A stretch of 64,000 nucleotides of DNA. Source: Anaerolineaceae bacterium. Its GTDB lineage: Bacteria > Chloroflexota > Anaerolineae > Anaerolineales > Anaerolineaceae. This document shows, one piece after another, positions 1 to 64,000 of the stretch (its first letter is position 1; every line of letters starts with the position of its first letter). The position numbers and the translations under genes are program-made. The stretch covers positions 1 to 64,000 of the forward strand of contig JAENYZ010000002.1 of the NCBI GenBank assembly GCA_016841525.1, given 5' to 3'. Under the pieces are notes generated by a model. The model was not told the origin of the DNA. It saw nothing but the letters and a program-made list of their open reading frames with translations, and ran no database searches.

Positions 1-44
1 GTCCTCTTTCATTTTACTCATCCTTCATATACGCTAAACATACT

Positions 45-108
45 AATGACGGATTAAGTGCTACCAACTACAAACTACCAGCTACCACCCACCAGCTACC
101 GCCCACCG
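45..108. repeat. Dispersed intergenic repeat (GGATTAAG + TACCAACTACC tract)
   Basis: The motif AATGACGGATTAAG is followed by degenerate tandem units of the type CTACCAACTA/CCAGCTACC. The same two-part arrangement recurs at about 13299-13358, 15228-15262 and 15366-15412, always between genes. It behaves like a family of non-coding dispersed repeats; no open reading frame or transposase accompanies it. Confidence 0.6.
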
Positions 109-403
109 ACATGCCAATGCTTTGGCTAATTTGATTCTTCGAATTAGCACATATGAACCCAGCATTATGAATCTCACCTTAAAAAATCATTAAGTAGCCC
201 TTGTAATGAATCGAGTCTTCCATTATAATGAGTACTGTTCGGTAAATAAATTTTGAAGCCCAGGGATGTAATTTATTGGTAAGCAAAGGGTTTTAAACAA
301 AAACTTCTTACATTATCGTGATAATCGAAGGGGACCGTTTTACGTTGGTATATTGCAAAATAGTGTCATCGACTAATTACACAAACGGCGTTTCTTGCTG
401 TCA

Positions 404-437
404 ACAGCCAGCCTGGTTATGGTCGGCTGTTTTTTTG
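404..437 (+). terminator. Rho-independent terminator
   Basis: The arms ACAGCCAGCC (404-413) and GGTCGGCTGT (421-430) pair over ten positions with one mismatch and one G-U pair around a seven-base loop, followed by a T run. It would end transcription coming from the left before the promoter region of the gene at 684. No gene in the window feeds it, so it belongs to an upstream gene or to a short non-coding transcript. Confidence 0.7.
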
Positions 438-683
438 TTAATTGGAGAGAATTGATCAATAAAATGGATTTCACCAGGATGAACACTTGTCTGAAGGGCA
501 ACCAGCCCAGTACAGGGGGAAAAACACAAGCTATTATTATTGCTCATCGCTGGCGGCGAAAGGAGGCTTTATAGGGGTAAATAAAGGGGAACAAAGGGAG
601 AGTCTTTCCCCGGGGATGCACTTTAACCCGGGAAACGAGGAGAATTTTATAAACAAACACAAGGATTATGGAGGAATAAAAAA

Positions 684-3600
684 ATGAAAGTTCATAATAG
701 ATTTATTAAAGCCTTTGGCGCACTGCTGATCGCCGCGCTGCTGTTTGGCGCGATGCCGGCGGGCGAGGTGAAGGCGCAGACGGGTCAGGATCTGTATGTA
801 GCAGAGTGGGGAACACCTGCAACAGCTTATGATCCTGCGAGTGGTGCACCGAGACCAATGGTTGTCTATGATGGCAGTCAATACCATATTTGGTATGGAT
901 TAGGTGATAATGCGCTGTACTACACGACATCAAGTGATCCGGCAAGTTTTGGAGCAGGGACATTGACAACCTTTAAAGATACATCAGAGTTAGTTTATCT
1001 ACCTTATGAGGTGGCCAGTCCGGCAATTGTGTATGAGGGTAGCACCTTTTATATGATTACCTATAAGACGGGCACAAATCTGGTGTTCTCGATCTATACC
1101 TCATCTGATGGCAACACTTGGACTTATAAGGGTGATGTCTACTCTGGTGAGGGATTAGGTACTCAGGGTACTGACTGGCGGAAAATCGACTCACCAGTTT
1201 TGGTGCCTGATGGTGGAACCTACAAATTGTATTTCCAGGTACCACACCCAACAACCGGCGCATACAATATTTTTATGGCTGAAACTGGTGCAACGACATT
1301 GGCTGATATTGCCGATTCTGATGATGACACTGATTTCACACTTGCCAATAGCAACAACCCAGTCTTAACTATTGGTTCAACAGGAGAGCCGGATGATCTC
1401 GGTGTGCAGCATCCTATGGTGGTTAAGGATGACGGGACTTATTACATGTGGTACACCGGTATTGGTACAGGTACTTATGCTTGGCGCTCGATCAATTTCG
1501 CTACTTCCCCGGATGGCATTACCTGGACGAAATCACCTGCTAACCCAATTATCAAGGAGCTGAATTCTCATGCCGAACCCACGGTTGTGAAAGTGGGAGA
1601 TGTGTGGCATTTGTGGCATGAATATAATGAGACCAGTATTCAATATGTATCAGCCTCTGGACCTTTTGAATTTCAGACTATCCAGTCTGCGATTGATGCA
1701 GCCAGCGTTGGCGACACGATCGAAGTAGGGCCTGGTGAATATGACGAAGATGTTATAGTGAATAAAAATATAACATTACAAGGCAAGAACGCACCTGATG
1801 GTGTCGATGCTGCAGTTATAAATGGCTTGCTATATGTTACTGCTGATGGCGCTACAGTCGAATCTCTCAAGGTCGTTCCAGGTAATGTGGAGGGTCAAAA
1901 AGCTGGTATCTCAATAACAGCCAGCAATGTAACAGTAACAGGTAACTACGTTGCCGATATGACTGGTGATGGATCAAAGTCAATTAAGGGTATTTATGTC
2001 TATAATGACAACTTACCGGCATTGACAAACATTGTTATAAGCGAAAACAAAGTTGAGAACATTAACAATAGTGCTTCATCAAGTGGATATGCAGGATCAA
2101 GCGGCATTATGCTGCAAGGTGTATTAGATGGCATCGACGTTTTAGATAATGTGATCCTGAACATAACATCTGAAGGTTGGGTGTATGGTATTGAAGTAAC
2201 ACCTACGAATACAACTGACGGTCTTGCTAATCCACCTGCAAATGTATTAATCGAAAACAATGAGATTAACTCGGTAAATCCTACCGGAACCGATGTTGCA
2301 CCTTACGCTGGTGTTGGATTTAGTATTGATGTGGCTGGGCCTGAAAATACGCCTGCTGATGCAAGTGAGGTAGTTCTTCGTTACAATAAGTTCCTCAATA
2401 CACCTCTTTCGGTAGTCAACAAAGATTCAGTCAATACATTAGACGCCAAAGCTAATTGGTTTGATGGGACTGAAGAACCTTCCAATACATATGGGCTTAT
2501 TGATTACAACCCATGGTGCTATACAGCAGATTGTTCAGAACTCTACGTAGCGGATGGTGGTTTGATTCAGGATGGCATTGATCTGGTTAAGAACAGCACG
2601 GTTTATGTAGGTCCTGGAACATATGCGGAAGAGATTGAAATTTATGAAGCAGTAAACCTTATTGGTCCAAATGCTGGTATCGATCCTAATACTGGTGTGC
2701 GTGAAGATGAGGCTATCATAACACCTGAAACAACTGAATCGTGGTTTAGTGTCTATATAGAAGCAGGAAATGTGTTGCTTGACGGCTTTACCATTGATGG
2801 CGAAGATACTATTGATTACGGCATATACGCAGCAAATTCAGACCCTGTTGGGCCGGTTACAATACAAAATAACCGAGTATTGCACATTGAATATTATAGT
2901 TTTCTTGGATATGTTGAGAATGCTGTTTCATCAGGAAATGTCGTACAGAACAATTTGTTTCAATATTGTGGTGAAAGAGCTATTTTGCCATTGTGGAACT
3001 ATTATGCCAATGTTCTTAATAACACAATCAAGGACACATCTATTGGCATATATTCAGAAAATACATCCAAACCTTCGGGTGTGATACCGGTTGTTTGGGC
3101 TAACAATACTATCGAAGCTACCCGATCAGGTATTTGGTATAACCTTGCATATGGTAATGCCACCTCACTGCAAATTAAGGAAAACACAATCACTGCAATC
3201 GATGATACAGAAGGAACACGTTTTGACGGCATTTGGCTGACCTCATTGGGCGGTAGTGTTGATCCTGAAATTGCAGATAATGTGATTATCGGTGATGACA
3301 TTACACAATTGGTTACAGGGTACCATTTATGGAACGATACGACGACAGCGACCGATGGAATAAAGATTTCTGGAGGTAGTGTCAGTGATGCAGATTATGG
3401 TATCTGGGCAAATAACTGGGATGGTTATCCTACATCTGGTGGTAGTGAAGCAGGACCAACTACGGCTAAAATTGAAGACATTGAAATAAGTGATTCCAGA
3501 ATTGCTGGTCTTTATATTAAGGATAACCCTCTAGAGGCGGATGGCGACGAAGTAATTGCTTCAATTTTCACGAGTGAGCTGACAAATAATGTCACAGGGA

Positions 3601-6263
3601 TACTTGTTGAAGGCGATGATGCCCATGCATCTGGTGACCATAACAAAATTGTTGGTTCAACGACGGATGTTGAGAGTTCGGCGATCGTTACACTTGATTT
3701 TGAAGAAAACTATTGGGGCTCACCATGTGGACCGGTTGTAATTGGTGATGTGGATTACATTCCATGGTTTGCTGATGAGGCGATGTTAATTCCCCGCACG
3801 GAAAATGTCTCTGGCACTTTCACCCTTACAACAGCGATGACCTCAATAGAAAAGAATGCCATCATCGAATGTGCGGAACCCAATACAGTGTTTACATTTG
3901 AGGTTGGAACTGAAGCACATGCAGGTGGTATCATCGTTAATAACGATTACCTGACCTTCAATCTTAATGGTGCCGAAATTGGTTCAGCGTCACCTGCCTT
4001 TACTATCAATGGTGACTACATTGTTATCAACGGGCCTGGCACCTTGGATGGTGGTGGAAGTTCAGATCATGCCATCGTCGTCGATGATGGGGTGATTGAC
4101 TTCACCCTCGACACGGTAGAGATTCTAAATTGGGCAGACGGCCTTCATTTCAACGGTGTCATCACAGACACGGTCATTGTGGATAATTTCATCCATGACA
4201 ATACCGGCGATGCAGTCTACTTCGGTGCACAACCTGTCGCCCAAACCGGAGATAGCTTCTACATCCAGGGGAATATGTTCAAGGACAACGTTGGTGTAGG
4301 CGTCAATAATGCTGGCACAACAGCCGATGTTAATGCAGAATATAACTCCTGGGGTGATTATTCAGGATCTGCTGCCCCAGATGGTGACGGCAGCACGAAC
4401 GCAGGTACCGATCCCATCACCCACGTGGAAGTATTTATCGAATCCACCAACCCTGATGTTGACAACTGGTCGCGCCAGGTGTTTGTGGGCGAACAGATCA
4501 CCTACGAGGTGACTGCAGACTTACGTCAAGTAATGGGTGCAGATTTTGTTCTGGAATTCCCCACAAACCTCTCTGTTGCATCTCACACAGTAGGTACCGT
4601 GTTTGATGAGAATTATGTGACGATAACCGGAAACGAAATCCACTTTGAAGCTTATCAGAAGCAAACTGAAGTTGGCGGCGTTACTATTCCTGCAGAACCT
4701 GTCGCTGATGGGCAAGGATATTTGTTGTTTACCGTTACCTTTGACGCTGACACTGTTGGCAAGGACCTGCCGCTCAACTTTGACGAAACGACGGATAACT
4801 TCAGCATGTCCCCGGGCTACGGCCCCTCATTAAATATTTATGCCGATGAGCTGGTGGATGCCACATTGGATGTAATCGACCGACCGACATTGGCAATTAC
4901 TGGTCTTGAAGACCCACTATACGCAGGTGTGATGAGCCAAGAGATCACACTAGAAACATGCAATCCACTAACAGGCGGTGATTGGACAGAATCTGTAGCA
5001 GCACCCATCGAACCTGATACAATTGGTTGGGTCCGGATTGAGGGTATCGACCTTGATGAAATTGCCAGCTTGCAGTTCCTTTATGATGGGGTTTGGTATG
5101 ACTTTTCTGTTCAGGATCAATACGGCGGAACAGCCGTTCAACAAGACGGGGTCGATGTCATCGCCAGATTTGGGAATTACAATTTTGGCCTTGAAATCCC
5201 GGTTGATTGGTGTGATATCGATAAGTTCCGGGTGACCTTTATCAATCCAGGTAGCTATGACGTCACAGTCTCAATTTATGACATGATGGATACGCCATTT
5301 GATGGTATTGATCTAAATGATATCTTACTTGTAGAGACTTCTGTTGTCATCACGGTAGAAGCAGGTGATTTTGAAGGCGTTGGCACCATTTCGATGCAAG
5401 GGCGCACAGAACGTTTGGGCGTACCGGTTACTCTGTTGTCTGATTGGTATACAGATGCCCTTTTCTATTCAACGAGCACGATCAGCGATAACCTTCGGGT
5501 TACAACCAGCGGCGGTTTATACACCTTTACGACAAATCAACCCCGCTACTTAAATGTGACCGCTGACTTAGAAAAATTCATTTGGGTTGATGGTAGTAGC
5601 CCCTATGAGATTGCAACCATTGAACTTAAGGGTGGGAACGCCAAATGGGTTGATGACAATACCATTGATCTTGATGATGCTTCTATTGTTGGCGCAAACT
5701 ATGGGAAGCTACCTTCCGATCCTCTTTATAACGAAAATGCGGATGTCAACTTTGACGGCAAGGTCAGTATCCAAGACCTGGCGCTGGTCGGCGGCAACTA
5801 TGACCTGACGTCAGAAGTGGCTTATGCTGCCTGGTCACCGCAAGCTGATGAGACCGTTCCCGGATTAGATGGGGTCTCACCTGCTGAAGGTCCAGTGGTT
5901 TTAGGGGCTGAAGAACCATTCGTATGGATCGTTGATGCCTCTGATGCGGGTGATAACCTGTATGAGCTGGAGGTCGATCACAGCATGGAAGGAACAATAC
6001 CTGAATTTAGTGTTTATGCTAATGAAGGTAATCCTTATGGTACGCTTGCAGAAAAAGCTGAATTCGAATCCAACGGGGTTTACGTAACCTATATTGCAGC
6101 AGACCAAATGTGGATCATCAACTTTGGTGAGACAATCACAGATGCGTTTGTTGACAATGGCGGCATTACCTTCTATGTGGTGTTGAAGGACAGAAATGGG
6201 AACCAATTTGGCACCATGTCTGGAACCACATCTGAAAACACATTTGTGTACACTTTTGAGTAG
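684..6263 (+). CDS. Giant secreted protein: propeller, beta-helices, cohesin-like and dockerin modules
   Basis: This 1859-residue protein begins with a Sec signal peptide (about 1-32, ending near VKAQ). Residues 35-325 show repeated motifs of the kind PMVVYDG..YHIWY and HPMVVKDDGTYYMWYTG, typical of five-bladed glycosidase-like propellers (GH43/GH130-like). At about 328, 619 and 1043 new parallel beta-helix segments begin (IQSAIDAASVGDTIEVGPG..Y is a classic cap). A cohesin-like domain spans about 1245-1400. A carboxypeptidase-regulatory-like module ending in QPRYLNV precedes a type I dockerin at about 1650-1712, with two calcium-loop segments including ADVNFDGKVSIQDL. A beta-rich C-terminal domain follows. 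The start is fixed by GGAGG at 670-674. I infer a cell-surface glycan-binding or glycan-cleaving scaffold component; catalytic residues were not assigned. Carrying both a cohesin and a dockerin is unusual and could allow chain assembly with neighbouring proteins. Confidence 0.9.
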   Translation: MKVHNRFIKAFGALLIAALLFGAMPAGEVKAQTGQDLYVAEWGTPATAYDPASGAPRPMVVYDGSQYHIWYGLGDNALYYTTSSDPASFGAGTLTTFKDTSELVYLPYEVASPAIVYEGSTFYMITYKTGTNLVFSIYTSSDGNTWTYKGDVYSGEGLGTQGTDWRKIDSPVLVPDGGTYKLYFQVPHPTTGAYNIFMAETGATTLADIADSDDDTDFTLANSNNPVLTIGSTGEPDDLGVQHPMVVKDDGTYYMWYTGIGTGTYAWRSINFATSPDGITWTKSPANPIIKELNSHAEPTVVKVGDVWHLWHEYNETSIQYVSASGPFEFQTIQSAIDAASVGDTIEVGPGEYDEDVIVNKNITLQGKNAPDGVDAAVINGLLYVTADGATVESLKVVPGNVEGQKAGISITASNVTVTGNYVADMTGDGSKSIKGIYVYNDNLPALTNIVISENKVENINNSASSSGYAGSSGIMLQGVLDGIDVLDNVILNITSEGWVYGIEVTPTNTTDGLANPPANVLIENNEINSVNPTGTDVAPYAGVGFSIDVAGPENTPADASEVVLRYNKFLNTPLSVVNKDSVNTLDAKANWFDGTEEPSNTYGLIDYNPWCYTADCSELYVADGGLIQDGIDLVKNSTVYVGPGTYAEEIEIYEAVNLIGPNAGIDPNTGVREDEAIITPETTESWFSVYIEAGNVLLDGFTIDGEDTIDYGIYAANSDPVGPVTIQNNRVLHIEYYSFLGYVENAVSSGNVVQNNLFQYCGERAILPLWNYYANVLNNTIKDTSIGIYSENTSKPSGVIPVVWANNTIEATRSGIWYNLAYGNATSLQIKENTITAIDDTEGTRFDGIWLTSLGGSVDPEIADNVIIGDDITQLVTGYHLWNDTTTATDGIKISGGSVSDADYGIWANNWDGYPTSGGSEAGPTTAKIEDIEISDSRIAGLYIKDNPLEADGDEVIASIFTSELTNNVTGILVEGDDAHASGDHNKIVGSTTDVESSAIVTLDFEENYWGSPCGPVVIGDVDYIPWFADEAMLIPRTENVSGTFTLTTAMTSIEKNAIIECAEPNTVFTFEVGTEAHAGGIIVNNDYLTFNLNGAEIGSASPAFTINGDYIVINGPGTLDGGGSSDHAIVVDDGVIDFTLDTVEILNWADGLHFNGVITDTVIVDNFIHDNTGDAVYFGAQPVAQTGDSFYIQGNMFKDNVGVGVNNAGTTADVNAEYNSWGDYSGSAAPDGDGSTNAGTDPITHVEVFIESTNPDVDNWSRQVFVGEQITYEVTADLRQVMGADFVLEFPTNLSVASHTVGTVFDENYVTITGNEIHFEAYQKQTEVGGVTIPAEPVADGQGYLLFTVTFDADTVGKDLPLNFDETTDNFSMSPGYGPSLNIYADELVDATLDVIDRPTLAITGLEDPLYAGVMSQEITLETCNPLTGGDWTESVAAPIEPDTIGWVRIEGIDLDEIASLQFLYDGVWYDFSVQDQYGGTAVQQDGVDVIARFGNYNFGLEIPVDWCDIDKFRVTFINPGSYDVTVSIYDMMDTPFDGIDLNDILLVETSVVITVEAGDFEGVGTISMQGRTERLGVPVTLLSDWYTDALFYSTSTISDNLRVTTSGGLYTFTTNQPRYLNVTADLEKFIWVDGSSPYEIATIELKGGNAKWVDDNTIDLDDASIVGANYGKLPSDPLYNENADVNFDGKVSIQDLALVGGNYDLTSEVAYAAWSPQADETVPGLDGVSPAEGPVVLGAEEPFVWIVDASDAGDNLYELEVDHSMEGTIPEFSVYANEGNPYGTLAEKAEFESNGVYVTYIAADQMWIINFGETITDAFVDNGGITFYVVLKDRNGNQFGTMSGTTSENTFVYTFE

Positions 6264-6286
6264 ATGTAATTGAAACTTCACTAGTT

Positions 6287-6316
6287 TGCAGGCTGGGACA
6301 ATTGTCCCAGCCTGCA
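6287..6316. terminator. Perfect 30-bp palindrome after the giant gene
   Basis: TGCAGGCTGGGACAA is followed directly by its exact reverse complement. It lies 24 bases after the stop codon at 6263 and about 100 bases before the next gene. There is no T run on either side, so it is either an intrinsic terminator of weak type, an mRNA-stabilising hairpin or a symmetric protein-binding site. Terminator/processing hairpin is the simplest reading given its position. Confidence 0.55.
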
Positions 6317-6416
6317 GTAACCATTTTACTAACAAGGCCTTTCTTTATTAGGTATGATTAGCAAAATTGAGACCAATACCAAGCACTATTTTACAAGTAA
6401 TTATTGAGGACCTTTT

Positions 6417-6959
6417 ATGAAAAAGACCATCAAGATTTTATTGTTTATTGGATTAGGGCTTTTACTTTTTGCCCTACCGATGGCTGCTCGTTCCCAGGCT
6501 GAAACGATCGTCAGTGTGAATCCCCTCACGAGCAATGTGCAACCAGGGGATTCCTTCTCAGTGGATATTTGGGTGGAAAACGTCACAGATTTATACGGGT
6601 TTGATGTTACCCTACTTTTTAACCCTGCCCATTTACAGGTGGACAGCTTGGATTTAGGCGATTTTTTGAGTTCTGGTTTGGGTGGGGAAGATTTAGATAA
6701 CACTACAGGCATTATTAATTACTATAATACACAGATGTCTCCCTCAGTGCCAAAATCCGGGTCTGGAACCCTTTTTACGGTAAATTTTACAGCTCTAACA
6801 ACTGAAGTAACCACGTCTATCGATATTGATGATTCATTAACAGAATTGGTCGAATATGATACGTACCAATTAATTCCCTTTACAGCCCAGGATGGGTCGG
6901 TGGTGATTGGAGCTGGTTCATCCAAAATTTTGTTGTATTTGCCTTTGATTGTAAAATAG
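6417..6959 (+). CDS. Secreted single-cohesin protein with YLPLIVK tail
   Basis: This 180-residue protein has a signal peptide (about 1-28) and a single cohesin-like domain at about 30-165, recognised by the strand order and motifs such as FSVDIWVENVTDLYGFDV and LLFNPAHLQV. It lacks a dockerin or transmembrane anchor. Instead the chain ends in LLYLPLIVK, a short hydrophobic tail that recurs in other secreted proteins of this window. The start follows GAGGA at 6406-6410. It stands first in a run of cohesin genes on the same strand. Cohesins bind dockerins in cellulosomes; here the likely partners are the dockerins at about 5630-5820 and 7760-7960, which is inference. Confidence 0.85.
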   Translation: MKKTIKILLFIGLGLLLFALPMAARSQAETIVSVNPLTSNVQPGDSFSVDIWVENVTDLYGFDVTLLFNPAHLQVDSLDLGDFLSSGLGGEDLDNTTGIINYYNTQMSPSVPKSGSGTLFTVNFTALTTEVTTSIDIDDSLTELVEYDTYQLIPFTAQDGSVVIGAGSSKILLYLPLIVK

Positions 6960-6971
6960 AGAAATTTGTTG

Positions 6972-7967
6972 ATGAAAAAGTTTCTGAGGACGTTTGGATT
7001 ATTTTCTCTAGTACTCGCTATTATCTTACTTAGCTTGTCTATGGTGCATGCCCAGGATGAAACTACCGTTTCTTTTTTTCCAACAGATTCTACAATTGTT
7101 ATTAATGGGACAAATCTTAGCGAGGTTGAAATTAATATTACCGACGGTGTCAATGTAAATGCCCTGGAAATCGAATTGACGTATGACCCTGCTTTGCTGA
7201 ACCTCGAAGAAGTGGTATTAGGAGATTATCTAAAAAATTTAAGAAAGTTGGTTGAGATTGATAATGACGGTTATTATCGTCTTGTTGTTTACCAGGTTGC
7301 ATCCCCTGGGGTTTATGGTGATGGCACCCTCTTGCAGCTCAACTTTAGCGGCCTTGCTCCCGGAGTGTCAGCGATAAACATTGAGTATGTTAGGCTATCA
7401 ACGCCGGAGGGTAACTCCTCTTATCCGCCTGTCAATAATGGGACTATCACAACCGCCTATGACCCAGGACCCCTTGATAAAATTCCAGCCAGTGGCGAAA
7501 TTGAATTAGAAAGGCAGTCTGATCGGGGTGGAATCCCAATTACACTCACAGATGGTGCGATGTACTTAATTGGTCCTTATACCACTTTGAGTTTGTCGCA
7601 ACCTGGGACAAATTTGTATTTTGGTGAGGTGGTCCTCGACACCTATTTAATCACCACCCAGCAGCCCCGATATTTAAATTTAGATTCTTCGGTGAATAAG
7701 ACCTTCACTGTGTCAGTTGCTGAGACAACGATCAATCCTTTGGAATTAAAGATTGGCAATCCAGAATGGTCAGATAATGTGATTGATTTGAATGATCTTA
7801 ACCTGGTTGATGATTGGTTTGACAGGACTACAGAAGATTTGGATCCAGGTGAAGAACTGGACGCCGATGTAAATTTTGATGGACTGGTCAACGTTCAGGA
7901 TTTAGCAATTGTTGCGGGAAGATTTGGTTTAACCTCGATGGATGTTTATGCGGACTGGATCCCCTGA
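6972..7967 (+). CDS. Secreted cohesin plus dockerin protein
   Basis: This protein (331 residues from the ATG at 6972; a TTG six bases earlier is possible) has a signal peptide to about residue 28. A cohesin-like domain at about 33-165 contains VNALEIELTYDPALLNL. A carboxypeptidase-regulatory-like module at about 180-250 ends in TTQQPRYLNL. A type I dockerin at about 260-328 has two calcium-loop segments (NVIDLNDLNLVDDWF and ADVNFDGLVNVQDL). The module-plus-dockerin architecture matches the C-terminal part of the 1859-residue protein at 684, so the two share an ancestor. With one cohesin and one dockerin it could act as an adaptor linking two partners. It starts only 12 bases after the previous stop, consistent with an operon. 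Confidence 0.85.
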   Translation: MKKFLRTFGLFSLVLAIILLSLSMVHAQDETTVSFFPTDSTIVINGTNLSEVEINITDGVNVNALEIELTYDPALLNLEEVVLGDYLKNLRKLVEIDNDGYYRLVVYQVASPGVYGDGTLLQLNFSGLAPGVSAINIEYVRLSTPEGNSSYPPVNNGTITTAYDPGPLDKIPASGEIELERQSDRGGIPITLTDGAMYLIGPYTTLSLSQPGTNLYFGEVVLDTYLITTQQPRYLNLDSSVNKTFTVSVAETTINPLELKIGNPEWSDNVIDLNDLNLVDDWFDRTTEDLDPGEELDADVNFDGLVNVQDLAIVAGRFGLTSMDVYADWIP

Positions 7968-8007
7968 GTACGGTAGACGGTATTTTTGAATTGGTAGAAT
8001 ATACAGG

Positions 8008-8982
8008 ATGAAGCAATGGTGGAAAACCTTTCAAGTGATTTTGGTCCTGGTCGCAGCCCTGGTCTGGCTGTCACCTGCCCACGCACAAACCGGGTTCCAG
8101 CTGGCGGTCAGCCCCTTGCTGACAGAGGTCCCGATTGGCACCGACTTCACCTTGGAATTGAACGTGGAAGAAGGGCTTGATTTGAACGCTTTTGATGTGA
8201 CCCTGGTGTATGATCCCGAAGTTCTGCGCCTGGTGGATTGGGCGTACGGGGATTATTTCACCAACCTGGCGTCGATGAGCGTGATTAATCAGCCCGGGGA
8301 ACTGCGGGTGGCAGCCACACAGGTGGCATCCGCCCCGGTTTCGGGTGATGGGCTCTTGCTCACCTTGAACTTTAATGCCAAAACCGATGGCTTTTCACCG
8401 GTGGATATCACCCGGGCGGAATTTGCTGATTCGGATGGGAACAAGCTGGAACCAGAAGTGGTCCATGGGCAGGTTTTGGTAACGCTGGCGCCGACTTATA
8501 CCCCTACAGCGACGTTGACACCCACCAGGACGTCGACGCTTACGCCGACAGTCACTGCCACGGGGACGAGGACAGGTACCCCAACATCGACCTTGGCCCA
8601 GACGGAAACGGCCGAAGTCTTTACACAGACGCCAACATCAGCTTTCACTGAGACCCCATCTGGACAAACCGGAACTGCCTTGACCCGGACTGCAACAGGG
8701 ACGGCACTGGCGGGAACGGCTGACAGCAGACTGACACCAACCATCACCAGGTCCCCATGGCCGGTTTTGGAAGCGTCTGTAACAAATATACCGCAGACAT
8801 CGGTCACGCCGATGAGCGTCAACGATGAACCCCTGCCCACGCAGGATCTGGATCAAAGTTCACGAAATTTATTGAACGGGTTGCTGTGGGGCATGTTGAT
8901 TGCCGCGGTGATCATATTAATCGTGTTGATCGTTTTAATTATTCGAAGAGTGACTGAAGAAGAAGAGGATTTATTGTTATGA
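8008..8982 (+). CDS. Membrane-anchored cohesin protein with Thr/Pro stalk
   Basis: This 324-residue protein has a signal peptide (1-27), a cohesin-like domain at about 30-160 (LNAFDVTLVYDPEVLRLVDW), a long Thr/Pro/Ser-rich linker at about 162-285 built of TPT-like units, and one transmembrane helix at about 289-312. It ends in a short cytoplasmic tail with RR then four Glu. The order is that of an anchoring scaffoldin: cohesin outside on a stalk, fixed in the membrane. Its stop overlaps the start of the next gene by four bases, so the two are translationally coupled. It is predicted to hold dockerin-bearing proteins such as those encoded at 684 and 6972 on the cell surface (inference). Confidence 0.87.
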   Translation: MKQWWKTFQVILVLVAALVWLSPAHAQTGFQLAVSPLLTEVPIGTDFTLELNVEEGLDLNAFDVTLVYDPEVLRLVDWAYGDYFTNLASMSVINQPGELRVAATQVASAPVSGDGLLLTLNFNAKTDGFSPVDITRAEFADSDGNKLEPEVVHGQVLVTLAPTYTPTATLTPTRTSTLTPTVTATGTRTGTPTSTLAQTETAEVFTQTPTSAFTETPSGQTGTALTRTATGTALAGTADSRLTPTITRSPWPVLEASVTNIPQTSVTPMSVNDEPLPTQDLDQSSRNLLNGLLWGMLIAAVIILIVLIVLIIRRVTEEEEDLLL

Positions 8983-9851
8983 GATTTACAGGAAAAAGAC
9001 TGGCATTGTTCATCATCATTCTAACGGGTCTGATCCTGTTACCCTTTGGGGTTGCTGCTGCCCAGGGCGATACCCAGGGGGGTGTCTTTGGCAACTTCGA
9101 GGTCGCCCCTGGCGATCGTGTTGAGATCCCGGTTGAGATTCGGGGGGTGAGCGAGCTCTACGCCGTGGATATCGAGATTCGCTTTGACCCTGATGTGATC
9201 CAGATTGAGGATGCCAACCCGAACCTGGATGGAATCCAGCCTGCGCTGGGTACCTTTTTGGATGCCGGGCTGACTTTGTTCAACGTGGTGGATAATGAGC
9301 AGGGCATCATTCAGTTTGTGATGTCCCAGGTCAACCCCAGCGAGCCGAAATCCGGCGACGGCGTGCTGCTGATATTGTATGCCCTTGGCAGTGATGAAGG
9401 GGAGAGTGACCTGGCGGTCACAAAGCTGGAATTCTCCGATCGATTTGGCGAAGCCATCCCTGTGGAAGCGGTGGATGGGACGATCAGCGTTTCGGAAGGC
9501 GCTGCTGAGAGCCAATCGACGGCGATCCCCGTCCAGGACCCGACCGGCTTGGTCCAGGTACCGACCCAGATGCCTACTTCAACGCCGACAGCGACCTCGG
9601 TTCCCCCAACCCCGACGCCAACTGCCGTACCGACAGAGGGTGTTCAAGGCGAAGGTGAGGAATCCCCTGAGGAAGGCGAGTCCGTTTTCATTCCTATGGT
9701 AGAATCAGAACAAGAGGGAACGGACGAAATGGATGTGGGTCAAGAAGAATCGGAAGACGGATTTACACTTTTGGAATATTGGTGGATCGTACTGATCGTG
9801 GTAGGCGCAGTGATCGCTGCCGCGGTTTACCTGCTGGTGACGAAGAAATGA
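8979..9851 (+). CDS. Membrane-anchored cohesin protein with acidic/PT stalk
   Basis: This 290-residue protein starts at an ATGA overlap with the upstream gene. It has a signal peptide (about 1-29), a cohesin-like domain at about 33-165 (SELYAVDIEIRFDPDVIQI), a PT-rich stretch at about 185-215, a Glu/Gly/Ser-rich acidic region at about 216-262, one transmembrane helix at about 266-287 and a tiny KK tail. The architecture repeats that of the upstream gene, but the cohesin sequence differs clearly, so the two anchors may recognise different dockerins. Together they form the membrane attachment layer of the cluster. Confidence 0.87.
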   Translation: MRFTGKRLALFIIILTGLILLPFGVAAAQGDTQGGVFGNFEVAPGDRVEIPVEIRGVSELYAVDIEIRFDPDVIQIEDANPNLDGIQPALGTFLDAGLTLFNVVDNEQGIIQFVMSQVNPSEPKSGDGVLLILYALGSDEGESDLAVTKLEFSDRFGEAIPVEAVDGTISVSEGAAESQSTAIPVQDPTGLVQVPTQMPTSTPTATSVPPTPTPTAVPTEGVQGEGEESPEEGESVFIPMVESEQEGTDEMDVGQEESEDGFTLLEYWWIVLIVVGAVIAAAVYLLVTKK

Positions 9852-9913
9852 CGCACCTTTTGACAGCGCACGCAATGATTAATGAAGCATTTAGGGGAAG
9901 GAGTTAGAAATAA

Positions 9914-11887
9914 ATGAGACAAAATACAAGATTCTTTGTTGGTATGATCCTATTTACCTTACTGGTCGGTGGGGGGCTTTCCGGCAGCGTGCTGGCATCC
10001 GGGGGCGAGCGGATCGACCCGGCAGACCTGCAGGCGATAACGCCGGAAACACTCATCTTGCAGGAGTCAGCGGATGGCTTGACCTGGACGCCCATCATCG
10101 GGGACCTGGGGGATGGCTATTCGATGGTGCTTGACCCGGCGAAGGATTACCTGGTGGATATTGAAATGTTGGAGGCGGACCCGGTATTGGCTGACGACTG
10201 GTATGGCATTGATTTTGATGATTTCCGAGCGCCGGACGGTTTCTTTGAATATTGGGCTGGTGAGGGCATTGATGAAAATTCAACAGGAGATGCTGAAAAG
10301 ATGTGGCAGATCATCAATGGCGAACTGCCGATGTTTTACATCAAAGCATCAGGGGGCACCTACAGTCTTGTCGACGGGTATTTATATGCGATAGATGCTG
10401 CTCCCGAATCGGTTACCACACCATGGCAGCTCAACGGCGATCTCCCTTTAGGGACTTACCATTTTGGGGGTTGGGTGGATTCAGAATATCTGAACATCCA
10501 GATCACATTCACCAAGCAGGCGACGGTGTCACTAAGCTCAGAGTCATGGACCATCGACGGCTGCGGCTACCTAGATGTTTATATCCGCCTGGCGGATGTG
10601 CATGACCTGTACGCGGTGGACATCAGCATTAAATTTGATGAAACCGTGCTGGAAGTGATGGATATGGATGATGCGGTTGGTATCAATTTGCAGCCAATAA
10701 ACACCTGGTTCAATTCGGAATATTTTGTTTATAACGAGGCGGATAACAGTGGAGGCACCATTCGTTATGTTGCCACCCAGCAGCGGACAACGGACCCGGT
10801 TGATGACGAAGGGGACATTGCCATGATTCGCTTCCGGGCGAAGGATATTGGCAGCGGTGATATCACAATAACTGGCGCAGAGCTATCCGACCGGGATGGG
10901 TATCTGGTCGGGCGGCCAATAACCTGGGATGAGCCTGCGGCAACGATAACCACCCAGTTTACTGCTGCCGGCGGGTTGGATCTGGATATCATCCGTTTGG
11001 ATAGTGCCAACGTGCAGCTGAGCTGGCCAAAATTGGCTGAAGAAGAAGTCTCAGAATATCGGCTTTATCGCTCCACCCTGCCGTATTTTGATATTGGTGA
11101 CGCTGAAGTTGTGGAAATGGATGATACAGCCTTTGTTGAGGGAACCTCAGAAATAACTTTTAATGATCAGGTGCTTGGTAAAGTAGGGCCAGCAGACCCG
11201 GAGATACCGGAGCCGGATAATAATTATTTCTACGCCTATGGCTTGCAAGTTGCCTGTTCGAACGACTTTGCCAGTCCCCTGTCCGACCAGGTGGGGAAGA
11301 TCGAATTTGAACTTTGGGAAACAAATACAAGGGATTATGCATGGATTGGGTTGATATTGGACAATGAAACCATTCTTGATTCAATAGATCTCGCCAATAA
11401 TATTGAGAGTCATATTTATTCGGGAACAATAAATGTATTGACAATAGGCGAATGGAACCTCTCCGGGCAAAATATGACAAATTATAACCATGTAAATGAA
11501 ACTTCCAAATATGATGTTTTTATAAAGCAGCCTTATAGGGTAGAAGTGGATATTGATGGGACGACTTCTGGTTCTGTAATCTGGGCGCAAGTGGGCAAAT
11601 TACCTGAAATTTCTGCTGGTATGTATACCTTTGATGAAACAGCAATAACAGATTTTTCCTGGATTCTTCATCCTTTGGACAAAGTCAATATCTTTACTTC
11701 TGATCAATTGGTATCAGATATTGAGGTGTCAGGAGAAGTTAATGTTTTGGCAATTGGTGAATGGAATGGTACTGCGCAGAATATGACAAATGTTATTCCT
11801 GGTGTCAGTTCTTTCAATACTAGGTTTGGATATCCTTATAGAGTTGAAGTCCAAATGTTAATTGGCGGTCCAGTGACATGGCCTTAA
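9914..11887 (+). CDS. Secreted cohesin protein with FN3-like and tandem C-terminal modules
   Basis: This 657-residue protein follows a strong GGGGAAGGAG ribosome-binding site. It has a signal peptide (1-29), an N-terminal domain of unknown type at about 35-195 (rich in Asp, Trp and Tyr), a cohesin-like domain at about 202-348 (VHDLYAVDISIKFDETVLEV), an FN3-like domain at about 352-455 (VQLSWPKL...YRLYRST), and two related modules at about 470-560 and 572-657. Both of the latter contain a VL.IGEWN....QNMTN core and a PYRVEV strand. There is no dockerin, YLPL tail or membrane span, so it may be released or held by other proteins. The tandem C-terminal modules are not a family I recognise. Confidence 0.8.
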   Translation: MRQNTRFFVGMILFTLLVGGGLSGSVLASGGERIDPADLQAITPETLILQESADGLTWTPIIGDLGDGYSMVLDPAKDYLVDIEMLEADPVLADDWYGIDFDDFRAPDGFFEYWAGEGIDENSTGDAEKMWQIINGELPMFYIKASGGTYSLVDGYLYAIDAAPESVTTPWQLNGDLPLGTYHFGGWVDSEYLNIQITFTKQATVSLSSESWTIDGCGYLDVYIRLADVHDLYAVDISIKFDETVLEVMDMDDAVGINLQPINTWFNSEYFVYNEADNSGGTIRYVATQQRTTDPVDDEGDIAMIRFRAKDIGSGDITITGAELSDRDGYLVGRPITWDEPAATITTQFTAAGGLDLDIIRLDSANVQLSWPKLAEEEVSEYRLYRSTLPYFDIGDAEVVEMDDTAFVEGTSEITFNDQVLGKVGPADPEIPEPDNNYFYAYGLQVACSNDFASPLSDQVGKIEFELWETNTRDYAWIGLILDNETILDSIDLANNIESHIYSGTINVLTIGEWNLSGQNMTNYNHVNETSKYDVFIKQPYRVEVDIDGTTSGSVIWAQVGKLPEISAGMYTFDETAITDFSWILHPLDKVNIFTSDQLVSDIEVSGEVNVLAIGEWNGTAQNMTNVIPGVSSFNTRFGYPYRVEVQMLIGGPVTWP

Positions 11888-11941
11888 TTATTGAAGAAAT
11901 TTATTTAGAATTGGTTTATTTTTTAGAAGGAGTTTGGCGAG

Positions 11942-13075
11942 ATGAATAAGAAACTTAGAATATCTTTGGGTTTAGCAGGATTGTTAACGGTTCTGACAGT
12001 TATTCAGGTTATTGCAGGTGCATCTTTCGATTTCGGTGAATTGCCGGGTGCGCCACCAGAGGGAGAGGCAAACTGGGTTGCATGGAATGATCAGGGTGAA
12101 ATTTCGGATGGTTTTCCATTAGAAATATTAACTGAGGATAATACCAACTCTAAACTGGGTGAAAATATTGGTTATTCTGAATATGGTGATGGGGACACCA
12201 ATGTAGAATGGTGGATACAGATAGAAAATTTTTTCTACTTACCAAGGACGTCTCCATTTTCTGATAATATTTATTTTATTTTTGGTGGGCTTGGTGATAC
12301 TTACTCTGGAAGTCTTTGGCAATACACAATTGATCAATGGATTATTACAGAAAGTGCAACTGAGCATTTCCCAGAAGATGTAATTACATTTTCCGGTGAA
12401 GCTTGCCCAATTATTAGTGTACAGCCTATTCCTGAACCAGTAAATCCTGAAGAGGGAAGGACTTTCTCTTTTTCAGGGACAATGCCCGGGGTAACTTATC
12501 ATATTTATCGAAGTCAAAATGCATCAGGGGCTAATAACGGGGCAAGCAACGGGCAGTATTTCTATATTGATACAGTAACAATACCTGAGAATAAAAATCT
12601 TTATGTTTACACCGACAATACTCCAATACAGGATGGTCCAGCGTGGTATTTGGTTATCCAGGCAGATCCTGACTCAAATGCAATCATTGGCTGCCACAGC
12701 GAAGAGGGGATACCTACGAATGTCACTATGGGTGAATTTACAGCTTTCTATGACGACGAGAAGTCCGTTGTTGTGCTGGAATGGGAAACGGTCAGTGAGA
12801 CAAACATCGTAGGTTTTAATGTTTTCCGCGGCACAAGCGAAACCCTGGTCGGCAGTGTCAAGATCAATACGGCAATCATTCCCGCAAAACAACCCGGGTC
12901 ACCGGTTGGAGATATTTACACCTTTGAAGATGCCGATGTTGTGGATGGGCAAACCTATTATTACTGGATCGAAATTCTGACCAATGATATGTCCGATCAA
13001 ACCGTTGGGCCAAAGTCAGTGACGATCCCCGAACCAGCGTGGTTCTATTATTTCCTGCCGCTGCTTTTTAATTGA
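11942..13075 (+). CDS. Secreted beta-rich protein with FLPLLFN tail, copy A
   Basis: This 377-residue protein has a signal peptide (about 1-27) and a start supported by AAGGAG nine bases upstream. Its N-terminal domain (about 30-260) is of unknown function. The C-terminal 115 residues form an FN3-like domain (VVLEWETVSETNIVGFNVFR) that ends in WFYYFLPLLFN. The last third is nearly identical to that of the gene at 13938, while the first two thirds are only distantly similar. It carries no cohesin or dockerin. The tail resembles the YLPLIVK end of the gene at 6417 and may be a sorting or attachment signal (inference). Confidence 0.8.
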   Translation: MNKKLRISLGLAGLLTVLTVIQVIAGASFDFGELPGAPPEGEANWVAWNDQGEISDGFPLEILTEDNTNSKLGENIGYSEYGDGDTNVEWWIQIENFFYLPRTSPFSDNIYFIFGGLGDTYSGSLWQYTIDQWIITESATEHFPEDVITFSGEACPIISVQPIPEPVNPEEGRTFSFSGTMPGVTYHIYRSQNASGANNGASNGQYFYIDTVTIPENKNLYVYTDNTPIQDGPAWYLVIQADPDSNAIIGCHSEEGIPTNVTMGEFTAFYDDEKSVVVLEWETVSETNIVGFNVFRGTSETLVGSVKINTAIIPAKQPGSPVGDIYTFEDADVVDGQTYYYWIEILTNDMSDQTVGPKSVTIPEPAWFYYFLPLLFN

Positions 13076-13147
13076 TCTTTCGAATAATGCGTGGATAGGT
13101 AACAAGAATTAGTACAAATTTATTAGTTAAATTGATATCGTAAAAAT

Positions 13148-13272
13148 GGTGCGCAGAAGGGCTCGATTTTCATAAATCGTGCAAATACCTGATGCTCCCT
13201 GCTCGGTCGAAGACCGCTCTTTGAGCGAGAGCACTCTTTGAGTGATGGCGCTTCAGGTTACCGCTGCGCACC
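13148..13272. repeat. 125-bp element with GGTGCGCAG inverted ends
   Basis: The terminal arms GGTGCGCAG (13148-13156) and CTGCGCACC (13264-13272) are exact reverse complements. Internal sub-palindromes (ACCTGATG against CTTCAGGT, GGTCGAAGACC, CTCTTTGAGCGAGAG) suggest a long folded structure. A minimal version with the same arms and a seven-base loop lies at 15500-15524. The following sequence CCTACGAA is shared by both. It looks like a small non-autonomous palindromic element or a structured RNA; no protein is encoded. Confidence 0.55.
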
Positions 13273-13280
13273 CTACGAAA

Positions 13281-13358
13281 CATTGAGATTACTTTGTACT
13301 CGCAATGGCGGATTAAGAGCTACTGGCTACCAACCACCAGCTACCAACTACCATACAC
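13281..13358. repeat. Dispersed intergenic repeat
   Basis: CATTGAGATTACTTTGTACT leads into CGCAATGGCGGATTAAGAG and then a tandem tract of CTACCAACCACCAGCTACC type. The same blocks in the same order occur at 15209-15262, and in part at 45-108 and 15328-15412. Confidence 0.6.
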
Positions 13359-13452
13359 CAAAATGCAATTAAAAATGCCATGCCCCCATCAAGCAAAATA
13401 AGAAATCTCACCCACGAATTCCAATATCTTTGGTAAAATAATTATTATTAAT

Positions 13453-13689
13453 TCATGTCCGGAAAATCTCCGGGCAGTCTACACAATATTTTTTAACGCC
13501 ATGCCTCAACATCGCTGCAGAATCACCAAAGATGGCATAAGCTTCTTTCCCCTGATTATTTTCAAGTGGATAAACATCTTCACCCTGCAAACAAGCCGGG
13601 CATATCTGCGCGAGAGCACAACCCATGGCAAAACTTATCTCCCCTTTTCTTCTGACTCTTCTTGCATTCTGCCAATATTGATCCAGCAT
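13453..13689 (-). CDS. Possible small zinc-ribbon-like protein
   Basis: This 78-codon frame encodes a protein with two Cys pairs, CPAC near residue 31 and CVDC near residue 70, which could bind one zinc ion. The spacing and the absence of low-complexity sequence argue for a real or formerly real gene. Against it, the ribosome-binding site is weak (GGGG next to the ATG) and it sits in repeat-rich DNA. A later ATG at residue 22 is an alternative start. I do not recognise the family. Confidence 0.35.
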   Translation of the reverse strand: MLDQYWQNARRVRRKGEISFAMGCALAQICPACLQGEDVYPLENNQGKEAYAIFGDSAAMLRHGVKKYCVDCPEIFRT

Positions 13690-13937
13690 TCCCCAGAGAT
13701 GACAAATACTGGGTTTTCAACGCAGCACCTCAATAATCTGAAACAAATTCAAGGTCTTCTTTTACCATCAAGGGCAAATTAACAAACTTATGATTTAAAA
13801 TCCAATTTCATACCATTTTCTGGATGCATCTGAAGGGCAGGAGGTGATTTTTATTCTGAAATTTCTTTTTCACAACCGTAAAAAATTGAAAAGGTGAGGA
13901 TTTTTACATCAGGATGACTTGTGAAAGGGTAGAATTG

Positions 13938-15035
13938 ATGAACAAAAAATTGTTGATTTCTTTAATGCTGGGGGTTTTGCTCTCATTAACTGAAGTATTA
14001 GTTGTTTTAGCCGGCATAACGAATGATGTTGGCACCCTCGAATTGGACCCGCCTGTGGGACAGGTCAATTACACTGCCTGGTTGAACATTTACGGGTCTG
14101 AATTCCCATACTCTCTGACCCATCCCCCTGAGGAAATTCTTACAGAGGATGGCTTTAATTTTGCTGCTGGAGAAGATGGCGGTTTTATTGAGAATAACTG
14201 GCAGCTCAGTGTTGGGGCTTTTTCCAATGAAGGGGATAATTTTCCGGTAAATATTCAATTTGGTGGCCTTGGTGATTACAGCGGGACCCATTGGTATTAC
14301 AAATTCAAGTGGGATGGCCTTGATGAACTGACAACAAATCACACCACGCCAGTCCCCATAAGTACCAGTGCTGGTGCTGCCTGCCCTTGGATATTGCCTG
14401 TGGAAGTCCAGGAGACAACAAATGTTGTCTCATTTTTTGGCGAACCGACCAAGACTTACCAAATCTATCGAAGTACCATACCCGCCTGTGATGGGTGCAG
14501 TAATAGTAATGGGAGATATCTGCGCCTGGGTGAAGTGACGACGGATGCTAATGGGTCAGGGATCTATCATGATAATGAACCCGGTATCACCGAGATTCAG
14601 GCATGGTATGTTGTAATTTATTTTGATGATAATTCGTACGGAGCTCATGGCTGCCACAGTGAGCCTGTTGATCCTACCAATGTCGTCATGGGTGAATTTA
14701 CAGCCGTTTATGATGATGAAAAATCAGCTGTTGTGCTGGCATGGGAAACGGTCAGCGAAACGAATATCGTAGGTTTCAATGTCTTTCGCGGCACTAGCGA
14801 AACCCTGGTCGACAGCGTCAAGATCAATACGGCAATTATCCCCGCCAAACAACCCGGATCACCGGTTGGGGATATGTACACTTTTGAAGATGTGGATGTC
14901 GATGATGGGCAAACCTATTATTATTGGATAAAAATACTAACAAATGATATGTCCGATCAAACTGTTGGTCCGGAGTCAGTTACAATCCCCAACGCACCGT
15001 GGTTTTATTATTTCTTGCCGCTGCTGTTTAACTAA
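13938..15035 (+). CDS. Secreted beta-rich protein with FLPLLFN tail, copy B
   Basis: This 365-residue protein starts at ATG 13938, preceded by AAAGGG; an ATG at 13914 would add eight residues before the signal peptide and is less likely. The signal peptide spans about 1-26. The N-terminal domain is of unknown function and contains a CDGC pair. The C-terminal 115 residues are almost identical to those of copy A (about a dozen differences) and also end in WFYYFLPLLFN. The contrast between a conserved C-terminal cassette and a divergent N-terminus suggests modular duplication or gene conversion of the tail cassette. Confidence 0.8.
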   Translation: MNKKLLISLMLGVLLSLTEVLVVLAGITNDVGTLELDPPVGQVNYTAWLNIYGSEFPYSLTHPPEEILTEDGFNFAAGEDGGFIENNWQLSVGAFSNEGDNFPVNIQFGGLGDYSGTHWYYKFKWDGLDELTTNHTTPVPISTSAGAACPWILPVEVQETTNVVSFFGEPTKTYQIYRSTIPACDGCSNSNGRYLRLGEVTTDANGSGIYHDNEPGITEIQAWYVVIYFDDNSYGAHGCHSEPVDPTNVVMGEFTAVYDDEKSAVVLAWETVSETNIVGFNVFRGTSETLVDSVKINTAIIPAKQPGSPVGDMYTFEDVDVDDGQTYYYWIKILTNDMSDQTVGPESVTIPNAPWFYYFLPLLFN

Positions 15036-15208
15036 TCAATTCTTTGGTGTTGGGTTGTTTCCCTCACGCCAAAATAAATTAAAATATCTGAAATCCTGTA
15101 GGGTGCATGGAGATTGTCCACGTAACAAATCTAGCAACAATTTAACCTATTGTTAGCTGAATTGATATTATAAATTAATGCGCACAAGCCCGGTACACTC
15201 CTTTAACA

Positions 15209-15262
15209 ATTGAGATTGCTTCGTACCTCGCAATGACGGATTAAGAACTAACAACTAACAGC
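15209..15262. repeat. Dispersed intergenic repeat
   Basis: AATTGAGATTGCTTCGTACC followed by TCGCAATGACGGATTAAGAA and a short CTAACAACTAACA tract. It is the same arrangement as at 13281-13358. Confidence 0.6.
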
Positions 15263-15327
15263 GTTGTGTTTGTCGACACACCATATACGAGCAGTAGTTT
15301 CAATCACAAGGCAATGGTGTTGGCTAA

Positions 15328-15412
15328 ATTGATATTACTTCGTAGACAGGACGCTTTGCAGTCGTGCCTCGCAAAGATGGATTAAGAGTTACCAACTACC
15401 AACCACCAGCTA
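15328..15412. repeat. Dispersed intergenic repeat
   Basis: TTGATATTACTTCGTAGACA, then CTCGCAAAGATGGATTAAGA, then TTACCAACTACCAACCACC. It is a variant of the repeat at 13281-13358, with a longer segment between the first and second block. Confidence 0.6.
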
Positions 15413-15499
15413 AAAGTGTTGTGGTTGTCTTATCACCAAAAACGACCAAAAATAGAATCTGTTTGGTGATGGCATTGGATAAATTCATGCATAGAAAAT

Positions 15500-15524
15500 G
15501 GTGCGCAGAAAACCACTGCGCACC
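15500..15524. repeat. Compact GGTGCGCAG hairpin
   Basis: GGTGCGCAG (15500-15508) and CTGCGCACC (15516-15524) pair perfectly over nine bases around a seven-base loop. Identical arms bound the 125-bp element at 13148-13272. The downstream CCTACGAA is also shared, which points to an internally deleted copy of the same element. It lacks a T run, so it is not a standard terminator. Confidence 0.65.
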
Positions 15525-15592
15525 CTACGAATGTTATTTGATTGAACTTTCTATATGTGCCTGGTGAATCCTGCTTGCGCACCCTTCGATAT

Positions 15593-16186
15593 TTACGGTG
15601 TCTTGGTGACGATGATAAATGGCTGTGGGCCGTCTGAGCGGGTGGGTGTGCTCGTCGGTTCGCTTGTGGGGGTAAAGGTTTCAGTCGGAGCCTGGGTGGC
15701 TGTGTGTGTGCTCGTTGGCGTTTCAGTTGGCATAGCCGTTGCCGAAGGTACAGGCGTCTCCGTTGATGTTGAAACTTCAGAGGTTTCTGAGGGGGTAGGG
15801 CATTCTGTCTCGGCAGGAGGAATGAGACCATCGTTGTTCCTCGATCCGATTTTATCCCCGATGTTTGTTATTTGTGGTATCAGGATAACCAGCAGAAACA
15901 GGATGATGATCGACAGGCTCACCAACCAGACCTTCGTGTTATATAATGCGCGTTTCCAATTTGGGTAATCTGCACGTAAAAATTTGGGGAACCCGCCTGT
16001 TTCCCATCCAGTAATGTAACCAGCGCACCGTGTGTGGGATTCTGTGAGGCAGTGACTTTTCTGGTAAGAAAGTTTTACAGGAACAGGTTTTTTTACCCGG
16101 TGGCATGCGTTGTTTTCGTATGGGAAATCTTTGCATGAGGATGGGTCATCAAGCATGCAAAGGTAAGGGCAGATTTTTGTTTCCAT
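15593..16186 (-). CDS. Cys/His-head membrane protein with Thr/Pro tail, short paralogue
   Basis: The protein has 197 residues from the ATG at 16186; an upstream start at 16267 would add 27 residues not shared with the paralogue. Residues 6-57 form a Cys/His-rich head: C6-P-Y-L, D13-D14-P, C28-H29-R, H45-C46-L and C54-x-G-Y. One transmembrane helix follows at about 85-107, then a Ser/Thr/Pro-rich tail of TPT/ETP units to the end. The head lies on the likely cytoplasmic side and could bind zinc through C6, C28, C46 and C54 (inference). From memory, similar heads occur in Chloroflexota proteins, sometimes joined to LysM. The function is unknown. Confidence 0.75.
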   Translation of the reverse strand: METKICPYLCMLDDPSSCKDFPYENNACHRVKKPVPVKLSYQKSHCLTESHTRCAGYITGWETGGFPKFLRADYPNWKRALYNTKVWLVSLSIIILFLLVILIPQITNIGDKIGSRNNDGLIPPAETECPTPSETSEVSTSTETPVPSATAMPTETPTSTHTATQAPTETFTPTSEPTSTPTRSDGPQPFIIVTKTP

Positions 16187-16450
16187 AAAGTCTTCTTTGA
16201 TAAAGTGGTCCAGATGGGACGGATTGATTGCGGCCCGATCATCTTTTCCAGAGTCTATGTGCTGCATTGTTCCTTCAGCCTAACAATTATACTATTAGAT
16301 TTTTTAATCAGATATTTTTCTCACAGGTTTATATATAGCAAGAATGATGCCAACGCTGTTATTTAAGCGCAACAAATGGTCAGATCAGTTGATAGAATAA
16401 AAATTTTGCGAATCACAGATAGCCTTTTATGCCCCCATAAACTGTTCCCC

Positions 16451-17839
16451 TTAGGGCTCAGGTGTTTCGGTTTTTGTCAGGTAGATGAAAGGGGCTACCC
16501 CAGGCGTTCCGCTTCCTGGTGGGGTTGATGAGGGTACCGGCGTTTGCATGCTTGTGGGTGTGACGGACGGCTCGGGAATTTCTGAAGGCGAAAGGGTCAA
16601 TGTGGGTGCACCCGGTGTGTTTGTGGCGAGAATGGCTTCAATGGTCTCCATGCCAGCGCTAAACCAGGTGTCCACTTTTACCCGGACATCCCGGCCAAAG
16701 GATAATACCTGCCCCGGGAATATCGCAAACAGGATGATGAGGATAATGAGCAGGCTCACCAACCTGAAGGCTTTGCTTTGAAAGACTTTCTTCAAACGCC
16801 ATTTTCGCTGTACTTTCTTCTTTCGAGAAAAGATCCTTTGAAAGAAGTTTAATCCATCGGCTTTATTTTGTTTTAATTTTGTTTCTTTGCCAGCCCGCAA
16901 ACCCTTCCGATCCTGCTTAATCGGTTGATCCTTTTGCCAGGGCAGCTCAATTTTCAGGGATTTCTTTTCCTGCCGCTGGGATTTCAGCTCATCTCGCAAA
17001 TTATATTCCTTACGAAGATCGGGCTTTTCACGGGTGACTTTTTCCGAGACAGGTTCCTGGTAGGTCTCTTTTGGTGTCTCCTGTTTCTTTTCAACATCAA
17101 TGCGCTGCACGGGCGAAGGAGCAATATCCTGTTGAACCATTTCAGCTCTATCCGGAATATTTATCTTTTCTTCTTTTGAAATAATTTTTGTCTTTTGGAG
17201 GGGACTAACAGCTGATTTCTCCTCTTTTTTGGCAAGCCTTATAGACGCCAGTTTGCCTTGAAGTGATTTTATAAAAGATGGTTTCTTCGCTTTTTCTTTT
17301 TGACTCTTTAATTTAGCACCCAGGCTTTTAATGCCGTCATTTATTTTCCCCTTGATAAGCGCAAAGTTGGCTGCGAGCGCTTTGGACCAGTCCCTTTTCT
17401 TTCGGACGTCTTTTATTACCGTCGTTTTTTCTATTTCAACCGCTATGGGTGATTGTTCGGTTTTGGGTTTGACCTTTTCAGCTTCTATGTGCGGCGTTTT
17501 TTCTGTTTCAACCGCAATCGGTGCTTGTTCAGTTTTGGGTTCGACCTTATCAGCCGCTTTTTGAAGAGCTTTTTCTCTCCAGACCCGCAGTTTGCTCAAG
17601 GCTTTGTTGAGGACTGGATTGTTATCCCCTCGTAAAAATTTTGGAAAACCGGTTTCCCATCCATTAATATAGCCGGCGCATTGGGTGTGAGACTCGTTAA
17701 GACAGTGGCTTCTCTGGTAAGAAAGTTTAACAAGAACCGGTTTTTTAACACGGTGGCAGGCATGACCTTCGTAGGGGAAGTCTTTACTGGAAGTTGGGTC
17801 GTCAAGGACGGCGAGGTAAGGGCAGTTTCTTTTTTCCAT
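16451..17839 (-). CDS. Cys/His-head membrane protein with long charged linker
   Basis: The protein has 462 residues from the ATG at 17839; a longer frame begins at 17953. The head at about 5-70 repeats the pattern of the neighbour: CPYL, LDDP, ACHRVKKP, SHCL and C-x-GY-x-GWETGFPKFLR. A Lys/Glu/Gln-rich region at about 85-350 follows, with an internal near-repeat (PKTEQ.PIAVE.EKT) and probable coiled-coil or disordered character. One transmembrane helix lies at about 358-380, and a Pro/Thr/Ser tail ends in KTETPEP. The charged linker separates the head from the membrane. It is a tandem paralogue of 15593-16186 in the same orientation. The function is unknown. Confidence 0.75.
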   Translation of the reverse strand: MEKRNCPYLAVLDDPTSSKDFPYEGHACHRVKKPVLVKLSYQRSHCLNESHTQCAGYINGWETGFPKFLRGDNNPVLNKALSKLRVWREKALQKAADKVEPKTEQAPIAVETEKTPHIEAEKVKPKTEQSPIAVEIEKTTVIKDVRKKRDWSKALAANFALIKGKINDGIKSLGAKLKSQKEKAKKPSFIKSLQGKLASIRLAKKEEKSAVSPLQKTKIISKEEKINIPDRAEMVQQDIAPSPVQRIDVEKKQETPKETYQEPVSEKVTREKPDLRKEYNLRDELKSQRQEKKSLKIELPWQKDQPIKQDRKGLRAGKETKLKQNKADGLNFFQRIFSRKKKVQRKWRLKKVFQSKAFRLVSLLIILIILFAIFPGQVLSFGRDVRVKVDTWFSAGMETIEAILATNTPGAPTLTLSPSEIPEPSVTPTSMQTPVPSSTPPGSGTPGVAPFIYLTKTETPEP

Positions 17840-18181
17840 GTGGCTGCTTTTATCGTGGGTGTTGGTTAGCTTCAGTTTCTCATTGGCTTTTAATTGAAAC
17901 CAGTCGCAAAGTTGGACTGTGTTCAAATGACAGATAGAATTATAAATGAACAAACCTTTGTATAGATACTATAATCTAGTTTCCAATATTTTAGTGGAAA
18001 TATTGAAGCAAGAAATGTACCAGAAGCGATTTAGGAGGATACAAAGAGAAAGTCTTAAGTAAAATTAACCCTGGCTGGGCTTGTTTTCCACAATAATTTA
18101 TTTTTGCTTTTTCAGTTCAATATGCCAACCAGTGAACGATGCAAAATTTTTCTATAATCTATTCCCTTTTTTCACCCAATA
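17840..18181. other. Gene-free stretch before rpsB
   Basis: This divergent intergenic region carries promoters for the minus-strand Cys/His-head gene and for rpsB. Apart from AT-rich sequence near 17940-18000 and an AGGAGG at 18032-18037 with no frame behind it, I see nothing definable until the rpsB promoter. Confidence 0.4.
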
Positions 18182-18190
18182 TGCTATACT
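18182..18190 (+). promoter_or_regulatory. Extended -10 promoter for rpsB
   Basis: TGCTATACT (TG-n-TATACT) fits an extended -10 element. It lies about 40 bases before the structured leader and 130 bases before rpsB. No good -35 hexamer is visible at the usual spacing, which extended -10 promoters can tolerate. A second TATAAT at 18153-18158 is an alternative. Confidence 0.5.
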
Positions 18191-18229
18191 AATTCCGCTG
18201 TCAAAACGACTTGACAGACTTATTTCACA

Positions 18230-18289
18230 CGTCTCCGGATTTGTCCTGCGTGCCCATATGATGGGTGAGGGGCAAGCCAGAAGGAGACG
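18230..18289 (+). promoter_or_regulatory. Structured rpsB leader, possible S2 autoregulation site
   Basis: CGTCTCC (18230-18236) pairs exactly with GGAGACG (18283-18289), enclosing a small perfect hairpin CCCAT-ATG-ATGGG (18253-18265) and a GC-rich internal region. The closing stem ends about 30 bases before the rpsB start. Leaders of ribosomal protein operons are often bound by one of the encoded proteins; that S2 binds here is inference. Confidence 0.5.
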
Positions 18290-18319
18290 GAGGCTAAAAA
18301 CGCAAAGGAGTTTAATAAA

Positions 18320-19255
18320 ATGTCACCTGTAGTTACGATGAAAGCTCTCCTCGAGAGCGGCGTCCACTTTGGTCACCGGACCAATAAATGGAATCCTAAG
18401 ATGCGTTCTTATATTTTCACAGAACGCAATGGTATCCATATTATCGACCTTCAGCAAACCGTGAAATTGCTGGATGATGCTTATAATTTTGTGCGAGACA
18501 AGGTTGCCAATGGCGGAACTGTGTTGTTTGTCGGCACCAAACGCCAGGCGCAGGATACGATACGTGAAGAAGCAGAACGCTGCGGCATGCCCTATGTCAA
18601 TGAACGCTGGCTGGGCGGCACCATCACCAACTGGATCACAATCCAGAAACGCATTTTCGAACTGGAACGTCTCGAACGCATGCGCGACAGCGGTCAAATT
18701 GACCTCCTGACCAAAAAAGAGGGTCTGTTGATTGAGCGCGATATTGAACGTTTGGATATGCGACTGCACGGTATCCGCACCATGAAACGACTGCCAGACG
18801 TTTTGTTCGTGGTTGACGTTATGCGTGAGGACACAGCGGTACATGAGGCGAATCTCAAAGACATCCCCGTGATTGCCATGATCGACACCAATTGTGATCC
18901 CAAAAACGTGGATTACGTGATCCCCTCCAACGACGATGCCATCCGCGCAATCAAGCTGCTGGTCGGCAAAATCGCCGACGCAGTGATGGAAGGCAAAGCC
19001 ATCCGCAGCAAGGACATCGAAGATGAGGAAATGTTGGCAGAATCCATGCCTGCTGAGGTTTCTCGCTTTGTTGACGATGATGAAGACCTGGAAGATGAAG
19101 CGCTTCTGGGTGCATCGACCCTGAAACACCTGGGAACCACAAAGAAAGCCAAACCCAAGCGAAGCGATCTTGAGGATGAGGAAGAAGAAATCGTGGACGA
19201 GGATATCGAAGAAAAAATTGAAGCGGTTGTTGAAGACGACGAAGAAGAAAATTAA
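18320..19255 (+). CDS. rpsB: 30S ribosomal protein S2
   Basis: Ribosomal protein S2, a component of the small subunit needed for mRNA binding and S1-type interactions. The N-terminal [15 protein letters not shown], the FVGTKRQAQ segment and the [13 protein letters not shown] block are diagnostic. At 311 residues it is longer than the usual 230-260 because of an acidic Asp/Glu-rich C-terminal extension from about residue 235 ([13 protein letters not shown] and [13 protein letters not shown]). The start follows AAAGGAG at 18304-18310. It leads the rpsB-tsf-pyrH set on the plus strand and has a folded leader that may mediate feedback control. Confidence 0.98.
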
Positions 19256-19298
19256 AAATCAGTATCCGCTAAAGGATTTAAGATAGGAATAATAAAAG

Positions 19299-19925
19299 AT
19301 GACAGAAATTACCACTGAAATGATTAAAGAGCTGCGAGACGCCACCGGCTGCGGCATCCTCGACTGCCGTACCGCACTGCGTGAATCCGACGGCGATTTT
19401 GAAAAAGCCAGCGATTTTCTGCGTGAAAAGGGCCTGGCAAAGGCAGCTAAACGCGCTGAGCGAGTTGCCTCTGAGGGTGTGATTGAAGTTTATACCCACG
19501 GCGAAGGGCGGCTGGCGGTCATGGTTGAATTAAACTGCGAGACGGATTTTGTTGGCCGTTCAACCGAGTTTCTTAACCTGGCGCATGAATTGGCACTGCA
19601 GATTGCTGCTGCAAACCCGCTTTACCTGACAGAAGAGGACATCCCTGAGGCAGCACTGGAACGAGAAAAGAAAGTTGCCACTGCCCGCGCGATGGAAGAG
19701 GGAAAGCCGGAAAAGATCGTCCCAATGATCGTGGAAGGTTATCTGAAGAAATATAAAGAAGAAAATGTTTTGCTCAACCAGGCTTATGTGCGTGACGGAA
19801 GCAAGACCGTTCAGGACCTGATCAACGAGCAGGTTGTCAAGATGGGAGAAAAAATTCTCGTCAGGCGCTTTGTCCGCTGGGAGCTCGGCGCTCAATCCGG
19901 TGAGGAAGACGTCAACGAAGAATAA
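19299..19925 (+). CDS. tsf: Elongation factor Ts
   Basis: EF-Ts is the guanine nucleotide exchange factor that regenerates EF-Tu-GTP. The N-terminal UBA-like domain (LRDATGCGILDCRTALRES) and the signature VELNCETDFVGRS are clear. At 208 residues it belongs to the short class with a single core domain, as in Thermus and many Chloroflexota, rather than the 280-residue E. coli type. It lies 43 bases after rpsB, the usual position. A hairpin with a T run follows its stop. Confidence 0.98.
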   Translation: MTEITTEMIKELRDATGCGILDCRTALRESDGDFEKASDFLREKGLAKAAKRAERVASEGVIEVYTHGEGRLAVMVELNCETDFVGRSTEFLNLAHELALQIAAANPLYLTEEDIPEAALEREKKVATARAMEEGKPEKIVPMIVEGYLKKYKEENVLLNQAYVRDGSKTVQDLINEQVVKMGEKILVRRFVRWELGAQSGEEDVNEE

Positions 19926-19939
19926 ATTAAGAAATCTGA

Positions 19940-19963
19940 GACCAGCCGAAAGGTTGGTCTTTT
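19940..19963 (+). terminator. Terminator or attenuator between tsf and pyrH
   Basis: GACCAGCC (19940-19947) and GGTTGGTC (19952-19959) pair over eight bases (one G-U) around a GAAA tetraloop and are followed by TTTT. As pyrH begins only 36 bases later without an evident new promoter, it probably reduces rather than abolishes read-through. Confidence 0.65.
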
Positions 19964-19965
19964 GA

Positions 19966-20745
<780 letters not shown>

Positions 20746-20786
20746 CCGTGAGGGATAAATAGAATAGAATTTAACGCCTGAAAAAA

Positions 20787-20859
20787 GCCCTCGTAGCTTA
20801 ATGGATAGAGCAACTGCTTGCGGAGTAGTAGGTTGTGCGTTCGAGTCGCACCGAGGGTA
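20787..20859 (+). tRNA. tRNA-Arg (anticodon GCG)
   Basis: A 73-base cloverleaf: acceptor arms GCCCTCG and CGAGGGT (first pair G-U), D stem GCTT/GAGC, anticodon stem ACTGC/GTAGT with loop TTGCGGA, variable AGGTT and T stem GTGCG/CGCAC with TTCGAGT, discriminator A, CCA not encoded. The anticodon reads CGC and by wobble CGU. Most bacteria read these codons with an A34 tRNA edited to inosine, so G34 is less usual. Confidence 0.95.
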
Positions 20860-20866
20860 TACAGAC

Positions 20867-20898
20867 CGCCCAGGGAAAACCCTGGGCGAATTTATTTA
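20867..20898 (+). terminator. Rho-independent terminator after tRNA-Arg
   Basis: CGCCCAGGG (20867-20875) and CCCTGGGCG (20880-20888) form a perfect nine-pair stem with an AAAA loop, followed by AATTTATTT. It ends the pyrH/tRNA-Arg transcript eight bases after the tRNA. Confidence 0.85.
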
Positions 20899-20983
20899 AT
20901 CTTTACAAAATCTAGACTCAAGGTTGGGCAAACAAAACCACTTCTGACCGCTAATAGTGAAATTCATAAAAGGAAGGCATAAG

Positions 20984-21988
20984 ATGAAAGCAATTATTTG
21001 GACAAAGTATGGTCCTGCGGATGGCCTTAAGCTTCAAGAGGTTGAGAAGCCCACTCCAAAACCGGATGAAATCCTCATCAAAGTTCATGCCACAACGGTT
21101 ACAGCAGGAGACTGTGAAATGCGCCGCCTCCAGCTGCCCCTGGGGCTTTCCTTTCCCATGCGCCTGTATACGGGCTTCCTGCAGCCAAAACGTTTAAGGA
21201 TTCTGGGGCAAGAATTGGCTGGGGAAGTTGTACAAGTTGGTGAGCGGGTGACGAACTATCAGGTTGGCGATCAAGTTTTTGGCACAACGGGTTTTGGGTT
21301 TGGCGCTTACGCTGAATATATTTGTTTGCCAGCAACGCATGATGACGCGCAGGGCGCTCTGGTGGAGATGCCCACCAACCTGACCTTTGCGGAAGCGGCG
21401 GCCGTCCCAACAGCCGGGTTGGAAGCGCTGCATTACATGAGAAAAGCAAAGATCGGGCCTGGAAAGTATGTCCTGATCATCGGTGGTGGCGGCAGCATCG
21501 GTACTTTTTCAATCCAGTTAGCCAAGTATTTTGGCGCAGAGGTGACAGGAGTTGACAGTACCGAGAAACTTGATATGATGCGCTCCTTGGGGGCAGATCA
21601 TGTCATTGATTACACCCGAGAGGATTATGTCAAAAGCAGTGAAACCTATGACGTTATCATTGATGTAGTTGGGAAACATTCAGTAGCTCAACGGCTGAAG
21701 CTGCTGAAGAAGAACGGGATTTATTTCTTGGCTTACGCAAAGCCGTCCCATATCCTTCTTGGAATTTGGATGTCATTGGTCAGTTCCAAGAAACTTAATA
21801 TTGAATCATCGAACCAGACTAGAGAAGATTTACTATCTCTGAAAAAGTTGGTTGAGGAGGGGGACTTAAAGCCAGTGATTGACCGATGTTTCCCTTTGGA
21901 GCAGGTCCCGGAAGCTCACAGGTATGTTGAATCCGGCGGTAAAATGGGAAATGTTTGCATCACGCTGGATCCGGGTGAGCAGTACTGA
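20984..21988 (+). CDS. MDR-family NAD(P)-dependent alcohol dehydrogenase / quinone oxidoreductase
   Basis: Medium-chain dehydrogenase/reductase of the zinc-free quinone-oxidoreductase type. The GroES-like N-terminal domain (KPTPKPDEILIKVHATTV, then GQELAGEVVQVGERV) is followed by a Rossmann domain with GGGGSIGTFSIQLAKYFGAEV. The catalytic zinc ligands of alcohol dehydrogenases (the Cys after the substrate loop and the structural four-Cys lobe) are absent. The ATG at 20984 is chosen over a GTG at 20957 because AGGAAGG lies seven bases upstream and the family starts with MKAI. It is monocistronic just after the tRNA-Arg terminator. The substrate is unknown. Confidence 0.9.
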   Translation: MKAIIWTKYGPADGLKLQEVEKPTPKPDEILIKVHATTVTAGDCEMRRLQLPLGLSFPMRLYTGFLQPKRLRILGQELAGEVVQVGERVTNYQVGDQVFGTTGFGFGAYAEYICLPATHDDAQGALVEMPTNLTFAEAAAVPTAGLEALHYMRKAKIGPGKYVLIIGGGGSIGTFSIQLAKYFGAEVTGVDSTEKLDMMRSLGADHVIDYTREDYVKSSETYDVIIDVVGKHSVAQRLKLLKKNGIYFLAYAKPSHILLGIWMSLVSSKKLNIESSNQTREDLLSLKKLVEEGDLKPVIDRCFPLEQVPEAHRYVESGGKMGNVCITLDPGEQY

Positions 21989-22076
21989 ATTCAGGATTAA
22001 TATTCCTACGTAAAAATTTACTGAGGGAAAAATTGGCGTAGCCGGTGATTGATCCATATTGCAAGCGCCATATTAT

Positions 22077-22844
22077 CTAAAGGACCATGAATACGGCTGT
22101 TAAGAAAATTAACAAGAATCCCCAAACAAGAGATAGCTTCGGGAGCTGCTCCTTTTGAGCTTTCCGTAAAACCATATTAGCAAACAACATGGACAAAGGA
22201 AGGCCAATTAATGCCATTCCTATTCCTGCCAGGACATCACTCAAATAATGTGCGCCAAGGATAATACGGCTGATACATACACCGCCTGCAATCAAAATAA
22301 TAACGATTTTAATGACCTTGTGAAGTATTTTCTTATTACCCACTATTAAAATGAATGGCAGGATCAGGGCGATGCTCTTGGTTGCATGCCCGGAAGGAAT
22401 TGCAAAACCTGCGGACTCGCTCCAGACGAGGATTTCACTGCCAAATGCTGCTAATGGTCTTGGCCGGGCCAAAATTAATTTTAGTAAGTCACCGGCTATC
22501 CCACTTATTCCAAAGGAACAAATGGTATAAAAATAAATTGTCAGGGGTGCATCCAGTGTTTTCATCATCTTGGACATTAGCAAATAGGTGATAAACAGAA
22601 TCGTAATGATTGCCATCCCATTTGATGAGAGCCATTTTGAAAAAACCACTATTGGATCTTTTGCAATACGCATTTCGTCAAAAAAGAACAGGATAGTGTC
22701 ATCGATCCCTTGCTGTCCCCATAATACAATCGCAATGATCCAAAACACAGCACCGAGGAATGCACAAATGCGCCAAATTTCTTTTGTGTCCGGTATCAAA
22801 ATTGGTGTTCCCTCATCCATTTTTGGGAATTTAAAATTTTTCAT
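22077..22844 (-). CDS. PAP2-superfamily membrane phosphatase
   Basis: An integral membrane acid phosphatase of the type 2 phosphatidic acid phosphatase family. The three signature motifs are visible: KLILARPRP, PSGHATKS and SRIILGAHYLSDV. About six transmembrane helices are predicted. Such enzymes dephosphorylate lipid phosphates such as phosphatidic acid, phosphatidylglycerol phosphate or undecaprenyl diphosphate; the sequence does not decide between these. ATG 22844 has AAGGTG upstream and is preferred to the longer frame from 22883. It is transcribed alone, converging with the MDR gene. Confidence 0.88.
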   Translation of the reverse strand: MKNFKFPKMDEGTPILIPDTKEIWRICAFLGAVFWIIAIVLWGQQGIDDTILFFFDEMRIAKDPIVVFSKWLSSNGMAIITILFITYLLMSKMMKTLDAPLTIYFYTICSFGISGIAGDLLKLILARPRPLAAFGSEILVWSESAGFAIPSGHATKSIALILPFILIVGNKKILHKVIKIVIILIAGGVCISRIILGAHYLSDVLAGIGMALIGLPLSMLFANMVLRKAQKEQLPKLSLVWGFLLIFLTAVFMVL

Positions 22845-23122
22845 TTTACTCACACCTTGTGTTTTTCTTGAGAATCTAAACAATTAATTCCGGATTGGAT
22901 TGTTCGGAAAATTATCTTTGGAATTAGTTTTCAGGGTTACAAAAGATTCCATGCACGGATAATTCATTATACAGTGTATTGATCATTCAAGCGGTGAGAT
23001 AGGAAGAAAATATGGCAACAACCTATTTTTTACAAAGCAGCATTTTAGTTATCAGGTTATTTCTTTCATTTGAATCATAATTGATTACATAAACGCCTAA
23101 AGTGTTGTAAGTCAAGTGATTG

Positions 23123-23150
23123 GGCTGCACCGAGTGATTACAAACCGCCC
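23123..23150 (+). pseudogene. Possible remnant of tRNA-Arg 3' end
   Basis: GCACCGAG, then a segment matching 12 of the next 16 bases after the T arm of the tRNA at 20787-20859, ending in ACCGCCC, is followed by a terminator in the same relative position as at the intact tRNA. Upstream of GCACCGAG the match is weak. It may be a displaced tRNA end left by an insertion, or chance. Confidence 0.3.
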
Positions 23151-23180
23151 GAGATAAGCCTCGAGCGGTTTTCATTTTTT
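23144..23180 (+). terminator. Orphan plus-strand terminator
   Basis: ACCGCCCGAG (23144-23153) and CTCGAGCGGT (23160-23169) pair with one mismatch around a six-base loop and are followed by TTTCATTTTTTT. No plus-strand gene precedes it for more than 1 kb, which is why the tRNA-like sequence just before it matters. Confidence 0.75.
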
Positions 23181-23202
23181 TGATTTTATGACATTATTGT
23201 GC

Positions 23203-23230
23203 AGGAGCCTGGTTATTTTTTCAGGCTCCT
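23203..23230 (-). terminator. Hairpin after the 24203-23273 gene pair
   Basis: AGGAGCCTG and CAGGCTCCT pair perfectly over nine bases around a ten-base loop. It lies about 43 bases after the stop of the minus-strand gene ending at 23273. There is no T run after it in that direction, so termination is likely but unproven. Confidence 0.55.
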
Positions 23231-23272
23231 ATCACACACAAGTATTTTCTAAGCAGTCAAAATGCTATTCCC

Positions 23273-23713
23273 CTAGGGTATAATCAGCACCCCTTCGGTA
23301 GTAAGTTCGTCAAGATAATTTTCACGGTACGTGCGAATTATTGCAGTATATCCCTCATAACCGCCATGGCCGTGTAAAATTTCTATGAAATTGTTTCCTC
23401 CATCCGCTGTCAGTTTACCGGTGTACGATCCTGTCCAGGATCCCCCATCATTTTCGAGGTAGTTTGTTCCCCATAATGATCCATAGCCAAAATACTCATT
23501 TACCATGAAAAGATTTCCGTTCGAGGATTGAATTGAGTACCCATCCAAACGATCGTCAGAAAAATCACACGTATACCCTTCCTGTAAACCGCGAAAATGG
23601 TATATTTTTCCACTTATCCAGTCATCATCAAGACCTAATGTTTCTACAAGCATTAAATTAGTTAACCAATTAGAATTTACAGCTATTTCATATGTCTTAT
23701 GGATTTCACTCAA
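23273..23713 (-). CDS. Hypothetical beta-rich protein overlapping its upstream neighbour
   Basis: A 146-residue frame with TTG as its first start, rich in Gly, Tyr, Asp and Asn. No signal peptide and no recognisable domain are seen. Its first bases overlap the last eight of the secreted protein upstream in a different frame. The lack of a signal peptide next to a secreted protein raises two possibilities: a translationally coupled second gene, or the C-terminal half of one protein split by a frameshift. The extended sequence looks protein-like throughout (SGKIYHFRGLQEGYTCDF). The function is unknown. Confidence 0.55.
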   Translation of the reverse strand: MSEIHKTYEIAVNSNWLTNLMLVETLGLDDDWISGKIYHFRGLQEGYTCDFSDDRLDGYSIQSSNGNLFMVNEYFGYGSLWGTNYLENDGGSWTGSYTGKLTADGGNNFIEILHGHGGYEGYTAIIRTYRENYLDELTTEGVLIIP

Positions 23714-24203
23714 CTATTACTGTAACAGTTTTTTCTAGTATTACTATCCTTTCAAGTGGCTTTTCACAGTTTTCAAACACATTCTCGCAAATGTTATGCC
23801 ATGTCCCTGTTAACTCGTAGGTACCTGCTTCAAGCCCATACGGGAAATTGAAAGTCCATAAATAATGCTTAAATCTAAATATATATCCTTCAATTGACAC
23901 CTTGTTTTCTGGAAGGGACTCCATGTAACTGAAATGGATGTTTTCACCATCAAGGGTAAGAGTGAACGGGACAAGACCAGCAGCACATTTGTAGCCCCAT
24001 AAACCGTATTCAGCCAACTCCTTGCAATACCCACAGCTGTACCCGTGCTGTACATGGAATGGTTCACCGGTATCTATATAAACAATGTTTGGGCCGTCCA
24101 TTAGATTAATTTGCTGCCCAGTGGGCTGCTTTCCATTTGCTGCAGCAATCATAAACAACGAAAACACAACGATAAACAGAACATAAAATTTTTGTTTTTT
24201 CAT
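23706..24203 (-). CDS. Secreted protein of unknown function
   Basis: The protein has 165 residues from ATG 24203, which is preceded by a near-ideal GGAGG; a frame from 24221 adds six residues. The signal peptide covers about 1-24. The mature part contains a CGYC motif (near residue 55) and two further Cys near residues 72 and 139-145, so disulfides are possible. The C-terminal half is beta-strand rich (ERIVILEKTVTVIVE). I recognise no family. It overlaps the frame that follows by eight bases, and the two share one transcript ending at the hairpin at 23203-23230. Confidence 0.7.
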   Translation of the reverse strand: MKKQKFYVLFIVVFSLFMIAAANGKQPTGQQINLMDGPNIVYIDTGEPFHVQHGYSCGYCKELAEYGLWGYKCAAGLVPFTLTLDGENIHFSYMESLPENKVSIEGYIFRFKHYLWTFNFPYGLEAGTYELTGTWHNICENVFENCEKPLERIVILEKTVTVIVE

Positions 24204-24357
24204 TCTTTCCTCCAAATTCACATCATGGGTTTCTTGGAACTTACAAAAAAATTTTTCTCTAAAATAATCTACCTCCTTAATCTTTCTTACATATGAATCA
24301 ATTTAATATTCTCAACAAACCTCTTTGAAGATGCTTAATACTCAGGTGATCACATTT

Positions 24358-25773
24358 CTAATCAGGGCAGGGAGGAATCACCAAGCCAATAGCAGCAAAG
24401 TCTGAGTAGTCCCTATCCAGGCTGGTGAACTGGCAGCCGAAGTTTTCATCACTGGCGGTGTTAGGATCAAGCAGGTTGTCCCCTTCAGGTTTCTCGCCTG
24501 TTTCGATCCAATTAACCAAATCTAAAAAAGCCGTTGTATATTCCTCCTGGGTGAACTCACAGTGCACAATTTCCCTGATGGCGCGCTGCACAAGCAGGTT
24601 TGATGCACCTTGTTCTGCCACCCTTTGCGCATAGATTTGTTCTTGTGAGAAAGGCACAAATAGATCACCTATGCCAAACAGCGTTAACACAGGTACTTTG
24701 ATTTTTCCAGTTGTGACCGGTATATTTTTTAAGCCATTCGGATGCATCGCCTGGGGATCACGTTGGATCCGGAAAACGATTTCGTTCAATACTTCTTCTT
24801 CAGGCGTGAGTTCAGGATCTGCATCAAACTGGTAGATGGTATTCCAATTATCCACCCATACGCCTTTAACGCCCGTCAAATCGAAGTCGATCATTACTTG
24901 AGTTAATGGAAATCCCCAAACCCAATAATCAATAAAACCGTACCATAAGTTAAATCCCTGGTTGTAGAGCGGTCTCTCACCGCCTGTGATCATCTTCACT
25001 GCATTCTTAAGCTGCTCACCCTGTGGATTGAGTAGGTAAGGGAAGTAACCTGGCGCGCTGGCCAGAGAATTTACTACGGTTGTATAATCGCCGCTTGTGA
25101 CGAAATCCTGAGGGATTGGAAAGGTTGCATCATATCCAGCCAGGGCATTGGAGAGCACATAAAAATCCCATAAATAATCAAACTCTTCATATGGTGCAAT
25201 TAAACCGCAAGTAGGCATCCCGCCATCATAAATGTCGGGCCACTGCTCAACAGAGGTTATTGTGATGCCGCCGCCCATCGATTCCCCGGAAATGTAAACA
25301 TGCTCTGGTATGGCAATTTTATCTCTGAAAAACTCAACCAATGTTTTTGTATCCTTAACCCCGGTTGTGATATTCAGACCATTAGCACTATAGCTTGAGG
25401 CTGCCCAGGCGTAGCCATTTTCAATCAACCAATCTCGGAATGGTGGGTTATCCACCCATAAGGATTCAACATTAAAAAGCCGATACCCATGTGCATGCAT
25501 CAGCAGGTCTCCGTTCCAATCATCGGGCACCTCAATACGGTAACCTGCGCCTTTGCGCACGCCGCAATAAATTTGAGCACCATCTAATGCTTCAAATCCC
25601 TCACAAGGATCTTCAATGATGTATTCCGTGTCTGGGATTTTTTTTACAAACTCAGAAGCCTCTACTGGCAAAAATGGTGTTGTCGAATCTGCCCTTACGG
25701 AAGACGTCAGAGTGGACAAGGCTAGTAAGGCAGTGACTAGAATAAAAATGTTCTTAATTTTTTTATTGTTCAT
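24358..25773 (-). CDS. Secreted alpha/beta hydrolase
   Basis: A 471-residue protein with a signal peptide (1-28) and a strong GGAGGAG ribosome-binding site. The nucleophile elbow is GESMGGG (Ser near residue 168). A later LFGIGDLFVPF segment offers the acid residue and VHCEF the catalytic His, giving the Ser-Asp-His order of alpha/beta hydrolases. The region LLMHAHGYR could form the oxyanion hole. The length and presence of an insertion between the elbow and the acid suggest a lid domain. Esterase, lipase or peptidase activity cannot be told apart from the sequence. It is monocistronic, upstream of the small gene at 25878. Confidence 0.85.
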   Translation of the reverse strand: MNNKKIKNIFILVTALLALSTLTSSVRADSTTPFLPVEASEFVKKIPDTEYIIEDPCEGFEALDGAQIYCGVRKGAGYRIEVPDDWNGDLLMHAHGYRLFNVESLWVDNPPFRDWLIENGYAWAASSYSANGLNITTGVKDTKTLVEFFRDKIAIPEHVYISGESMGGGITITSVEQWPDIYDGGMPTCGLIAPYEEFDYLWDFYVLSNALAGYDATFPIPQDFVTSGDYTTVVNSLASAPGYFPYLLNPQGEQLKNAVKMITGGERPLYNQGFNLWYGFIDYWVWGFPLTQVMIDFDLTGVKGVWVDNWNTIYQFDADPELTPEEEVLNEIVFRIQRDPQAMHPNGLKNIPVTTGKIKVPVLTLFGIGDLFVPFSQEQIYAQRVAEQGASNLLVQRAIREIVHCEFTQEEYTTAFLDLVNWIETGEKPEGDNLLDPNTASDENFGCQFTSLDRDYSDFAAIGLVIPPCPD

Positions 25774-25877
25774 TTGTCTCCTCCAAACGAATTAAATAAC
25801 GAATGTGTTTTTAATCAATTTTGATTGGCTCCAATAACTGCCTCCTTTCGCTGGCAAGAAAATACTGCGGGTAGAAA

Positions 25878-26081
25878 TTAATCAATAGATTCATTTTCGG
25901 CAGCCCCTCTCATCACCGAGGGTTCCCCAACCAGGTTTTCAAAGAATTCATGTAAGCCTTCAAGGTTAGCAAAAATTTTCTTTTCGCCAGTTTGTGAGCT
26001 TTCCAATGATATATGCCAGGTTGGATCACTGTTGCCCGATGTCCATAACCTGACCAGAAATGAGTGATATCTTGTTTCCAT
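25878..26081 (-). CDS. Small conserved-looking protein, about 67 residues
   Basis: A short cytoplasmic protein without signal peptide. The pattern RYHSFLVRLWTSG...WHISLESSQTGEKKIFANLEGLHEFF resembles small proteins that I recall from Chloroflexota genomes (FLVRLW...W.GS.EH..TGE...F..LE.L..FL), a memory-based match that was not checked. GAGG lies four bases before ATG 26081; a GTG one codon earlier is possible. It is divergent from the large BTAD regulator at 26248, sharing a 166-base promoter region with it. Function unknown. Confidence 0.65.
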   Translation of the reverse strand: METRYHSFLVRLWTSGNSDPTWHISLESSQTGEKKIFANLEGLHEFFENLVGEPSVMRGAAENESID

Positions 26082-26210
26082 CACACCTCATTCCTTGTAG
26101 AAGATAGATCCATTATTATTGAGTAATATATTTTTTAGTGTAACAAAACAGCATCAAGTGATCGTTCATAAATCGTTAAGAAACCAATCGATTTTTTAAT
26201 TTAATTCTTG

Positions 26211-26216
26211 TATAAT
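26211..26216 (+). promoter_or_regulatory. Probable -10 element of the BTAD regulator
   Basis: TATAAT, 32 bases before the ATG at 26248, in an AT-rich stretch. A -35 candidate (TCGATT at 26188-26193) is weak, which would fit control by an activator. Confidence 0.4.
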
Positions 26217-26247
26217 GAAACCAAGCTTATTTACCAGGCAATGAGAT

Positions 26248-29200
26248 ATGGTCGACTTACAAATCCGCTTGTTAGGTCAATTTCAAGTCAACCTGAAGGG
26301 GGAAATTGTTTCCTGCTTTGTATCTGACAAGGTTCGGGCGTTGTTGGCGTATCTTGTTGTCGAGGGGCATGTTCCCCAGCGGCGTGAAACCTTAGCAACC
26401 CTGTTATGGCCTGATAAAACACAGGCGCGAGCGCGTGCTAATTTGAGGGGGGCTTTAACAAATTTGCGTAAGGTGATTGGTGATCACCAGGCTCACCAAC
26501 CATACCTGGTGGTTACTCGACAAGATATAAAGGTCAGCCCGATTGCCCGTGCGTGGGTGGATATTGATGTCCTGTCCCGGTTTCACGACCTCGGAAAACC
26601 AATGTCGGAAAATATCACCCAGTTTGATGAGGTCCTTGAAATTTATGGGGGGGAATTCCTGGCAGGGTTCAATCTACCCGAAAGTTTGCCATTTGATGAA
26701 TGGGCATTGCTGAAACGAGAACAATACGCCCGAATGATGGATGATATCCTACAGCGAGTAACGAATTATTATGACAGCCAGGGAAAATATAAATCAGCTC
26801 TTACATTTGCTTGGCGGCATGTTGAACTGGAACCCTTGCAAGAACCTGCCAGGCGGCAGTTGATGCGATTGTTGGTTTTAACAGGGAAACGGGATGAAGC
26901 TGTTGAGCAGTACCTTAACCTGGCAGGTGGGCTGCAATCTGCTTTGAGCATCAGCCCCAGTAAGAAAACTGAAACCCTGTATCAACGGATATTGGCTGGC
27001 GAGAACCTGTTAAGATTTGATACAGCATCGACATCAGAGAAGGAAACCCCTGCTTCGCCTGGTTTTTTTCTTAAAGGCGAAGTTCGGCGGCTTTACCCGG
27101 TAGAAACATTTGTTGGACGCGGGGCAGAACTCCAAAGGCTGCATACCTGGCTGGATGAAATGATGAAGGGGCGGGGGTCTATTGTTACTGTCTCAGGAGA
27201 AGCAGGGAGTGGAAAGACAGCACTGGTGAGGGAGTTCATCCGCCAGGCACAAACTTGTTATTCTGATTTGGTATCAGCTGTCGGGTGCAGCAACGCCTTT
27301 ACAGGGGTGGGGGATCCTTATCTGCCATTCCGTGAAATTCTGAGTCAACTCAGTGGGGACATTGAAGGCCATTGGAAGGCTGGTTCCTTTAGCCGACAGT
27401 ATGCTTTAAACCTTTGGAAAACGATCCCGATCACATGCAAATCTTTACTCACTTATGGCCCAGACCTAATTGATACGATTCTGCCAGGGCAGGCCTTACT
27501 AGAATCTGTTAACGTCCATTCTGAAGCGAAACCCAATTGGCTGAGAATTTTGGAAGAGCACCTTCACCATAAAGCACAGTATCCTGTTAATTCAGTACAG
27601 CAGGGAAGTTTGTTTTCTCAGTTTGTACGGGTACTCCAAAATGTATCTGAAAACGTGCCGCTGCTGATCTTTCTTGATGACTTACAGTGGGCAGATATGG
27701 GGACAATTGGTTTGTTATTCCATTTTGTAAAACAAATCAAGAGTCGCCGAATCATGCTGGTTGGGGCTTACCGCTCAGAAGAGGTGGGCTTAATGGGGAG
27801 GGATGAGCGGCACCCATTGATTCCAGTCTTATATGAGATTCAACGTGAATTTGGGGAAGTTTGGATCCACCTGGACGAAAAAAAAGGAAAGAATTTCATC
27901 CAAGCCCTGATGTTGAGTGAGCCTAATGATCTGGGTGATACTTTTCGTGAGCAGCTCTATCTGCTGACAGGCGGGAATGCGCTTTTTACGATTGAGTTGT
28001 TGAGAAGCCTGCGTGAGTCAGGGGTGTTGGCAAGGGATGGACGCGGTTTGTGGGTATTGCATTCGGATTTGCATCTGGAATCCCTTCCACCGAAAACTGA
28101 AGGGATCATTGCGCAGCGGGTTAGCCGTTTACCTCAAGACCTTCAGCGGCTTCTGACAATTGCCAGTATTGAAGGCGAGGTTTTTACCGCCGAGATTGCC
28201 GCCAGTGTGGGTGGATGGTCGGTCAATCAAGTTATATCCATGCTCAGTAACAAGCTGGATAAACAGCATCGGTTGGTACACCCGCAGCAGATCAGCCAGC
28301 TCGGTGATCAATCCTTTTCCACCTACCGCTTTCGACATTATTTATTCCAAAAATATGTTTATAACAGCTTGGATGATATTCAACGAACCAGCTTTCACGA
28401 ACAGGTTGGCACTCATATGGAAAGTATGGTTGGTGTGAACAGGACTCGTTTTGCGGTTCAATTGGCCCGGCACTTCCATTTGGCTAACAGACCTAAGAAA
28501 GCGTTAAAATACTATACCCTTGCTGGGGATTTGGCAGTTCGAATGTCCGCTTACACCGAAGCAATTAACCATTATGAATCAGCAGTCACCATGCTCAAGT
28601 CCCTTCCAGAGGATCCAGCCAAAGATCAGAAAGAACTCGATCTGCAGCTTCAACTTGGGCTTGCATATCAGGCAACCATGGGATACGCCAATGAAAATGT
28701 TGGTCAGGCTTACCAGCGCGCCTGGGAATTATGCCTGAAAGCAGGAGACACCAATAAGCAGATAAACACCATCCAGCTGCTGTTCAGTTATTATGCCAAC
28801 AATGCAGATTTTAAAAGAGCAGAAAAACTATTAGGTCTTTTAGAAAAAGACTACACTCAATTGGATAAAGTCCCTACACAGCTTGCCCTGGAATTGCATT
28901 TAGGGCATACCTACCTCGATTCAATCTTTGGCAGGCATCAAGATGTTTCTGATCGATTCGAAGAAGCAATCAATTATTACGATCAGTTGGTCCAACATAC
29001 AGCAAGCAGTTTGGTTGGTTTGGAACCGAGGATTTTCTGCCACGGCTGGGCTGGGCTGCATAAGAATTGGCTGGGTTACCCTGAAAAGGCACAGGCTCAT
29101 ATTCAATCCATGCTGGAGATTGCCGAGGCTACTCATTCAAATCTCTATACCAAAGATGCCTTATGGTTCAGTGCTTGGATCAGCCTGGAATTAGAGGATA

Positions 29201-29790
29201 AGGACTCTGCCAGGGAATATACCGAAGCAATGTTGGCATTGTGTATTAAAGAGCATTATTTTTTATATGAAGCGGTGGCAAGGATTTTTAAAGGCAGACT
29301 TGCTTCTTTGGATGGGCATCACCAGGAAGCCCTTGAAAGCATTCACAAGGGGTTGGATATGTATTACCAAACAGGGATAAAGACCTTTAAACCCGATTGG
29401 TTTTATTTTCTAGCTGAAGCACTTTGTGCGGCCAGTCAGGTCGATGAAGGGTTTAGAGCAATCTCAGATGCAGAGAAAATCGAAGGGGAAACCGGTGAAG
29501 GTAGGTACAAATCCGCATTGCAGTGCGTCAAGGGGGACCTTTTCTTGCTAAGTGGCAATGAAAGCGCGGCTGAGAATGCCTATTTGAATGCTATTGAGAT
29601 AGCAGAAACGGAAAAAACCAAACTTTTTGAGCTTGAAGCTGTGAAACGGTTGACGAAGCTCTGGTGGAGTCAGAGTAAAACTGATAAAGCGAGACAAAAG
29701 CTGCAAGAAATTTATGAATGGTTCACAGAAGGTTTTAATACACCTATAATGATTGAAGCACGGGAACTGCTTGAAGCATTTGGTTCCTAG
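26248..29790 (+). CDS. BTAD-ATPase-TPR transcriptional regulator
   Basis: A 1180-residue cytoplasmic regulator. Residues 1-95 form an OmpR-like winged-helix domain (LQIRLLGQFQVNL, then LLWPDKTQARARANLRGAL). Residues 100-250 are a bacterial transcriptional activation domain with TPR-like helices. An AAA/STAND ATPase follows, with Walker A GEAGSGKT near 317 and Walker B LLIFLDDLQWAD near 471-482. The C-terminal part (about 740-1180) is a long array of TPR-like helices, probably the signal-sensing region. This domain order is that of SARP/BTAD large regulators, common in Chloroflexota and Actinomycetota. Targets are unknown; the divergent small gene and the hydrolase beyond it are candidates by position only. 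Confidence 0.92.
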   Translation: MVDLQIRLLGQFQVNLKGEIVSCFVSDKVRALLAYLVVEGHVPQRRETLATLLWPDKTQARARANLRGALTNLRKVIGDHQAHQPYLVVTRQDIKVSPIARAWVDIDVLSRFHDLGKPMSENITQFDEVLEIYGGEFLAGFNLPESLPFDEWALLKREQYARMMDDILQRVTNYYDSQGKYKSALTFAWRHVELEPLQEPARRQLMRLLVLTGKRDEAVEQYLNLAGGLQSALSISPSKKTETLYQRILAGENLLRFDTASTSEKETPASPGFFLKGEVRRLYPVETFVGRGAELQRLHTWLDEMMKGRGSIVTVSGEAGSGKTALVREFIRQAQTCYSDLVSAVGCSNAFTGVGDPYLPFREILSQLSGDIEGHWKAGSFSRQYALNLWKTIPITCKSLLTYGPDLIDTILPGQALLESVNVHSEAKPNWLRILEEHLHHKAQYPVNSVQQGSLFSQFVRVLQNVSENVPLLIFLDDLQWADMGTIGLLFHFVKQIKSRRIMLVGAYRSEEVGLMGRDERHPLIPVLYEIQREFGEVWIHLDEKKGKNFIQALMLSEPNDLGDTFREQLYLLTGGNALFTIELLRSLRESGVLARDGRGLWVLHSDLHLESLPPKTEGIIAQRVSRLPQDLQRLLTIASIEGEVFTAEIAASVGGWSVNQVISMLSNKLDKQHRLVHPQQISQLGDQSFSTYRFRHYLFQKYVYNSLDDIQRTSFHEQVGTHMESMVGVNRTRFAVQLARHFHLANRPKKALKYYTLAGDLAVRMSAYTEAINHYESAVTMLKSLPEDPAKDQKELDLQLQLGLAYQATMGYANENVGQAYQRAWELCLKAGDTNKQINTIQLLFSYYANNADFKRAEKLLGLLEKDYTQLDKVPTQLALELHLGHTYLDSIFGRHQDVSDRFEEAINYYDQLVQHTASSLVGLEPRIFCHGWAGLHKNWLGYPEKAQAHIQSMLEIAEATHSNLYTKDALWFSAWISLELEDKDSAREYTEAMLALCIKEHYFLYEAVARIFKGRLASLDGHHQEALESIHKGLDMYYQTGIKTFKPDWFYFLAEALCAASQVDEGFRAISDAEKIEGETGEGRYKSALQCVKGDLFLLSGNESAAENAYLNAIEIAETEKTKLFELEAVKRLTKLWWSQSKTDKARQKLQEIYEWFTEGFNTPIMIEARELLEAFGS

Positions 29791-30012
29791 TTCTCAATAA
29801 TACTCCTATCATTGAAACCATCATTACTTCCGGTATCCAAACTTTTAATTTGATTCTCTTCACGAACAAAGATCATTTTAAAATAAGCAATTTAGTTGTG
29901 GTGTCATAACATTTGGCTGTGGATTATGGTATTATCAATCCGCCCAGTGATAGATGACCGCTAAAACATAAATTTGTTCCATAATTAATAGATAACTCAA
30001 CAATCTCAAAGT

Positions 30013-32049
30013 ATGAAAAATAAAATTTTCAATAAGCTGCAAGAGTCAGCTTTCTTTGTACCTTTAAGTTTATTATTCCTTTGCGTTCTAGCTTACGGCT
30101 TGTTAATTCCCTCCCTTGGCTATTATTGGGACGATTTGCCCTATGCCTACATCAACCATATGTTCGGGCCAGAGGGATATCCAGCCTTTGTGGCTTCAGA
30201 TCGACCGTATTCTGCCTGGATTTTTATGGGTTTGTCTGCAGCTCTGGGGGAAGAAGCATTGGGCTATCACATCACCAGTATTTTATTTTATTGGTTATGT
30301 TCTGTCCTATTTTGGATATTCATGCGGACACTTTGGTCTGATCGGGAGAAAGAATCTTTTTGGGCGGCGATGATCTTTGCTGTTTATCCCGGTTTCCTCG
30401 GTCATCCTAATGCGATCATTTACAACCACCATTACATTGTCATGATTTTATATTTAGTCTCGTTAATCGGCAGCCTCAAAGCTGTTAAAAGCCAGCATAA
30501 AGTATGGTTATGGCATATGCCTGCTGTCCTGGCGATGATTGTGAGCCAATTCTCACTTGAATACTATTTAGGATGGGAAGCCGTACGGACGGTTATTTTC
30601 TGGCTCGCTGTTGGAAATAAGGCTGAAGATAGTCTCCAGCGGATTCAGCTTGTCGTGAAAAATAATTTTCCTTATTGGGTGGGAAGTCTTGGCTTCTTGA
30701 TTTGGCGCTTGCTCGTTTTTGGTTTTCCAACCTATCAGCCATTTGGCGGCGGTGAAGTGGACCCCATCTCAAAGCGATTCTTCCTCACAACACTGATGGA
30801 AATTCGCGAGGCGGCTATTCTGGTATGGGGACTTGCGCTTCCACGTCTGAGCCCCGTGCCTTTCAGTCGTGGGTTTTGGGCTATTTACCTTGGTCTGATC
30901 TTGTTAACTGCGGGTTTTGTCCTTTTGGTATCTCGTTGGTCAAAAAAGTTACGAAAAGATCCAGGTATTAACACTGTGGATAGATTTGGCAGCTCAGCCT
31001 TGCTAACAGCTATCGTCGGCATTGTTACGGCCGGACTGCCTTTTTGGCTGACGGGACTCTCTGTGGATATCGAGGGTTTCTCAAGCCGTTTCACGCTGCC
31101 CTTTATATCCTGGGCAGTTCTGCTTCTGGTTGTCATGCTGCATTTTCTGGAGAAAACCTTTTTCAAAAAGGTACCATTGGTGGTGACAATCATTGCGGCA
31201 TTGGTTGTCGGAGGTTCAACAGGGAGTCAATTTTGGAATGCGAATCGCTATCGCAATGATTGGCAGGAGGTGCAGCGTTACATTATTGAGATGGTTCACC
31301 GGATCCCGTCAATGGAACCGGGCACGACTTTGGTCATCAATGATATGCGCTTTCTGGAACTCTACAGTGATAATTCACTGACAGCCCTTGTCAATTGGAC
31401 CTATTCACCTGACAGGGTATCAGTTGATATGAACATTATGGTTTATTATCTGAGCGTTCGGCTTGGGAATGGCTTGCCGTCATTGGAACCCGGTCTGCCT
31501 ATTACCCAGGATTACCGATCTTTGCATTTTAAAGGGTCAACAGATAAGCTGCTGGTGGTCTATTCTGATCTTGAAGGCTGTCTACGTGTCCTTGACGACA
31601 GCCATCTCGACTGGCTGCCTGCTGATTTTCCTGAATCGATGATACCTGCCTTAGCGTTGTCCAATCTTTCCGTGATAGAAACAGATAAGGTCCGAGCTGC
31701 CCCACCCGAGAATCTTTTTAATCTTGAGGACCAACCAACCTGGTGTACCTATTTTGAAGAAGCTGAATTAGCAGCCCAGGTGGGAGATTGGCAGCGGGTT
31801 TTAACGATTGGGGATGAAGCCTATTCATTAGCTGATAATGCAAATGAATTGACTGAACATTTTGTTTTCATTTCGGCTTACTTGCGCGGTGGACAGTTAG
31901 AGGGTGCATGGGAGCTAAGTCAGATGGTCTCAGAACGGTCTGTTGGTGTCCTAGATGATGCCTTATGTAATCTATGGCGATCGATCGAAATTGAACGCGT
32001 TAATAAATTTGATGTGAATTATGATATATTTTGTTCGACGGAAAAATAA
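30013..32049 (+). CDS. Polytopic membrane protein, GT-C glycosyltransferase-like
   Basis: A 678-residue protein with about 10-12 predicted transmembrane helices in residues 15-400 and a soluble C-terminal region of about 270 residues. After the first helix comes YYWDDLPYAY, an Asp pair in the first outer loop as in GT-C enzymes (PMT, ArnT, oligosaccharyl-transferase types) that use polyprenyl-phosphate sugars. Family assignment beyond this is not possible by eye. The DUF3048 lipoprotein gene starts two bases after its stop, so the two are probably co-transcribed. No clear Shine-Dalgarno sequence is seen. Confidence 0.7.
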   Translation: MKNKIFNKLQESAFFVPLSLLFLCVLAYGLLIPSLGYYWDDLPYAYINHMFGPEGYPAFVASDRPYSAWIFMGLSAALGEEALGYHITSILFYWLCSVLFWIFMRTLWSDREKESFWAAMIFAVYPGFLGHPNAIIYNHHYIVMILYLVSLIGSLKAVKSQHKVWLWHMPAVLAMIVSQFSLEYYLGWEAVRTVIFWLAVGNKAEDSLQRIQLVVKNNFPYWVGSLGFLIWRLLVFGFPTYQPFGGGEVDPISKRFFLTTLMEIREAAILVWGLALPRLSPVPFSRGFWAIYLGLILLTAGFVLLVSRWSKKLRKDPGINTVDRFGSSALLTAIVGIVTAGLPFWLTGLSVDIEGFSSRFTLPFISWAVLLLVVMLHFLEKTFFKKVPLVVTIIAALVVGGSTGSQFWNANRYRNDWQEVQRYIIEMVHRIPSMEPGTTLVINDMRFLELYSDNSLTALVNWTYSPDRVSVDMNIMVYYLSVRLGNGLPSLEPGLPITQDYRSLHFKGSTDKLLVVYSDLEGCLRVLDDSHLDWLPADFPESMIPALALSNLSVIETDKVRAAPPENLFNLEDQPTWCTYFEEAELAAQVGDWQRVLTIGDEAYSLADNANELTEHFVFISAYLRGGQLEGAWELSQMVSERSVGVLDDALCNLWRSIEIERVNKFDVNYDIFCSTEK

Positions 32050-32051
32050 TT

Positions 32052-33263
32052 ATGAGTAAATACCGGTTTTTCTTTGGTTTGTTATTACTGTTGCTAGTAT
32101 CCTGTACAACAATTGGTCCTCAAAGCGTAAATCCCTACAACACGGAATCGAGTACGCCAGGCATTGATAGTAATGAGGGGATCGTGATCACGCCCACAGT
32201 TTCTTACACACCAACACAAATTCCCACAGCAGTGCCAACAGCGACTGCCACGCCGGGGCCAAGCCCAACGCCAGCACCTGCGACATATTTTTATTTTGAG
32301 CAGGGTGTGAATCCACTGACAGGGTTGCCTGTCGGTGACCCTGGCATTCTCAACAGGCGCCCGGTGATGATCAAGGTGTCCAACTGGCCGCGCGAGGGGC
32401 GTCCCCATGCAGGATTGACCAGCGCTGACCTGGTCTTTGAATATTTCATTGGCTACCAGATGAATCGATTCCTGGCGGTGTATTACGGCGAGGATGCGGA
32501 AATAGTCGGACCCGTGCGCTCAGGACGCCTGGTCGATGCCCAGTTAGCCCAGCTCTACCAGGGACTGCTGGCATATGGCAATGCAGACCCGCAGGTGGAT
32601 GAGGTTTTAGTTGAGGTTTTGGGTGAACGATCCCTGACCTTCAATGCTTTGCCCTGCCCGCCAATGTGCGGGGAGTCAACACATTCTGCAACGGGCGTGT
32701 TTGCCGATTCGGGCGCGTTGACGGCATACGCTCGAGAAAATGGCATTGATAATACACCTCCTGATTTGCGCGGCATGTATTTTCAACCCGAAGCTCCAGA
32801 GGGGGATGCCAGCGGCTTGAAGCTGCGTGTGGAATACGCCAATTTCAGCATCATGGAATGGCGCTATGATCCCGAAATGGGGAATTACCAATTATGGGAG
32901 GAGTTCGATCGGGAAGGTGTGCTGGAAATGGGCTTGATGACCGATCGCAACAACGACAAAGCTGTGGCATTTGAAAATGTGATCGTGATGTATGCGGAAT
33001 ATTTGGAATACGCGCCAAGCTTGCATGATATTGTCCTTCAAGACGCACAGGGTTATCAACCAGCCTTATTATTCAGAGATGGCAGGGTGAATTATGCCAC
33101 ATGGCGTGTTCCGGAGGGTGAGCGACCGATTGTGTTTGAATCCCCGGATGGACAGCCGTTACCCCTAAAACCAGGCAAAACCTGGGTTGTGATTATGGGG
33201 CAGTCCTCGCGAACAACACAACCAGCAGGTGGCGATTGGACGATCTATTTTGATTTACCTTGA
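32052..33263 (+). CDS. DUF3048 lipoprotein (YerB-like)
   Basis: The protein has 403 residues from ATG 32052; an earlier in-frame start at 32031 overlaps the upstream gene and lacks a signal peptide. The signal sequence ends in a lipobox LLLVSC, so it is a lipoprotein anchored outside the membrane. A Thr/Pro-rich linker at about 50-82 is followed by the DUF3048 N-terminal domain (NPLTGLPV, RRPVMIKVSNWP, VGPVRSGR) and a C-terminal DUF3048 domain. The family occurs widely in Firmicutes and Chloroflexota (B. subtilis YerB). Its biochemical role is not established. A strong two-way hairpin follows the gene. Confidence 0.9.
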   Translation: MSKYRFFFGLLLLLLVSCTTIGPQSVNPYNTESSTPGIDSNEGIVITPTVSYTPTQIPTAVPTATATPGPSPTPAPATYFYFEQGVNPLTGLPVGDPGILNRRPVMIKVSNWPREGRPHAGLTSADLVFEYFIGYQMNRFLAVYYGEDAEIVGPVRSGRLVDAQLAQLYQGLLAYGNADPQVDEVLVEVLGERSLTFNALPCPPMCGESTHSATGVFADSGALTAYARENGIDNTPPDLRGMYFQPEAPEGDASGLKLRVEYANFSIMEWRYDPEMGNYQLWEEFDREGVLEMGLMTDRNNDKAVAFENVIVMYAEYLEYAPSLHDIVLQDAQGYQPALLFRDGRVNYATWRVPEGERPIVFESPDGQPLPLKPGKTWVVIMGQSSRTTQPAGGDWTIYFDLP

Positions 33264-33351
33264 AAAAGTGCATTGGATGATTATTAGACTAATAGTCGAT
33301 TAATTTGGATTATTGACAAAAAGAAAATAATCAAATAAATCTTAATAATCT

Positions 33352-33384
33352 AATGAGGGCATTGTAAAAATCAATACCCTCATT
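33352..33384. terminator. Bidirectional terminator between convergent genes
   Basis: AATGAGGGCATTG (33352-33364) and CAATACCCTCATT (33372-33384) pair over 13 positions with one wobble pair around a seven-base loop. It lies between the ends of the DUF3048 gene (plus) and the secreted propeller gene (minus), and can serve both. Confidence 0.8.
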
Positions 33385-33416
33385 TCCAATCAAAAACTGC
33401 TTATTTTAAGATGTTT

Positions 33417-35003
33417 TTATGGCACATAATTGGCAGTCCAGGTTCCGCTACGTGAAGCTGTACATGAACCTGTGTCCAGATAAGCAAAGAAATCGCCTGA
33501 AGCAGTTGTGGATGAGTTGAAGTCGCCACTTACATTTGTTTCGCCTGCGCCTTGTGATTTATAGAAATGACCTCCTGAAATGCTTATATCATAGAAGTAG
33601 TATCTTACTCCTGCAACCCCGCATGCGCCACCCCAATTAACATATAGTTCGAGTGTATCAATCTCGGTCCCATTATTTATTACAAGCATTGTTATGCTGT
33701 TCCCACCACTGATTGACCCTGTCCATGTTCCATCAATGGGGGACTCTATTGTTACCACAGCTGAAACCACATTGCTCCAACCACTTGTGTATTTCAGGTT
33801 AGAGGCCTTTACACGGTAATAATAAGTACCCAGGGTTTTGTTTAATGAGAAAGATGTTTCAGGACCTGTGTAAATGGTAGTTGGGCTGCTGAAGCTTTGG
33901 TTATCATCCTCTTCAAGTAAATAATTTGTTGCCCCATCAGAAGCGCTCCAATTAACCATAAAGCTGCTGGAACCATTATTGTCAATCGGGTCCAAGATTG
34001 GTGGATCCGGCATAATGTATGGTTTACCATGAATAAGGGGCAAATAAATTTTTATGTTTAATGGACCTGGAGTTTTAATCGCTCCTTCGAATTCACCCTG
34101 AGGTGAACTTGTTGCCAAGGCGGTCACAGCACCGGTACTTAAATTCACAGTGCCGTAAACATTAGAACCACTCCCTATATACAAAAATATATAAAGCGTA
34201 CCATCCTCATTGTCAAAATCCATTCCCTGGGCATAATTGGCATCGTAACCAGTTCCGCCAATGAGTGTTGCTGAACCAGTAGAGATATTGATTGAATAAA
34301 TTGAATCCGTTGCAATGTCATGTCCATACATTTCATGGTTTGCATTGATCGCAATATCAATCATGAGGTCGACACCAAAGGCTCCAACTGATGCTGCTAT
34401 TCCGGTGGCGGGATTTATGGTGTATAAATTTGTTGCCGTAGAAGCGAAAAATGTTCCTGTTATTGGATCAATAGTAAGGCCAGTCCAATTATCAGCACCA
34501 CCACCTGGTGGACATGCTACAACACCTGTGAATGAACCGGTAGATAGATTAATTGTGCCCAATTCATCAGTAGTATCATTCAATGCCCATAAAACCTCTG
34601 CATTGGGATCAAAGTCCATTCCATAATATGAATAAGTATTTGTGCCTATGACAGTTTGTCCCGAGAAATTGTTTAATGTGAAGGAAACAAAGTTATCTGA
34701 AATAAAGCCAATGTCTTGAGCATAACCGAGGTCCGTTGAGGATCTGCCGGAAGAATTTTGAATCTTTGGCACATTAATTTGACAAGCTGCTGCCACTTCT
34801 GCTGGTTCAAATCCAAGATAATTCTCGTAAGCTTTGCAATCAACCGACCCATCTGGTAACCGTTCTATTTCGGGGGAGTCTGGTCCGGAAAAATTCTCCA
34901 GGTCAATTGCCAGGATTTCAATAGGGTCATAAATGACAAAAAGCAGGATCAATAAGATTAATATCAATCCTACTTTTTTAATACGCTGAAATATTGTTTT
35001 CAT
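33417..35003 (-). CDS. Secreted propeller-like/FN3 protein with internal YLPLI motif
   Basis: A 528-residue protein with an N-terminal hydrophobic signal/anchor (about 8-32) and a good ribosome-binding site (GGAGAAACT). Residues 95-320 contain repeated strands of the kind GTINLSTGSFTGV, TINPATGIAASVGAFG, YSINISTGSATLIGG and GTVNLSTGAVTALA, indicating a beta-propeller. The propeller ends in NIKIYLPLIHG, the same motif that ends other secreted proteins here. An FN3-like domain (about 335-420, VNWSASDGATNYLLEED) and a C-terminal beta-domain with Cys residues (about 425-528) follow. The role is unknown; an extracellular binding protein is likely. Confidence 0.8.
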   Translation of the reverse strand: MKTIFQRIKKVGLILILLILLFVIYDPIEILAIDLENFSGPDSPEIERLPDGSVDCKAYENYLGFEPAEVAAACQINVPKIQNSSGRSSTDLGYAQDIGFISDNFVSFTLNNFSGQTVIGTNTYSYYGMDFDPNAEVLWALNDTTDELGTINLSTGSFTGVVACPPGGGADNWTGLTIDPITGTFFASTATNLYTINPATGIAASVGAFGVDLMIDIAINANHEMYGHDIATDSIYSINISTGSATLIGGTGYDANYAQGMDFDNEDGTLYIFLYIGSGSNVYGTVNLSTGAVTALATSSPQGEFEGAIKTPGPLNIKIYLPLIHGKPYIMPDPPILDPIDNNGSSSFMVNWSASDGATNYLLEEDDNQSFSSPTTIYTGPETSFSLNKTLGTYYYRVKASNLKYTSGWSNVVSAVVTIESPIDGTWTGSISGGNSITMLVINNGTEIDTLELYVNWGGACGVAGVRYYFYDISISGGHFYKSQGAGETNVSGDFNSSTTASGDFFAYLDTGSCTASRSGTWTANYVP

Positions 35004-35351
35004 AGTTTCTCCTTAATTAGATGTTGATGGAATCAATAAAATATATCTTTCAAATCCCCTCCTTTTCTGAAAAATTACTAGTAGATTCATTGGTTGCTAT
35101 TGGTATTTTATTGTTGAGATGGATAAAGACCGTTAGTTAATTTTAAATTAAATATACTCACACATATATATTAGTATGGATTTCTAAATCTGTCAAAAAA
35201 GGAAGATCTCCAAATAGAATGATTTTCATTATTAAAAGAATAGCTTCATAATATCTCATAATCCCATTTTATGATTTTAACCGCTTACATTTCAACAATA
35301 ATACGAGGTTATGAACTAAATTTTTTAGTGATCGTTAAATTTATTATTCTA
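35004..35351. other. AT-rich gene-free stretch
   Basis: This stretch holds the promoter region of the minus-strand gene at 33417-35003 on its left and the end of the cdsA transcript on its right. I see no repeat, hairpin with T run or coding frame in it. Confidence 0.4.
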
Positions 35352-36164
35352 TTAAAAAATGATTATTAAGTAATATCCCAGCATGCCTGCCCAGATCCAG
35401 GTGTCGATGCGGTCGAGGATGCCACCATGTCCCGGGATGATATTTCCGGTATCTTTGACTCCTGCAGTTCTTTTGAAAAGGCTGATAAACAAATCGCCTG
35501 CAGGCGAAAGGATGGATACAACAAATCCCATCACCAAACCTTGCCAAATTGGGGTATCGGGTGATAGAAATCCAACTGATCGCCATAATAAGACCAGTAG
35601 CAAGCTGCTCAAAGTCCCTGCTAATGTTCCACCACACAGCCCAGCCCAGGTCTTGTTTGGGCTGAGACGAGGGGTCATCTTTTTTTCTCCGATTTCTCGG
35701 CCGATAAAATATGCCCCAGCATCTGCCAGCCAGGCTGCAGGGAGGGCGGTTAACAGCCACCCCAGCCCTTCAGGCAAAGCTCTGATAAGGATAAAATGGC
35801 TGCCGACCCAACCAAGGTATAAGGAGATCATCAGGTTAATCGCGAGGTTGAAAGCAGCATCCACCTTTCCGCGTTCATATTCGAACAGGGCTGCAACAAT
35901 TACAAAGAATAGAAAGAAGCTCAATAACATGCTCAGATGTTGAACTTCAAAAAACCAGCGCTGGATGATGATGAGCAGGATCCCAATTGAAGCAACCAAA
36001 AATGAGGGGCGATACCCCATTTGATTGAACAGGCGGACAAACTCATAGGCTGCGAGGAGTAAAAGCCCGGTAATGAACAGGTTAAAGACCCATCCGCCAA
36101 TATAAATCAGGATTAAGACAAGCGGCACAAAAATCAGTGCCGCTTTTACTCTTTGGGATAACAT
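35352..36164 (-). CDS. cdsA: Phosphatidate cytidylyltransferase
   Basis: CDP-diacylglycerol synthase, which makes CDP-diacylglycerol from phosphatidate and CTP for phospholipid synthesis. The 270-residue chain has about eight transmembrane helices. The CDS signature is clear near the C-terminus: SPAGDLFISLFKRTAGVKDTG followed by IPGHGGILDRID, with LSPNKTWAG further upstream. It is the last gene of frr-uppS-cdsA, 19 bases after uppS. Its product would feed the CDP-alcohol phosphatidyltransferase encoded at 43854. Confidence 0.97.
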   Translation of the reverse strand: MLSQRVKAALIFVPLVLILIYIGGWVFNLFITGLLLLAAYEFVRLFNQMGYRPSFLVASIGILLIIIQRWFFEVQHLSMLLSFFLFFVIVAALFEYERGKVDAAFNLAINLMISLYLGWVGSHFILIRALPEGLGWLLTALPAAWLADAGAYFIGREIGEKKMTPRLSPNKTWAGLCGGTLAGTLSSLLLVLLWRSVGFLSPDTPIWQGLVMGFVVSILSPAGDLFISLFKRTAGVKDTGNIIPGHGGILDRIDTWIWAGMLGYYLIIIF

Positions 36165-36183
36165 TTGGTTTCGTCTGGAAGGC

Positions 36184-36912
36184 TCAGGATTCTTCTTTTA
36201 ATCCGCCAAAACGTCGTTCTCGATCAGCGTAATTCTTGAGTGCCTTCCGTAACTCCTCCTCGTTGAAATCGGGCCAATAGACTTCCGGGAAGTACCATTC
36301 TGAATAAACGGTTTGCCAGGTCAGGAAGTTGCTGGTGCGTTGTTCACCTGAGGTGCGGATCACCAGGTCAGGATCTGGCAGGCTTTTTGTAAACATGTAA
36401 TTATTGACTAATTCCTCATCCACATTATCAGGCTTGACCTCATCGCGAATCATATTTTTGATGGCATTGATGATCTCATCTCGACCGCCGTAGTTGAATG
36501 CAATAACAATGGTGATGCGCTTGTTGTCTTTGGTAAGTTCAATGGCGTTTCTTACTTTTTTTTGCAGATTATTTGGAAGCCCATCCAGGTGACCGACATG
36601 CATCAGGCGAGCGCCTTCCTCATGTAATTCCATGAGTTCCCGATCAATGACGTCCGCTAAAATATGCATCAATCCGGTAACCTCTGATTTGGGCCTTGCC
36701 CAGTTCTCTGTTGAGAAGGCGTAAAGTGTCAGGACCTCAATGCCAAATTTCGCGCTGGCTCGAATGATCGTGCGCAGGTTTTCAGTGCCTGCACGGTGAC
36801 CAGCCAACCGAGGCAGACCGCGAGCTTTTGCCCATCGCCCGTTGCCATCCATGATAATGGCAACATGTTTGGGGACTTTATTATGTTCTTTTGTATTTTC
36901 CTGATTGGTCAT
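36184..36912 (-). CDS. uppS: Isoprenyl transferase (undecaprenyl diphosphate synthase)
   Basis: A cis-prenyltransferase that builds the polyprenyl diphosphate carrier for cell-wall and glycan synthesis. Conserved motifs: HVAIIMDGNGRWAKARG with the catalytic Asp, GHRAG, LTLYAFSTENWARP, and near the end DLVIRTSGEQRTSNF with SEWYF. The length of 242 residues is usual. It starts six bases after frr. Its product probably serves the GT-C-like enzymes encoded in this window. Confidence 0.97.
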   Translation of the reverse strand: MTNQENTKEHNKVPKHVAIIMDGNGRWAKARGLPRLAGHRAGTENLRTIIRASAKFGIEVLTLYAFSTENWARPKSEVTGLMHILADVIDRELMELHEEGARLMHVGHLDGLPNNLQKKVRNAIELTKDNKRITIVIAFNYGGRDEIINAIKNMIRDEVKPDNVDEELVNNYMFTKSLPDPDLVIRTSGEQRTSNFLTWQTVYSEWYFPEVYWPDFNEEELRKALKNYADRERRFGGLKEES

Positions 36913-36918
36913 GGAGTT

Positions 36919-37476
36919 CTAAACTTCCATAATTTCTTTTTCTTTTTTATCACCGATCTCCTGAACTTTATCGTTGATCTTGTCGGTCAATTCCTGGAGT
37001 TCCTTCTCCCCGCGTTCCTGATCATCCTCCGAAATCAAACCTTCTTTTTCGAATTCACGCAAGTCTTTAATCAAATCACGGCGGATATTGCGAATCCTCA
37101 CCCGTGTTTCTTCCATGCGGTTGTGAACAACCCGGACAAGCTCGTGCCGCCGTTCTTCTGTCAGCTGGGGCATGGTCAAACGGATTGCTTTGCCGTCGTT
37201 ATTGGGGGTCAAACCCAGGTCTGATGCCAATATGGCGCGGTCAATATCCTTAAGCGTTGATGGATCAAAGGGGCGTATCAATAATTGCCGGGGTTCAGGT
37301 ACGCTAATTGAAGCCAGTTGAATCAGGGGCGTGTTGGTACCGTAATACTCCACCGGCATCCGCTCGATTAAGGATGGTGATGCGCGTCCAGTTCGAATGG
37401 TGGATAAATCTTCTTCAAGCATATCTAAAGCTGCTTGCATGCGTTCCACAGCTTCTCGTAATGTGTCTTTAATCAT
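36919..37476 (-). CDS. frr: Ribosome recycling factor
   Basis: RRF separates ribosomes from mRNA after termination together with EF-G. The protein has 185 residues, the family's standard length, when started at ATG 37476, which has a perfect AAAGGAGG upstream; the frame from 37521 is too long. Diagnostic segments are LSTIRTGRASPSLIERM, VEYYGTNTPL and the helix with EERRHELVR. It heads frr-uppS-cdsA on the minus strand. In many bacteria frr directly follows pyrH; here the two are separated and inverted. Confidence 0.98.
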   Translation of the reverse strand: MIKDTLREAVERMQAALDMLEEDLSTIRTGRASPSLIERMPVEYYGTNTPLIQLASISVPEPRQLLIRPFDPSTLKDIDRAILASDLGLTPNNDGKAIRLTMPQLTEERRHELVRVVHNRMEETRVRIRNIRRDLIKDLREFEKEGLISEDDQERGEKELQELTDKINDKVQEIGDKKEKEIMEV

Positions 37477-37588
37477 ATCTTTACCTCCTTTGTGCATAGG
37501 TCTTCGATGGGTGTTCAGCATACAATATCAATTCGTGCGAGTTAAAAATATTATATTGTATTGCTAGCTATTTTCCGGTTTAAGATTT

Positions 37589-37867
37589 CTAATTTTGGGA
37601 AACCAACCATTCAATCATGATCGTTTTTTCTTCCGGACTGACATCCGCGCCTTTATCGATCATGTCATCGAAAACTTCTGACCATTCTTCCTGTGTGTAA
37701 TCTTCATTGAAAACCCGGTCAGCAGTATGGCAGTCGCTGCATTTATCGACAATAAGCGCTCGCGTATCCGTCGTAGCAGGTTCTGGCGTTGTCGATTGTG
37801 CACAAGCAGCAATCAGGGTCAATAAAATTAATCCGGTGAGTGAAATAATCATCCATCTCTTAATCAT
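37589..37867 (-). CDS. Small c-type cytochrome lipoprotein
   Basis: The protein has 92 residues from ATG 37867 (AAGGTG upstream; a TTG at 37885 is less likely). The signal sequence ends in a lipobox LIAAC, so the mature protein is a lipoprotein. A single haem-binding motif CSDCH is followed by an acidic helical region (EEWSEVFDDMIDKGADVSPEEK); the EEW..V..DM..KGA..S..E pattern is typical of small cytochromes of the sulfite-dehydrogenase/quinoprotein type, and M within it could be the distal ligand. The electron-transfer partner is unknown. It sits 91 bases downstream of znuB. Confidence 0.85.
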   Translation of the reverse strand: MIKRWMIISLTGLILLTLIAACAQSTTPEPATTDTRALIVDKCSDCHTADRVFNEDYTQEEWSEVFDDMIDKGADVSPEEKTIMIEWLVSQN

Positions 37868-37957
37868 TTTGAGCACCTTTCTCAAGAAAAAATCGTTAAC
37901 ACCTACAATTATAATCTGAGATTTGCTCTTCTTGCAATTTTAATCAGAGATTTGCTG

Positions 37958-38773
37958 TTATTCCGGGCAGCGGCGGCAAAATCGATGCAGCGCGAGTGCT
38001 CCCAGGTAAAAAACACCGGATACCAGGATGATGGTTGCACCCGAGGAAAGATTGAAATAATAAGAGATCAATAAACCGCCAATGGTAAAGATAAGGCTTA
38101 AACCGGTAGCGAGCCACATGATGTGCTTCATATTTTTCAGGTACATAGCACCGATGGCAGCCGGCACGGTCAATAACGCGATGATCATAATCAGCCCAAC
38201 AACACGCATCAGCATCACAACCGATAGCCCGATCATGGCAACCAGGATCACATACAGCAGGTCAACCGGCAAATTACGCACCCTTGCAAAAGTTTCGTCA
38301 AAGGCAGTTGCTTGAAGTTCCTTATAAAAAAGTGCGACCAGGCTGATGACCAATATGTCAACAGCCAGCATCAACAATAAATCGGTATTTGTCACAGCCA
38401 GGATGCTGCCGAAAAGATAACTCATTAGGTCTGCTTTGTAACCGGGGGTTAAATCAGCAAAGATGATACCAATAGCCATACCAATAGCCCACATCACGCC
38501 GATCAAGGTGTCCTGTCGCTGTCGTGTTTTCCGCTGCACGTAGCCCATCAAAAAGGAAGCCATCAGGCTGAAGGCAACCGCCCCGAATATTGGGTTGATC
38601 CCTAAATAAAAGGCAAGTCCAACCCCGCCGTAAGCGGTGTGGGCAACGCCTCCTGAGATAAAAACCATGCGTTTTAATACAACCAGTGTGCCGATGATAC
38701 CGCTTGCCAGGCTGACCAGAACAGCAGCCATAAGGGCATTTTGCATGAAACCGTAACTAAGCAGTTCAGTCAT
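37958..38773 (-). CDS. znuB: Zinc/manganese ABC transporter permease
   Basis: An ABC-3 family permease with about eight transmembrane helices in 271 residues. The segment GGVAHTAYGGVGLAFYLGINP and the conserved stretch VVGLIMIIALLTVPAA are typical of ZnuB/MntB-type proteins. Its start overlaps the stop of the ATPase gene (TAATG), showing translational coupling. With the ATPase, binding protein and Zur-like regulator it forms a complete metal uptake operon. Zinc is inferred from the His-rich binding protein and the regulator. Confidence 0.93.
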   Translation of the reverse strand: MTELLSYGFMQNALMAAVLVSLASGIIGTLVVLKRMVFISGGVAHTAYGGVGLAFYLGINPIFGAVAFSLMASFLMGYVQRKTRQRQDTLIGVMWAIGMAIGIIFADLTPGYKADLMSYLFGSILAVTNTDLLLMLAVDILVISLVALFYKELQATAFDETFARVRNLPVDLLYVILVAMIGLSVVMLMRVVGLIMIIALLTVPAAIGAMYLKNMKHIMWLATGLSLIFTIGGLLISYYFNLSSGATIILVSGVFYLGALALHRFCRRCPE

Positions 38774-39552
38774 TATCTTCCCTCCTGGTGTTCTGCTAAA
38801 ACGCGATGCGGCAAACCATGGGCGATCAACTCAACGGGGCAGTTGTAGCCCGATTTCAGCATTTCTTCAGTGATCTCTTTTTGACCGTGGTAGTGCAGGT
38901 TGCGGTTCAAGCAGCCAATAGTTTTTACATAACTTGAGATCACATTCAGATCGTGAGAAACCATGAGAATGGTTACGCCTTGCCGGTTGATGTCGTGGAG
39001 GAGTTCATAGATCTTCGTCCTGGACTCGAAATCGACACTGACGGTTGGCTCGTCCAGCAAAAGTAATTCCGGTTCTGTTGCCAGTGCCCTGGCAATATAA
39101 ACCCGCTGGCGCTGTCCGCCGGAGAGCTCACGTATTCCCCGGTTTTTATAGTCGAGCATGTCTACCCATGCTAGTTTTTCTTCAACAATGGCGTCATCCT
39201 CTCCGGTCAGGCGCTGAAAGACCCGCTTTCCGCTCAGGCGCCCCATTTTCACAACATCGTAAACGCTGATTGGAAAATCTGAGTCAAAAATGGCAAATTG
39301 CGGTACATAGCCGATGTGCTGGCGTCCCTTCTGTGGGGAGTGACCCATCACCAGTACACTGCCCTTTTTGTAAGGTAGAAGCCCGAGGATGATCTTTAGC
39401 AAAGTTGTCTTGCCCCCACCGTTGGGACCTATTAATCCAATAAAGTCATTTTCATGGATTGTCAGATTGATGTCTTCCAGAACGGTTTCATGGTCATAAC
39501 CGCCATATAAATTTTTGATTTCAACCTGTGTTGTAGATTCTATTGCTGTCAT
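38773..39552 (-). CDS. znuC: Zinc/manganese ABC transporter ATPase
   Basis: The ATP-binding subunit of the metal importer, about 259 residues. Walker A is GPNGGGKTT (near residue 42), the signature is ELSGGQRQRV and Walker B LLLLDEPTVSVD, followed by the switch His in MVSHD. The first codon is ATG 39552, with a GTG one codon earlier possible. It lies 35 bases after znuA and overlaps znuB. Confidence 0.95.
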   Translation of the reverse strand: MTAIESTTQVEIKNLYGGYDHETVLEDINLTIHENDFIGLIGPNGGGKTTLLKIILGLLPYKKGSVLVMGHSPQKGRQHIGYVPQFAIFDSDFPISVYDVVKMGRLSGKRVFQRLTGEDDAIVEEKLAWVDMLDYKNRGIRELSGGQRQRVYIARALATEPELLLLDEPTVSVDFESRTKIYELLHDINRQGVTILMVSHDLNVISSYVKTIGCLNRNLHYHGQKEITEEMLKSGYNCPVELIAHGLPHRVLAEHQEGR

Positions 39553-39587
39553 CACGTGCTCTCTTCTGTTTGAATTAATTGTCTCTA

Positions 39588-40514
39588 TTAATCGTTAAGG
39601 GCAGTGGCAAATGCCTTCGCTGCTGCCTCAAGGTTCGCCAGCCAATCTTCAGCCAGAGGGTCGACAACGGCTACCTGCGCATTGATCTCCCTGGCAATTG
39701 CTTCTGCGTTGGCGGTGCTGAATGTGGGTTGAACGAAGATAACTTTGATGTTTTCTTTTTTGGCGATCTGGATCAGTGCTGCTAATTCGCTTGCGCTGGG
39801 TTCCTGTCCGCCGACCTGCACTGCGATCTCCTCGAGATTGTATTGCCTTGCAAAATATCCCCAGGCGGGATGAAAGACCATGAATTTTTGTCCTGCGAGG
39901 TCGCTGAGAGTGGTTTCAATCCGGAGGTCTACTTCTTCAATATCTTCAACCAGATTGTCAAAGTTTTCCTGAAATTCATCGGCATGTTGAGGTGCAAGTT
40001 CACTTAATGCATTGAGGATGTTTTCGGCAATGACACGGCCGTTATCAGGAGATAGCCACACATGGGGGTCCAAGCCCTCCTCCGAGTCTTCATCATCGTG
40101 ACCCTCCTCCTCATCTTCGTGTGCATGGTCGGATGAAAGTGGGATACGCTGGATTCCTTTAGCAGAGTCAATAATTTTTAAACTTGGGTTGATATCTTCG
40201 AAACGCGGGACCCAAATGTTTTCATATTCGAGCCCAATGGTGAACAAAATCTGCGATTGTGTGAGGGATTTCATCTGCTCTGGTTTTGGTTCGTAGGTGT
40301 GGGCTTCTTCTCCCGGACCAACCATAACATTGACGTCGACGAGATCTCCTGCAATGCGTTCCACAAAATAGGCTTGCGGGAGAATGCTGACAGTTACCTG
40401 TAAATTCTCCTCGTTTGTAGAAGACCCTGAATTTGAAGGTTGGCAGGCTGATAAAAAAACCACTGCAAAAAATATGATGAAAATTCCAATAATCTTTTTG
40501 TGTTTTAAATTCAT
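39588..40514 (-). CDS. znuA: Zinc-binding lipoprotein of the ABC importer
   Basis: A cluster A-I metal-binding lipoprotein of 308 residues. The signal peptide ends in the lipobox FLSAC. The metal-binding His residues are expected at GEEAHTYEP, DPHVWLSPDN and VFHPAWGYFA, and an Asp/Glu near the end. Between the first two lies an acidic, His-containing loop (HAHEDEEEGHDDEDSEEG), a mark of zinc-specific members. It starts three bases after the regulator gene. Confidence 0.95.
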   Translation of the reverse strand: MNLKHKKIIGIFIIFFAVVFLSACQPSNSGSSTNEENLQVTVSILPQAYFVERIAGDLVDVNVMVGPGEEAHTYEPKPEQMKSLTQSQILFTIGLEYENIWVPRFEDINPSLKIIDSAKGIQRIPLSSDHAHEDEEEGHDDEDSEEGLDPHVWLSPDNGRVIAENILNALSELAPQHADEFQENFDNLVEDIEEVDLRIETTLSDLAGQKFMVFHPAWGYFARQYNLEEIAVQVGGQEPSASELAALIQIAKKENIKVIFVQPTFSTANAEAIAREINAQVAVVDPLAEDWLANLEAAAKAFATALND

Positions 40515-40517
40515 TAT

Positions 40518-40940
40518 TTAATGCCTTTCTTTCTGGCATTTCGGGCAGATGCCGTAAAGCTGCAAAATGTGCTCGTCGATTTTGTAGCTTGTTTCTTTCT
40601 GAATTTTGGCAATGAAATCGGATAAATCAGCTGAGCCAGAAAACTCAACAGCCTTGCCGCACTTTCGGCAAACGAGGTGATGATGGTGCCCTGGCGAGGC
40701 TAAAACATAGCCGTGGCATCCATCATGGCCGTGAACCCGGCGAACCAGGTCGAGTTCAGACAGCAATTCTAGCGTGCGATAAACGGACACCAGCCCTATG
40801 TCGGATTTTCTTTCAACTGAGCGTTGATAGATAGATTGCGGTGTAAGAGGGCTAGCGGCTGCGTTAAGAATAGCGACCACTTCACGGCGCGGGTATGTAA
40901 GGCGTAAGCCTTTGTTGTGTAATTTTTCTTGCAATTCCAT
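40518..40940 (-). CDS. zur: Fur-family metal regulator, Zur-like
   Basis: A 140-residue dimeric repressor. The N-terminal winged helix (GLRLTYPRREVVAILNAA..PLTPQSIY) is followed by the metal-binding region with GHHHHLVCRKCGKAVEF and a second pair CPKC near the C-terminus; the four Cys form the structural zinc site. Placement at the head of a znuACB operon argues for Zur rather than Fur or PerR. The operon is preceded by a long palindrome that overlaps the ribosome-binding site, pointing to autoregulation. Confidence 0.93.
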   Translation of the reverse strand: MELQEKLHNKGLRLTYPRREVVAILNAAASPLTPQSIYQRSVERKSDIGLVSVYRTLELLSELDLVRRVHGHDGCHGYVLASPGHHHHLVCRKCGKAVEFSGSADLSDFIAKIQKETSYKIDEHILQLYGICPKCQKERH

Positions 40941-40945
40941 TCGGT

Positions 40946-40976
40946 TTCCTTATTGAAAATTATTTTCAATAAGGAA
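40946..40976 (-). promoter_or_regulatory. Zur operator, 31-bp near-perfect palindrome
   Basis: Two 15-base arms, TTCCTTATTGAAAAT and ATTTTCAATAAGGAA, flank a single central base. The core GAAAATtATTTTC has the 7-1-7 symmetry of Fur-family sites. The palindrome ends five bases before the start codon of the regulator gene at 40940, and its right arm on the coding strand supplies the AAGGAA ribosome-binding site. Confidence 0.85.
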
Positions 40977-41013
40977 TTTTATTGGGTGAAAGGTGGAAAG
41001 TCAAGAGGTGGTG

Positions 41014-41100
41014 AATTAGGTGCTAGGTATCAGGAATTTGGAATCAGGTAGCAGGAATCAGGTAACAGGTAGTAGGTGCCAGGAATCATGTGCCAGGAAT
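41014..41100. repeat. Degenerate tandem tract (GGTAGCAGGAATCA units)
   Basis: About seven degenerate units of the type AGGTAGCAGGAATC/AGGTAACAGGTAGT. The complement of these units resembles the TACCAACTACCAGC tract found at 45-108 and 13281-13358. Confidence 0.55.
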
Positions 41101-41213
41101 TAGAATTTTTTAAGTACCATTCTCTGAAAAATACTTCTTTATCTGGCATTAATGGATACCCCCCCCTGCCCCCCCGCAGGCGGGGAGAAATGAAATTAGT
41201 CAGTTAATAATTG

Positions 41214-41305
41214 CTGTAAACGTAAATCAGGACGGGTCACGGGTTACCAATAACCATTCACTACTCACTATTCACCACTCTGTAAACATAAATCAGGACG
41301 GGTCA
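41214..41305. repeat. Direct repeat of a 25-base unit
   Basis: TGTAAACGTAAATCAGGACG plus GGTCA near 41215-41239 recurs as TGTAAACATAAATCAGGACG plus GGTCA near 41281-41305, with one difference. Between them lies a tract of ACCATTCACTACTCAC type. Confidence 0.6.
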
Positions 41306-41485
41306 GACACACCCAATACCTAATACCCCCTAATACCTGATACCCAATACCTTTAAAAAAATAACCCCCGGCCGGCGTAAACCAGGGGTGGAGAGAATTG
41401 CAAATTTATGAATTGAACTTTCTTAATTGCCGAAAAGATTATATCATAAAAATTTTCTTGTGGTGATTTTTTCTTCTAACAATTT

Positions 41486-42328
41486 CTAATCCGGTGGATT
41501 CGTTTGCAAATCTTTGATCAATGGCATGAATTTTTCTTGCAAGTCATCGCGGGTATCAGTACCCAGGATTTCTGCAACCTTGCTGGACAACTGTGTAAAT
41601 AGCTTAATGGTATCTTCCAATGCGCGCCAGCTGTCAGCAGGATAAAATCGTCCAAACACAGTCATCAGACTCGTGAAGGTTTCAGGCTCAATCCAGGTTT
41701 GCAAGCCTTTGCCTTCATAGGCTGTGAAGGTTTGTTGTTTACCCTTGAGCACAGCATGCCAGCTCATCATCTGAAGCAGGTCATCCTTAAGACGCCAATC
41801 GTGATGTTTTGCACGCCAAAGATCCCTGCGCCACAAGTATTTTGCAACATGGTAGGCATTCAGCCAAAAGCTCGCGAGGCTTTTTTGAAACATCTCAACT
41901 GAAGGGCTTTCAGGAGGTTGAGGGGTTTCAGATGCCTGAGGCAGTTGTTTTGCTCGTCTATCTTTGTCAACCAGAATATCATATCCTGGCTCAAAATGCT
42001 CTGGCAGTTTATCCCGCATGGTTTCCAATGCTGTGATTGGATATATGAAAAATTCGACCAACAAGCCGCCTTCATAGATGACTTTCCATCCGACATAATC
42101 ACTCTCTTCATTGAGGACAGCAAGCCATACAGGGCCAAAGACCTTGAACCAATCCTGGTTTTCCTTGTATTTATTAAGATTTTCGACAAAAAGGTATAAA
42201 TCGATATCGGAAAGGCGGTCTGTCTGACCTTTATGAACGTGGGAGCCCAGCAGGATCAAAGTTCGAAGATCCGGCTTGTTTTTCGCCCATTTCTCGATAT
42301 TTTTTAGTAGTTTCCTGGGATTTTCCAT
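41486..42328 (-). CDS. Aminoglycoside 6-adenylyltransferase-like nucleotidyltransferase
   Basis: The protein has 280 residues from ATG 42328 (an in-frame TTG at 42352 is possible). The nucleotidyltransferase motif is LLGSHVHKGQTDRLSDIDLYLFV, with the two metal-binding Asp in DIDLYLF. The remaining chain (DWRLKDDLLQMMSWHAVLKG) fits the streptomycin/aminoglycoside 6-adenylyltransferase family. Many chromosomal members of the family have no proven role in resistance, so no resistance phenotype is claimed. It is isolated between a repeat region and tRNA-Asn. Confidence 0.75.
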   Translation of the reverse strand: MENPRKLLKNIEKWAKNKPDLRTLILLGSHVHKGQTDRLSDIDLYLFVENLNKYKENQDWFKVFGPVWLAVLNEESDYVGWKVIYEGGLLVEFFIYPITALETMRDKLPEHFEPGYDILVDKDRRAKQLPQASETPQPPESPSVEMFQKSLASFWLNAYHVAKYLWRRDLWRAKHHDWRLKDDLLQMMSWHAVLKGKQQTFTAYEGKGLQTWIEPETFTSLMTVFGRFYPADSWRALEDTIKLFTQLSSKVAEILGTDTRDDLQEKFMPLIKDLQTNPPD

Positions 42329-42386
42329 CGTGAATTTGCTTTCGATTTTCAAGTATTGCGATAATCTTACCCTTAAAACAAAAAAG

Positions 42387-42459
42387 CTCCTCGACCTGGA
42401 CTCGAACCAGGAACCTAGCGGTTAACAGCCGCTCGCTCTGCCAATTGAGCTATCGAGGA
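42387..42459 (-). tRNA. tRNA-Asn (anticodon GTT)
   Basis: A 73-base cloverleaf on the minus strand: acceptor TCCTCGA/TCGAGGA, D stem GCTC/GAGC, anticodon stem AGCGG/CCGCT with loop CTGTTAA, variable AGGTT, T stem CCTGG/CCAGG with TTCGAGT, discriminator G. CCA is not encoded. Confidence 0.97.
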
Positions 42460-42543
42460 AGGCGTTAGATATTATACGAAAAAGCCCTCAAGGTGTCAAG
42501 CAAGTCATGGCAAAAATTGGCACTAATTCGTCACTTTTTTAGC

Positions 42544-43785
42544 TCAATCTCCGCTTCTGACATCGTCAATAATTGATCTTGCAAGCTGGTTCAGTTTTTC
42601 TTTTTTCTCACTATCCATATCCTGGATGCTGGCATCCCAGTAGATGTCCAGAAGCTCAATCACGTCCAGGCTGCTGGCAGCGCGGCCTTCTGGCAGTCGA
42701 ACACGCGCTTGCATCTGCGGGCGTTTGACGAAATGAAATTCAAATGCGGATGACGTCATTGTTCGTAAAGCTGCCTCATCAATTAGGGATTCCCAATCTC
42801 GCTGGTATTCCACCACCATTCGAACGATCGCATCTTTCAGCTTGTCTTCATGCGGCAGGGCGTCTTGCAGTTTTTGATTGATCCCCTGATCAGATTCGAG
42901 GTTAACGTGAATATCAATAAATGGGCGGATATTCTTTAATTCCCGCCAATCAACCTTGGTTTTTCCTTTGCTGACCTCTGCAATGATGTAATACTTTCTG
43001 TCGCCTGCTTCGCCGAAATCAACTCGTTCAATAGAACCGGGGTAAATGACCGGTGGATGGCTGTCTTCGTTGAGATTTTGCGGTTTGTGAATGTGCCCCA
43101 GGGCAACGTAATCCAGCCTTTTGTCTTTGACCAGGGCTGGCGGCAGGACCATGTCATTCCCCAACATGACCATCCTCTCACTGCCGTACTTTGCCCCTTC
43201 AACCGAGGCGTGTGCGGTGAAGATGACAGGCAGCTTTGGGTTGGCTTCTAACAGCCAATTTTCGATAAGTTCGCTGATTTGCTCCCCAAGTATTTTATAT
43301 GTTTCCGAAGGATCCGTGCTGTCTAATTCGAGGGCAGCCATCATCCCTGAGCGTGATATCCAGGGCAGCGCGATCACCTGGATGGGTAATCCGCCCAGTT
43401 CTTCTGTAGATAAGAATTGAGGTTTGTCCAGGACTTTCACATAGGGTACATCCAGGGTCTCAAATTCCTGGATCGCATGGGCGCGCCCGGTCGCAGGTGA
43501 TATATCGTGGTTGCCCGTCAATAAAAGCGTTTGGATGCCTGCTCGTGACAGCTGCATGATGCGTTTTCCCCATTCACGCTGATAGGTTGGCGCAGGTGAG
43601 CGATCTTTGTAAGCATCCCCAGCAAATATTACCAAATCAACTTGTTCATCTATCGCAGCTTGAACAATTTCATCCAAAGACTTAAGAAAATCCATTACCC
43701 GCATGGGGAGACCTGATTCGGGGTCATGGCGGCCGTAATTAGCCATATCGATATGTGCATCTGCAAAGTGTAGTATTTTAACCAT
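42544..43785 (-). CDS. SbcD/Mre11-like DNA exonuclease
   Basis: A 413-residue calcineurin-like phosphoesterase of the SbcD/Mre11 type. The five metal-binding motifs are visible in order: FADAHID (residues 6-12), VIFAGDAYKD, LLLTGNHD, FTAHASVEG and ALGHIHKPQ. The C-terminal part is the capping region typical of SbcD. The usual partner SbcC (a Rad50-like ATPase) is not adjacent on either side, so either it is encoded elsewhere or the protein acts alone. The expected role is processing of DNA ends or hairpins. Confidence 0.88.
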   Translation of the reverse strand: MVKILHFADAHIDMANYGRHDPESGLPMRVMDFLKSLDEIVQAAIDEQVDLVIFAGDAYKDRSPAPTYQREWGKRIMQLSRAGIQTLLLTGNHDISPATGRAHAIQEFETLDVPYVKVLDKPQFLSTEELGGLPIQVIALPWISRSGMMAALELDSTDPSETYKILGEQISELIENWLLEANPKLPVIFTAHASVEGAKYGSERMVMLGNDMVLPPALVKDKRLDYVALGHIHKPQNLNEDSHPPVIYPGSIERVDFGEAGDRKYYIIAEVSKGKTKVDWRELKNIRPFIDIHVNLESDQGINQKLQDALPHEDKLKDAIVRMVVEYQRDWESLIDEAALRTMTSSAFEFHFVKRPQMQARVRLPEGRAASSLDVIELLDIYWDASIQDMDSEKKEKLNQLARSIIDDVRSGD

Positions 43786-43853
43786 GTGTTATTTATTTCT
43801 TGTCGCGATGTTGTGTTTTATGTTGAAGCGTAAATCTCAAAACAATTTTTCGG

Positions 43854-44606
43854 CTAATGATTATTTGCTGCCGGTGCAATTTTCTCGTGATTTTCTGCAG
43901 CATTTTTTTGTTTTTCTTGTTTTCTCTCCAGCCGCTTTTCATCCAAAAGCTGCAGCTTGCGCGCTTGAATGCTGGTATTGATTAAGAAGTACAGCGTCAT
44001 TAACAAAGCGATAAACCCGACAAATAAAGTATATAAGGTTGTAGGTTCAAAAATTGGCAGGTTGACCTTTGGATTCCCAATAATCAGCATGGTTGTATTT
44101 GCAAGGATTGCCAATACACGGATCTCGGTTGGTCCAATTTTTGCACTGGTGATATTAAATACCCCGGTGACATAGGTAATCAGGTACACCATGATCGAGA
44201 CCAGCAAATAAGCGATAACCCCCATACTCGCAACGGTTATATCGACATAAGGGGAAATTCCTAAACCAATAAAAATGAGCACTGTACTGATGGCATCGAC
44301 AAAATGGTCAATTAAGAAACCGAAGCGCGGCCTTTCAATATGTCTATAACGTGCCAGGGTCCCATCAAGACTGTCCCCAAACCAATTTAAAACAAAGCCA
44401 AAACTGGCCAGGATCAAGAAATATTCGCTGATATTTGTAAGCGCATAGCTGATAAAAATCAGGATTGATGCAAGAATGCCGATCCATGTCAGAACATCCG
44501 GCGTGACCCAGGCAGGCATATGCGCCGCAAGCCATTTCAAGGCTGGCCTTTCAAGAAATCCCAACAGGATATCATTTTCTCTCTTATGATTTTCGACTTT
44601 TGACAT
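43854..44606 (-). CDS. CDP-alcohol phosphatidyltransferase
   Basis: An integral membrane enzyme of 250 residues that joins an alcohol to CDP-diacylglycerol. The signature DGTLARYRHIERPRFGFLID followed by HFVD fits D-G-x2-A-R-x8-G-x3-D-x3-D. About six transmembrane helices are predicted, and a Lys/Glu/Gln-rich cytoplasmic tail follows. The alcohol (inositol phosphate, glycerol phosphate or other) cannot be told from the sequence alone. It lies 27 bases after an LPLAT acyltransferase on the same strand, with a GT4 gene divergent beyond it. That trio resembles pgsA-patA-pimA of mycobacterial phosphatidylinositol mannoside synthesis. Confidence 0.9.
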   Translation of the reverse strand: MSKVENHKRENDILLGFLERPALKWLAAHMPAWVTPDVLTWIGILASILIFISYALTNISEYFLILASFGFVLNWFGDSLDGTLARYRHIERPRFGFLIDHFVDAISTVLIFIGLGISPYVDITVASMGVIAYLLVSIMVYLITYVTGVFNITSAKIGPTEIRVLAILANTTMLIIGNPKVNLPIFEPTTLYTLFVGFIALLMTLYFLINTSIQARKLQLLDEKRLERKQEKQKNAAENHEKIAPAANNH

Positions 44607-44633
44607 TTTTACCTTTCATTTTCTCGTGTAGGG

Positions 44634-45560
44634 CTACACACCCAAAAATTTTGGCCAAATTGGATAGAACATTGCCCATTGATTTGAATATGCTAAGATT
44701 ATTTCTTCTGCTTCTTTCAGTACCCGGTTGGCGTTATGAATAATTTCTGTTTCAAGCTCTTCCTGAGGCTCCATCCAAATCGGGTCAGTTGCTTCAAGTA
44801 TATACCTTCCCCCGGGTTGAGAGGTTGCTGCAACAATGATAACTGGCGCCTCAGCTTCCATCGCCATTCTTACGTAGGTCACAGGCAGATTTGCCTCATG
44901 ATCAAAAAAGGTTGGCTGGTATTTATTTTGCTGATCCTCAGGCAGCGGCCTGTCCAGGCCTGTCAGGATGCTGCCGCCACTTTGAAGCCGCTTCCTGGCT
45001 TGGCGAAAGGCACTTAGAGTCATTGGGGTGACAATGATCCCCAGGCTCTCCCTCAACTGGTTCTGCATTTTATAGGAAGAAACTGGTTCAGGGTAAGAAA
45101 GCACCTGCACTTCAAAATCGTTGAGCGCTAATGCATAGCCCATCAAATCAAAATTGCTCAGATGTGGGCAAACAAATACAGAAGGCTGATTTTTCTTGAT
45201 ACGCTCAAATGCCAATTTTGCCTTCGGACTGAATCCCACGACTTCCTGGAGTTGGTCTGGCCTAGATAGGAAGTAAAAGTAATCAAAAATACAGTTTGAA
45301 GCAGAGCGAAAAACAATTTTAGGTAGTTCTAGAAGCTCTTCCTGGCTGAGTGATTGATCTTTGATCACAAATTGGTTGGCACGGATTGCCCTTACCATTG
45401 AACTTTTCTTCCTGCTGCCTAGAAGTGTGCCAATCCAGGAGGAAATTTTTAGACCCGTCTGGCGGGATAATACACGCCCCAGAAAAATTGCTATTTGTAT
45501 AACAATTGATTGTTGAAGCAAATTTCTTAAAGATATAGCGCGCTTTTTTCTCTTTTTCAC
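44634..45560 (-). CDS. LPLAT-family acyltransferase (LpxL/PatA-like)
   Basis: A 308-residue membrane-associated acyltransferase. The HxxxxD catalytic motif appears as CPHLSNFDLMG (near residue 132), and DRPLPEDQQNKYQPTFFDHEANLPVTY fits the later motifs of the LpxL/HtrB family. An N-terminal basic segment precedes the first hydrophobic region. The first possible start is a GTG at 45560, as a stop codon lies just upstream. By analogy with mycobacterial PatA, the acceptor may be a glycosylated phospholipid (inference from neighbours). Confidence 0.88.
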   Translation of the reverse strand: MKKRKKRAISLRNLLQQSIVIQIAIFLGRVLSRQTGLKISSWIGTLLGSRKKSSMVRAIRANQFVIKDQSLSQEELLELPKIVFRSASNCIFDYFYFLSRPDQLQEVVGFSPKAKLAFERIKKNQPSVFVCPHLSNFDLMGYALALNDFEVQVLSYPEPVSSYKMQNQLRESLGIIVTPMTLSAFRQARKRLQSGGSILTGLDRPLPEDQQNKYQPTFFDHEANLPVTYVRMAMEAEAPVIIVAATSQPGGRYILEATDPIWMEPQEELETEIIHNANRVLKEAEEIILAYSNQWAMFYPIWPKFLGV

Positions 45561-45868
45561 GTTTCAGATTCCGATGATTTTGATAATGTTGTTGATCCGC
45601 CATTTTATCTGAGACTATATTTTACTTCAAATATAAAAAAACATTAAAGTTGTGCGGTTTATGCCCCATGACATGATTGAATTCTTATCCATTGTGCACA
45701 TTCTTCCCTTGGACTATTCAATAAAATTCTTATTGAGGCCTTTGCGGCGTATCCACGTGATGAGCTGAAAAATTTTGATTTATGGTATAAATGCAATTAG
45801 AAGAGATATAAGAGCAAAGCTTATTTCCTGACGATTTTAATTTTTTTTGCCCGCATAAAGGTTTGATG
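45561..45868. other. Divergent promoter region
   Basis: This 308-base AT-rich stretch separates the minus-strand acyltransferase and the plus-strand GT4 gene and must hold both promoters. A TTGATT...TATAAA arrangement near 45776-45791 is a weak plus-strand candidate. No repeat, terminator or gene is visible. Confidence 0.4.
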
Positions 45869-46990
45869 ATGAAAATTGTTTGTATTGCAGCCTCTTTTGT
45901 ACCCTCGAACACCGCTAACAGCATCCAGGTTGTTAAAGCTGCTCATGCCCTTGCAGAAGTTTACCATGACGTGCGTTTACTCGTGCCCGGTGACAACCCG
46001 GTATCCTGGGAGAATTTAAAAAATCATTATGGATTAAGGCAGCCCTTTGAAATCCAGTGGCTTCATGAAAACCTGGCTTTCAGGCGGTATGATTTTGCTT
46101 TTAAAGCTGTTCAGACAGGGCGCAGGATGAATGCTGATCTGATTTATACCTGGGCTTTACAGGCGGCAGTCTTATCCTTATGGCGAGGCGTCCCAACGGT
46201 ATTAGAGCTGCATGACCGAGTGACCGGACGCGTTGGTCCCTGGCTCTTCCGCCAATTTTGGCAAAGCAAAACAAAAAAACGTTTACTGACCAATTCAAAG
46301 GCGTTAAAGGCGCGATTGATCTCAGATTTTGATCTTGAGGCACATCAAGATGAAATTCTTGTGGCACCAAATGGGGTCGAATTGGAACGTTATGAAGACC
46401 TGCCTGCACCAGAAGAAGCCAGAAACCGATTGGGTCTGGCAGCAGGGTTTACTGCCGGATACACCGGGCATTTTTATGCAGGTCGGGGAATGCAATTAAT
46501 GTTTGACCTGGCAAAAGCCTTGCCGGAGATCAATTTTTTATGGGTGGGCGGCCAGCCAGAGGATGTGGCTCTATGGGAGAATCGCGCCAACTCTGCTGGA
46601 TTGGCTAATTTATTTTTGACGGGATTTGTTGATAATGCGGATTTGCCGCTGTACCAGGCTGCTGCTGATGTCCTCATGATGCCTTACGAGCAGAAAATTG
46701 AAGGCAGCGGTGGCGGAAATTCGGCAGATATTGCCAGCCCAATGAAAATGTTTGAGTATATGGCTGCTGGGCGGGCGATACTATCAAGTGACCTGCCAGT
46801 GATCCATGAAGTGCTGGATGCTAAGACCGCATTCTTTTGTCCACCGCAGGATTTTGCATCCTGGAAAGAGGCACTGATTGACCTGAAGAACGACGAAGAA
46901 ATGCGTGTTGAACTTGGTATTGAAGCACGGTCTTATTCTCAAGCGTTTACCTGGAAAAATCGCGCATTAAACGCACTGGAACATTTTTAA
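45869..46990 (+). CDS. GT4-family glycosyltransferase
   Basis: About 373 residues with a GT-B fold. The start is ambiguous among TTG 45863, ATG 45866 and ATG 45869; the last gives the best spacing from AAAGG. The N-terminal domain begins with KIVCIAASFVPS and a Gly-poor acceptor loop. The C-terminal domain contains TGHFYAGRGMQLM and PMKMFEYMAAGRAILSSDLP, the nucleotide-sugar binding motif of GT4 (E-x7-E region). It resembles PimA/PimB-like and other GT4 enzymes. A place next to the LPLAT and CDP-alcohol transferase suggests glycosylation of a phospholipid (inference). It is followed by two polytopic membrane proteins. Confidence 0.88.
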   Translation: MKIVCIAASFVPSNTANSIQVVKAAHALAEVYHDVRLLVPGDNPVSWENLKNHYGLRQPFEIQWLHENLAFRRYDFAFKAVQTGRRMNADLIYTWALQAAVLSLWRGVPTVLELHDRVTGRVGPWLFRQFWQSKTKKRLLTNSKALKARLISDFDLEAHQDEILVAPNGVELERYEDLPAPEEARNRLGLAAGFTAGYTGHFYAGRGMQLMFDLAKALPEINFLWVGGQPEDVALWENRANSAGLANLFLTGFVDNADLPLYQAAADVLMMPYEQKIEGSGGGNSADIASPMKMFEYMAAGRAILSSDLPVIHEVLDAKTAFFCPPQDFASWKEALIDLKNDEEMRVELGIEARSYSQAFTWKNRALNALEHF

Positions 46991-47001
46991 TTCGTTGGCA
47001 T

Positions 47002-48345
47002 ATGAATAAATCGGGATCAAACAAAAAGCTGGGAATATGTTTGGGGTTGGTTTTGATTTTAAGCCTCTTTCTCAGGGTGATGTTATTTACGATCTATTCA
47101 CCGGTTTCCTTCAGTGATACGGGGGGCTATCAACGATCTGCGCAAGCGGTCCTGAATGGCTTTGCAAATTACGACGGCACGCGTACACCGGTTTACCCGA
47201 TTCTGATTGCCCTGACAGGTTCTGAAAAAATGCTTTATCTCAGCCAGTTGATTCTTGGTCTGGGTATAACATTTGCCTGGTTCATCATTGGATGGAAAGC
47301 AAGCAAAAAGCCGTTTATAGGGGCGCTTATTGCTTTAGCACACACCCTGAACCCGGGTCAATTTTTCTTTGAAGCCAACCTGCTGACAGAAACGTTAGCA
47401 GCATTCTGGTTGATTTTATCCCTGCTTGGCGCTTATTTTTGGTTAGAAGACAGGAAATACCAAACGACCTGGCTGGCACTGGGGATCGGGATTTCTGCCT
47501 CCCTGGCAGCCCTGACCCGGCCGCAGTTTCTTTTCATGCCCTTATGGCTGGTGATTTTTCTGGCTTTTTCGAATCAGGATCCAAAACCCCGTTTTAATTT
47601 CAAGCCATTTATCGGGATCTTATTACCCGCCCTCGTGCTGATTGGCGGTTGGATGGCTTGGGTCTATTCTCGGTACAACATCCTCAGCGTGACGACCATG
47701 TCCGGTTTTCACCTAGTTCAACATGCTGGTTATTATTTTGAAGACCTTCCAGATGAATATGCTGCAATTCGTGACACTTACATAGCCTTTCGTGACACGC
47801 GGCTTGATACCTTTGGCACCCAGAGTAACACCATCTGGGAAGCCATCCCCGCGATGCAGGAAGCCTCTGGATTGAACTTTTATGACCTGTCGCAAGCCCT
47901 TCAAGATTTATCAATAAAGCTGGTCCTTAGCCATCCGTTGCAATATTTGGCAAAGGTCATCAAAGGGTGGTTGTGGTTCTGGCGGTCACCTGTTTACTGG
48001 CGTCAAAGTGCTTTTACTTTGCCAGGATTTTCAAGCATTATGGTGTTGTGGGTTTGGCTCGCAAGGGGTTTAATGGTATTGATGAACCTTGTTTTTGTGC
48101 TTTCCAGCATTGCAGCCTTGATCTCTAAACGCTTACGGCAATATTTTAACCTGGGTTCTTTTCAATGGCTGTTGGCTGGTTCTGTTTGGATAACGTCCAT
48201 ATTTACATCTTTGCTTGAGCATGGTGAAAATCAGCGTTTTCTGATTCCCCTGCAGACAGCAGTCATTTTTTGGGTTTTATGGATTTCTTACTTCACATGG
48301 CAGGCAAGGTCGGCAAATCGTGATAAAGTAAGGTCAATCATTTAG
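47002..48345 (+). CDS. Polytopic GT-C-like glycosyltransferase
   Basis: A 447-residue membrane protein with about ten transmembrane helices. After the first helix the outer loop contains SDTGGYQRSAQAVLNG, and next TRTPVYPILIAL, a pattern seen in ArnT/PMT-like (GT39/GT83) enzymes with an Asp in the first extracytoplasmic loop. A second outer loop (about 225-300) carries many charged residues. The donor would be a polyprenyl-phosphate sugar. It lies 11 bases after the GT4 gene. Confidence 0.75.
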   Translation: MNKSGSNKKLGICLGLVLILSLFLRVMLFTIYSPVSFSDTGGYQRSAQAVLNGFANYDGTRTPVYPILIALTGSEKMLYLSQLILGLGITFAWFIIGWKASKKPFIGALIALAHTLNPGQFFFEANLLTETLAAFWLILSLLGAYFWLEDRKYQTTWLALGIGISASLAALTRPQFLFMPLWLVIFLAFSNQDPKPRFNFKPFIGILLPALVLIGGWMAWVYSRYNILSVTTMSGFHLVQHAGYYFEDLPDEYAAIRDTYIAFRDTRLDTFGTQSNTIWEAIPAMQEASGLNFYDLSQALQDLSIKLVLSHPLQYLAKVIKGWLWFWRSPVYWRQSAFTLPGFSSIMVLWVWLARGLMVLMNLVFVLSSIAALISKRLRQYFNLGSFQWLLAGSVWITSIFTSLLEHGENQRFLIPLQTAVIFWVLWISYFTWQARSANRDKVRSII

Positions 48346-48361
48346 CAAATGGAAAAAGAAG

Positions 48362-49909
48362 ATGAAGAAAATAGGAATTCACATCATTTTAGCAGCTGTG
48401 TTGAGCTTTGCTTTAGCATTATTAATGCAAGTGATCTTGCCAATTGGTGAATTCTGGAAAGGTACTTTCGCTGCATTTTACTTATTGTATTTTGTGAGTC
48501 TTTTCCTTTACATGGCATGGCGCCTTTTTGGAAGTTCAAAAAATCTTGCAAGGTTGATGATCCTCGCTTTTATTCTTCGGCTGGGAGTCGGGATGTTCTT
48601 AACCTGGGGGTTACCTCAATTTGGTTATGAGGAAGCACCGCAGCAAGCCGGCTTTGTGTTTCAGGATGCTTATCTTCGTGAGAGGAGCGCCTGGGATTTA
48701 GCCCAATCGGGCGAGCCATTGACCAGGGCATTCAGTGATGATTACACTGCCGATCAGTATGGTGGGCTTTTAGCACTGGATGCCTTTGTTTACCGTGTTA
48801 TCAGTCCGGATGCTTATCGACCTGCTTTAATTTTGATTCTTACTACCGGTGCAATGGCATTAAGTCTGCCATTTTTGATGGCAGTGGTAAGGCGCAGTTT
48901 TGGCGAGAATGCCGCTTCATGGGCAGGATGGATTTTTGCACTGTATCCTGAAGGCATTTTACTGGGTGCTGCCCAGATGCGTGAACCATATTTGATTTTG
49001 TGCTTTAGTTTATTAACCTGGTCCGTGGCACAATTCTTAGATCGTCGGCGCTTGAAAATCGCCGTTCCTGTGATGATTGCAGGCACACTGGGTTTGTTCT
49101 TGTTTTCGTACCGGGTCGCACTCCCCCTAATAGGAATCATTTTGGCCTGGGTGTGGGTGATGGAATCAGTAGAAGTGAAACAAAATTGGGTGAAAGGTGT
49201 GATTTGGTTATTTGCAGCCGCAGCCCTGGGGGGGATTGCTTACTTTTATAGGGATTGGGTGCAGGAGGTAATGTCCTGGGATGCACGATTGACAATGCTT
49301 GCTTCTGGCAGAATACAGTTTGAGCTTGAATCCCTGCCAGCATGGCTTCATTTTCCCTTCATTGTAGCTTACGGCGTATTTCAGCCGGTATTGCCCGCTG
49401 CTATTGCCGCGCCAGCGCCGTGGATATGGCAGGGTTTAGGTATTTTGAGAGCTGCGGGCTGGTATGCGCTCCTACCGCTTTTGGCTTATGCCTTTGTGCG
49501 AATCCTGCGTTTGCCGTCTTCGCGCAAAAAACGATGGTTAGCTGTGATGATATTCTTCGTCTGGGTATGGGTCTTTGTCGCGTCCGCTCGAGCGGGTGGT
49601 GATCAATGGGATAATCCTCGCTACCGAACGATACTTCTCCCATGGATGGCAATCACAGCTGCCTGGGTGATCAATTTTGTCAAAGAAACAAAGGATCGCT
49701 GGTTGGGCAGAGCATTGTTGATAGAAGGGATCTTTCTGGCCTTTTTCACGGAATGGTATATCAGCCGTTATTATCCAGTCATTCCGCGTTTGGATTTCTG
49801 GCTGATGATAGTGTTGATAATCCTGTTGAGCTTGTTGGTCATCATCGGCGGATGGTTGCGGGATAGAAAGCAAAAGAAACAAGAACGAGAATCTTTGATC
49901 AAAAGTTGA
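48362..49909 (+). CDS. Polytopic membrane protein, probable GT-C-type
   Basis: A 515-residue protein with about 11-12 transmembrane helices. An outer loop at about 92-150 contains RERSAWDLAQSGEP and DDYTADQYGG, acidic clusters that recall the substrate loop of GT-C enzymes. Other stretches (FALYPEGILLGAAQMREPYL) are shared with membrane glycosyltransferases of Chloroflexota (from memory). It lies 16 bases after the preceding gene, so it is probably co-transcribed with the GT4 and GT-C genes. The exact role is unknown; polymerase or ligase function is possible. Confidence 0.65.
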   Translation: MKKIGIHIILAAVLSFALALLMQVILPIGEFWKGTFAAFYLLYFVSLFLYMAWRLFGSSKNLARLMILAFILRLGVGMFLTWGLPQFGYEEAPQQAGFVFQDAYLRERSAWDLAQSGEPLTRAFSDDYTADQYGGLLALDAFVYRVISPDAYRPALILILTTGAMALSLPFLMAVVRRSFGENAASWAGWIFALYPEGILLGAAQMREPYLILCFSLLTWSVAQFLDRRRLKIAVPVMIAGTLGLFLFSYRVALPLIGIILAWVWVMESVEVKQNWVKGVIWLFAAAALGGIAYFYRDWVQEVMSWDARLTMLASGRIQFELESLPAWLHFPFIVAYGVFQPVLPAAIAAPAPWIWQGLGILRAAGWYALLPLLAYAFVRILRLPSSRKKRWLAVMIFFVWVWVFVASARAGGDQWDNPRYRTILLPWMAITAAWVINFVKETKDRWLGRALLIEGIFLAFFTEWYISRYYPVIPRLDFWLMIVLIILLSLLVIIGGWLRDRKQKKQERESLIKS

Positions 49910-50109
49910 GTTCCTGATCATTCGACGTAAATTATGATGAGAACAGTTTAATCTAAAAGTCCAGTATTTGGATTTCTGCTGCCGGTATCGTTCCTATTTT
50001 CAAGGTGGAGATACTATTGAACAGCGGGTTTGCTTGACCCTCAGGTTTGGGAGATTATAATTCAATAGTCGATCTGATGTTTTTAATTTGGACAAATAAC
50101 ACAAAGTAG

Positions 50110-51126
<1,017 letters not shown>

Positions 51127-51135
51127 TTTATCATT

Positions 51136-51984
51136 ATGGAAAACAGCCAGCAGCAGGGTAAACAAAGTCCTATCATCTATTTACGACCATCCAAGGGGTG
51201 GTTGTCGATTGATTTTAAGGAATTGTGGCGTTATCGGGAATTGATCTTTTTCCTGACATGGCGTGACATTAAGGTGCGCTACAAACAGGCTGTCCTTGGG
51301 ATTTCTTGGGCAGTATTGCAGCCATTACTGACCACCTTGATTTTCACAGTTATCTTTGGAATTTTGCTAAAAACCCCATCACAGGATTTGCCCTACCCCC
51401 TGTTTTCCATGTCGGCCTTGCTGCCCTGGCAGTTATTCTCAACCGCTTTACAACGGTCGAGCGTCAGCCTGGTTGGCAACGCCAACCTTCTTACAAAAAT
51501 TTATTTTCCCCGGCTTGCCATACCGCTCTCATCAGTTTTTGCTGCCCTTGTGGATTTTGCCGTATCCTTTGTGGTCTTACTACTTGTGATGGCTTACTAT
51601 CAGTATTGGCCGGGATGGAACATTCTTTGGCTTTTTCCCATTGTGCTGCTGGCATTGCTGACGGCGCTGGCAGTTGGATTGTGGCTGTCTGCCCTCAACG
51701 TGCAGTACCGGGATATTCAACACATGGTGCCATTCCTTATCCAGGTCTGGATGTATGCGTCACCTATTGTATATCCCATTGAGACCATCCCGGAAGGTGT
51801 TTGGCGCTCATTATACGGCCTTAATCCCATGGTGGGTGTGATCCAGGGTTTCCGCTGGGCTTTATTAGGCGGCACGCCACCTGATATCACCATGCTGATC
51901 TCGATTATTGTGGTCGTGGTGCTTTTAATCAGCGGTTTGTATTATTTCCGGCGGATGGAAAAGACCTTCGCCGATGTTGTTTAG
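51136..51984 (+). CDS. Polysaccharide ABC exporter, permease (Wzm-like)
   Basis: A 282-residue ABC-2 type permease with six transmembrane helices. The amphipathic N-terminal segment with ELIFFLTWRDIKVRYKQAVLG and the conserved LNVQYRDIQHMVPFLIQVWMY are characteristic of the Wzm/TagG/RfbD family. It lies nine bases after the Fcl-like gene and six before the ATPase gene. With that ATPase it exports a lipid-linked glycan across the membrane. Confidence 0.93.
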   Translation: MENSQQQGKQSPIIYLRPSKGWLSIDFKELWRYRELIFFLTWRDIKVRYKQAVLGISWAVLQPLLTTLIFTVIFGILLKTPSQDLPYPLFSMSALLPWQLFSTALQRSSVSLVGNANLLTKIYFPRLAIPLSSVFAALVDFAVSFVVLLLVMAYYQYWPGWNILWLFPIVLLALLTALAVGLWLSALNVQYRDIQHMVPFLIQVWMYASPIVYPIETIPEGVWRSLYGLNPMVGVIQGFRWALLGGTPPDITMLISIIVVVVLLISGLYYFRRMEKTFADVV

Positions 51985-51990
51985 GAACTT

Positions 51991-53268
51991 ATGTCAGAAT
52001 TAGCAATACGTGTCGAAAACATATCAAAACAGTATCGCATTGGTTTAGCCCAGGAAAGGCCGGACACCTTGCGAGACTTGTTGATGATGGGCTTTCGCCG
52101 TTTCAAACATAAATTAAGCCGAAAGGGGAGCGGAAGATACGATGACCCCGGGCATATCTGGGCATTGAAAGATGTCTCCTTTGAGGTTGAGCGCGGCCAG
52201 GTTTTGGGAATCGTCGGTCGGAATGGTGCAGGGAAGAGCACGCTTCTAAAGATCCTTTCACGTGTAACAGACCCGACAGAAGGCTATGGGGAAATTCATG
52301 GTCGTGTTGGCTCATTGTTGGAAGTCGGCACGGGTTTTCATCCTGAACTTTCCGGTAGAGAAAATATCTACTTAAATGGTGCAATATTGGGCATGCGACG
52401 TGAAGAAATTAATCGGAAGTTTGACGAAATTGTCGAATTTTCCGAAGTTGGGAAGTTTATTGACACCCCAGTCAAACGTTTTTCGAGCGGCATGTATTTG
52501 CGGCTGGCTTTTGCCGTAGCCGCCCATCTGGAACCCGAGATCCTGGTCGTGGATGAGGTTCTTGCGGTCGGCGACGCTGAATTCCAGCGTAAATGCCTTG
52601 GAAAGATGAACGATGTTGCCCAGGAAGGCAGAACGGTTTTATTCGTCAGCCACAATATGTCCGCCATATTGCGCCTGACACAAGAAACCATCGTTCTTGA
52701 CCAGGGCAAGATTGTATTACGGGCGCCAACGCCAGAGGCTGTGGATCATTACCTGAACATGGGCTTGACCAAGCAGGGGGAGCGTTTTTGGACTGAGGAA
52801 GAATTAGGCGGCAAATCGGACGCCTTCAAGCCGGAGGCATTACGGGTTTTGAACACGGATGGCAAAGTTGTTGATACCGTCAATGCTGCTGAAGGTTTTT
52901 CTATTGAATTTGAATATCAGCTAACAGAAGCGATCAGTGGATTAAGGGTTGGTTTGTATATGATGACCACCCGTGGGGAATATGTCTTCACTACCTTTGA
53001 CACCGATGATCCTGAGCTTTACCAGGAATACAGTGTTCGTCCAGCCGGGCATTACATTAGCAAATGCCATATTCCGCCGAATTTGATGAACGAGGGGCGT
53101 TTCATCCTTGGCTTGAACGCCAGTGTTTATCGCATTCGAAGATATTTTCAAGAAGATAAAGCATTAACCTTCACCGTGGATGTAACAGGTGCTCCGGGCA
53201 CCCATTGGCCGGAACAGCGTTTGGGACCCGTGCGCCCTCAATTTGACTGGGATATTGAGCACAAATAA
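51991..53268 (+). CDS. Polysaccharide ABC exporter, ATPase with carbohydrate-binding domain (Wzt-like)
   Basis: A 425-residue ATPase. Walker A is GRNGAGKST near residue 74, the signature FSSGMYLRLA near 163 and Walker B ILVVDEVLAVGD near 183-194. After residue 260 there is an extra beta-sandwich domain of about 160 residues, as in Wzt proteins that recognise the finished end of the glycan before export. This suggests the exported chain carries a terminal modification, for which the methyltransferases downstream are candidates. The start is supported by AGGAACTT upstream. Confidence 0.94.
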   Translation: MSELAIRVENISKQYRIGLAQERPDTLRDLLMMGFRRFKHKLSRKGSGRYDDPGHIWALKDVSFEVERGQVLGIVGRNGAGKSTLLKILSRVTDPTEGYGEIHGRVGSLLEVGTGFHPELSGRENIYLNGAILGMRREEINRKFDEIVEFSEVGKFIDTPVKRFSSGMYLRLAFAVAAHLEPEILVVDEVLAVGDAEFQRKCLGKMNDVAQEGRTVLFVSHNMSAILRLTQETIVLDQGKIVLRAPTPEAVDHYLNMGLTKQGERFWTEEELGGKSDAFKPEALRVLNTDGKVVDTVNAAEGFSIEFEYQLTEAISGLRVGLYMMTTRGEYVFTTFDTDDPELYQEYSVRPAGHYISKCHIPPNLMNEGRFILGLNASVYRIRRYFQEDKALTFTVDVTGAPGTHWPEQRLGPVRPQFDWDIEHK

Positions 53269-53276
53269 AAATAATT

Positions 53277-54860
53277 ATGGAAAAACGTGCGATCAAAAAG
53301 GTTCTTGGCGAACTCCCTTATACCGTTGAACTCTACTGGCAGCTCATCCAGCGGCACAAGCCCTGGCAGGCGCATTTCAATCTTGACTTGCTTGAAGCAG
53401 AATTAGCTGACGCTGTTGAACAGGTGCAACCCTTTGATGAAGAAGCGCCGAGAGGGAAACGAGTTTTCATTTTTGCGTCCCTCCATTATTGGATCGAGTA
53501 TTCAACATTCCTGGCGCTTGCATTGGCAGGAAAAGGACACCAGGTAACGCTTTCTTACCTGCCTTATGGCAGCTGGGATAAACCGATCGAGAAATTTGAT
53601 CTTCGAGGGCAAAATTTATATGCTCGCCAGGTGCTCAGCCAGGCAGCTTCAGTTATTAAAATTCAACCCATGTTGGATATTCGACCTTTATCAAAAAATT
53701 TGCCAGCAGAATTAGAAGCTGCTGTGGAGGAAGTGACCACTTTTGATACCCAGTACACCCTGCAAGTTGAGGATATTGACACTGAAGATCCTCTGTACCA
53801 GCTCCGATATGAACGCAACTATGAAGCAGCATTGAATGGGCGGGCATGGCTGTCGGCACATAAACCGGATGTGGTCATTTTGCCCAACGGCACCATTCAG
53901 GAGATGGGCGTCTTGTTCAGGGTGGCGAAACACTTAAAGATTCCAACAGTCACCTTTGAGTTTGGCGATAAGCGCGAGCATATATGGCTGGCGCAAGACT
54001 CCGAGATCATGCGCCATGAGACGGACAGCCTGTGGAAAGCACGTGGCGATCAAGCCCTTGATGAAGCACAGCTTGAGCAATTGCATGCCTTATTCTCTGC
54101 ACGTGTGGATGCTAAAACTTGGAAAAATTTCACACGGAAATGGCAGGACACCCCAACTAAAGGCGGCGCATTTGTCAGGAAAAAACTAAATCTGGATGAT
54201 CGCCCGGTTGTTCTCTTAGCAACCAATGTCCTTGGGGATAGCTTAACCCTTGATCGCCAGGTTTTCAGTAAAACGATGGCGGATTGGATTGAGAAAAGCG
54301 TGCGTTATTTTGCTAATCGCAAAGATGTCCAGCTTTTAATACGCGTGCATCCAGGTGAAATGCTGACACACGGCACATCCATGGTCGACGTTGTTAAGGC
54401 TGAACTCGAGGAAATCCCTGAGCATATTCACCTGATTGAGCCAGATGAAAAAATCAACACCTATGACATCATGGATATTGCTGACTTAGGGATGGTTTAT
54501 ACAACAACCGTTGGTTTAGAAATGGCAATGCGCGGCATCCCTGTGGTTGTCGCAGGGCAAACGCATTACAGAAATCGCGGTTTCACCCATGATCCTGCTA
54601 CCTGGGAAGGTTTCTTTGACACTTTAAATGAACTTCTAGGGGATTTGGCTGGTGCACCTTTATCCCAGGATCAAATTGAACTTGCATGGCGCTATGCTTA
54701 TTTATTCTTTTTTGAATTCCCCAAGCCTTTCCCGTGGCATTTGGTGGACCTCAAGAAGGACATCAAATCGAGACCACTGCGTTTTGTTTTGGGTGAAGAA
54801 GGACAAAAGCGTTACGATCAGACCTTTAAATATCTTACCGGTACACCGCTTAAGTGGTAA
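53277..54860 (+). CDS. Capsule-biosynthesis-type glycosyltransferase
   Basis: A 527-residue protein with a likely GT-B fold. The C-terminal half contains LIRVHPGEM (near 358), HLIEPDEKINTYDIMDIADLG and YTTTVGLEMAMRGIPVVVAG, the pattern of the capsule polysaccharide biosynthesis family (KpsC/KpsS and related) and of similar bacterial transferases. The N-terminal half (FIFASLHYWIEYSTFLALALAG) would bind the acceptor. The sugar transferred is unknown. It starts nine bases after wzt. No transmembrane helix is evident. Confidence 0.7.
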   Translation: MEKRAIKKVLGELPYTVELYWQLIQRHKPWQAHFNLDLLEAELADAVEQVQPFDEEAPRGKRVFIFASLHYWIEYSTFLALALAGKGHQVTLSYLPYGSWDKPIEKFDLRGQNLYARQVLSQAASVIKIQPMLDIRPLSKNLPAELEAAVEEVTTFDTQYTLQVEDIDTEDPLYQLRYERNYEAALNGRAWLSAHKPDVVILPNGTIQEMGVLFRVAKHLKIPTVTFEFGDKREHIWLAQDSEIMRHETDSLWKARGDQALDEAQLEQLHALFSARVDAKTWKNFTRKWQDTPTKGGAFVRKKLNLDDRPVVLLATNVLGDSLTLDRQVFSKTMADWIEKSVRYFANRKDVQLLIRVHPGEMLTHGTSMVDVVKAELEEIPEHIHLIEPDEKINTYDIMDIADLGMVYTTTVGLEMAMRGIPVVVAGQTHYRNRGFTHDPATWEGFFDTLNELLGDLAGAPLSQDQIELAWRYAYLFFFEFPKPFPWHLVDLKKDIKSRPLRFVLGEEGQKRYDQTFKYLTGTPLKW

Positions 54861-55105
54861 CTGTGTAAATAATCAGTTCTTATTGATCATTTTCCCAATT
54901 AAAATCTTCTCGTTTTTTGTTTGAAATGCTTGCCCAATAAGTCGTTGGCTGGGATAATAACAGCTTGTCTGCGAATGGCTTGTTTGTTCATCCTGGATCG
55001 ATTTTGCAAATTTTGAGGAATTGACGATTTCTAGAAGAATCTAAGTGAATAGAACCGCCTACGCTAATTTGACGTGGACCAATTATAATGACTGCAGGTA
55101 AATAA

Positions 55106-56014
55106 ATGATGACTAAAGAAGACTCGAAAAAGGATGTTAAAGAATTTTTCAACCAGGTCGGCTGGAAACTCATAGACCAATCCCTGTATCAAAACGCTCA
55201 GTTTGAGGATTTGCGACCCGTATCAAAGGAATATATCCATCGCTGTCATATGCGGGTCAATAAACATTTCTCACCAAAGGGACGTTTTTTCTTAGATGCC
55301 GGGTCAGGGCCAGTACAATATCCTGAATACCTGACCTATTCTGAAAATTATCATGCCCGTGTATGTATGGACATTTCCATTGTGGCATTGCAGGAAGCAA
55401 GGAAAAGGTTGGGTGATCACGGTAGGTATGTCGTTGGGGATATCGCCCATCTGCCTTTCAAGAGTGATGCTTTCGACGGCATTGTGTCCTTACACACCAT
55501 ACATCACGTCCCGATGGAAGACAAATTGCCCGCTTATGAGGAGCTTTATCGGACGTTGACCCCCGGTAACTCGATGGTGGTTGTTAATGGCTGGACGAAA
55601 GCGCCCCTGATGACCCGACTTTCACCTTTTATGGACTTTATGAAACGCTTGAGGGCTTGGTGGCTGCGAAAAGTCAAAAAACAGCCATTAAAAGGTGCGG
55701 AAGCTTCGGATAAGACAGCGGAATTGAGCGAAGCCTCAGAAGCAGAGACGAGAAAACCGCCAGAAGGGACATATGTTCAAAAAATGACTGCAGCCTGGCT
55801 GATACAGGCTTTAGAGGGCAGAATGGATTATGAAATTCTTGTCTGGCGTAGTGTCAGTGTTCGGTTCTTACGTTCTGTAATATACCCGGATTGGGGTGGA
55901 CGTTTTTGGTTAAAAGTCTTATTCTTGCTTGAGGAGATATTTCCCCGTCTTTTGGGACGCATTGGGCAGTATCCCCTGGTTGTTGTCAATAAACCTGCAG
56001 AAGAAAATAAATAA
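55106..56014 (+). CDS. SAM-dependent methyltransferase
   Basis: A 302-residue class I methyltransferase. Motif I is LDAGSGPVQYP near residue 72, followed by an acidic residue at the end of the second strand (VCMDIS), VVGDIAHLPF and FDGIVSLHTIHHVP. A charged linker (about 200-230, Glu/Ala/Lys-rich) separates the core from a C-terminal part with hydrophobic helices. The substrate is not shown; glycan or lipid methylation is suggested by context. It is separated from the capsule gene by 245 bases, where a new promoter is expected. A second ATG one codon later is an alternative start. Confidence 0.82.
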   Translation: MMTKEDSKKDVKEFFNQVGWKLIDQSLYQNAQFEDLRPVSKEYIHRCHMRVNKHFSPKGRFFLDAGSGPVQYPEYLTYSENYHARVCMDISIVALQEARKRLGDHGRYVVGDIAHLPFKSDAFDGIVSLHTIHHVPMEDKLPAYEELYRTLTPGNSMVVVNGWTKAPLMTRLSPFMDFMKRLRAWWLRKVKKQPLKGAEASDKTAELSEASEAETRKPPEGTYVQKMTAAWLIQALEGRMDYEILVWRSVSVRFLRSVIYPDWGGRFWLKVLFLLEEIFPRLLGRIGQYPLVVVNKPAEENK

Positions 56015-56062
56015 GAATTGGCAATTAAAGTATAATTTTGTCAAAACCCCAGGAGTGATGCT

Positions 56063-57070
56063 ATGGATTGGAAAGATAAAAGCGTATTGGTAACCGGTGG
56101 GACGGGTTCTTTTGGCCGAAAATTTGTTGAGGTCATGATGGAAACCTACCATCCCCACCGTTTGATTGTTTACAGCCGTGACGAACTTAAACAGCACGAA
56201 ATGCGCATGTCAGGTTTAAACTATCCAAATTTACGCTATTTTATTGGTGATGTGCGCGACCTGCCAAGGTTAAAGCGCGCTTTTAATGGCGTTGATATTG
56301 TTGTCCATGCAGCCGCCCTCAAACAGGTGCCGGCTTGTGAATATAATCCGATGGAAGCAATTAAGACCAATATTTTAGGCAGCAGCAATGTTGTTGACGC
56401 TGCGCTGGATGCAGGTGTTGAAAAGGTCCTTGCATTGAGCACGGATAAGGCGGTCAACCCGGTGAACTTATATGGTGCCACAAAGCTGGCTGCAGAAAAA
56501 TTAATGGTTCAGAGCAATGCTTATGCTGGTGGGATGACGACCCGATTCAGCTGTGTGCGTTATGGCAATGTGGTTGGTTCACGCGGCAGCGTTGTCCCTT
56601 TGTTTATTCAGCAGCGATCCAAAGGTGAAATCACCCTTACGGATGAGCGCATGACACGATTCTGGATTTCACTGGATCAGGGCGTTCAATTTGTGATTCG
56701 CTGTATTGAAGAAATGCAGGGCGGTGAGGTCTTTGTCCCGAAGATCCCCAGCATGAAGATGGTCGACCTGGCGCGTGCCCTTGCCCCAAATGCTGAAATC
56801 AAAATTATTGGCATTCGCCCCGGGGAGAAGCTTCATGAAGTTCTGATCTCAGAGGATGAAGCGCGTTCAACCATTGAGCTGGAAGATATGTATGTTGTCC
56901 AGCCGGCAGCGGCATTATGGTTTGGTCACGCATGGACAGACGCTGGCAAACCACTGCCTGACGGTTACCATTACGCCAGTGATAATAATGAAGATTGGCT
57001 ATCCGTTGGTGAGATTCAAAAAATGGTCGCGCCAATTGAGGTGAAAATGGAGAAAGGCATGCGCTCATAA
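56063..57070 (+). CDS. pseB: UDP-GlcNAc 4,6-dehydratase (inverting), PseB-like
   Basis: A 335-residue SDR enzyme closely resembling H. pylori PseB. Conserved blocks are TGGTGSFGRKFVEVM, YSRDELKQHEMRM, FIGDVRDL, HAAALKQVP, LSTDKAVNPVNLYGATK and VVGSRGSVVP, with PKIPSMKM near the C-terminus. PseB dehydrates and 5-epimerises UDP-GlcNAc to a 4-keto-6-deoxy-L-arabino-hexose, the first step to pseudaminic acid and related sugars. The start follows AGGAGTG. The next gene overlaps its stop by one base. The aminotransferase PseC normally found next to it is absent from the window. Confidence 0.9.
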   Translation: MDWKDKSVLVTGGTGSFGRKFVEVMMETYHPHRLIVYSRDELKQHEMRMSGLNYPNLRYFIGDVRDLPRLKRAFNGVDIVVHAAALKQVPACEYNPMEAIKTNILGSSNVVDAALDAGVEKVLALSTDKAVNPVNLYGATKLAAEKLMVQSNAYAGGMTTRFSCVRYGNVVGSRGSVVPLFIQQRSKGEITLTDERMTRFWISLDQGVQFVIRCIEEMQGGEVFVPKIPSMKMVDLARALAPNAEIKIIGIRPGEKLHEVLISEDEARSTIELEDMYVVQPAAALWFGHAWTDAGKPLPDGYHYASDNNEDWLSVGEIQKMVAPIEVKMEKGMRS

Positions 57071-57987
57071 TGCGTTTGCTGGTTACCGGCGCCAGCGGTC
57101 TTTTAGGATTGAACCTTGGCTTGCTGGCGCATCATTTGGGATATGAGGTCGTGGGGCTGGTGTATTCGCATCAACTGCGAGGCGTCCCTTTCAAAATTGA
57201 AGCAGTCGACCTTTTAGAAACACCAAATGCGCTTGATGCGATAGAAGAATTGCAGCCTGATGCGATCATCCATTGTGCTGCAATTGCCAATTTGCATCAA
57301 GCCGAGAAGTTCCCAGATCTTGCACAAAAATTAAATGCCGATGTGCCGGGAGAACTTGCTGAAGCTGCTTTTGAATGGGGTGTGCCATTTTTGCATATCT
57401 CAACCGATGCGATTTTTGACGGGGAAAAAGGTGCATACGTTGAAACCGATCCCCCAAATCCGCTGAGCGTTTATGCTCGCAGCAAACTGGCTGGTGAGCA
57501 CCGTGTTCAAGAATCAAATCCACACGCCCTGATTGCCAGGGTGGTTTTTTATGGTTGGAGTCTCTCAGGGAATCGCAGTTTGTCTGAATTTTTTTATAAT
57601 AACTTAAAGGACCGGGTGCCGCACAAGGGATTCATTGATACCTTTTTCAGCCCGCTCTACGTGGAGGATTTAGCTGAGGTTTTGCTTGAAACGCTTGAGA
57701 AAAACCTGGAGGGTGTGTATCATGTAGTTAGCCCGGAGCATTTGAGCAAGTATGAATTTGGTGTCAGAATTGCAGAAAAATTTGGTTTTGATCCGAATTT
57801 AGTCCAGCCGATTAAGATGAGCGAGATGAAGCGTGAAGCCCCACGTTCGTTGAAACTTGTTCTGGATCCTGCGAAAGTACAGCATGACCTTGGTCACACA
57901 CTGCCCTCTGTGGACACCGGTATTGATCGATTATATCAACGATGGCAGGAAGGCTATCATCTTAAGCTTCAGCGTTTTTCATGTTGA
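57070..57987 (+). CDS. RmlD-like dTDP-sugar/UDP-sugar reductase
   Basis: A 305-residue SDR of the dTDP-4-dehydrorhamnose reductase (RmlD) type: VTGASGLLGLNL at the N-terminus, HCAAIANLHQAEK, HISTDAIFDGEKGAY, and YARSKLAGEH with the Tyr and Lys of the catalytic set. RmlD itself reduces dTDP-4-keto-rhamnose. In this position, one base from a PseB-like gene, it more likely reduces the 4-keto group of the PseB product (inference). Confidence 0.83.
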   Translation: MRLLVTGASGLLGLNLGLLAHHLGYEVVGLVYSHQLRGVPFKIEAVDLLETPNALDAIEELQPDAIIHCAAIANLHQAEKFPDLAQKLNADVPGELAEAAFEWGVPFLHISTDAIFDGEKGAYVETDPPNPLSVYARSKLAGEHRVQESNPHALIARVVFYGWSLSGNRSLSEFFYNNLKDRVPHKGFIDTFFSPLYVEDLAEVLLETLEKNLEGVYHVVSPEHLSKYEFGVRIAEKFGFDPNLVQPIKMSEMKREAPRSLKLVLDPAKVQHDLGHTLPSVDTGIDRLYQRWQEGYHLKLQRFSC

Positions 57988-58017
57988 ATCATTTCCTTTT
58001 GAATTGAGAGGCGAGAT

Positions 58018-59088
58018 ATGACTTTAAAAATTGGAAAAAATCTGATCGGGAAAGATCATCCAACGTATTTCATCGCAGATATTGCAGCAAATCACGACGG
58101 GAGTTTAGAGCGTGCAAAGCTCTTGATTCGTTTGGCTAAAGAAGCAGGGGCGGATGCGGCGAAATTCCAGAATTTCCAGGCGCCAAAAATCGTTTCTGAT
58201 TACGGCTTCACCCATATGAATGCCCAGGTTTCGCATCAGGCAAAATGGGAGAAATCGGTAACCGAGGTGTATGCTTCAGCTTCGGTTCCATTTGAATGGA
58301 CACCGATCCTCAAAGAAACCTGCGATGAGGTTGGCATTGATTATTTCTCGTCGCCCTACGATTTTGAGGCGATTGATATGCTGGATTCATATGCGCCGGC
58401 GTACAAAATCGGATCCGGTGATATCACGTGGATTGAAGCCTGTGAGAGGATTGCAAGCAAAGGCAAACCCGTTCTGCTTGCCACGGGAGCGTCTGATATT
58501 GGCGATGTTCAGCGAGCGGTGCATGCCATTTTGAGCATTAACCCCCAACTGGTATTGATGCAGTGCAATACAAACTACACAGCAGCAGATGGCAATTTTG
58601 ATAATATCCACCTGCATGTCCTGAAAACCTACCAAAGTATGTTCCCGGAACTGGTTCTGGGATTGTCAGATCACACCCATGGGCATGCTACCGTACTGGG
58701 CGCCGTTGCTTTGGGTGCGAGGGTTATTGAAAAGCATTTTACCGATGACAATAATCGTGTTGGACCCGATCATCCCTTTGCGATGAACCCTCAAACCTGG
58801 GCGGAAATGGTTACAGCCACCCGCCAGCTGGAACGTGCACTGGGTTCAGGGGATAAATTTGTCGCAGATAACGAGCAGGAAACTGTGATCATCCAGCGGC
58901 GCTGCCTTAGGGCTGCTCGGGCTATTCAACGCGGCGAAACGATGACGCGTGATATGATCGATGTACTCAGGCCGGCAACACAGGGTGCAATCATGCCCTA
59001 TGAAATTGAAGATCTGCTTGGGTTGAGAGCGATTGAACAAATTCCTGCCGGGCAGGAATTACGCTGGACCCAGTTTGGAAACCCCTAA
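58018..59088 (+). CDS. N-acetylneuraminate synthase-family protein (NeuB/PseI/SpsE-like)
   Basis: A 356-residue protein. The TIM-barrel part contains DIAANHDGSLERAKLLIRLA, AAKFQNFQA, YKIGSGDITWI and GLSDHTHGH. The C-terminal SAF domain (about 295-350) contains LRAARAIQRGETMT. NeuB family enzymes condense a hexosamine with phosphoenolpyruvate to form nine-carbon sugars (sialic, legionaminic, pseudaminic acid). The B. subtilis spore-coat SpsE is another member. The nearby SpsF/PseF-like cytidylyltransferase at 60988 would activate the product. GAGGCGAG precedes the ATG. Confidence 0.9.
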   Translation: MTLKIGKNLIGKDHPTYFIADIAANHDGSLERAKLLIRLAKEAGADAAKFQNFQAPKIVSDYGFTHMNAQVSHQAKWEKSVTEVYASASVPFEWTPILKETCDEVGIDYFSSPYDFEAIDMLDSYAPAYKIGSGDITWIEACERIASKGKPVLLATGASDIGDVQRAVHAILSINPQLVLMQCNTNYTAADGNFDNIHLHVLKTYQSMFPELVLGLSDHTHGHATVLGAVALGARVIEKHFTDDNNRVGPDHPFAMNPQTWAEMVTATRQLERALGSGDKFVADNEQETVIIQRRCLRAARAIQRGETMTRDMIDVLRPATQGAIMPYEIEDLLGLRAIEQIPAGQELRWTQFGNP

Positions 59089-59116
59089 ACCTTACCGAGT
59101 TCTTAAGGATAATTAA

Positions 59117-60208
59117 ATGCGTGTGCTTTATTTCACGGAAGGGGACAGCCCACATGATCAACGCTTTTTGCGCGCCCTTTCCAATACGCCGCATGATGTT
59201 TATGCTTTAAGGCAAAAAGAACCTTTTCCAAACACACCTGATGGAATTGTCGAATTGAATTGGCCTGGCGAACCACCTGATTGGCGCCATTGGGGTGGGT
59301 GGCAGATGGCTTTGTTAAGCTACCAAAAGATTCTGGAGGAAATTCAACCTGATGTCGTTCACGCAGGACCCATACAGGGGCCTGCCTTGCTGACTGCACT
59401 TTCTAGTTTTCGGAACCTGGTGACCATGTCCTGGGGGTCAGACATATTGGCACGTGCACAACGAAGCCCCTGGATGCGGTGTGCAACAAGATATGTTTTT
59501 GATCACACAAAAGTGTTTTTAGGGGACTGCCAAACTGTGATTGACGCGGCAAAAGCTTACGGCTTTCGCGAAAAAAGAAGTCTTCGTTTTCCCTGGGGTG
59601 TTGACCTGGAGCATTTTTCACCCCAAAATGGAAAAGCTGAAGGAGAGGCACTGCGGAGAAGCCTGGGATGGGACGATAAATTTATCATTCTGTGCAACCG
59701 CAGCTGGTATCCTATTTACGGTGTGGATGTACTTGCTAAAGCTTTTGTGGCAAGCGCATCGGAGAATAATGAATTACGATTGCTGCTTGTGGGCGATGGA
59801 CCGCAATCTGATTATATTCACAGCATTTTAGCCCCTGTTGAGGATAAGGTGCATTTTCCCGGCTGGGTGGATCAAACGGATTTACCAGGTGTCTATTGCG
59901 GGGCAGACCTTTTTGTGAGCCCCTCACATTGTGATGGCTCATCCATATCATTATTGGAAGCCCTGGCATGCGGACGTCCTGTGCTGGTTTCGGATATTCC
60001 CTCGAACAAGGAATGGGTTAAACAGGGAGAGACAGGTGAGATTTTCAGCGATGGGGATCCGGCAGCATTAAAAGAAAAGATTCTAATGATGGTAGGCTAT
60101 CCTGAACTAGCTCGTTACGGCGAGAACGCGAGGTCTATGGCCGAGGCGCAAGCAGATTGGGATCAAAACTTTAAAAAATTATTGCAGGCATATCATATGG
60201 CTTTGTAA
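59117..60208 (+). CDS. GT4-family glycosyltransferase
   Basis: A 363-residue GT-B transferase with a strong AAGGA upstream. The N-terminal domain starts MRVLYFTEGDSPHDQRF. The C-terminal domain has LLLVGDGPQSDYI and SPSHCDGSSISLLEALACGRP, the E-x7-E donor site of GT4. It lies between the NeuB-like and lipoprotein genes, so it may add the nonulosonic-acid-type sugar or its neighbour (inference); the GT4 fold normally uses UDP- or GDP-sugars. Confidence 0.87.
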   Translation: MRVLYFTEGDSPHDQRFLRALSNTPHDVYALRQKEPFPNTPDGIVELNWPGEPPDWRHWGGWQMALLSYQKILEEIQPDVVHAGPIQGPALLTALSSFRNLVTMSWGSDILARAQRSPWMRCATRYVFDHTKVFLGDCQTVIDAAKAYGFREKRSLRFPWGVDLEHFSPQNGKAEGEALRRSLGWDDKFIILCNRSWYPIYGVDVLAKAFVASASENNELRLLLVGDGPQSDYIHSILAPVEDKVHFPGWVDQTDLPGVYCGADLFVSPSHCDGSSISLLEALACGRPVLVSDIPSNKEWVKQGETGEIFSDGDPAALKEKILMMVGYPELARYGENARSMAEAQADWDQNFKKLLQAYHMAL

Positions 60209-60284
60209 TTTTTGCTTTTGGTGATAATTGCATTAGAATCAAAATCACAGATCAATAGAAAAGAAATGAATGCAGGTTAAACTG

Positions 60285-60995
60285 ATGACTAAAAATAAGA
60301 AAGTTTTATTTACTTCCATTTGTTTGGTATTAATGCTGATAATTATGGCATGTCACATTCCATTGATCAGCCGTGCAACTAGCCCTGAAATTAAGGCGGT
60401 TGGAAATACCCCCACAGAAACAGTTGAACAGCAGCCAACGGAAGAAGCAGAAAACGCAGCTCTGCTGCAAGAAAAGGTATATCAGGATAATGGCGTTGAG
60501 ATGACATTGCCAGCGACCTTTATTTTGGGAGATGTTGAAAATGATTTCGAATCTCTCATGAATCAAGGTCAGTCACTTGAGGATGAACAGTCTCAAACAA
60601 TAAAGGGAATCTTTGAAAATTATAAAGAAGATATCCTTATGTGGGCTTATGATCCTGTGGGTGATGGTCAATACGGCACTGGTTTGCTTGTGATGAAAAA
60701 TGACCAATTTGCCGGTATGTCCTTGATGCTTATCTCTACATTTGCCAAATCGATTATTGGTGATCAGCTTGATTTTGTGGATCAGCAGCGCATAAAGATG
60801 GATGACCGGGATGTCCTGAGATTTGAAACTTCGACCGGGGACCTGGGTGTAAAGAATTCCCAGGCATTTTACATTTTTAATGAATCAGGTAAGTTATGGA
60901 TCATTGCATTTTTCACAGATTCTGAACAAATCCAGGGTTTCTTATTGGAATTTGACCGGGCTGTGGAATCCTTCAAATTTGTTGGGGATGAGTGA
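60285..60995 (+). CDS. Lipoprotein of unknown function
   Basis: The protein has 236 residues from ATG 60285 (AGG nine bases upstream); ATG 60270 adds five. The signal sequence ends in a lipobox LIIMAC, so it is membrane-bound through lipid. A Thr/Glu/Gln-rich spacer precedes a domain at about 65-230 with strands typical of DcrB/PsbP-like folds (VEMTLPATFILG, LVMKNDQFAGMSLML, AFYIFNESGKLWIIAFF). Its place inside a glycan locus suggests a surface role but no function can be named. Confidence 0.7.
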   Translation: MTKNKKVLFTSICLVLMLIIMACHIPLISRATSPEIKAVGNTPTETVEQQPTEEAENAALLQEKVYQDNGVEMTLPATFILGDVENDFESLMNQGQSLEDEQSQTIKGIFENYKEDILMWAYDPVGDGQYGTGLLVMKNDQFAGMSLMLISTFAKSIIGDQLDFVDQQRIKMDDRDVLRFETSTGDLGVKNSQAFYIFNESGKLWIIAFFTDSEQIQGFLLEFDRAVESFKFVGDE

Positions 60996-61779
60996 GATTA
61001 AACATATGCTGCGAACCAGAGATCCCGGGGTTATTGCAATTGTCCAGGCGCGGATGGGTTCCAGCCGGCTGCCGGGGAAAGTCTTGCTGGATATTGGCGG
61101 TGAAACCATGCTCTACCGGGTGCTTGTCCGTGCCAGGCGAGCTCAATATGTAGGGCAGGTTGTGGTGGCGACAACAACAGACCCAAGCGATGACCCTGTC
61201 GAAGCCTTTTGCAGATCAAAGGGTTTTCCTTGCTTTCGGGGTGATCCCTTTGATGTGCTGGATCGATATTACCGGGCCGCGCGCCTGTATGCTGCCAGCA
61301 CGATTGTGCGCCTTACCGCTGACTGCCCTTTAATTGACCCAGGGGAGATCGATCAGACCGTGAAAGCTTTTTTCCGGGCAGATCTTGATTTTGCTGCTAA
61401 CCGCCTTCCGCCGCCCATGAAGCGTACCACGCCAATCGGGATGGATACGGAGGTCGTTAGCTTCAAAGCACTCAGCCTTGCATGGCAGAATGCAGAAGAA
61501 AAATACGCCCGGGAGCATGTGATGCCCTATCTATATGAGGAGCCAGGGCGATTTAATATTTTGCTGGTGGACCACGAACCGGATTTGAGCCATTTAAGAT
61601 TGACGGTTGATACGCCGGAGGATTTAGCCTTAGTGAGAAAAATTTATCATCAATTTGATAACAGCGATGATTTTTCCTTGATCGAAATGCTTGATCTCCT
61701 TAATGATTCACCAGAAATCTTGGATATTAACGCAAATGTGAAGCATAAAGGTTACCAGGACGTTGACCAACGCGCGTAA
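60988..61779 (+). CDS. Cytidylyltransferase family protein (SpsF/PseF-like)
   Basis: A nucleotidyltransferase whose start is uncertain: ATG 60988 overlaps the previous stop by eight bases, and ATG 61006 is an alternative; a longer frame from 60880 overlaps the lipoprotein gene and is rejected. The nucleotide-binding motif IVQARMGSSRLPGKVL and RLTADCPLIDP are typical of SpsF and CMP-sugar synthetases. It would activate the nine-carbon product of the NeuB-like protein with CTP. The length of about 264 residues is normal. Confidence 0.88.
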   Translation: MSEIKHMLRTRDPGVIAIVQARMGSSRLPGKVLLDIGGETMLYRVLVRARRAQYVGQVVVATTTDPSDDPVEAFCRSKGFPCFRGDPFDVLDRYYRAARLYAASTIVRLTADCPLIDPGEIDQTVKAFFRADLDFAANRLPPPMKRTTPIGMDTEVVSFKALSLAWQNAEEKYAREHVMPYLYEEPGRFNILLVDHEPDLSHLRLTVDTPEDLALVRKIYHQFDNSDDFSLIEMLDLLNDSPEILDINANVKHKGYQDVDQRA

Positions 61780-61825
61780 ACCGCCGGTGGTATAATGTGA
61801 AACCTTTTAATATTAAGAAGTGCTT

Positions 61826-62707
61826 ATGGATTGTTTGTTGTGTGGATCAGATCAGAAAAGAATCTTTGCACGCGTGGAATCATTCGGGTTTCCACTGGTT
61901 TATTATCAATGCGAAAATTGTGGCTTGATTTATCAGTCAAAGAAAGAGAGTCGGGCTGCAAACCCGGAATTCTATCGGCGGACATATCGCCAGATCTACC
62001 AATCGTGTGAGGAACCAACCCCTAAGGACCTTTGGGTTCAGGAGCAGCGCGCCAAGCACTTAATTGATATTCTCAGGCATCATTTGGAAATCTCTCCTGA
62101 GAAAGTTCTGGATATCGGTGCGTCTGCAGGTGTTTTACTGCAGCAATTTCGAAAGTCTTTTAGCAGTGATGTGGTTGGAGTGGAACCAGGAGATGCCTAC
62201 CGTGCTTACGCCGAAGAGTCTGGCATTGAAATGAAGGAGTCAATGGAGGCTTTATTAGCATCTGACCATGGGAAATTTGACCTGGTCAACATGAGCCATG
62301 TTTTGGAGCACCTTGCAGAACCTGTGGAAGAACTCAAAAGAATAATATTGGAATTATTGAAAGATGGAGGAATCTTGCTGCTGGAAGTTCCTAATTTTTT
62401 TGCCCATGACAGTTATGAGCTGGCTCATTTAGCCTGTTATACCCCCCATACACTAAGGGAAGTGTTGAGGCAAGCTGGTTTCAGATTGGTTTTATTGGAA
62501 AAACATGGTGTGCCACGATCAAAATTATTAAACTTGTATTTGACGGGTATTGCAAAAGCGTCGCCAGAAGCACATGGGACAATCGAAATTAAAAAAGATC
62601 GATTTGTTGGATTTAAGCGAAATGTCAGCATGCTTTATCGTCGATTGATGCAAAAATTTTTCCCACACAAAGCCTGGCTGCCGATTCCCGTTATCGATCA
62701 AAAGTGA
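61826..62707 (+). CDS. SAM-dependent methyltransferase with N-terminal Cys pairs
   Basis: The protein has 293 residues from ATG 61826 (AAGAAG upstream; a GTG at 61820 is an alternative). Residues 3-6 (CLLC) and 32-35 (CENC) form a zinc-ribbon-like pair. The class I methyltransferase core follows with VLDIGASAGVLLQQF (near 93) and FDLVNMSHVLEHL. This C-x2-C plus methyltransferase arrangement is common in sugar and glycan C- or O-methyltransferases. It may act on a nucleotide sugar or on the glycan end recognised by Wzt (inference). Confidence 0.85.
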   Translation: MDCLLCGSDQKRIFARVESFGFPLVYYQCENCGLIYQSKKESRAANPEFYRRTYRQIYQSCEEPTPKDLWVQEQRAKHLIDILRHHLEISPEKVLDIGASAGVLLQQFRKSFSSDVVGVEPGDAYRAYAEESGIEMKESMEALLASDHGKFDLVNMSHVLEHLAEPVEELKRIILELLKDGGILLLEVPNFFAHDSYELAHLACYTPHTLREVLRQAGFRLVLLEKHGVPRSKLLNLYLTGIAKASPEAHGTIEIKKDRFVGFKRNVSMLYRRLMQKFFPHKAWLPIPVIDQK

Positions 62708-62711
62708 AATT

Positions 62712-63638
62712 ATGCCGCTGATAACCTTATTTACCGCCCCCAAACCTTTTCTAGATCCGCATATCAAAGTTATTCAGGAGAACACCCTGGATAACTGGCT
62801 TGCCCTGGGTGAGGCTGTTCAGGTTGTGGTAATTGGCGATGAGCCAGGTATTGCGGAGGCTTGTGCCGAACGCGGTATTTTGCATTTGCCAAATGTACGC
62901 TGTAATAAGATGGGAACCCCATTAATCAGTTCAATTTTCCAGCTTGCCAGGGATGTCAATGATTCACCATTTCTGATGTACAGCAATGCGGACATCCTGT
63001 TTTTCCCTGAGCTTGCGTCTGTAGTTGAGGGTCTGGCGTCTAAAACGGATCGGTTTCTCGGTGTGGGCGAAAGATGGGACCTCGATATTGACCATCCTGT
63101 GGATTTCTCCGGGGATTGGGAGAAGTCATTAAGAGCACGATTACAAATAAACGGCAAACGACATAAACGAACAGGCAGCGATTATTTCATTTATCCCCGG
63201 TCTTGTTTTAAGGAAATCCCCGACTTTGCTGTTGGCAGGGCTGGCTGGGACAATTGGATGATCTTTAACGCCCGTTGGCAGCATTGCCCCCTGGTTGATC
63301 TATCAAAAGGATTAACCATTATCCATCAAAACCACGGCTATGGCCATTTGCCAGACGGCATCATTCATTATTATCAGCCTGAAACAGAAGAAAATGTTAA
63401 GCTTGCTGGGGGTCGACGGACAATATTTACTTTGAGAGATCATTCGCACACATTTGATGGCCAAGAACTTGCCAGGAAAAAATTAGACTGGCAAGCCTTT
63501 TGGCGAGAAGTAGAAATCTTTCCGCTGGTGAAATTGCATTCACATTCCCTGGGATTCTTATTCTTTACAATTTTAAATCCTCTAAAAGCCTTTAAAGAGG
63601 TCAGGGGACGGTTGAAATATAAGCTTGGAAAACAATAA
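62712..63638 (+). CDS. Glycosyltransferase-like protein
   Basis: A 308-residue protein with an N-terminal nucleotide-binding-type fold (PLITLFTAPKPFLDPHI), an FLMYSNADILFFPE segment that takes the place of a DxD motif, and a C-terminal part with VGRAGWDNWMIFNAR and IHQNHGYGHLPDG. The combination resembles GT2-like GT-A transferases; the exact family is not recognised. It starts four bases after the methyltransferase stop, so the two are co-transcribed. Confidence 0.65.
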   Translation: MPLITLFTAPKPFLDPHIKVIQENTLDNWLALGEAVQVVVIGDEPGIAEACAERGILHLPNVRCNKMGTPLISSIFQLARDVNDSPFLMYSNADILFFPELASVVEGLASKTDRFLGVGERWDLDIDHPVDFSGDWEKSLRARLQINGKRHKRTGSDYFIYPRSCFKEIPDFAVGRAGWDNWMIFNARWQHCPLVDLSKGLTIIHQNHGYGHLPDGIIHYYQPETEENVKLAGGRRTIFTLRDHSHTFDGQELARKKLDWQAFWREVEIFPLVKLHSHSLGFLFFTILNPLKAFKEVRGRLKYKLGKQ

Positions 63639-63666
63639 CCACATTTTGATTTATTAGGATGCCTTT

Positions 63667-64000
63667 ATGCCACGTATTGGAATGAACCCTTCAAGAGGGG
63701 TAAGCCTTGATTTTGAACCGGCGCGAACAACGGTCGCCGTTCTTGTGTATGCGCCGCACAATGCGGGATACTTTGAGAATCGGATGGACGTAACCAAGAT
63801 GACCATCCAGAGCATCCTTGCAAACACAGAAGAACCCTTTGACTTGCTTGTGTTTGACAACGGCAGCAGTCCTGAAATGGTTGAATATCTTCAGGCACTG
63901 TATGATAACGGTTCGATTGATTACCTGCACCTTTCAAAAAGCAATATTGGCAAACTGAATGCACTCAACATGATTTTCAATATGGCGCCGGGTGAGATTG
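63667..64000 (+). CDS. GT2-family glycosyltransferase, partial (runs off the window)
   Basis: An open reading frame starting at ATG 63667, with AGGA upstream, that continues past the end of the window; 111 residues are visible. The GT-A N-terminal features are present: TVAVLVYAPHNAGYF, MTIQSILANTEEPFDLLVFDNGS, and KSNIGKLNALN, the nucleotide-binding and first metal-proximal parts of GT2. The DxD-containing part and the C-terminus lie outside. It continues the polysaccharide locus. Confidence 0.85.
   Translation, partial: MPRIGMNPSRGVSLDFEPARTTVAVLVYAPHNAGYFENRMDVTKMTIQSILANTEEPFDLLVFDNGSSPEMVEYLQALYDNGSIDYLHLSKSNIGKLNALNMIFNMAPGEI

Follow-up and report, generated by a model that had tools for sequence, protein, structure and literature searches.

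A non-cellulosomal cohesin/X-dockerin gene set in an Anaerolineaceae bacterium, with a likely role in adhesive surface assembly

An Anaerolineaceae bacterium carries, within the 64,000-nucleotide stretch analysed here (the window), six open reading frames arranged head to tail on the plus strand (positions 684 to 11887), each encoding one cohesin. We consider it probable, at about 60%, that these genes, called P1 to P6, form a non-cellulosomal cohesin/X-dockerin set for surface assembly that displays large adhesive proteins. Most likely, the set builds adhesive cell-surface structures. The gene order recurs among relatives, and of the 147 family genomes, 12 possess such a one-type cohesin/X-dockerin set without a recognisable dockerin-bearing enzyme. 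The X-modules, a seventh cohesin gene on contig C9, two further secreted proteins (11942 to 13075 and 13914 to 15035) and the gene order shared with relatives go beyond the initial annotation.

P1 (684 to 6263) is a secreted giant of 1859 amino acids, which was dissected using its ORF, family matches and custom profiles. Its modules are, in order, a five-bladed-propeller-like N-terminal module (771 to 1688) related to GH43/GH130, a NosD-like β-helix region (1689 to 4403), a cohesin (4422 to 4877), an Ig-like part, an X-module with dockerin (5364 to 5840), and a C-terminal domain (5859 to 6260). The β-helix region scored 50.7 bits against the NCBIfam NosD model (cut-off 300), and the Beta_helix match of a P1-type relative (L108), at 36.9 bits, is above its cut-off. 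The C-terminal domain is shared twice with a giant protein encoded on contig C9 (L067), a giant in G044 (L148) and a P1-type protein in G010 (L054), with phmmer E-values of 2.5e-45 to 7.7e-48 among others. P2 (6417 to 6959; 180 amino acids) is a small secreted protein with a cohesin at 6501 to 6911 and the C-terminus LYLPLIVK; phmmer with this single sequence against solved structures yielded nothing useful. P3 (6972 to 7967; 331 amino acids, or 333 from an alternative in-frame TTG start upstream at 6966) is a Coh-X-Doc adaptor with its cohesin at 7059 to 7457 and its X-dockerin at 7479 to 7964. In P4 (8008 to 8982; 324 amino acids), a cohesin (8092 to 8484) is followed by a Thr/Pro stalk, a membrane helix (8887 to 8943) and the short tail EEEEDLLL. 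P5 (8979 to 9851; 290 amino acids), the start of which overlaps the stop of P4, likewise has a cohesin (9069 to 9494), a Thr/Pro stalk and a membrane helix (9786 to 9842). P6 (9914 to 11887; 657 amino acids) is secreted and has its cohesin (10517 to 10957) between an N-terminal domain, also found by phmmer in several P1- and P6-type proteins, and a C-terminal half that recurs in G470 and G496 (phmmer). The two membrane helices, which agree with the initial annotation of stalked membrane proteins, and the hydrophobic N-termini of all six proteins were found in a hydropathy scan.

Upstream of P1, positions 1 to 720 gave four sub-threshold Rfam matches (best E-value 0.6). A known riboswitch was rejected here, as the matches above the Rfam cut-offs in the window are two tRNAs only. 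A copy of the dispersed repeat D2 lies at 45 to 94, and another, 82% identical to it, at 13304 to 13353, at the downstream edge of a block that is absent from G044; homology between the window and G044 begins at 13356, just past this copy.

The six consecutive cohesin genes are present where they were initially annotated, and their cohesins are recognised in five cases by Pfam and in all six by a custom profile. Against PF00963 (cut-off 24.1 bits), P2, P3, P4, P5 and P6 scored 43.2, 26.7, 44.6, 35.2 and 29.0 bits, respectively, but P1 gave no match at E-values up to 1. The P1 cohesin was found, at 67.5 bits (E-value 2.2e-18), with the custom profile of relatives, which has 27 rows including P1 itself. 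In the genome search, two P1-type relatives scored 37.5 and 27.6 bits, above the PF00963 cut-off; in whole-protein hmmscan they reached 33.3 and 23.5 bits, the latter just below it. AlphaFold models of the P3 and P1 cohesins resemble solved cohesins, with Z-scores of 16.8 and 15.1 and rmsd values of 2.3 and 2.4, each over 132 aligned residues. Predicted structures lacking the cohesin jelly-roll had initially been named as evidence against the annotation; these two proteins therefore withstand the structural test, and P2 and P4 to P6 are assigned by Pfam. Genome-wide, the custom profiles detected seven cohesins, one per protein. The seventh is encoded near the end of contig C9, which is probably adjacent to the cluster. 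The earlier description of a self-contained set holds if this locus is counted, and not otherwise.

The dockerins of P1 and P3, the two carriers in the initial annotation, are weak matches to PF00404 (cut-off 22.9 bits): in hmmscan, both were below the cut-off (18.8 and 16.2 bits), and in the genome search P1 exceeded it (25.4 bits) and P3 did not (19.8 bits). Both sequences are among the rows of the X-dockerin profile A2, which scored 200 bits for P1 and 212 bits for P3, and found no other X-dockerin in the genome. A2 matched the solved X-dockerin dyads 4u3s_B, 4wi0_B, 5k39_B, 2b59_B, 5g5d_B and 3kcp_A with E-values of 2.2e-07 to 1.6e-05; the best match, ScaA X-Doc in 4u3s_B (2.2e-07), covers profile positions 4 to 149 of 158, and, as in the solved dyads, the X-module is directly followed by the dockerin. 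The second calcium loop, which reads DVNFDGKVSIQD in P1, is kept in 25 of 25 X-dockerin rows by eye and in 23 by the pattern used. The C-terminal model of P1 is poor past about the first 320 residues (mean pLDDT 56.3), so that its X-dockerin is identified from sequence only; Foldseek with this model retrieved first the cohesin-FN3 pair 2w1n, followed by integrins, pilins and further chains rich in Ig domains. A third candidate dockerin at C1:2999-3103 (17.8 bits) was rejected as a chance match, because a stop codon breaks its frame and the opposite strand carries a 572-amino-acid ORF there.

The cohesin profile finds its best sequence match among solved structures in 3l8q, a type II cohesin, and also matches 4u3s_A, the partner chain of ScaA X-Doc (E-value 1.2e-05), and the CipA chain 3kcp_A is matched by both profiles in the order Coh then X-Doc. 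Both halves of the set may thus resemble a type II cohesin : X-dockerin pair. The closest folds to the cohesin models, however, are type I and archaeal cohesins (Z 16-17; type II about 14), and the likeness to the type II pair is therefore seen in sequence only.

Within the family, the X-dockerin was found in 12 of 147 genomes, all 12 of which have cohesins (Fisher p 4.8e-12, with kinship and linkage ignored). Of 26 X-dockerin matches, 25 share their chain with a cohesin; the 26th, a fragment at a contig start (G019), is cut by the contig end, and a third match in G386 lies outside the stretch examined. These dockerin proteins thus appear to be two-ended links and not plain cargo. Related cohesins also occur in ten family genomes without this X-dockerin. 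Among these ten, G501 is 56% complete and encodes a P1-like protein truncated at the contig end. In G021 and G051, the protein with the cohesin also contains a different Pfam dockerin. A cohesin tree was built from 78 of 79 domains (> 25 bits), the truncated domain of G040 being left out. Of 42 motif matches, 30 had loci; 20 were readable on the plus strand of their loci and examined, and 15 of these end long frames. A strict class pairing of the P1 dockerin with P3/P4 cohesins and of the P3 dockerin with P5 cohesins was rejected; when compared with gene loss, it fits G490, which has no P4, and shows no clear fit in G471, which lacks P3 and has kept P5.

P7 (11942 to 13075, plus strand), 54 nucleotides past P6, is a candidate further component. 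This secreted protein ends in FYYFLPLLFN and scored 557 bits with profile A6, as traced by phmmer and an alignment of its relatives; a secreted paralogue is encoded at 13914 to 15035 (plus strand), outside the block absent from G044. At an E-value of 1e-10, P7 has matches in 48 of 147 genomes, most of them over the C-terminal third only.

As to function, the initial annotation considered glycan capture or adhesion and regarded the P1 propeller as the only enzyme-like part. One could accordingly imagine a reduced degradative complex, in which the set holds a glycan-active P1 propeller and β-helix at the surface for polysaccharide capture or cleavage. β-Helices are common in carbohydrate-active proteins, and the propeller matches GH43 (19.5 bits, cut-off 32.2), GH130 (16.3 bits, cut-off 26) and, in phmmer, mannan phosphorylases (E-value 1e-05). 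However, both family scores are sub-threshold, and the E-D-P stretch of the solved GH130 enzymes 9fj8 and 7fip, which we take to be the site of the catalytic aspartate, aligns with Q-H-P in P1. Moreover, the propeller was found in four ORFs of three genomes among 25 loci searched and is missing from most P1 relatives. Pfam revealed no cellulase or CBM in P1 or in seven P1-type relatives scanned, one of which has a sub-threshold pectinesterase match; further P1-type proteins contain mostly cohesin, dockerin and β-helix, one with two odd repeat matches. The propeller is thus probably not catalytic, a catalytic GH43/GH130 domain was rejected, and enzymatic action or glycan capture by it is unsupported here; a degradative role is unlikely. 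Adhesion is better supported: in G513, a P6-type cohesin stands at the head of a protein that contains 12 Big_9 stretches as well as cadherin-like repeats; the solo membrane cohesin on C9 adjoins an MBG-repeat giant.

Two other readings concern the partners of the cohesins. In G044, G402, G491 and G514, a lone membrane cohesin of the P3/P4 class occurs without this X-dockerin, and some cohesins must therefore work without it. The cohesin folds might have lost dockerin binding and serve as structural stalk or adhesin modules, with the X-dockerins as partnerless inherited end modules. In line with this, the structural matches of the P1 cohesin include the cohesin-like 'CLIPPER' domain from the fibrillar adhesin 9ifr (Z 12.2), and the first calcium loop is degenerate in the P1 and P3 dockerins, where by eye its first aspartate is missing. 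Yet the X-dockerins are confined to genomes with cohesins, their second calcium loop is kept, and two X-dockerin classes remain distinct across genera (97/92), and we judge a loss of binding improbable. Alternatively, the membrane cohesins could pair mainly with other secreted proteins, such as the P7 family or the repeat giants, the X-dockerin links being a later addition. A P7 relative adjoins the lone membrane cohesin in G491 and G514, a giant comes after the solo cohesin in G000 and G044, and of seven genomes among 147 with P7 matches above 280 bits, six have cohesins. But no dockerin-like module was detected in P7 or the C9 giant by Pfam or A2, no P7 match above 280 bits accompanies the lone cohesin of G402, and G461 (71% complete) has such a P7 match and no cohesin match, for which reason P7 was rejected as an obligate partner. 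We judge this reading very unlikely.

In the favoured surface-assembly reading, P4 and P5 would be the anchors, each presenting one cohesin on a stalk above its C-terminal membrane helix. P1 and P3 would be two-ended links: their X-dockerin would plug, presumably in a calcium-dependent manner, into a cohesin, and the cohesin that they carry themselves would provide the next socket. A chain running membrane-P4/P5 : P3 : P1, for example, is therefore possible. P2 and P6 could act as secreted socket-only proteins that accept the same plugs. The working ends would be the β-helix of P1 and, in relatives, the repeat giants on P6-type cohesins, and the role suggested by these partner domains is likely cell-cell or cell-particle adhesion and not cellulose digestion. 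If the parts bind, the set would be a second candidate for how Anaerolineaceae cells hold each other, a case of a cohesin-dockerin lock doing purely structural work, and, for engineering, a compact supply of single-cohesin/X-dockerin pairs. Since every readable X-dockerin protein also has a socket, P3 and P1 could add head to tail on P4/P5 sockets into a non-covalent, calcium-dependent fibre bearing β-helix and repeat-giant adhesins, pilus-like without pilins or sortases, that aids Anaerolineaceae aggregation. This extension is tentative and rather unlikely; if true, it would be a third use of cohesin-dockerin pairs besides enzyme scaffolding and simple anchoring.

How does the set compare with known systems? 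Among the matches listed in a search of titles and abstract starts of open-licence papers, no account of this gene set was found, nor, in open-licence papers, anything joining 'cohesin domain' with 'Anaerolineales'; according to the available part of PMC4877987, five Anaerolineae genomes and UNI-1 contain neither cohesins nor dockerins. The set is not a cellulosome: whole-genome searches with custom profiles revealed no multi-cohesin scaffoldin and no dockerin-bearing enzyme. Consistent with the initial annotation, family-tuned profiles found no recognisable enzyme with a dockerin genome-wide, neither P1 nor P3 being one, and the PF00404 matches in this 97.3% complete genome, i.e., P1, P3 and the chance match on C1, include no dockerin-bearing plant-polysaccharide enzyme. 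Cohesin and dockerin modules thus occur in a genome without a cellulosome. The type II references used were ScaB/ScaA of A. cellulolyticus (4u3s) and CipA of C. thermocellum (2b59, 3kcp, 4fl4). As in these pairs, X-module and dockerin form one unit, with both halves of 4u3s matched in sequence, and the Coh-X-Doc order of P3 is that of the CipA C-terminus. In contrast to cellulosomes, there is one cohesin per protein, and the anchors are membrane helices instead of SLH domains or sortase.

Non-cellulosomal cohesin/dockerin proteins are known from archaea and bacteria (Peer et al., 2009, as cited in the available part of PMC9012536). In ANME archaea, according to the same part, dockerins are found on transporter-binding and S-layer proteins, and a single protein can have as many as five cohesins. 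The Anaerolineaceae set shares with these systems a use outside cellulose degradation and a likely surface assembly, but consists of syntenic single-cohesin proteins, with X-dockerin and cohesin sharing a chain. The cellulosome-like set of Ca. Stygibacter also belongs to an anaerobe outside the Clostridia; however, as far as the available part of PMC8542988 describes it, hydrolases and peptidases with dockerins are part of it, as is a large scaffoldin that combines multiple cohesins with a CBM. Three-gene cohesin/X-dockerin sets were found in six genomes of a sister family, f2 (L115-L119, L122), where a cohesin protein that ends in a membrane helix lies between two Coh-X-Doc proteins. These sets differ in having one anchor, an M23 peptidase domain on one Coh-X-Doc protein and a sub-threshold PPC match on the other, and they are distant in sequence, with scores of 34-47 bits against the X-Doc profile.

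Six genes follow each other on the plus strand in the first 11.9 kb of the window (P1-P6; 684-11887), with spacers of 153, 12 and 40 nt, a 4-nt overlap and a spacer of 62 nt, if the ATG at 6972 is taken as the start of P3. Another gene, encoding a further secreted protein (P7; 11942-13075), begins 54 nt after P6. Each of the P1-P6 proteins contains one cohesin. P1 and P3 additionally carry an X-dockerin, P4 and P5 a stalk and a membrane helix, and P2 and P6 are secreted proteins with a cohesin but no X-dockerin; N-terminal signals and membrane helices were called from hydropathy only. The cohesins of P2-P6 score above the Pfam cut-off. That of P1 gave no Pfam match, but it reached 67.5 bits with a custom profile built on 27 cohesins of this genome (G000) and its relatives, P1 itself being one of the 27 rows, and P1-type proteins of the relatives exceed the Pfam cut-off when genomes are searched. 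The AlphaFold model of the P1 cohesin (pLDDT mostly 81-95 across model residues 31-130) matches solved cohesins with a Z score of 15.1 and an rmsd of 2.4 over 132 residues, and that of P3 with a Z score of 16.8 and an rmsd of 2.3, also over 132 residues. By fold comparison, the P3 cohesin resembles type I and archaeal cohesins (Z 16-17) more than type II ones (Z about 14), and the cohesins of the set are, therefore, not called type II here. Among solved structures, the cohesin profile matches many cohesins, best 3l8q_A (E 2.2e-14), and also 4u3s_A (E 1.2e-05), the partner chain of 4u3s_B.

Both dockerins are only borderline with Pfam Dockerin_1. They sit after a conserved beta module, and the unit is, therefore, an X-dockerin of about 160 residues, which is conserved across relatives. 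Its profile matches the X-dockerins of Acetivibrio cellulolyticus ScaA (4u3s_B; E 2.2e-07, profile positions 4-149 of 158) and Clostridium thermocellum CipA (2b59_B; E 4.2e-06), and a single chain, 3kcp_A, in which a cohesin precedes an X-dockerin, is matched by both profiles. In a Foldseek search, P3 aligns along 4fl4_C, the same kind of fragment (E 2.8e-16), with a TM score of just 0.35 and an rmsd of 19.6; hence, the relative orientation of the modules differs between the two. P3 thus has the architecture of the last three CipA modules as a stand-alone protein. The dockerin part is modeled with moderate confidence in P3 and poorly in P1. The second calcium loop (DVNFDGxVNIxD) is conserved by eye in all 25 rows, 23 of them by the pattern used and two with Cys replacing Val. 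In the first loop, the initial Asp is missing, as judged by eye, from both dockerins of the window and from most of the rest. Such a degenerate first loop would favor one binding mode. The initial annotation had proposed six consecutive plus-strand genes with cohesin-like modules, two of them also with a dockerin, and had named structure prediction as a check. The cohesins are borne out by Pfam in five of the six proteins and by the custom profile and the model in P1, the fold by the models of P3 and P1, and the dockerins by the match of the custom profile to solved X-dockerin dyads.

In the family genomes, 25 of 26 X-dockerin matches are in readable proteins, and all 25 of these proteins also bear a cohesin (23 above 25 bits; 19.3 bits in G470 and 24.1 bits in G496); the remaining match, in G019, is only a fragment, located where a contig starts. 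Judged from these sequences, each protein with this type of X-dockerin would act as a link with two ends and the remaining proteins would serve as sockets only, an organization that differs from the cellulosomal one. Possibly, chains are seeded on the membrane sockets. A three-gene set in six genomes of a sister family (loci L115-L119 and L122) has two cohesin-X-dockerin proteins around a cohesin-membrane protein. Here, a weak cohesin match (10-24 bits, custom profile) is present in all but one of the 12 X-dockerin proteins in the stretches covered, the twelfth being cut by a contig end. At L115, both link proteins have Pfam cohesins over the cut-off, one has an M23 peptidase domain and the other Pfam CarboxypepD_reg on its X-module, and the membrane protein falls just below the cohesin cut-off (23.7 of 24.1). 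Anaerolineaceae also have other dockerins: among 61 genomes, a strong Pfam dockerin in G038 (58 bits; contig C46) and three in G028 (31-34 bits; contig C267, L065) are in proteins without a cohesin match. The two-in-one rule is, therefore, limited to the P1/P3 type. In G021 (C33, L063) and G051 (C57, L064), a Pfam cohesin and dockerin do occur together in one 1291-aa protein, which adjoins a 620-650-aa cohesin protein.

X-dockerins of the P1/P3 type are found in 12 of 147 family genomes and five of 40 genera (E 1e-10), and related cohesins in 22 genomes and seven genera; the genomes compared are drafts, and the family records with titles are all MAGs. All 12 X-dockerin genomes are among the 22 with cohesins (Fisher p 4.8e-12, ignoring relatedness and linkage). 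The other ten (G472, G044, G040, G021, G051, G491, G497, G501, G402, and G514) count against an exclusive dockerin-binding role of the cohesins. One of them, G501, is 56% complete and its P1-like protein is cut by a contig end; a different dockerin is present in G021 and G051. In four genomes, a P3/P4-class membrane cohesin stands alone: its neighboring gene encodes a P7 relative in G491 and G514, it is followed by a giant protein in G044, and it has neither beside it in G402. P7 matches above 280 bits were found in seven of 147 genomes; as six of these also have cohesins, P7 is a candidate further partner. In a sample of 400 genomes from the phylum, 21 match the X-dockerin at E 1e-8, with matches above 150 bits in Anaerolineaceae only and the next best at 90 bits. 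Among the matches listed in a contig scan are ten named loci: eight belong to Anaerolineaceae or Chloroflexi/Chloroflexota MAGs, and the remaining two, from Poribacteria and Gottfriedia, match weakly.

In relatives, the genes recur in the order P1-(P2)-P3-P4-P5-P6, with P2 elsewhere or missing in some, P3 missing from G471 and P4 from G490. The X-dockerin tree separates P1-type (15 rows) from P3-type (10 rows) with support 97/92, the labels being set by protein length and not by the X-dockerin. In the cohesin tree, which has few columns so that deeper forks are unsure, 11 of 13 P1 rows and one P1-like row (G501) form one clade (100/99), nine of ten P3 rows fall together with 16 rows of membrane-anchored proteins (P4 class; 94/82), the P5 class consists of 13 rows that are likewise membrane-anchored (98/92), and the rows of P2 and P6 are interspersed. 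The P4-class membrane cohesins of the genus of G000 end in a short acidic tail with leucines, predicted to be cell-internal. EEDLLL, DEDLLL, EESLLL, EDYLL, or DDYLL is found in six proteins, i.e., P4 (8956-8979), a 368-aa ORF of L067, a locus on contig C9 of G000, and P4-type proteins of L054, L148, L157, and L163. The tail is absent from P4-class proteins of other genera and from one further protein of the genus (G470a).

With the family's own profiles, G000 (97.3% complete, nine contigs) has two X-dockerins (E up to 10), both in the window, and seven cohesins, six in the window and one on C9; an extra Pfam dockerin match on contig C1 was rejected as chance. The seventh cohesin belongs to a membrane protein similar to P4; a 2174-aa MBG-repeat protein comes next, and the distance from the cohesin gene to the C9 end is about 11-12 kb. 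The window begins at base 1 of contig C8. In G044, a genome of the same genus, collinearity with the end of C9 extends to base 12166 of L067; after another 81 bases of G044, it resumes with the window from base 13356. Consequently, C9 and C8 are probably neighboring contigs, all seven cohesins probably share a single region, and G044 lacks P1-P7 as one block. A dispersed repeat of about 50 nt, rich in CTACCAACTACC, is present at 45-94, 13304-13353, 15232-15281, and 15373-15422. The first two copies are close to the edges of the block, and G044 lacks the block at this position, so that it may have been moved or lost through recombination between repeat copies. Minus-strand membrane proteins of one family, which begin with a CPYLGLIDD/CPYLCMLDD-like sequence and have a Thr/Pro-rich part, recur around the adhesin loci (window 15593-16267 and 16451-17953; L148 8548-9315, 10846-11586, and 13896-14549); no Pfam family scored over the cut-off.

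A motif, [YF]LP[LIM][ILV]x[KRHN], occurs at the extreme C-terminal end of secreted proteins without a membrane helix (window 6936-6959, 13052-13075, and 15012-15035; end of the C9 giant, about 8591-8614 in L067), and the P2-type proteins of relatives mostly have similar ends. Its DNA pattern has 42 matches in the whole G000 genome vs. 18 for the reversed pattern, and 15 of the 20 matches readable on the plus strand of their loci end reading frames of at least 144 codons. The motif may serve these bacteria as a tag for sorting or attachment; a literature search on the motif found nothing fitting.

As to function, the two X-dockerin proteins, P1 and P3, contain no recognizable active enzyme. The P1 propeller, present in four ORFs of three genomes among 25 loci searched, scores below the GH43/GH130 cut-offs and has Q-H-P where solved GH130 enzymes have E-D-P, a stretch which we take to hold the catalytic Asp. 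The earlier remark that the cluster lacks a classical cellulase domain is supported insofar as neither dockerin-bearing protein has a recognizable enzyme. A membrane cohesin lies beside a repeat giant in G000 (MBG) and in G044 (a close homologue of the G000 giant), and in G513 a P6-type cohesin precedes 12 Big_9 stretches and cadherin-like repeats. Thus, with no recognizable enzyme and with repeat giants next to a cohesin gene or repeats in the same chain as a cohesin, a role in adhesion or surface display is favored.

Many bacteria as well as archaea are known to have non-cellulosomal cohesins and dockerins (Peer et al., 2009, as cited in PMC9012536). In ANME archaea, transporter-binding and S-layer proteins bear dockerins, and a single protein can have as many as five cohesins (PMC9012536). 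The cellulosome-like set of Ca. Stygibacter includes enzymes (PMC8542988). For Anaerolineae, one paper reports that five genomes and UNI-1 yielded neither cohesins nor dockerins and puts the prevalence of these bacteria down to adhesiveness (PMC4877987). A literature search found no description of a surface set like the present one, in which each protein has one cohesin, all X-dockerin proteins would be links, the anchors are membrane helices, and the gene order recurs. The cohesin-dockerin lock itself is already known, and, as read from the sequences, it is this combination that would be new.
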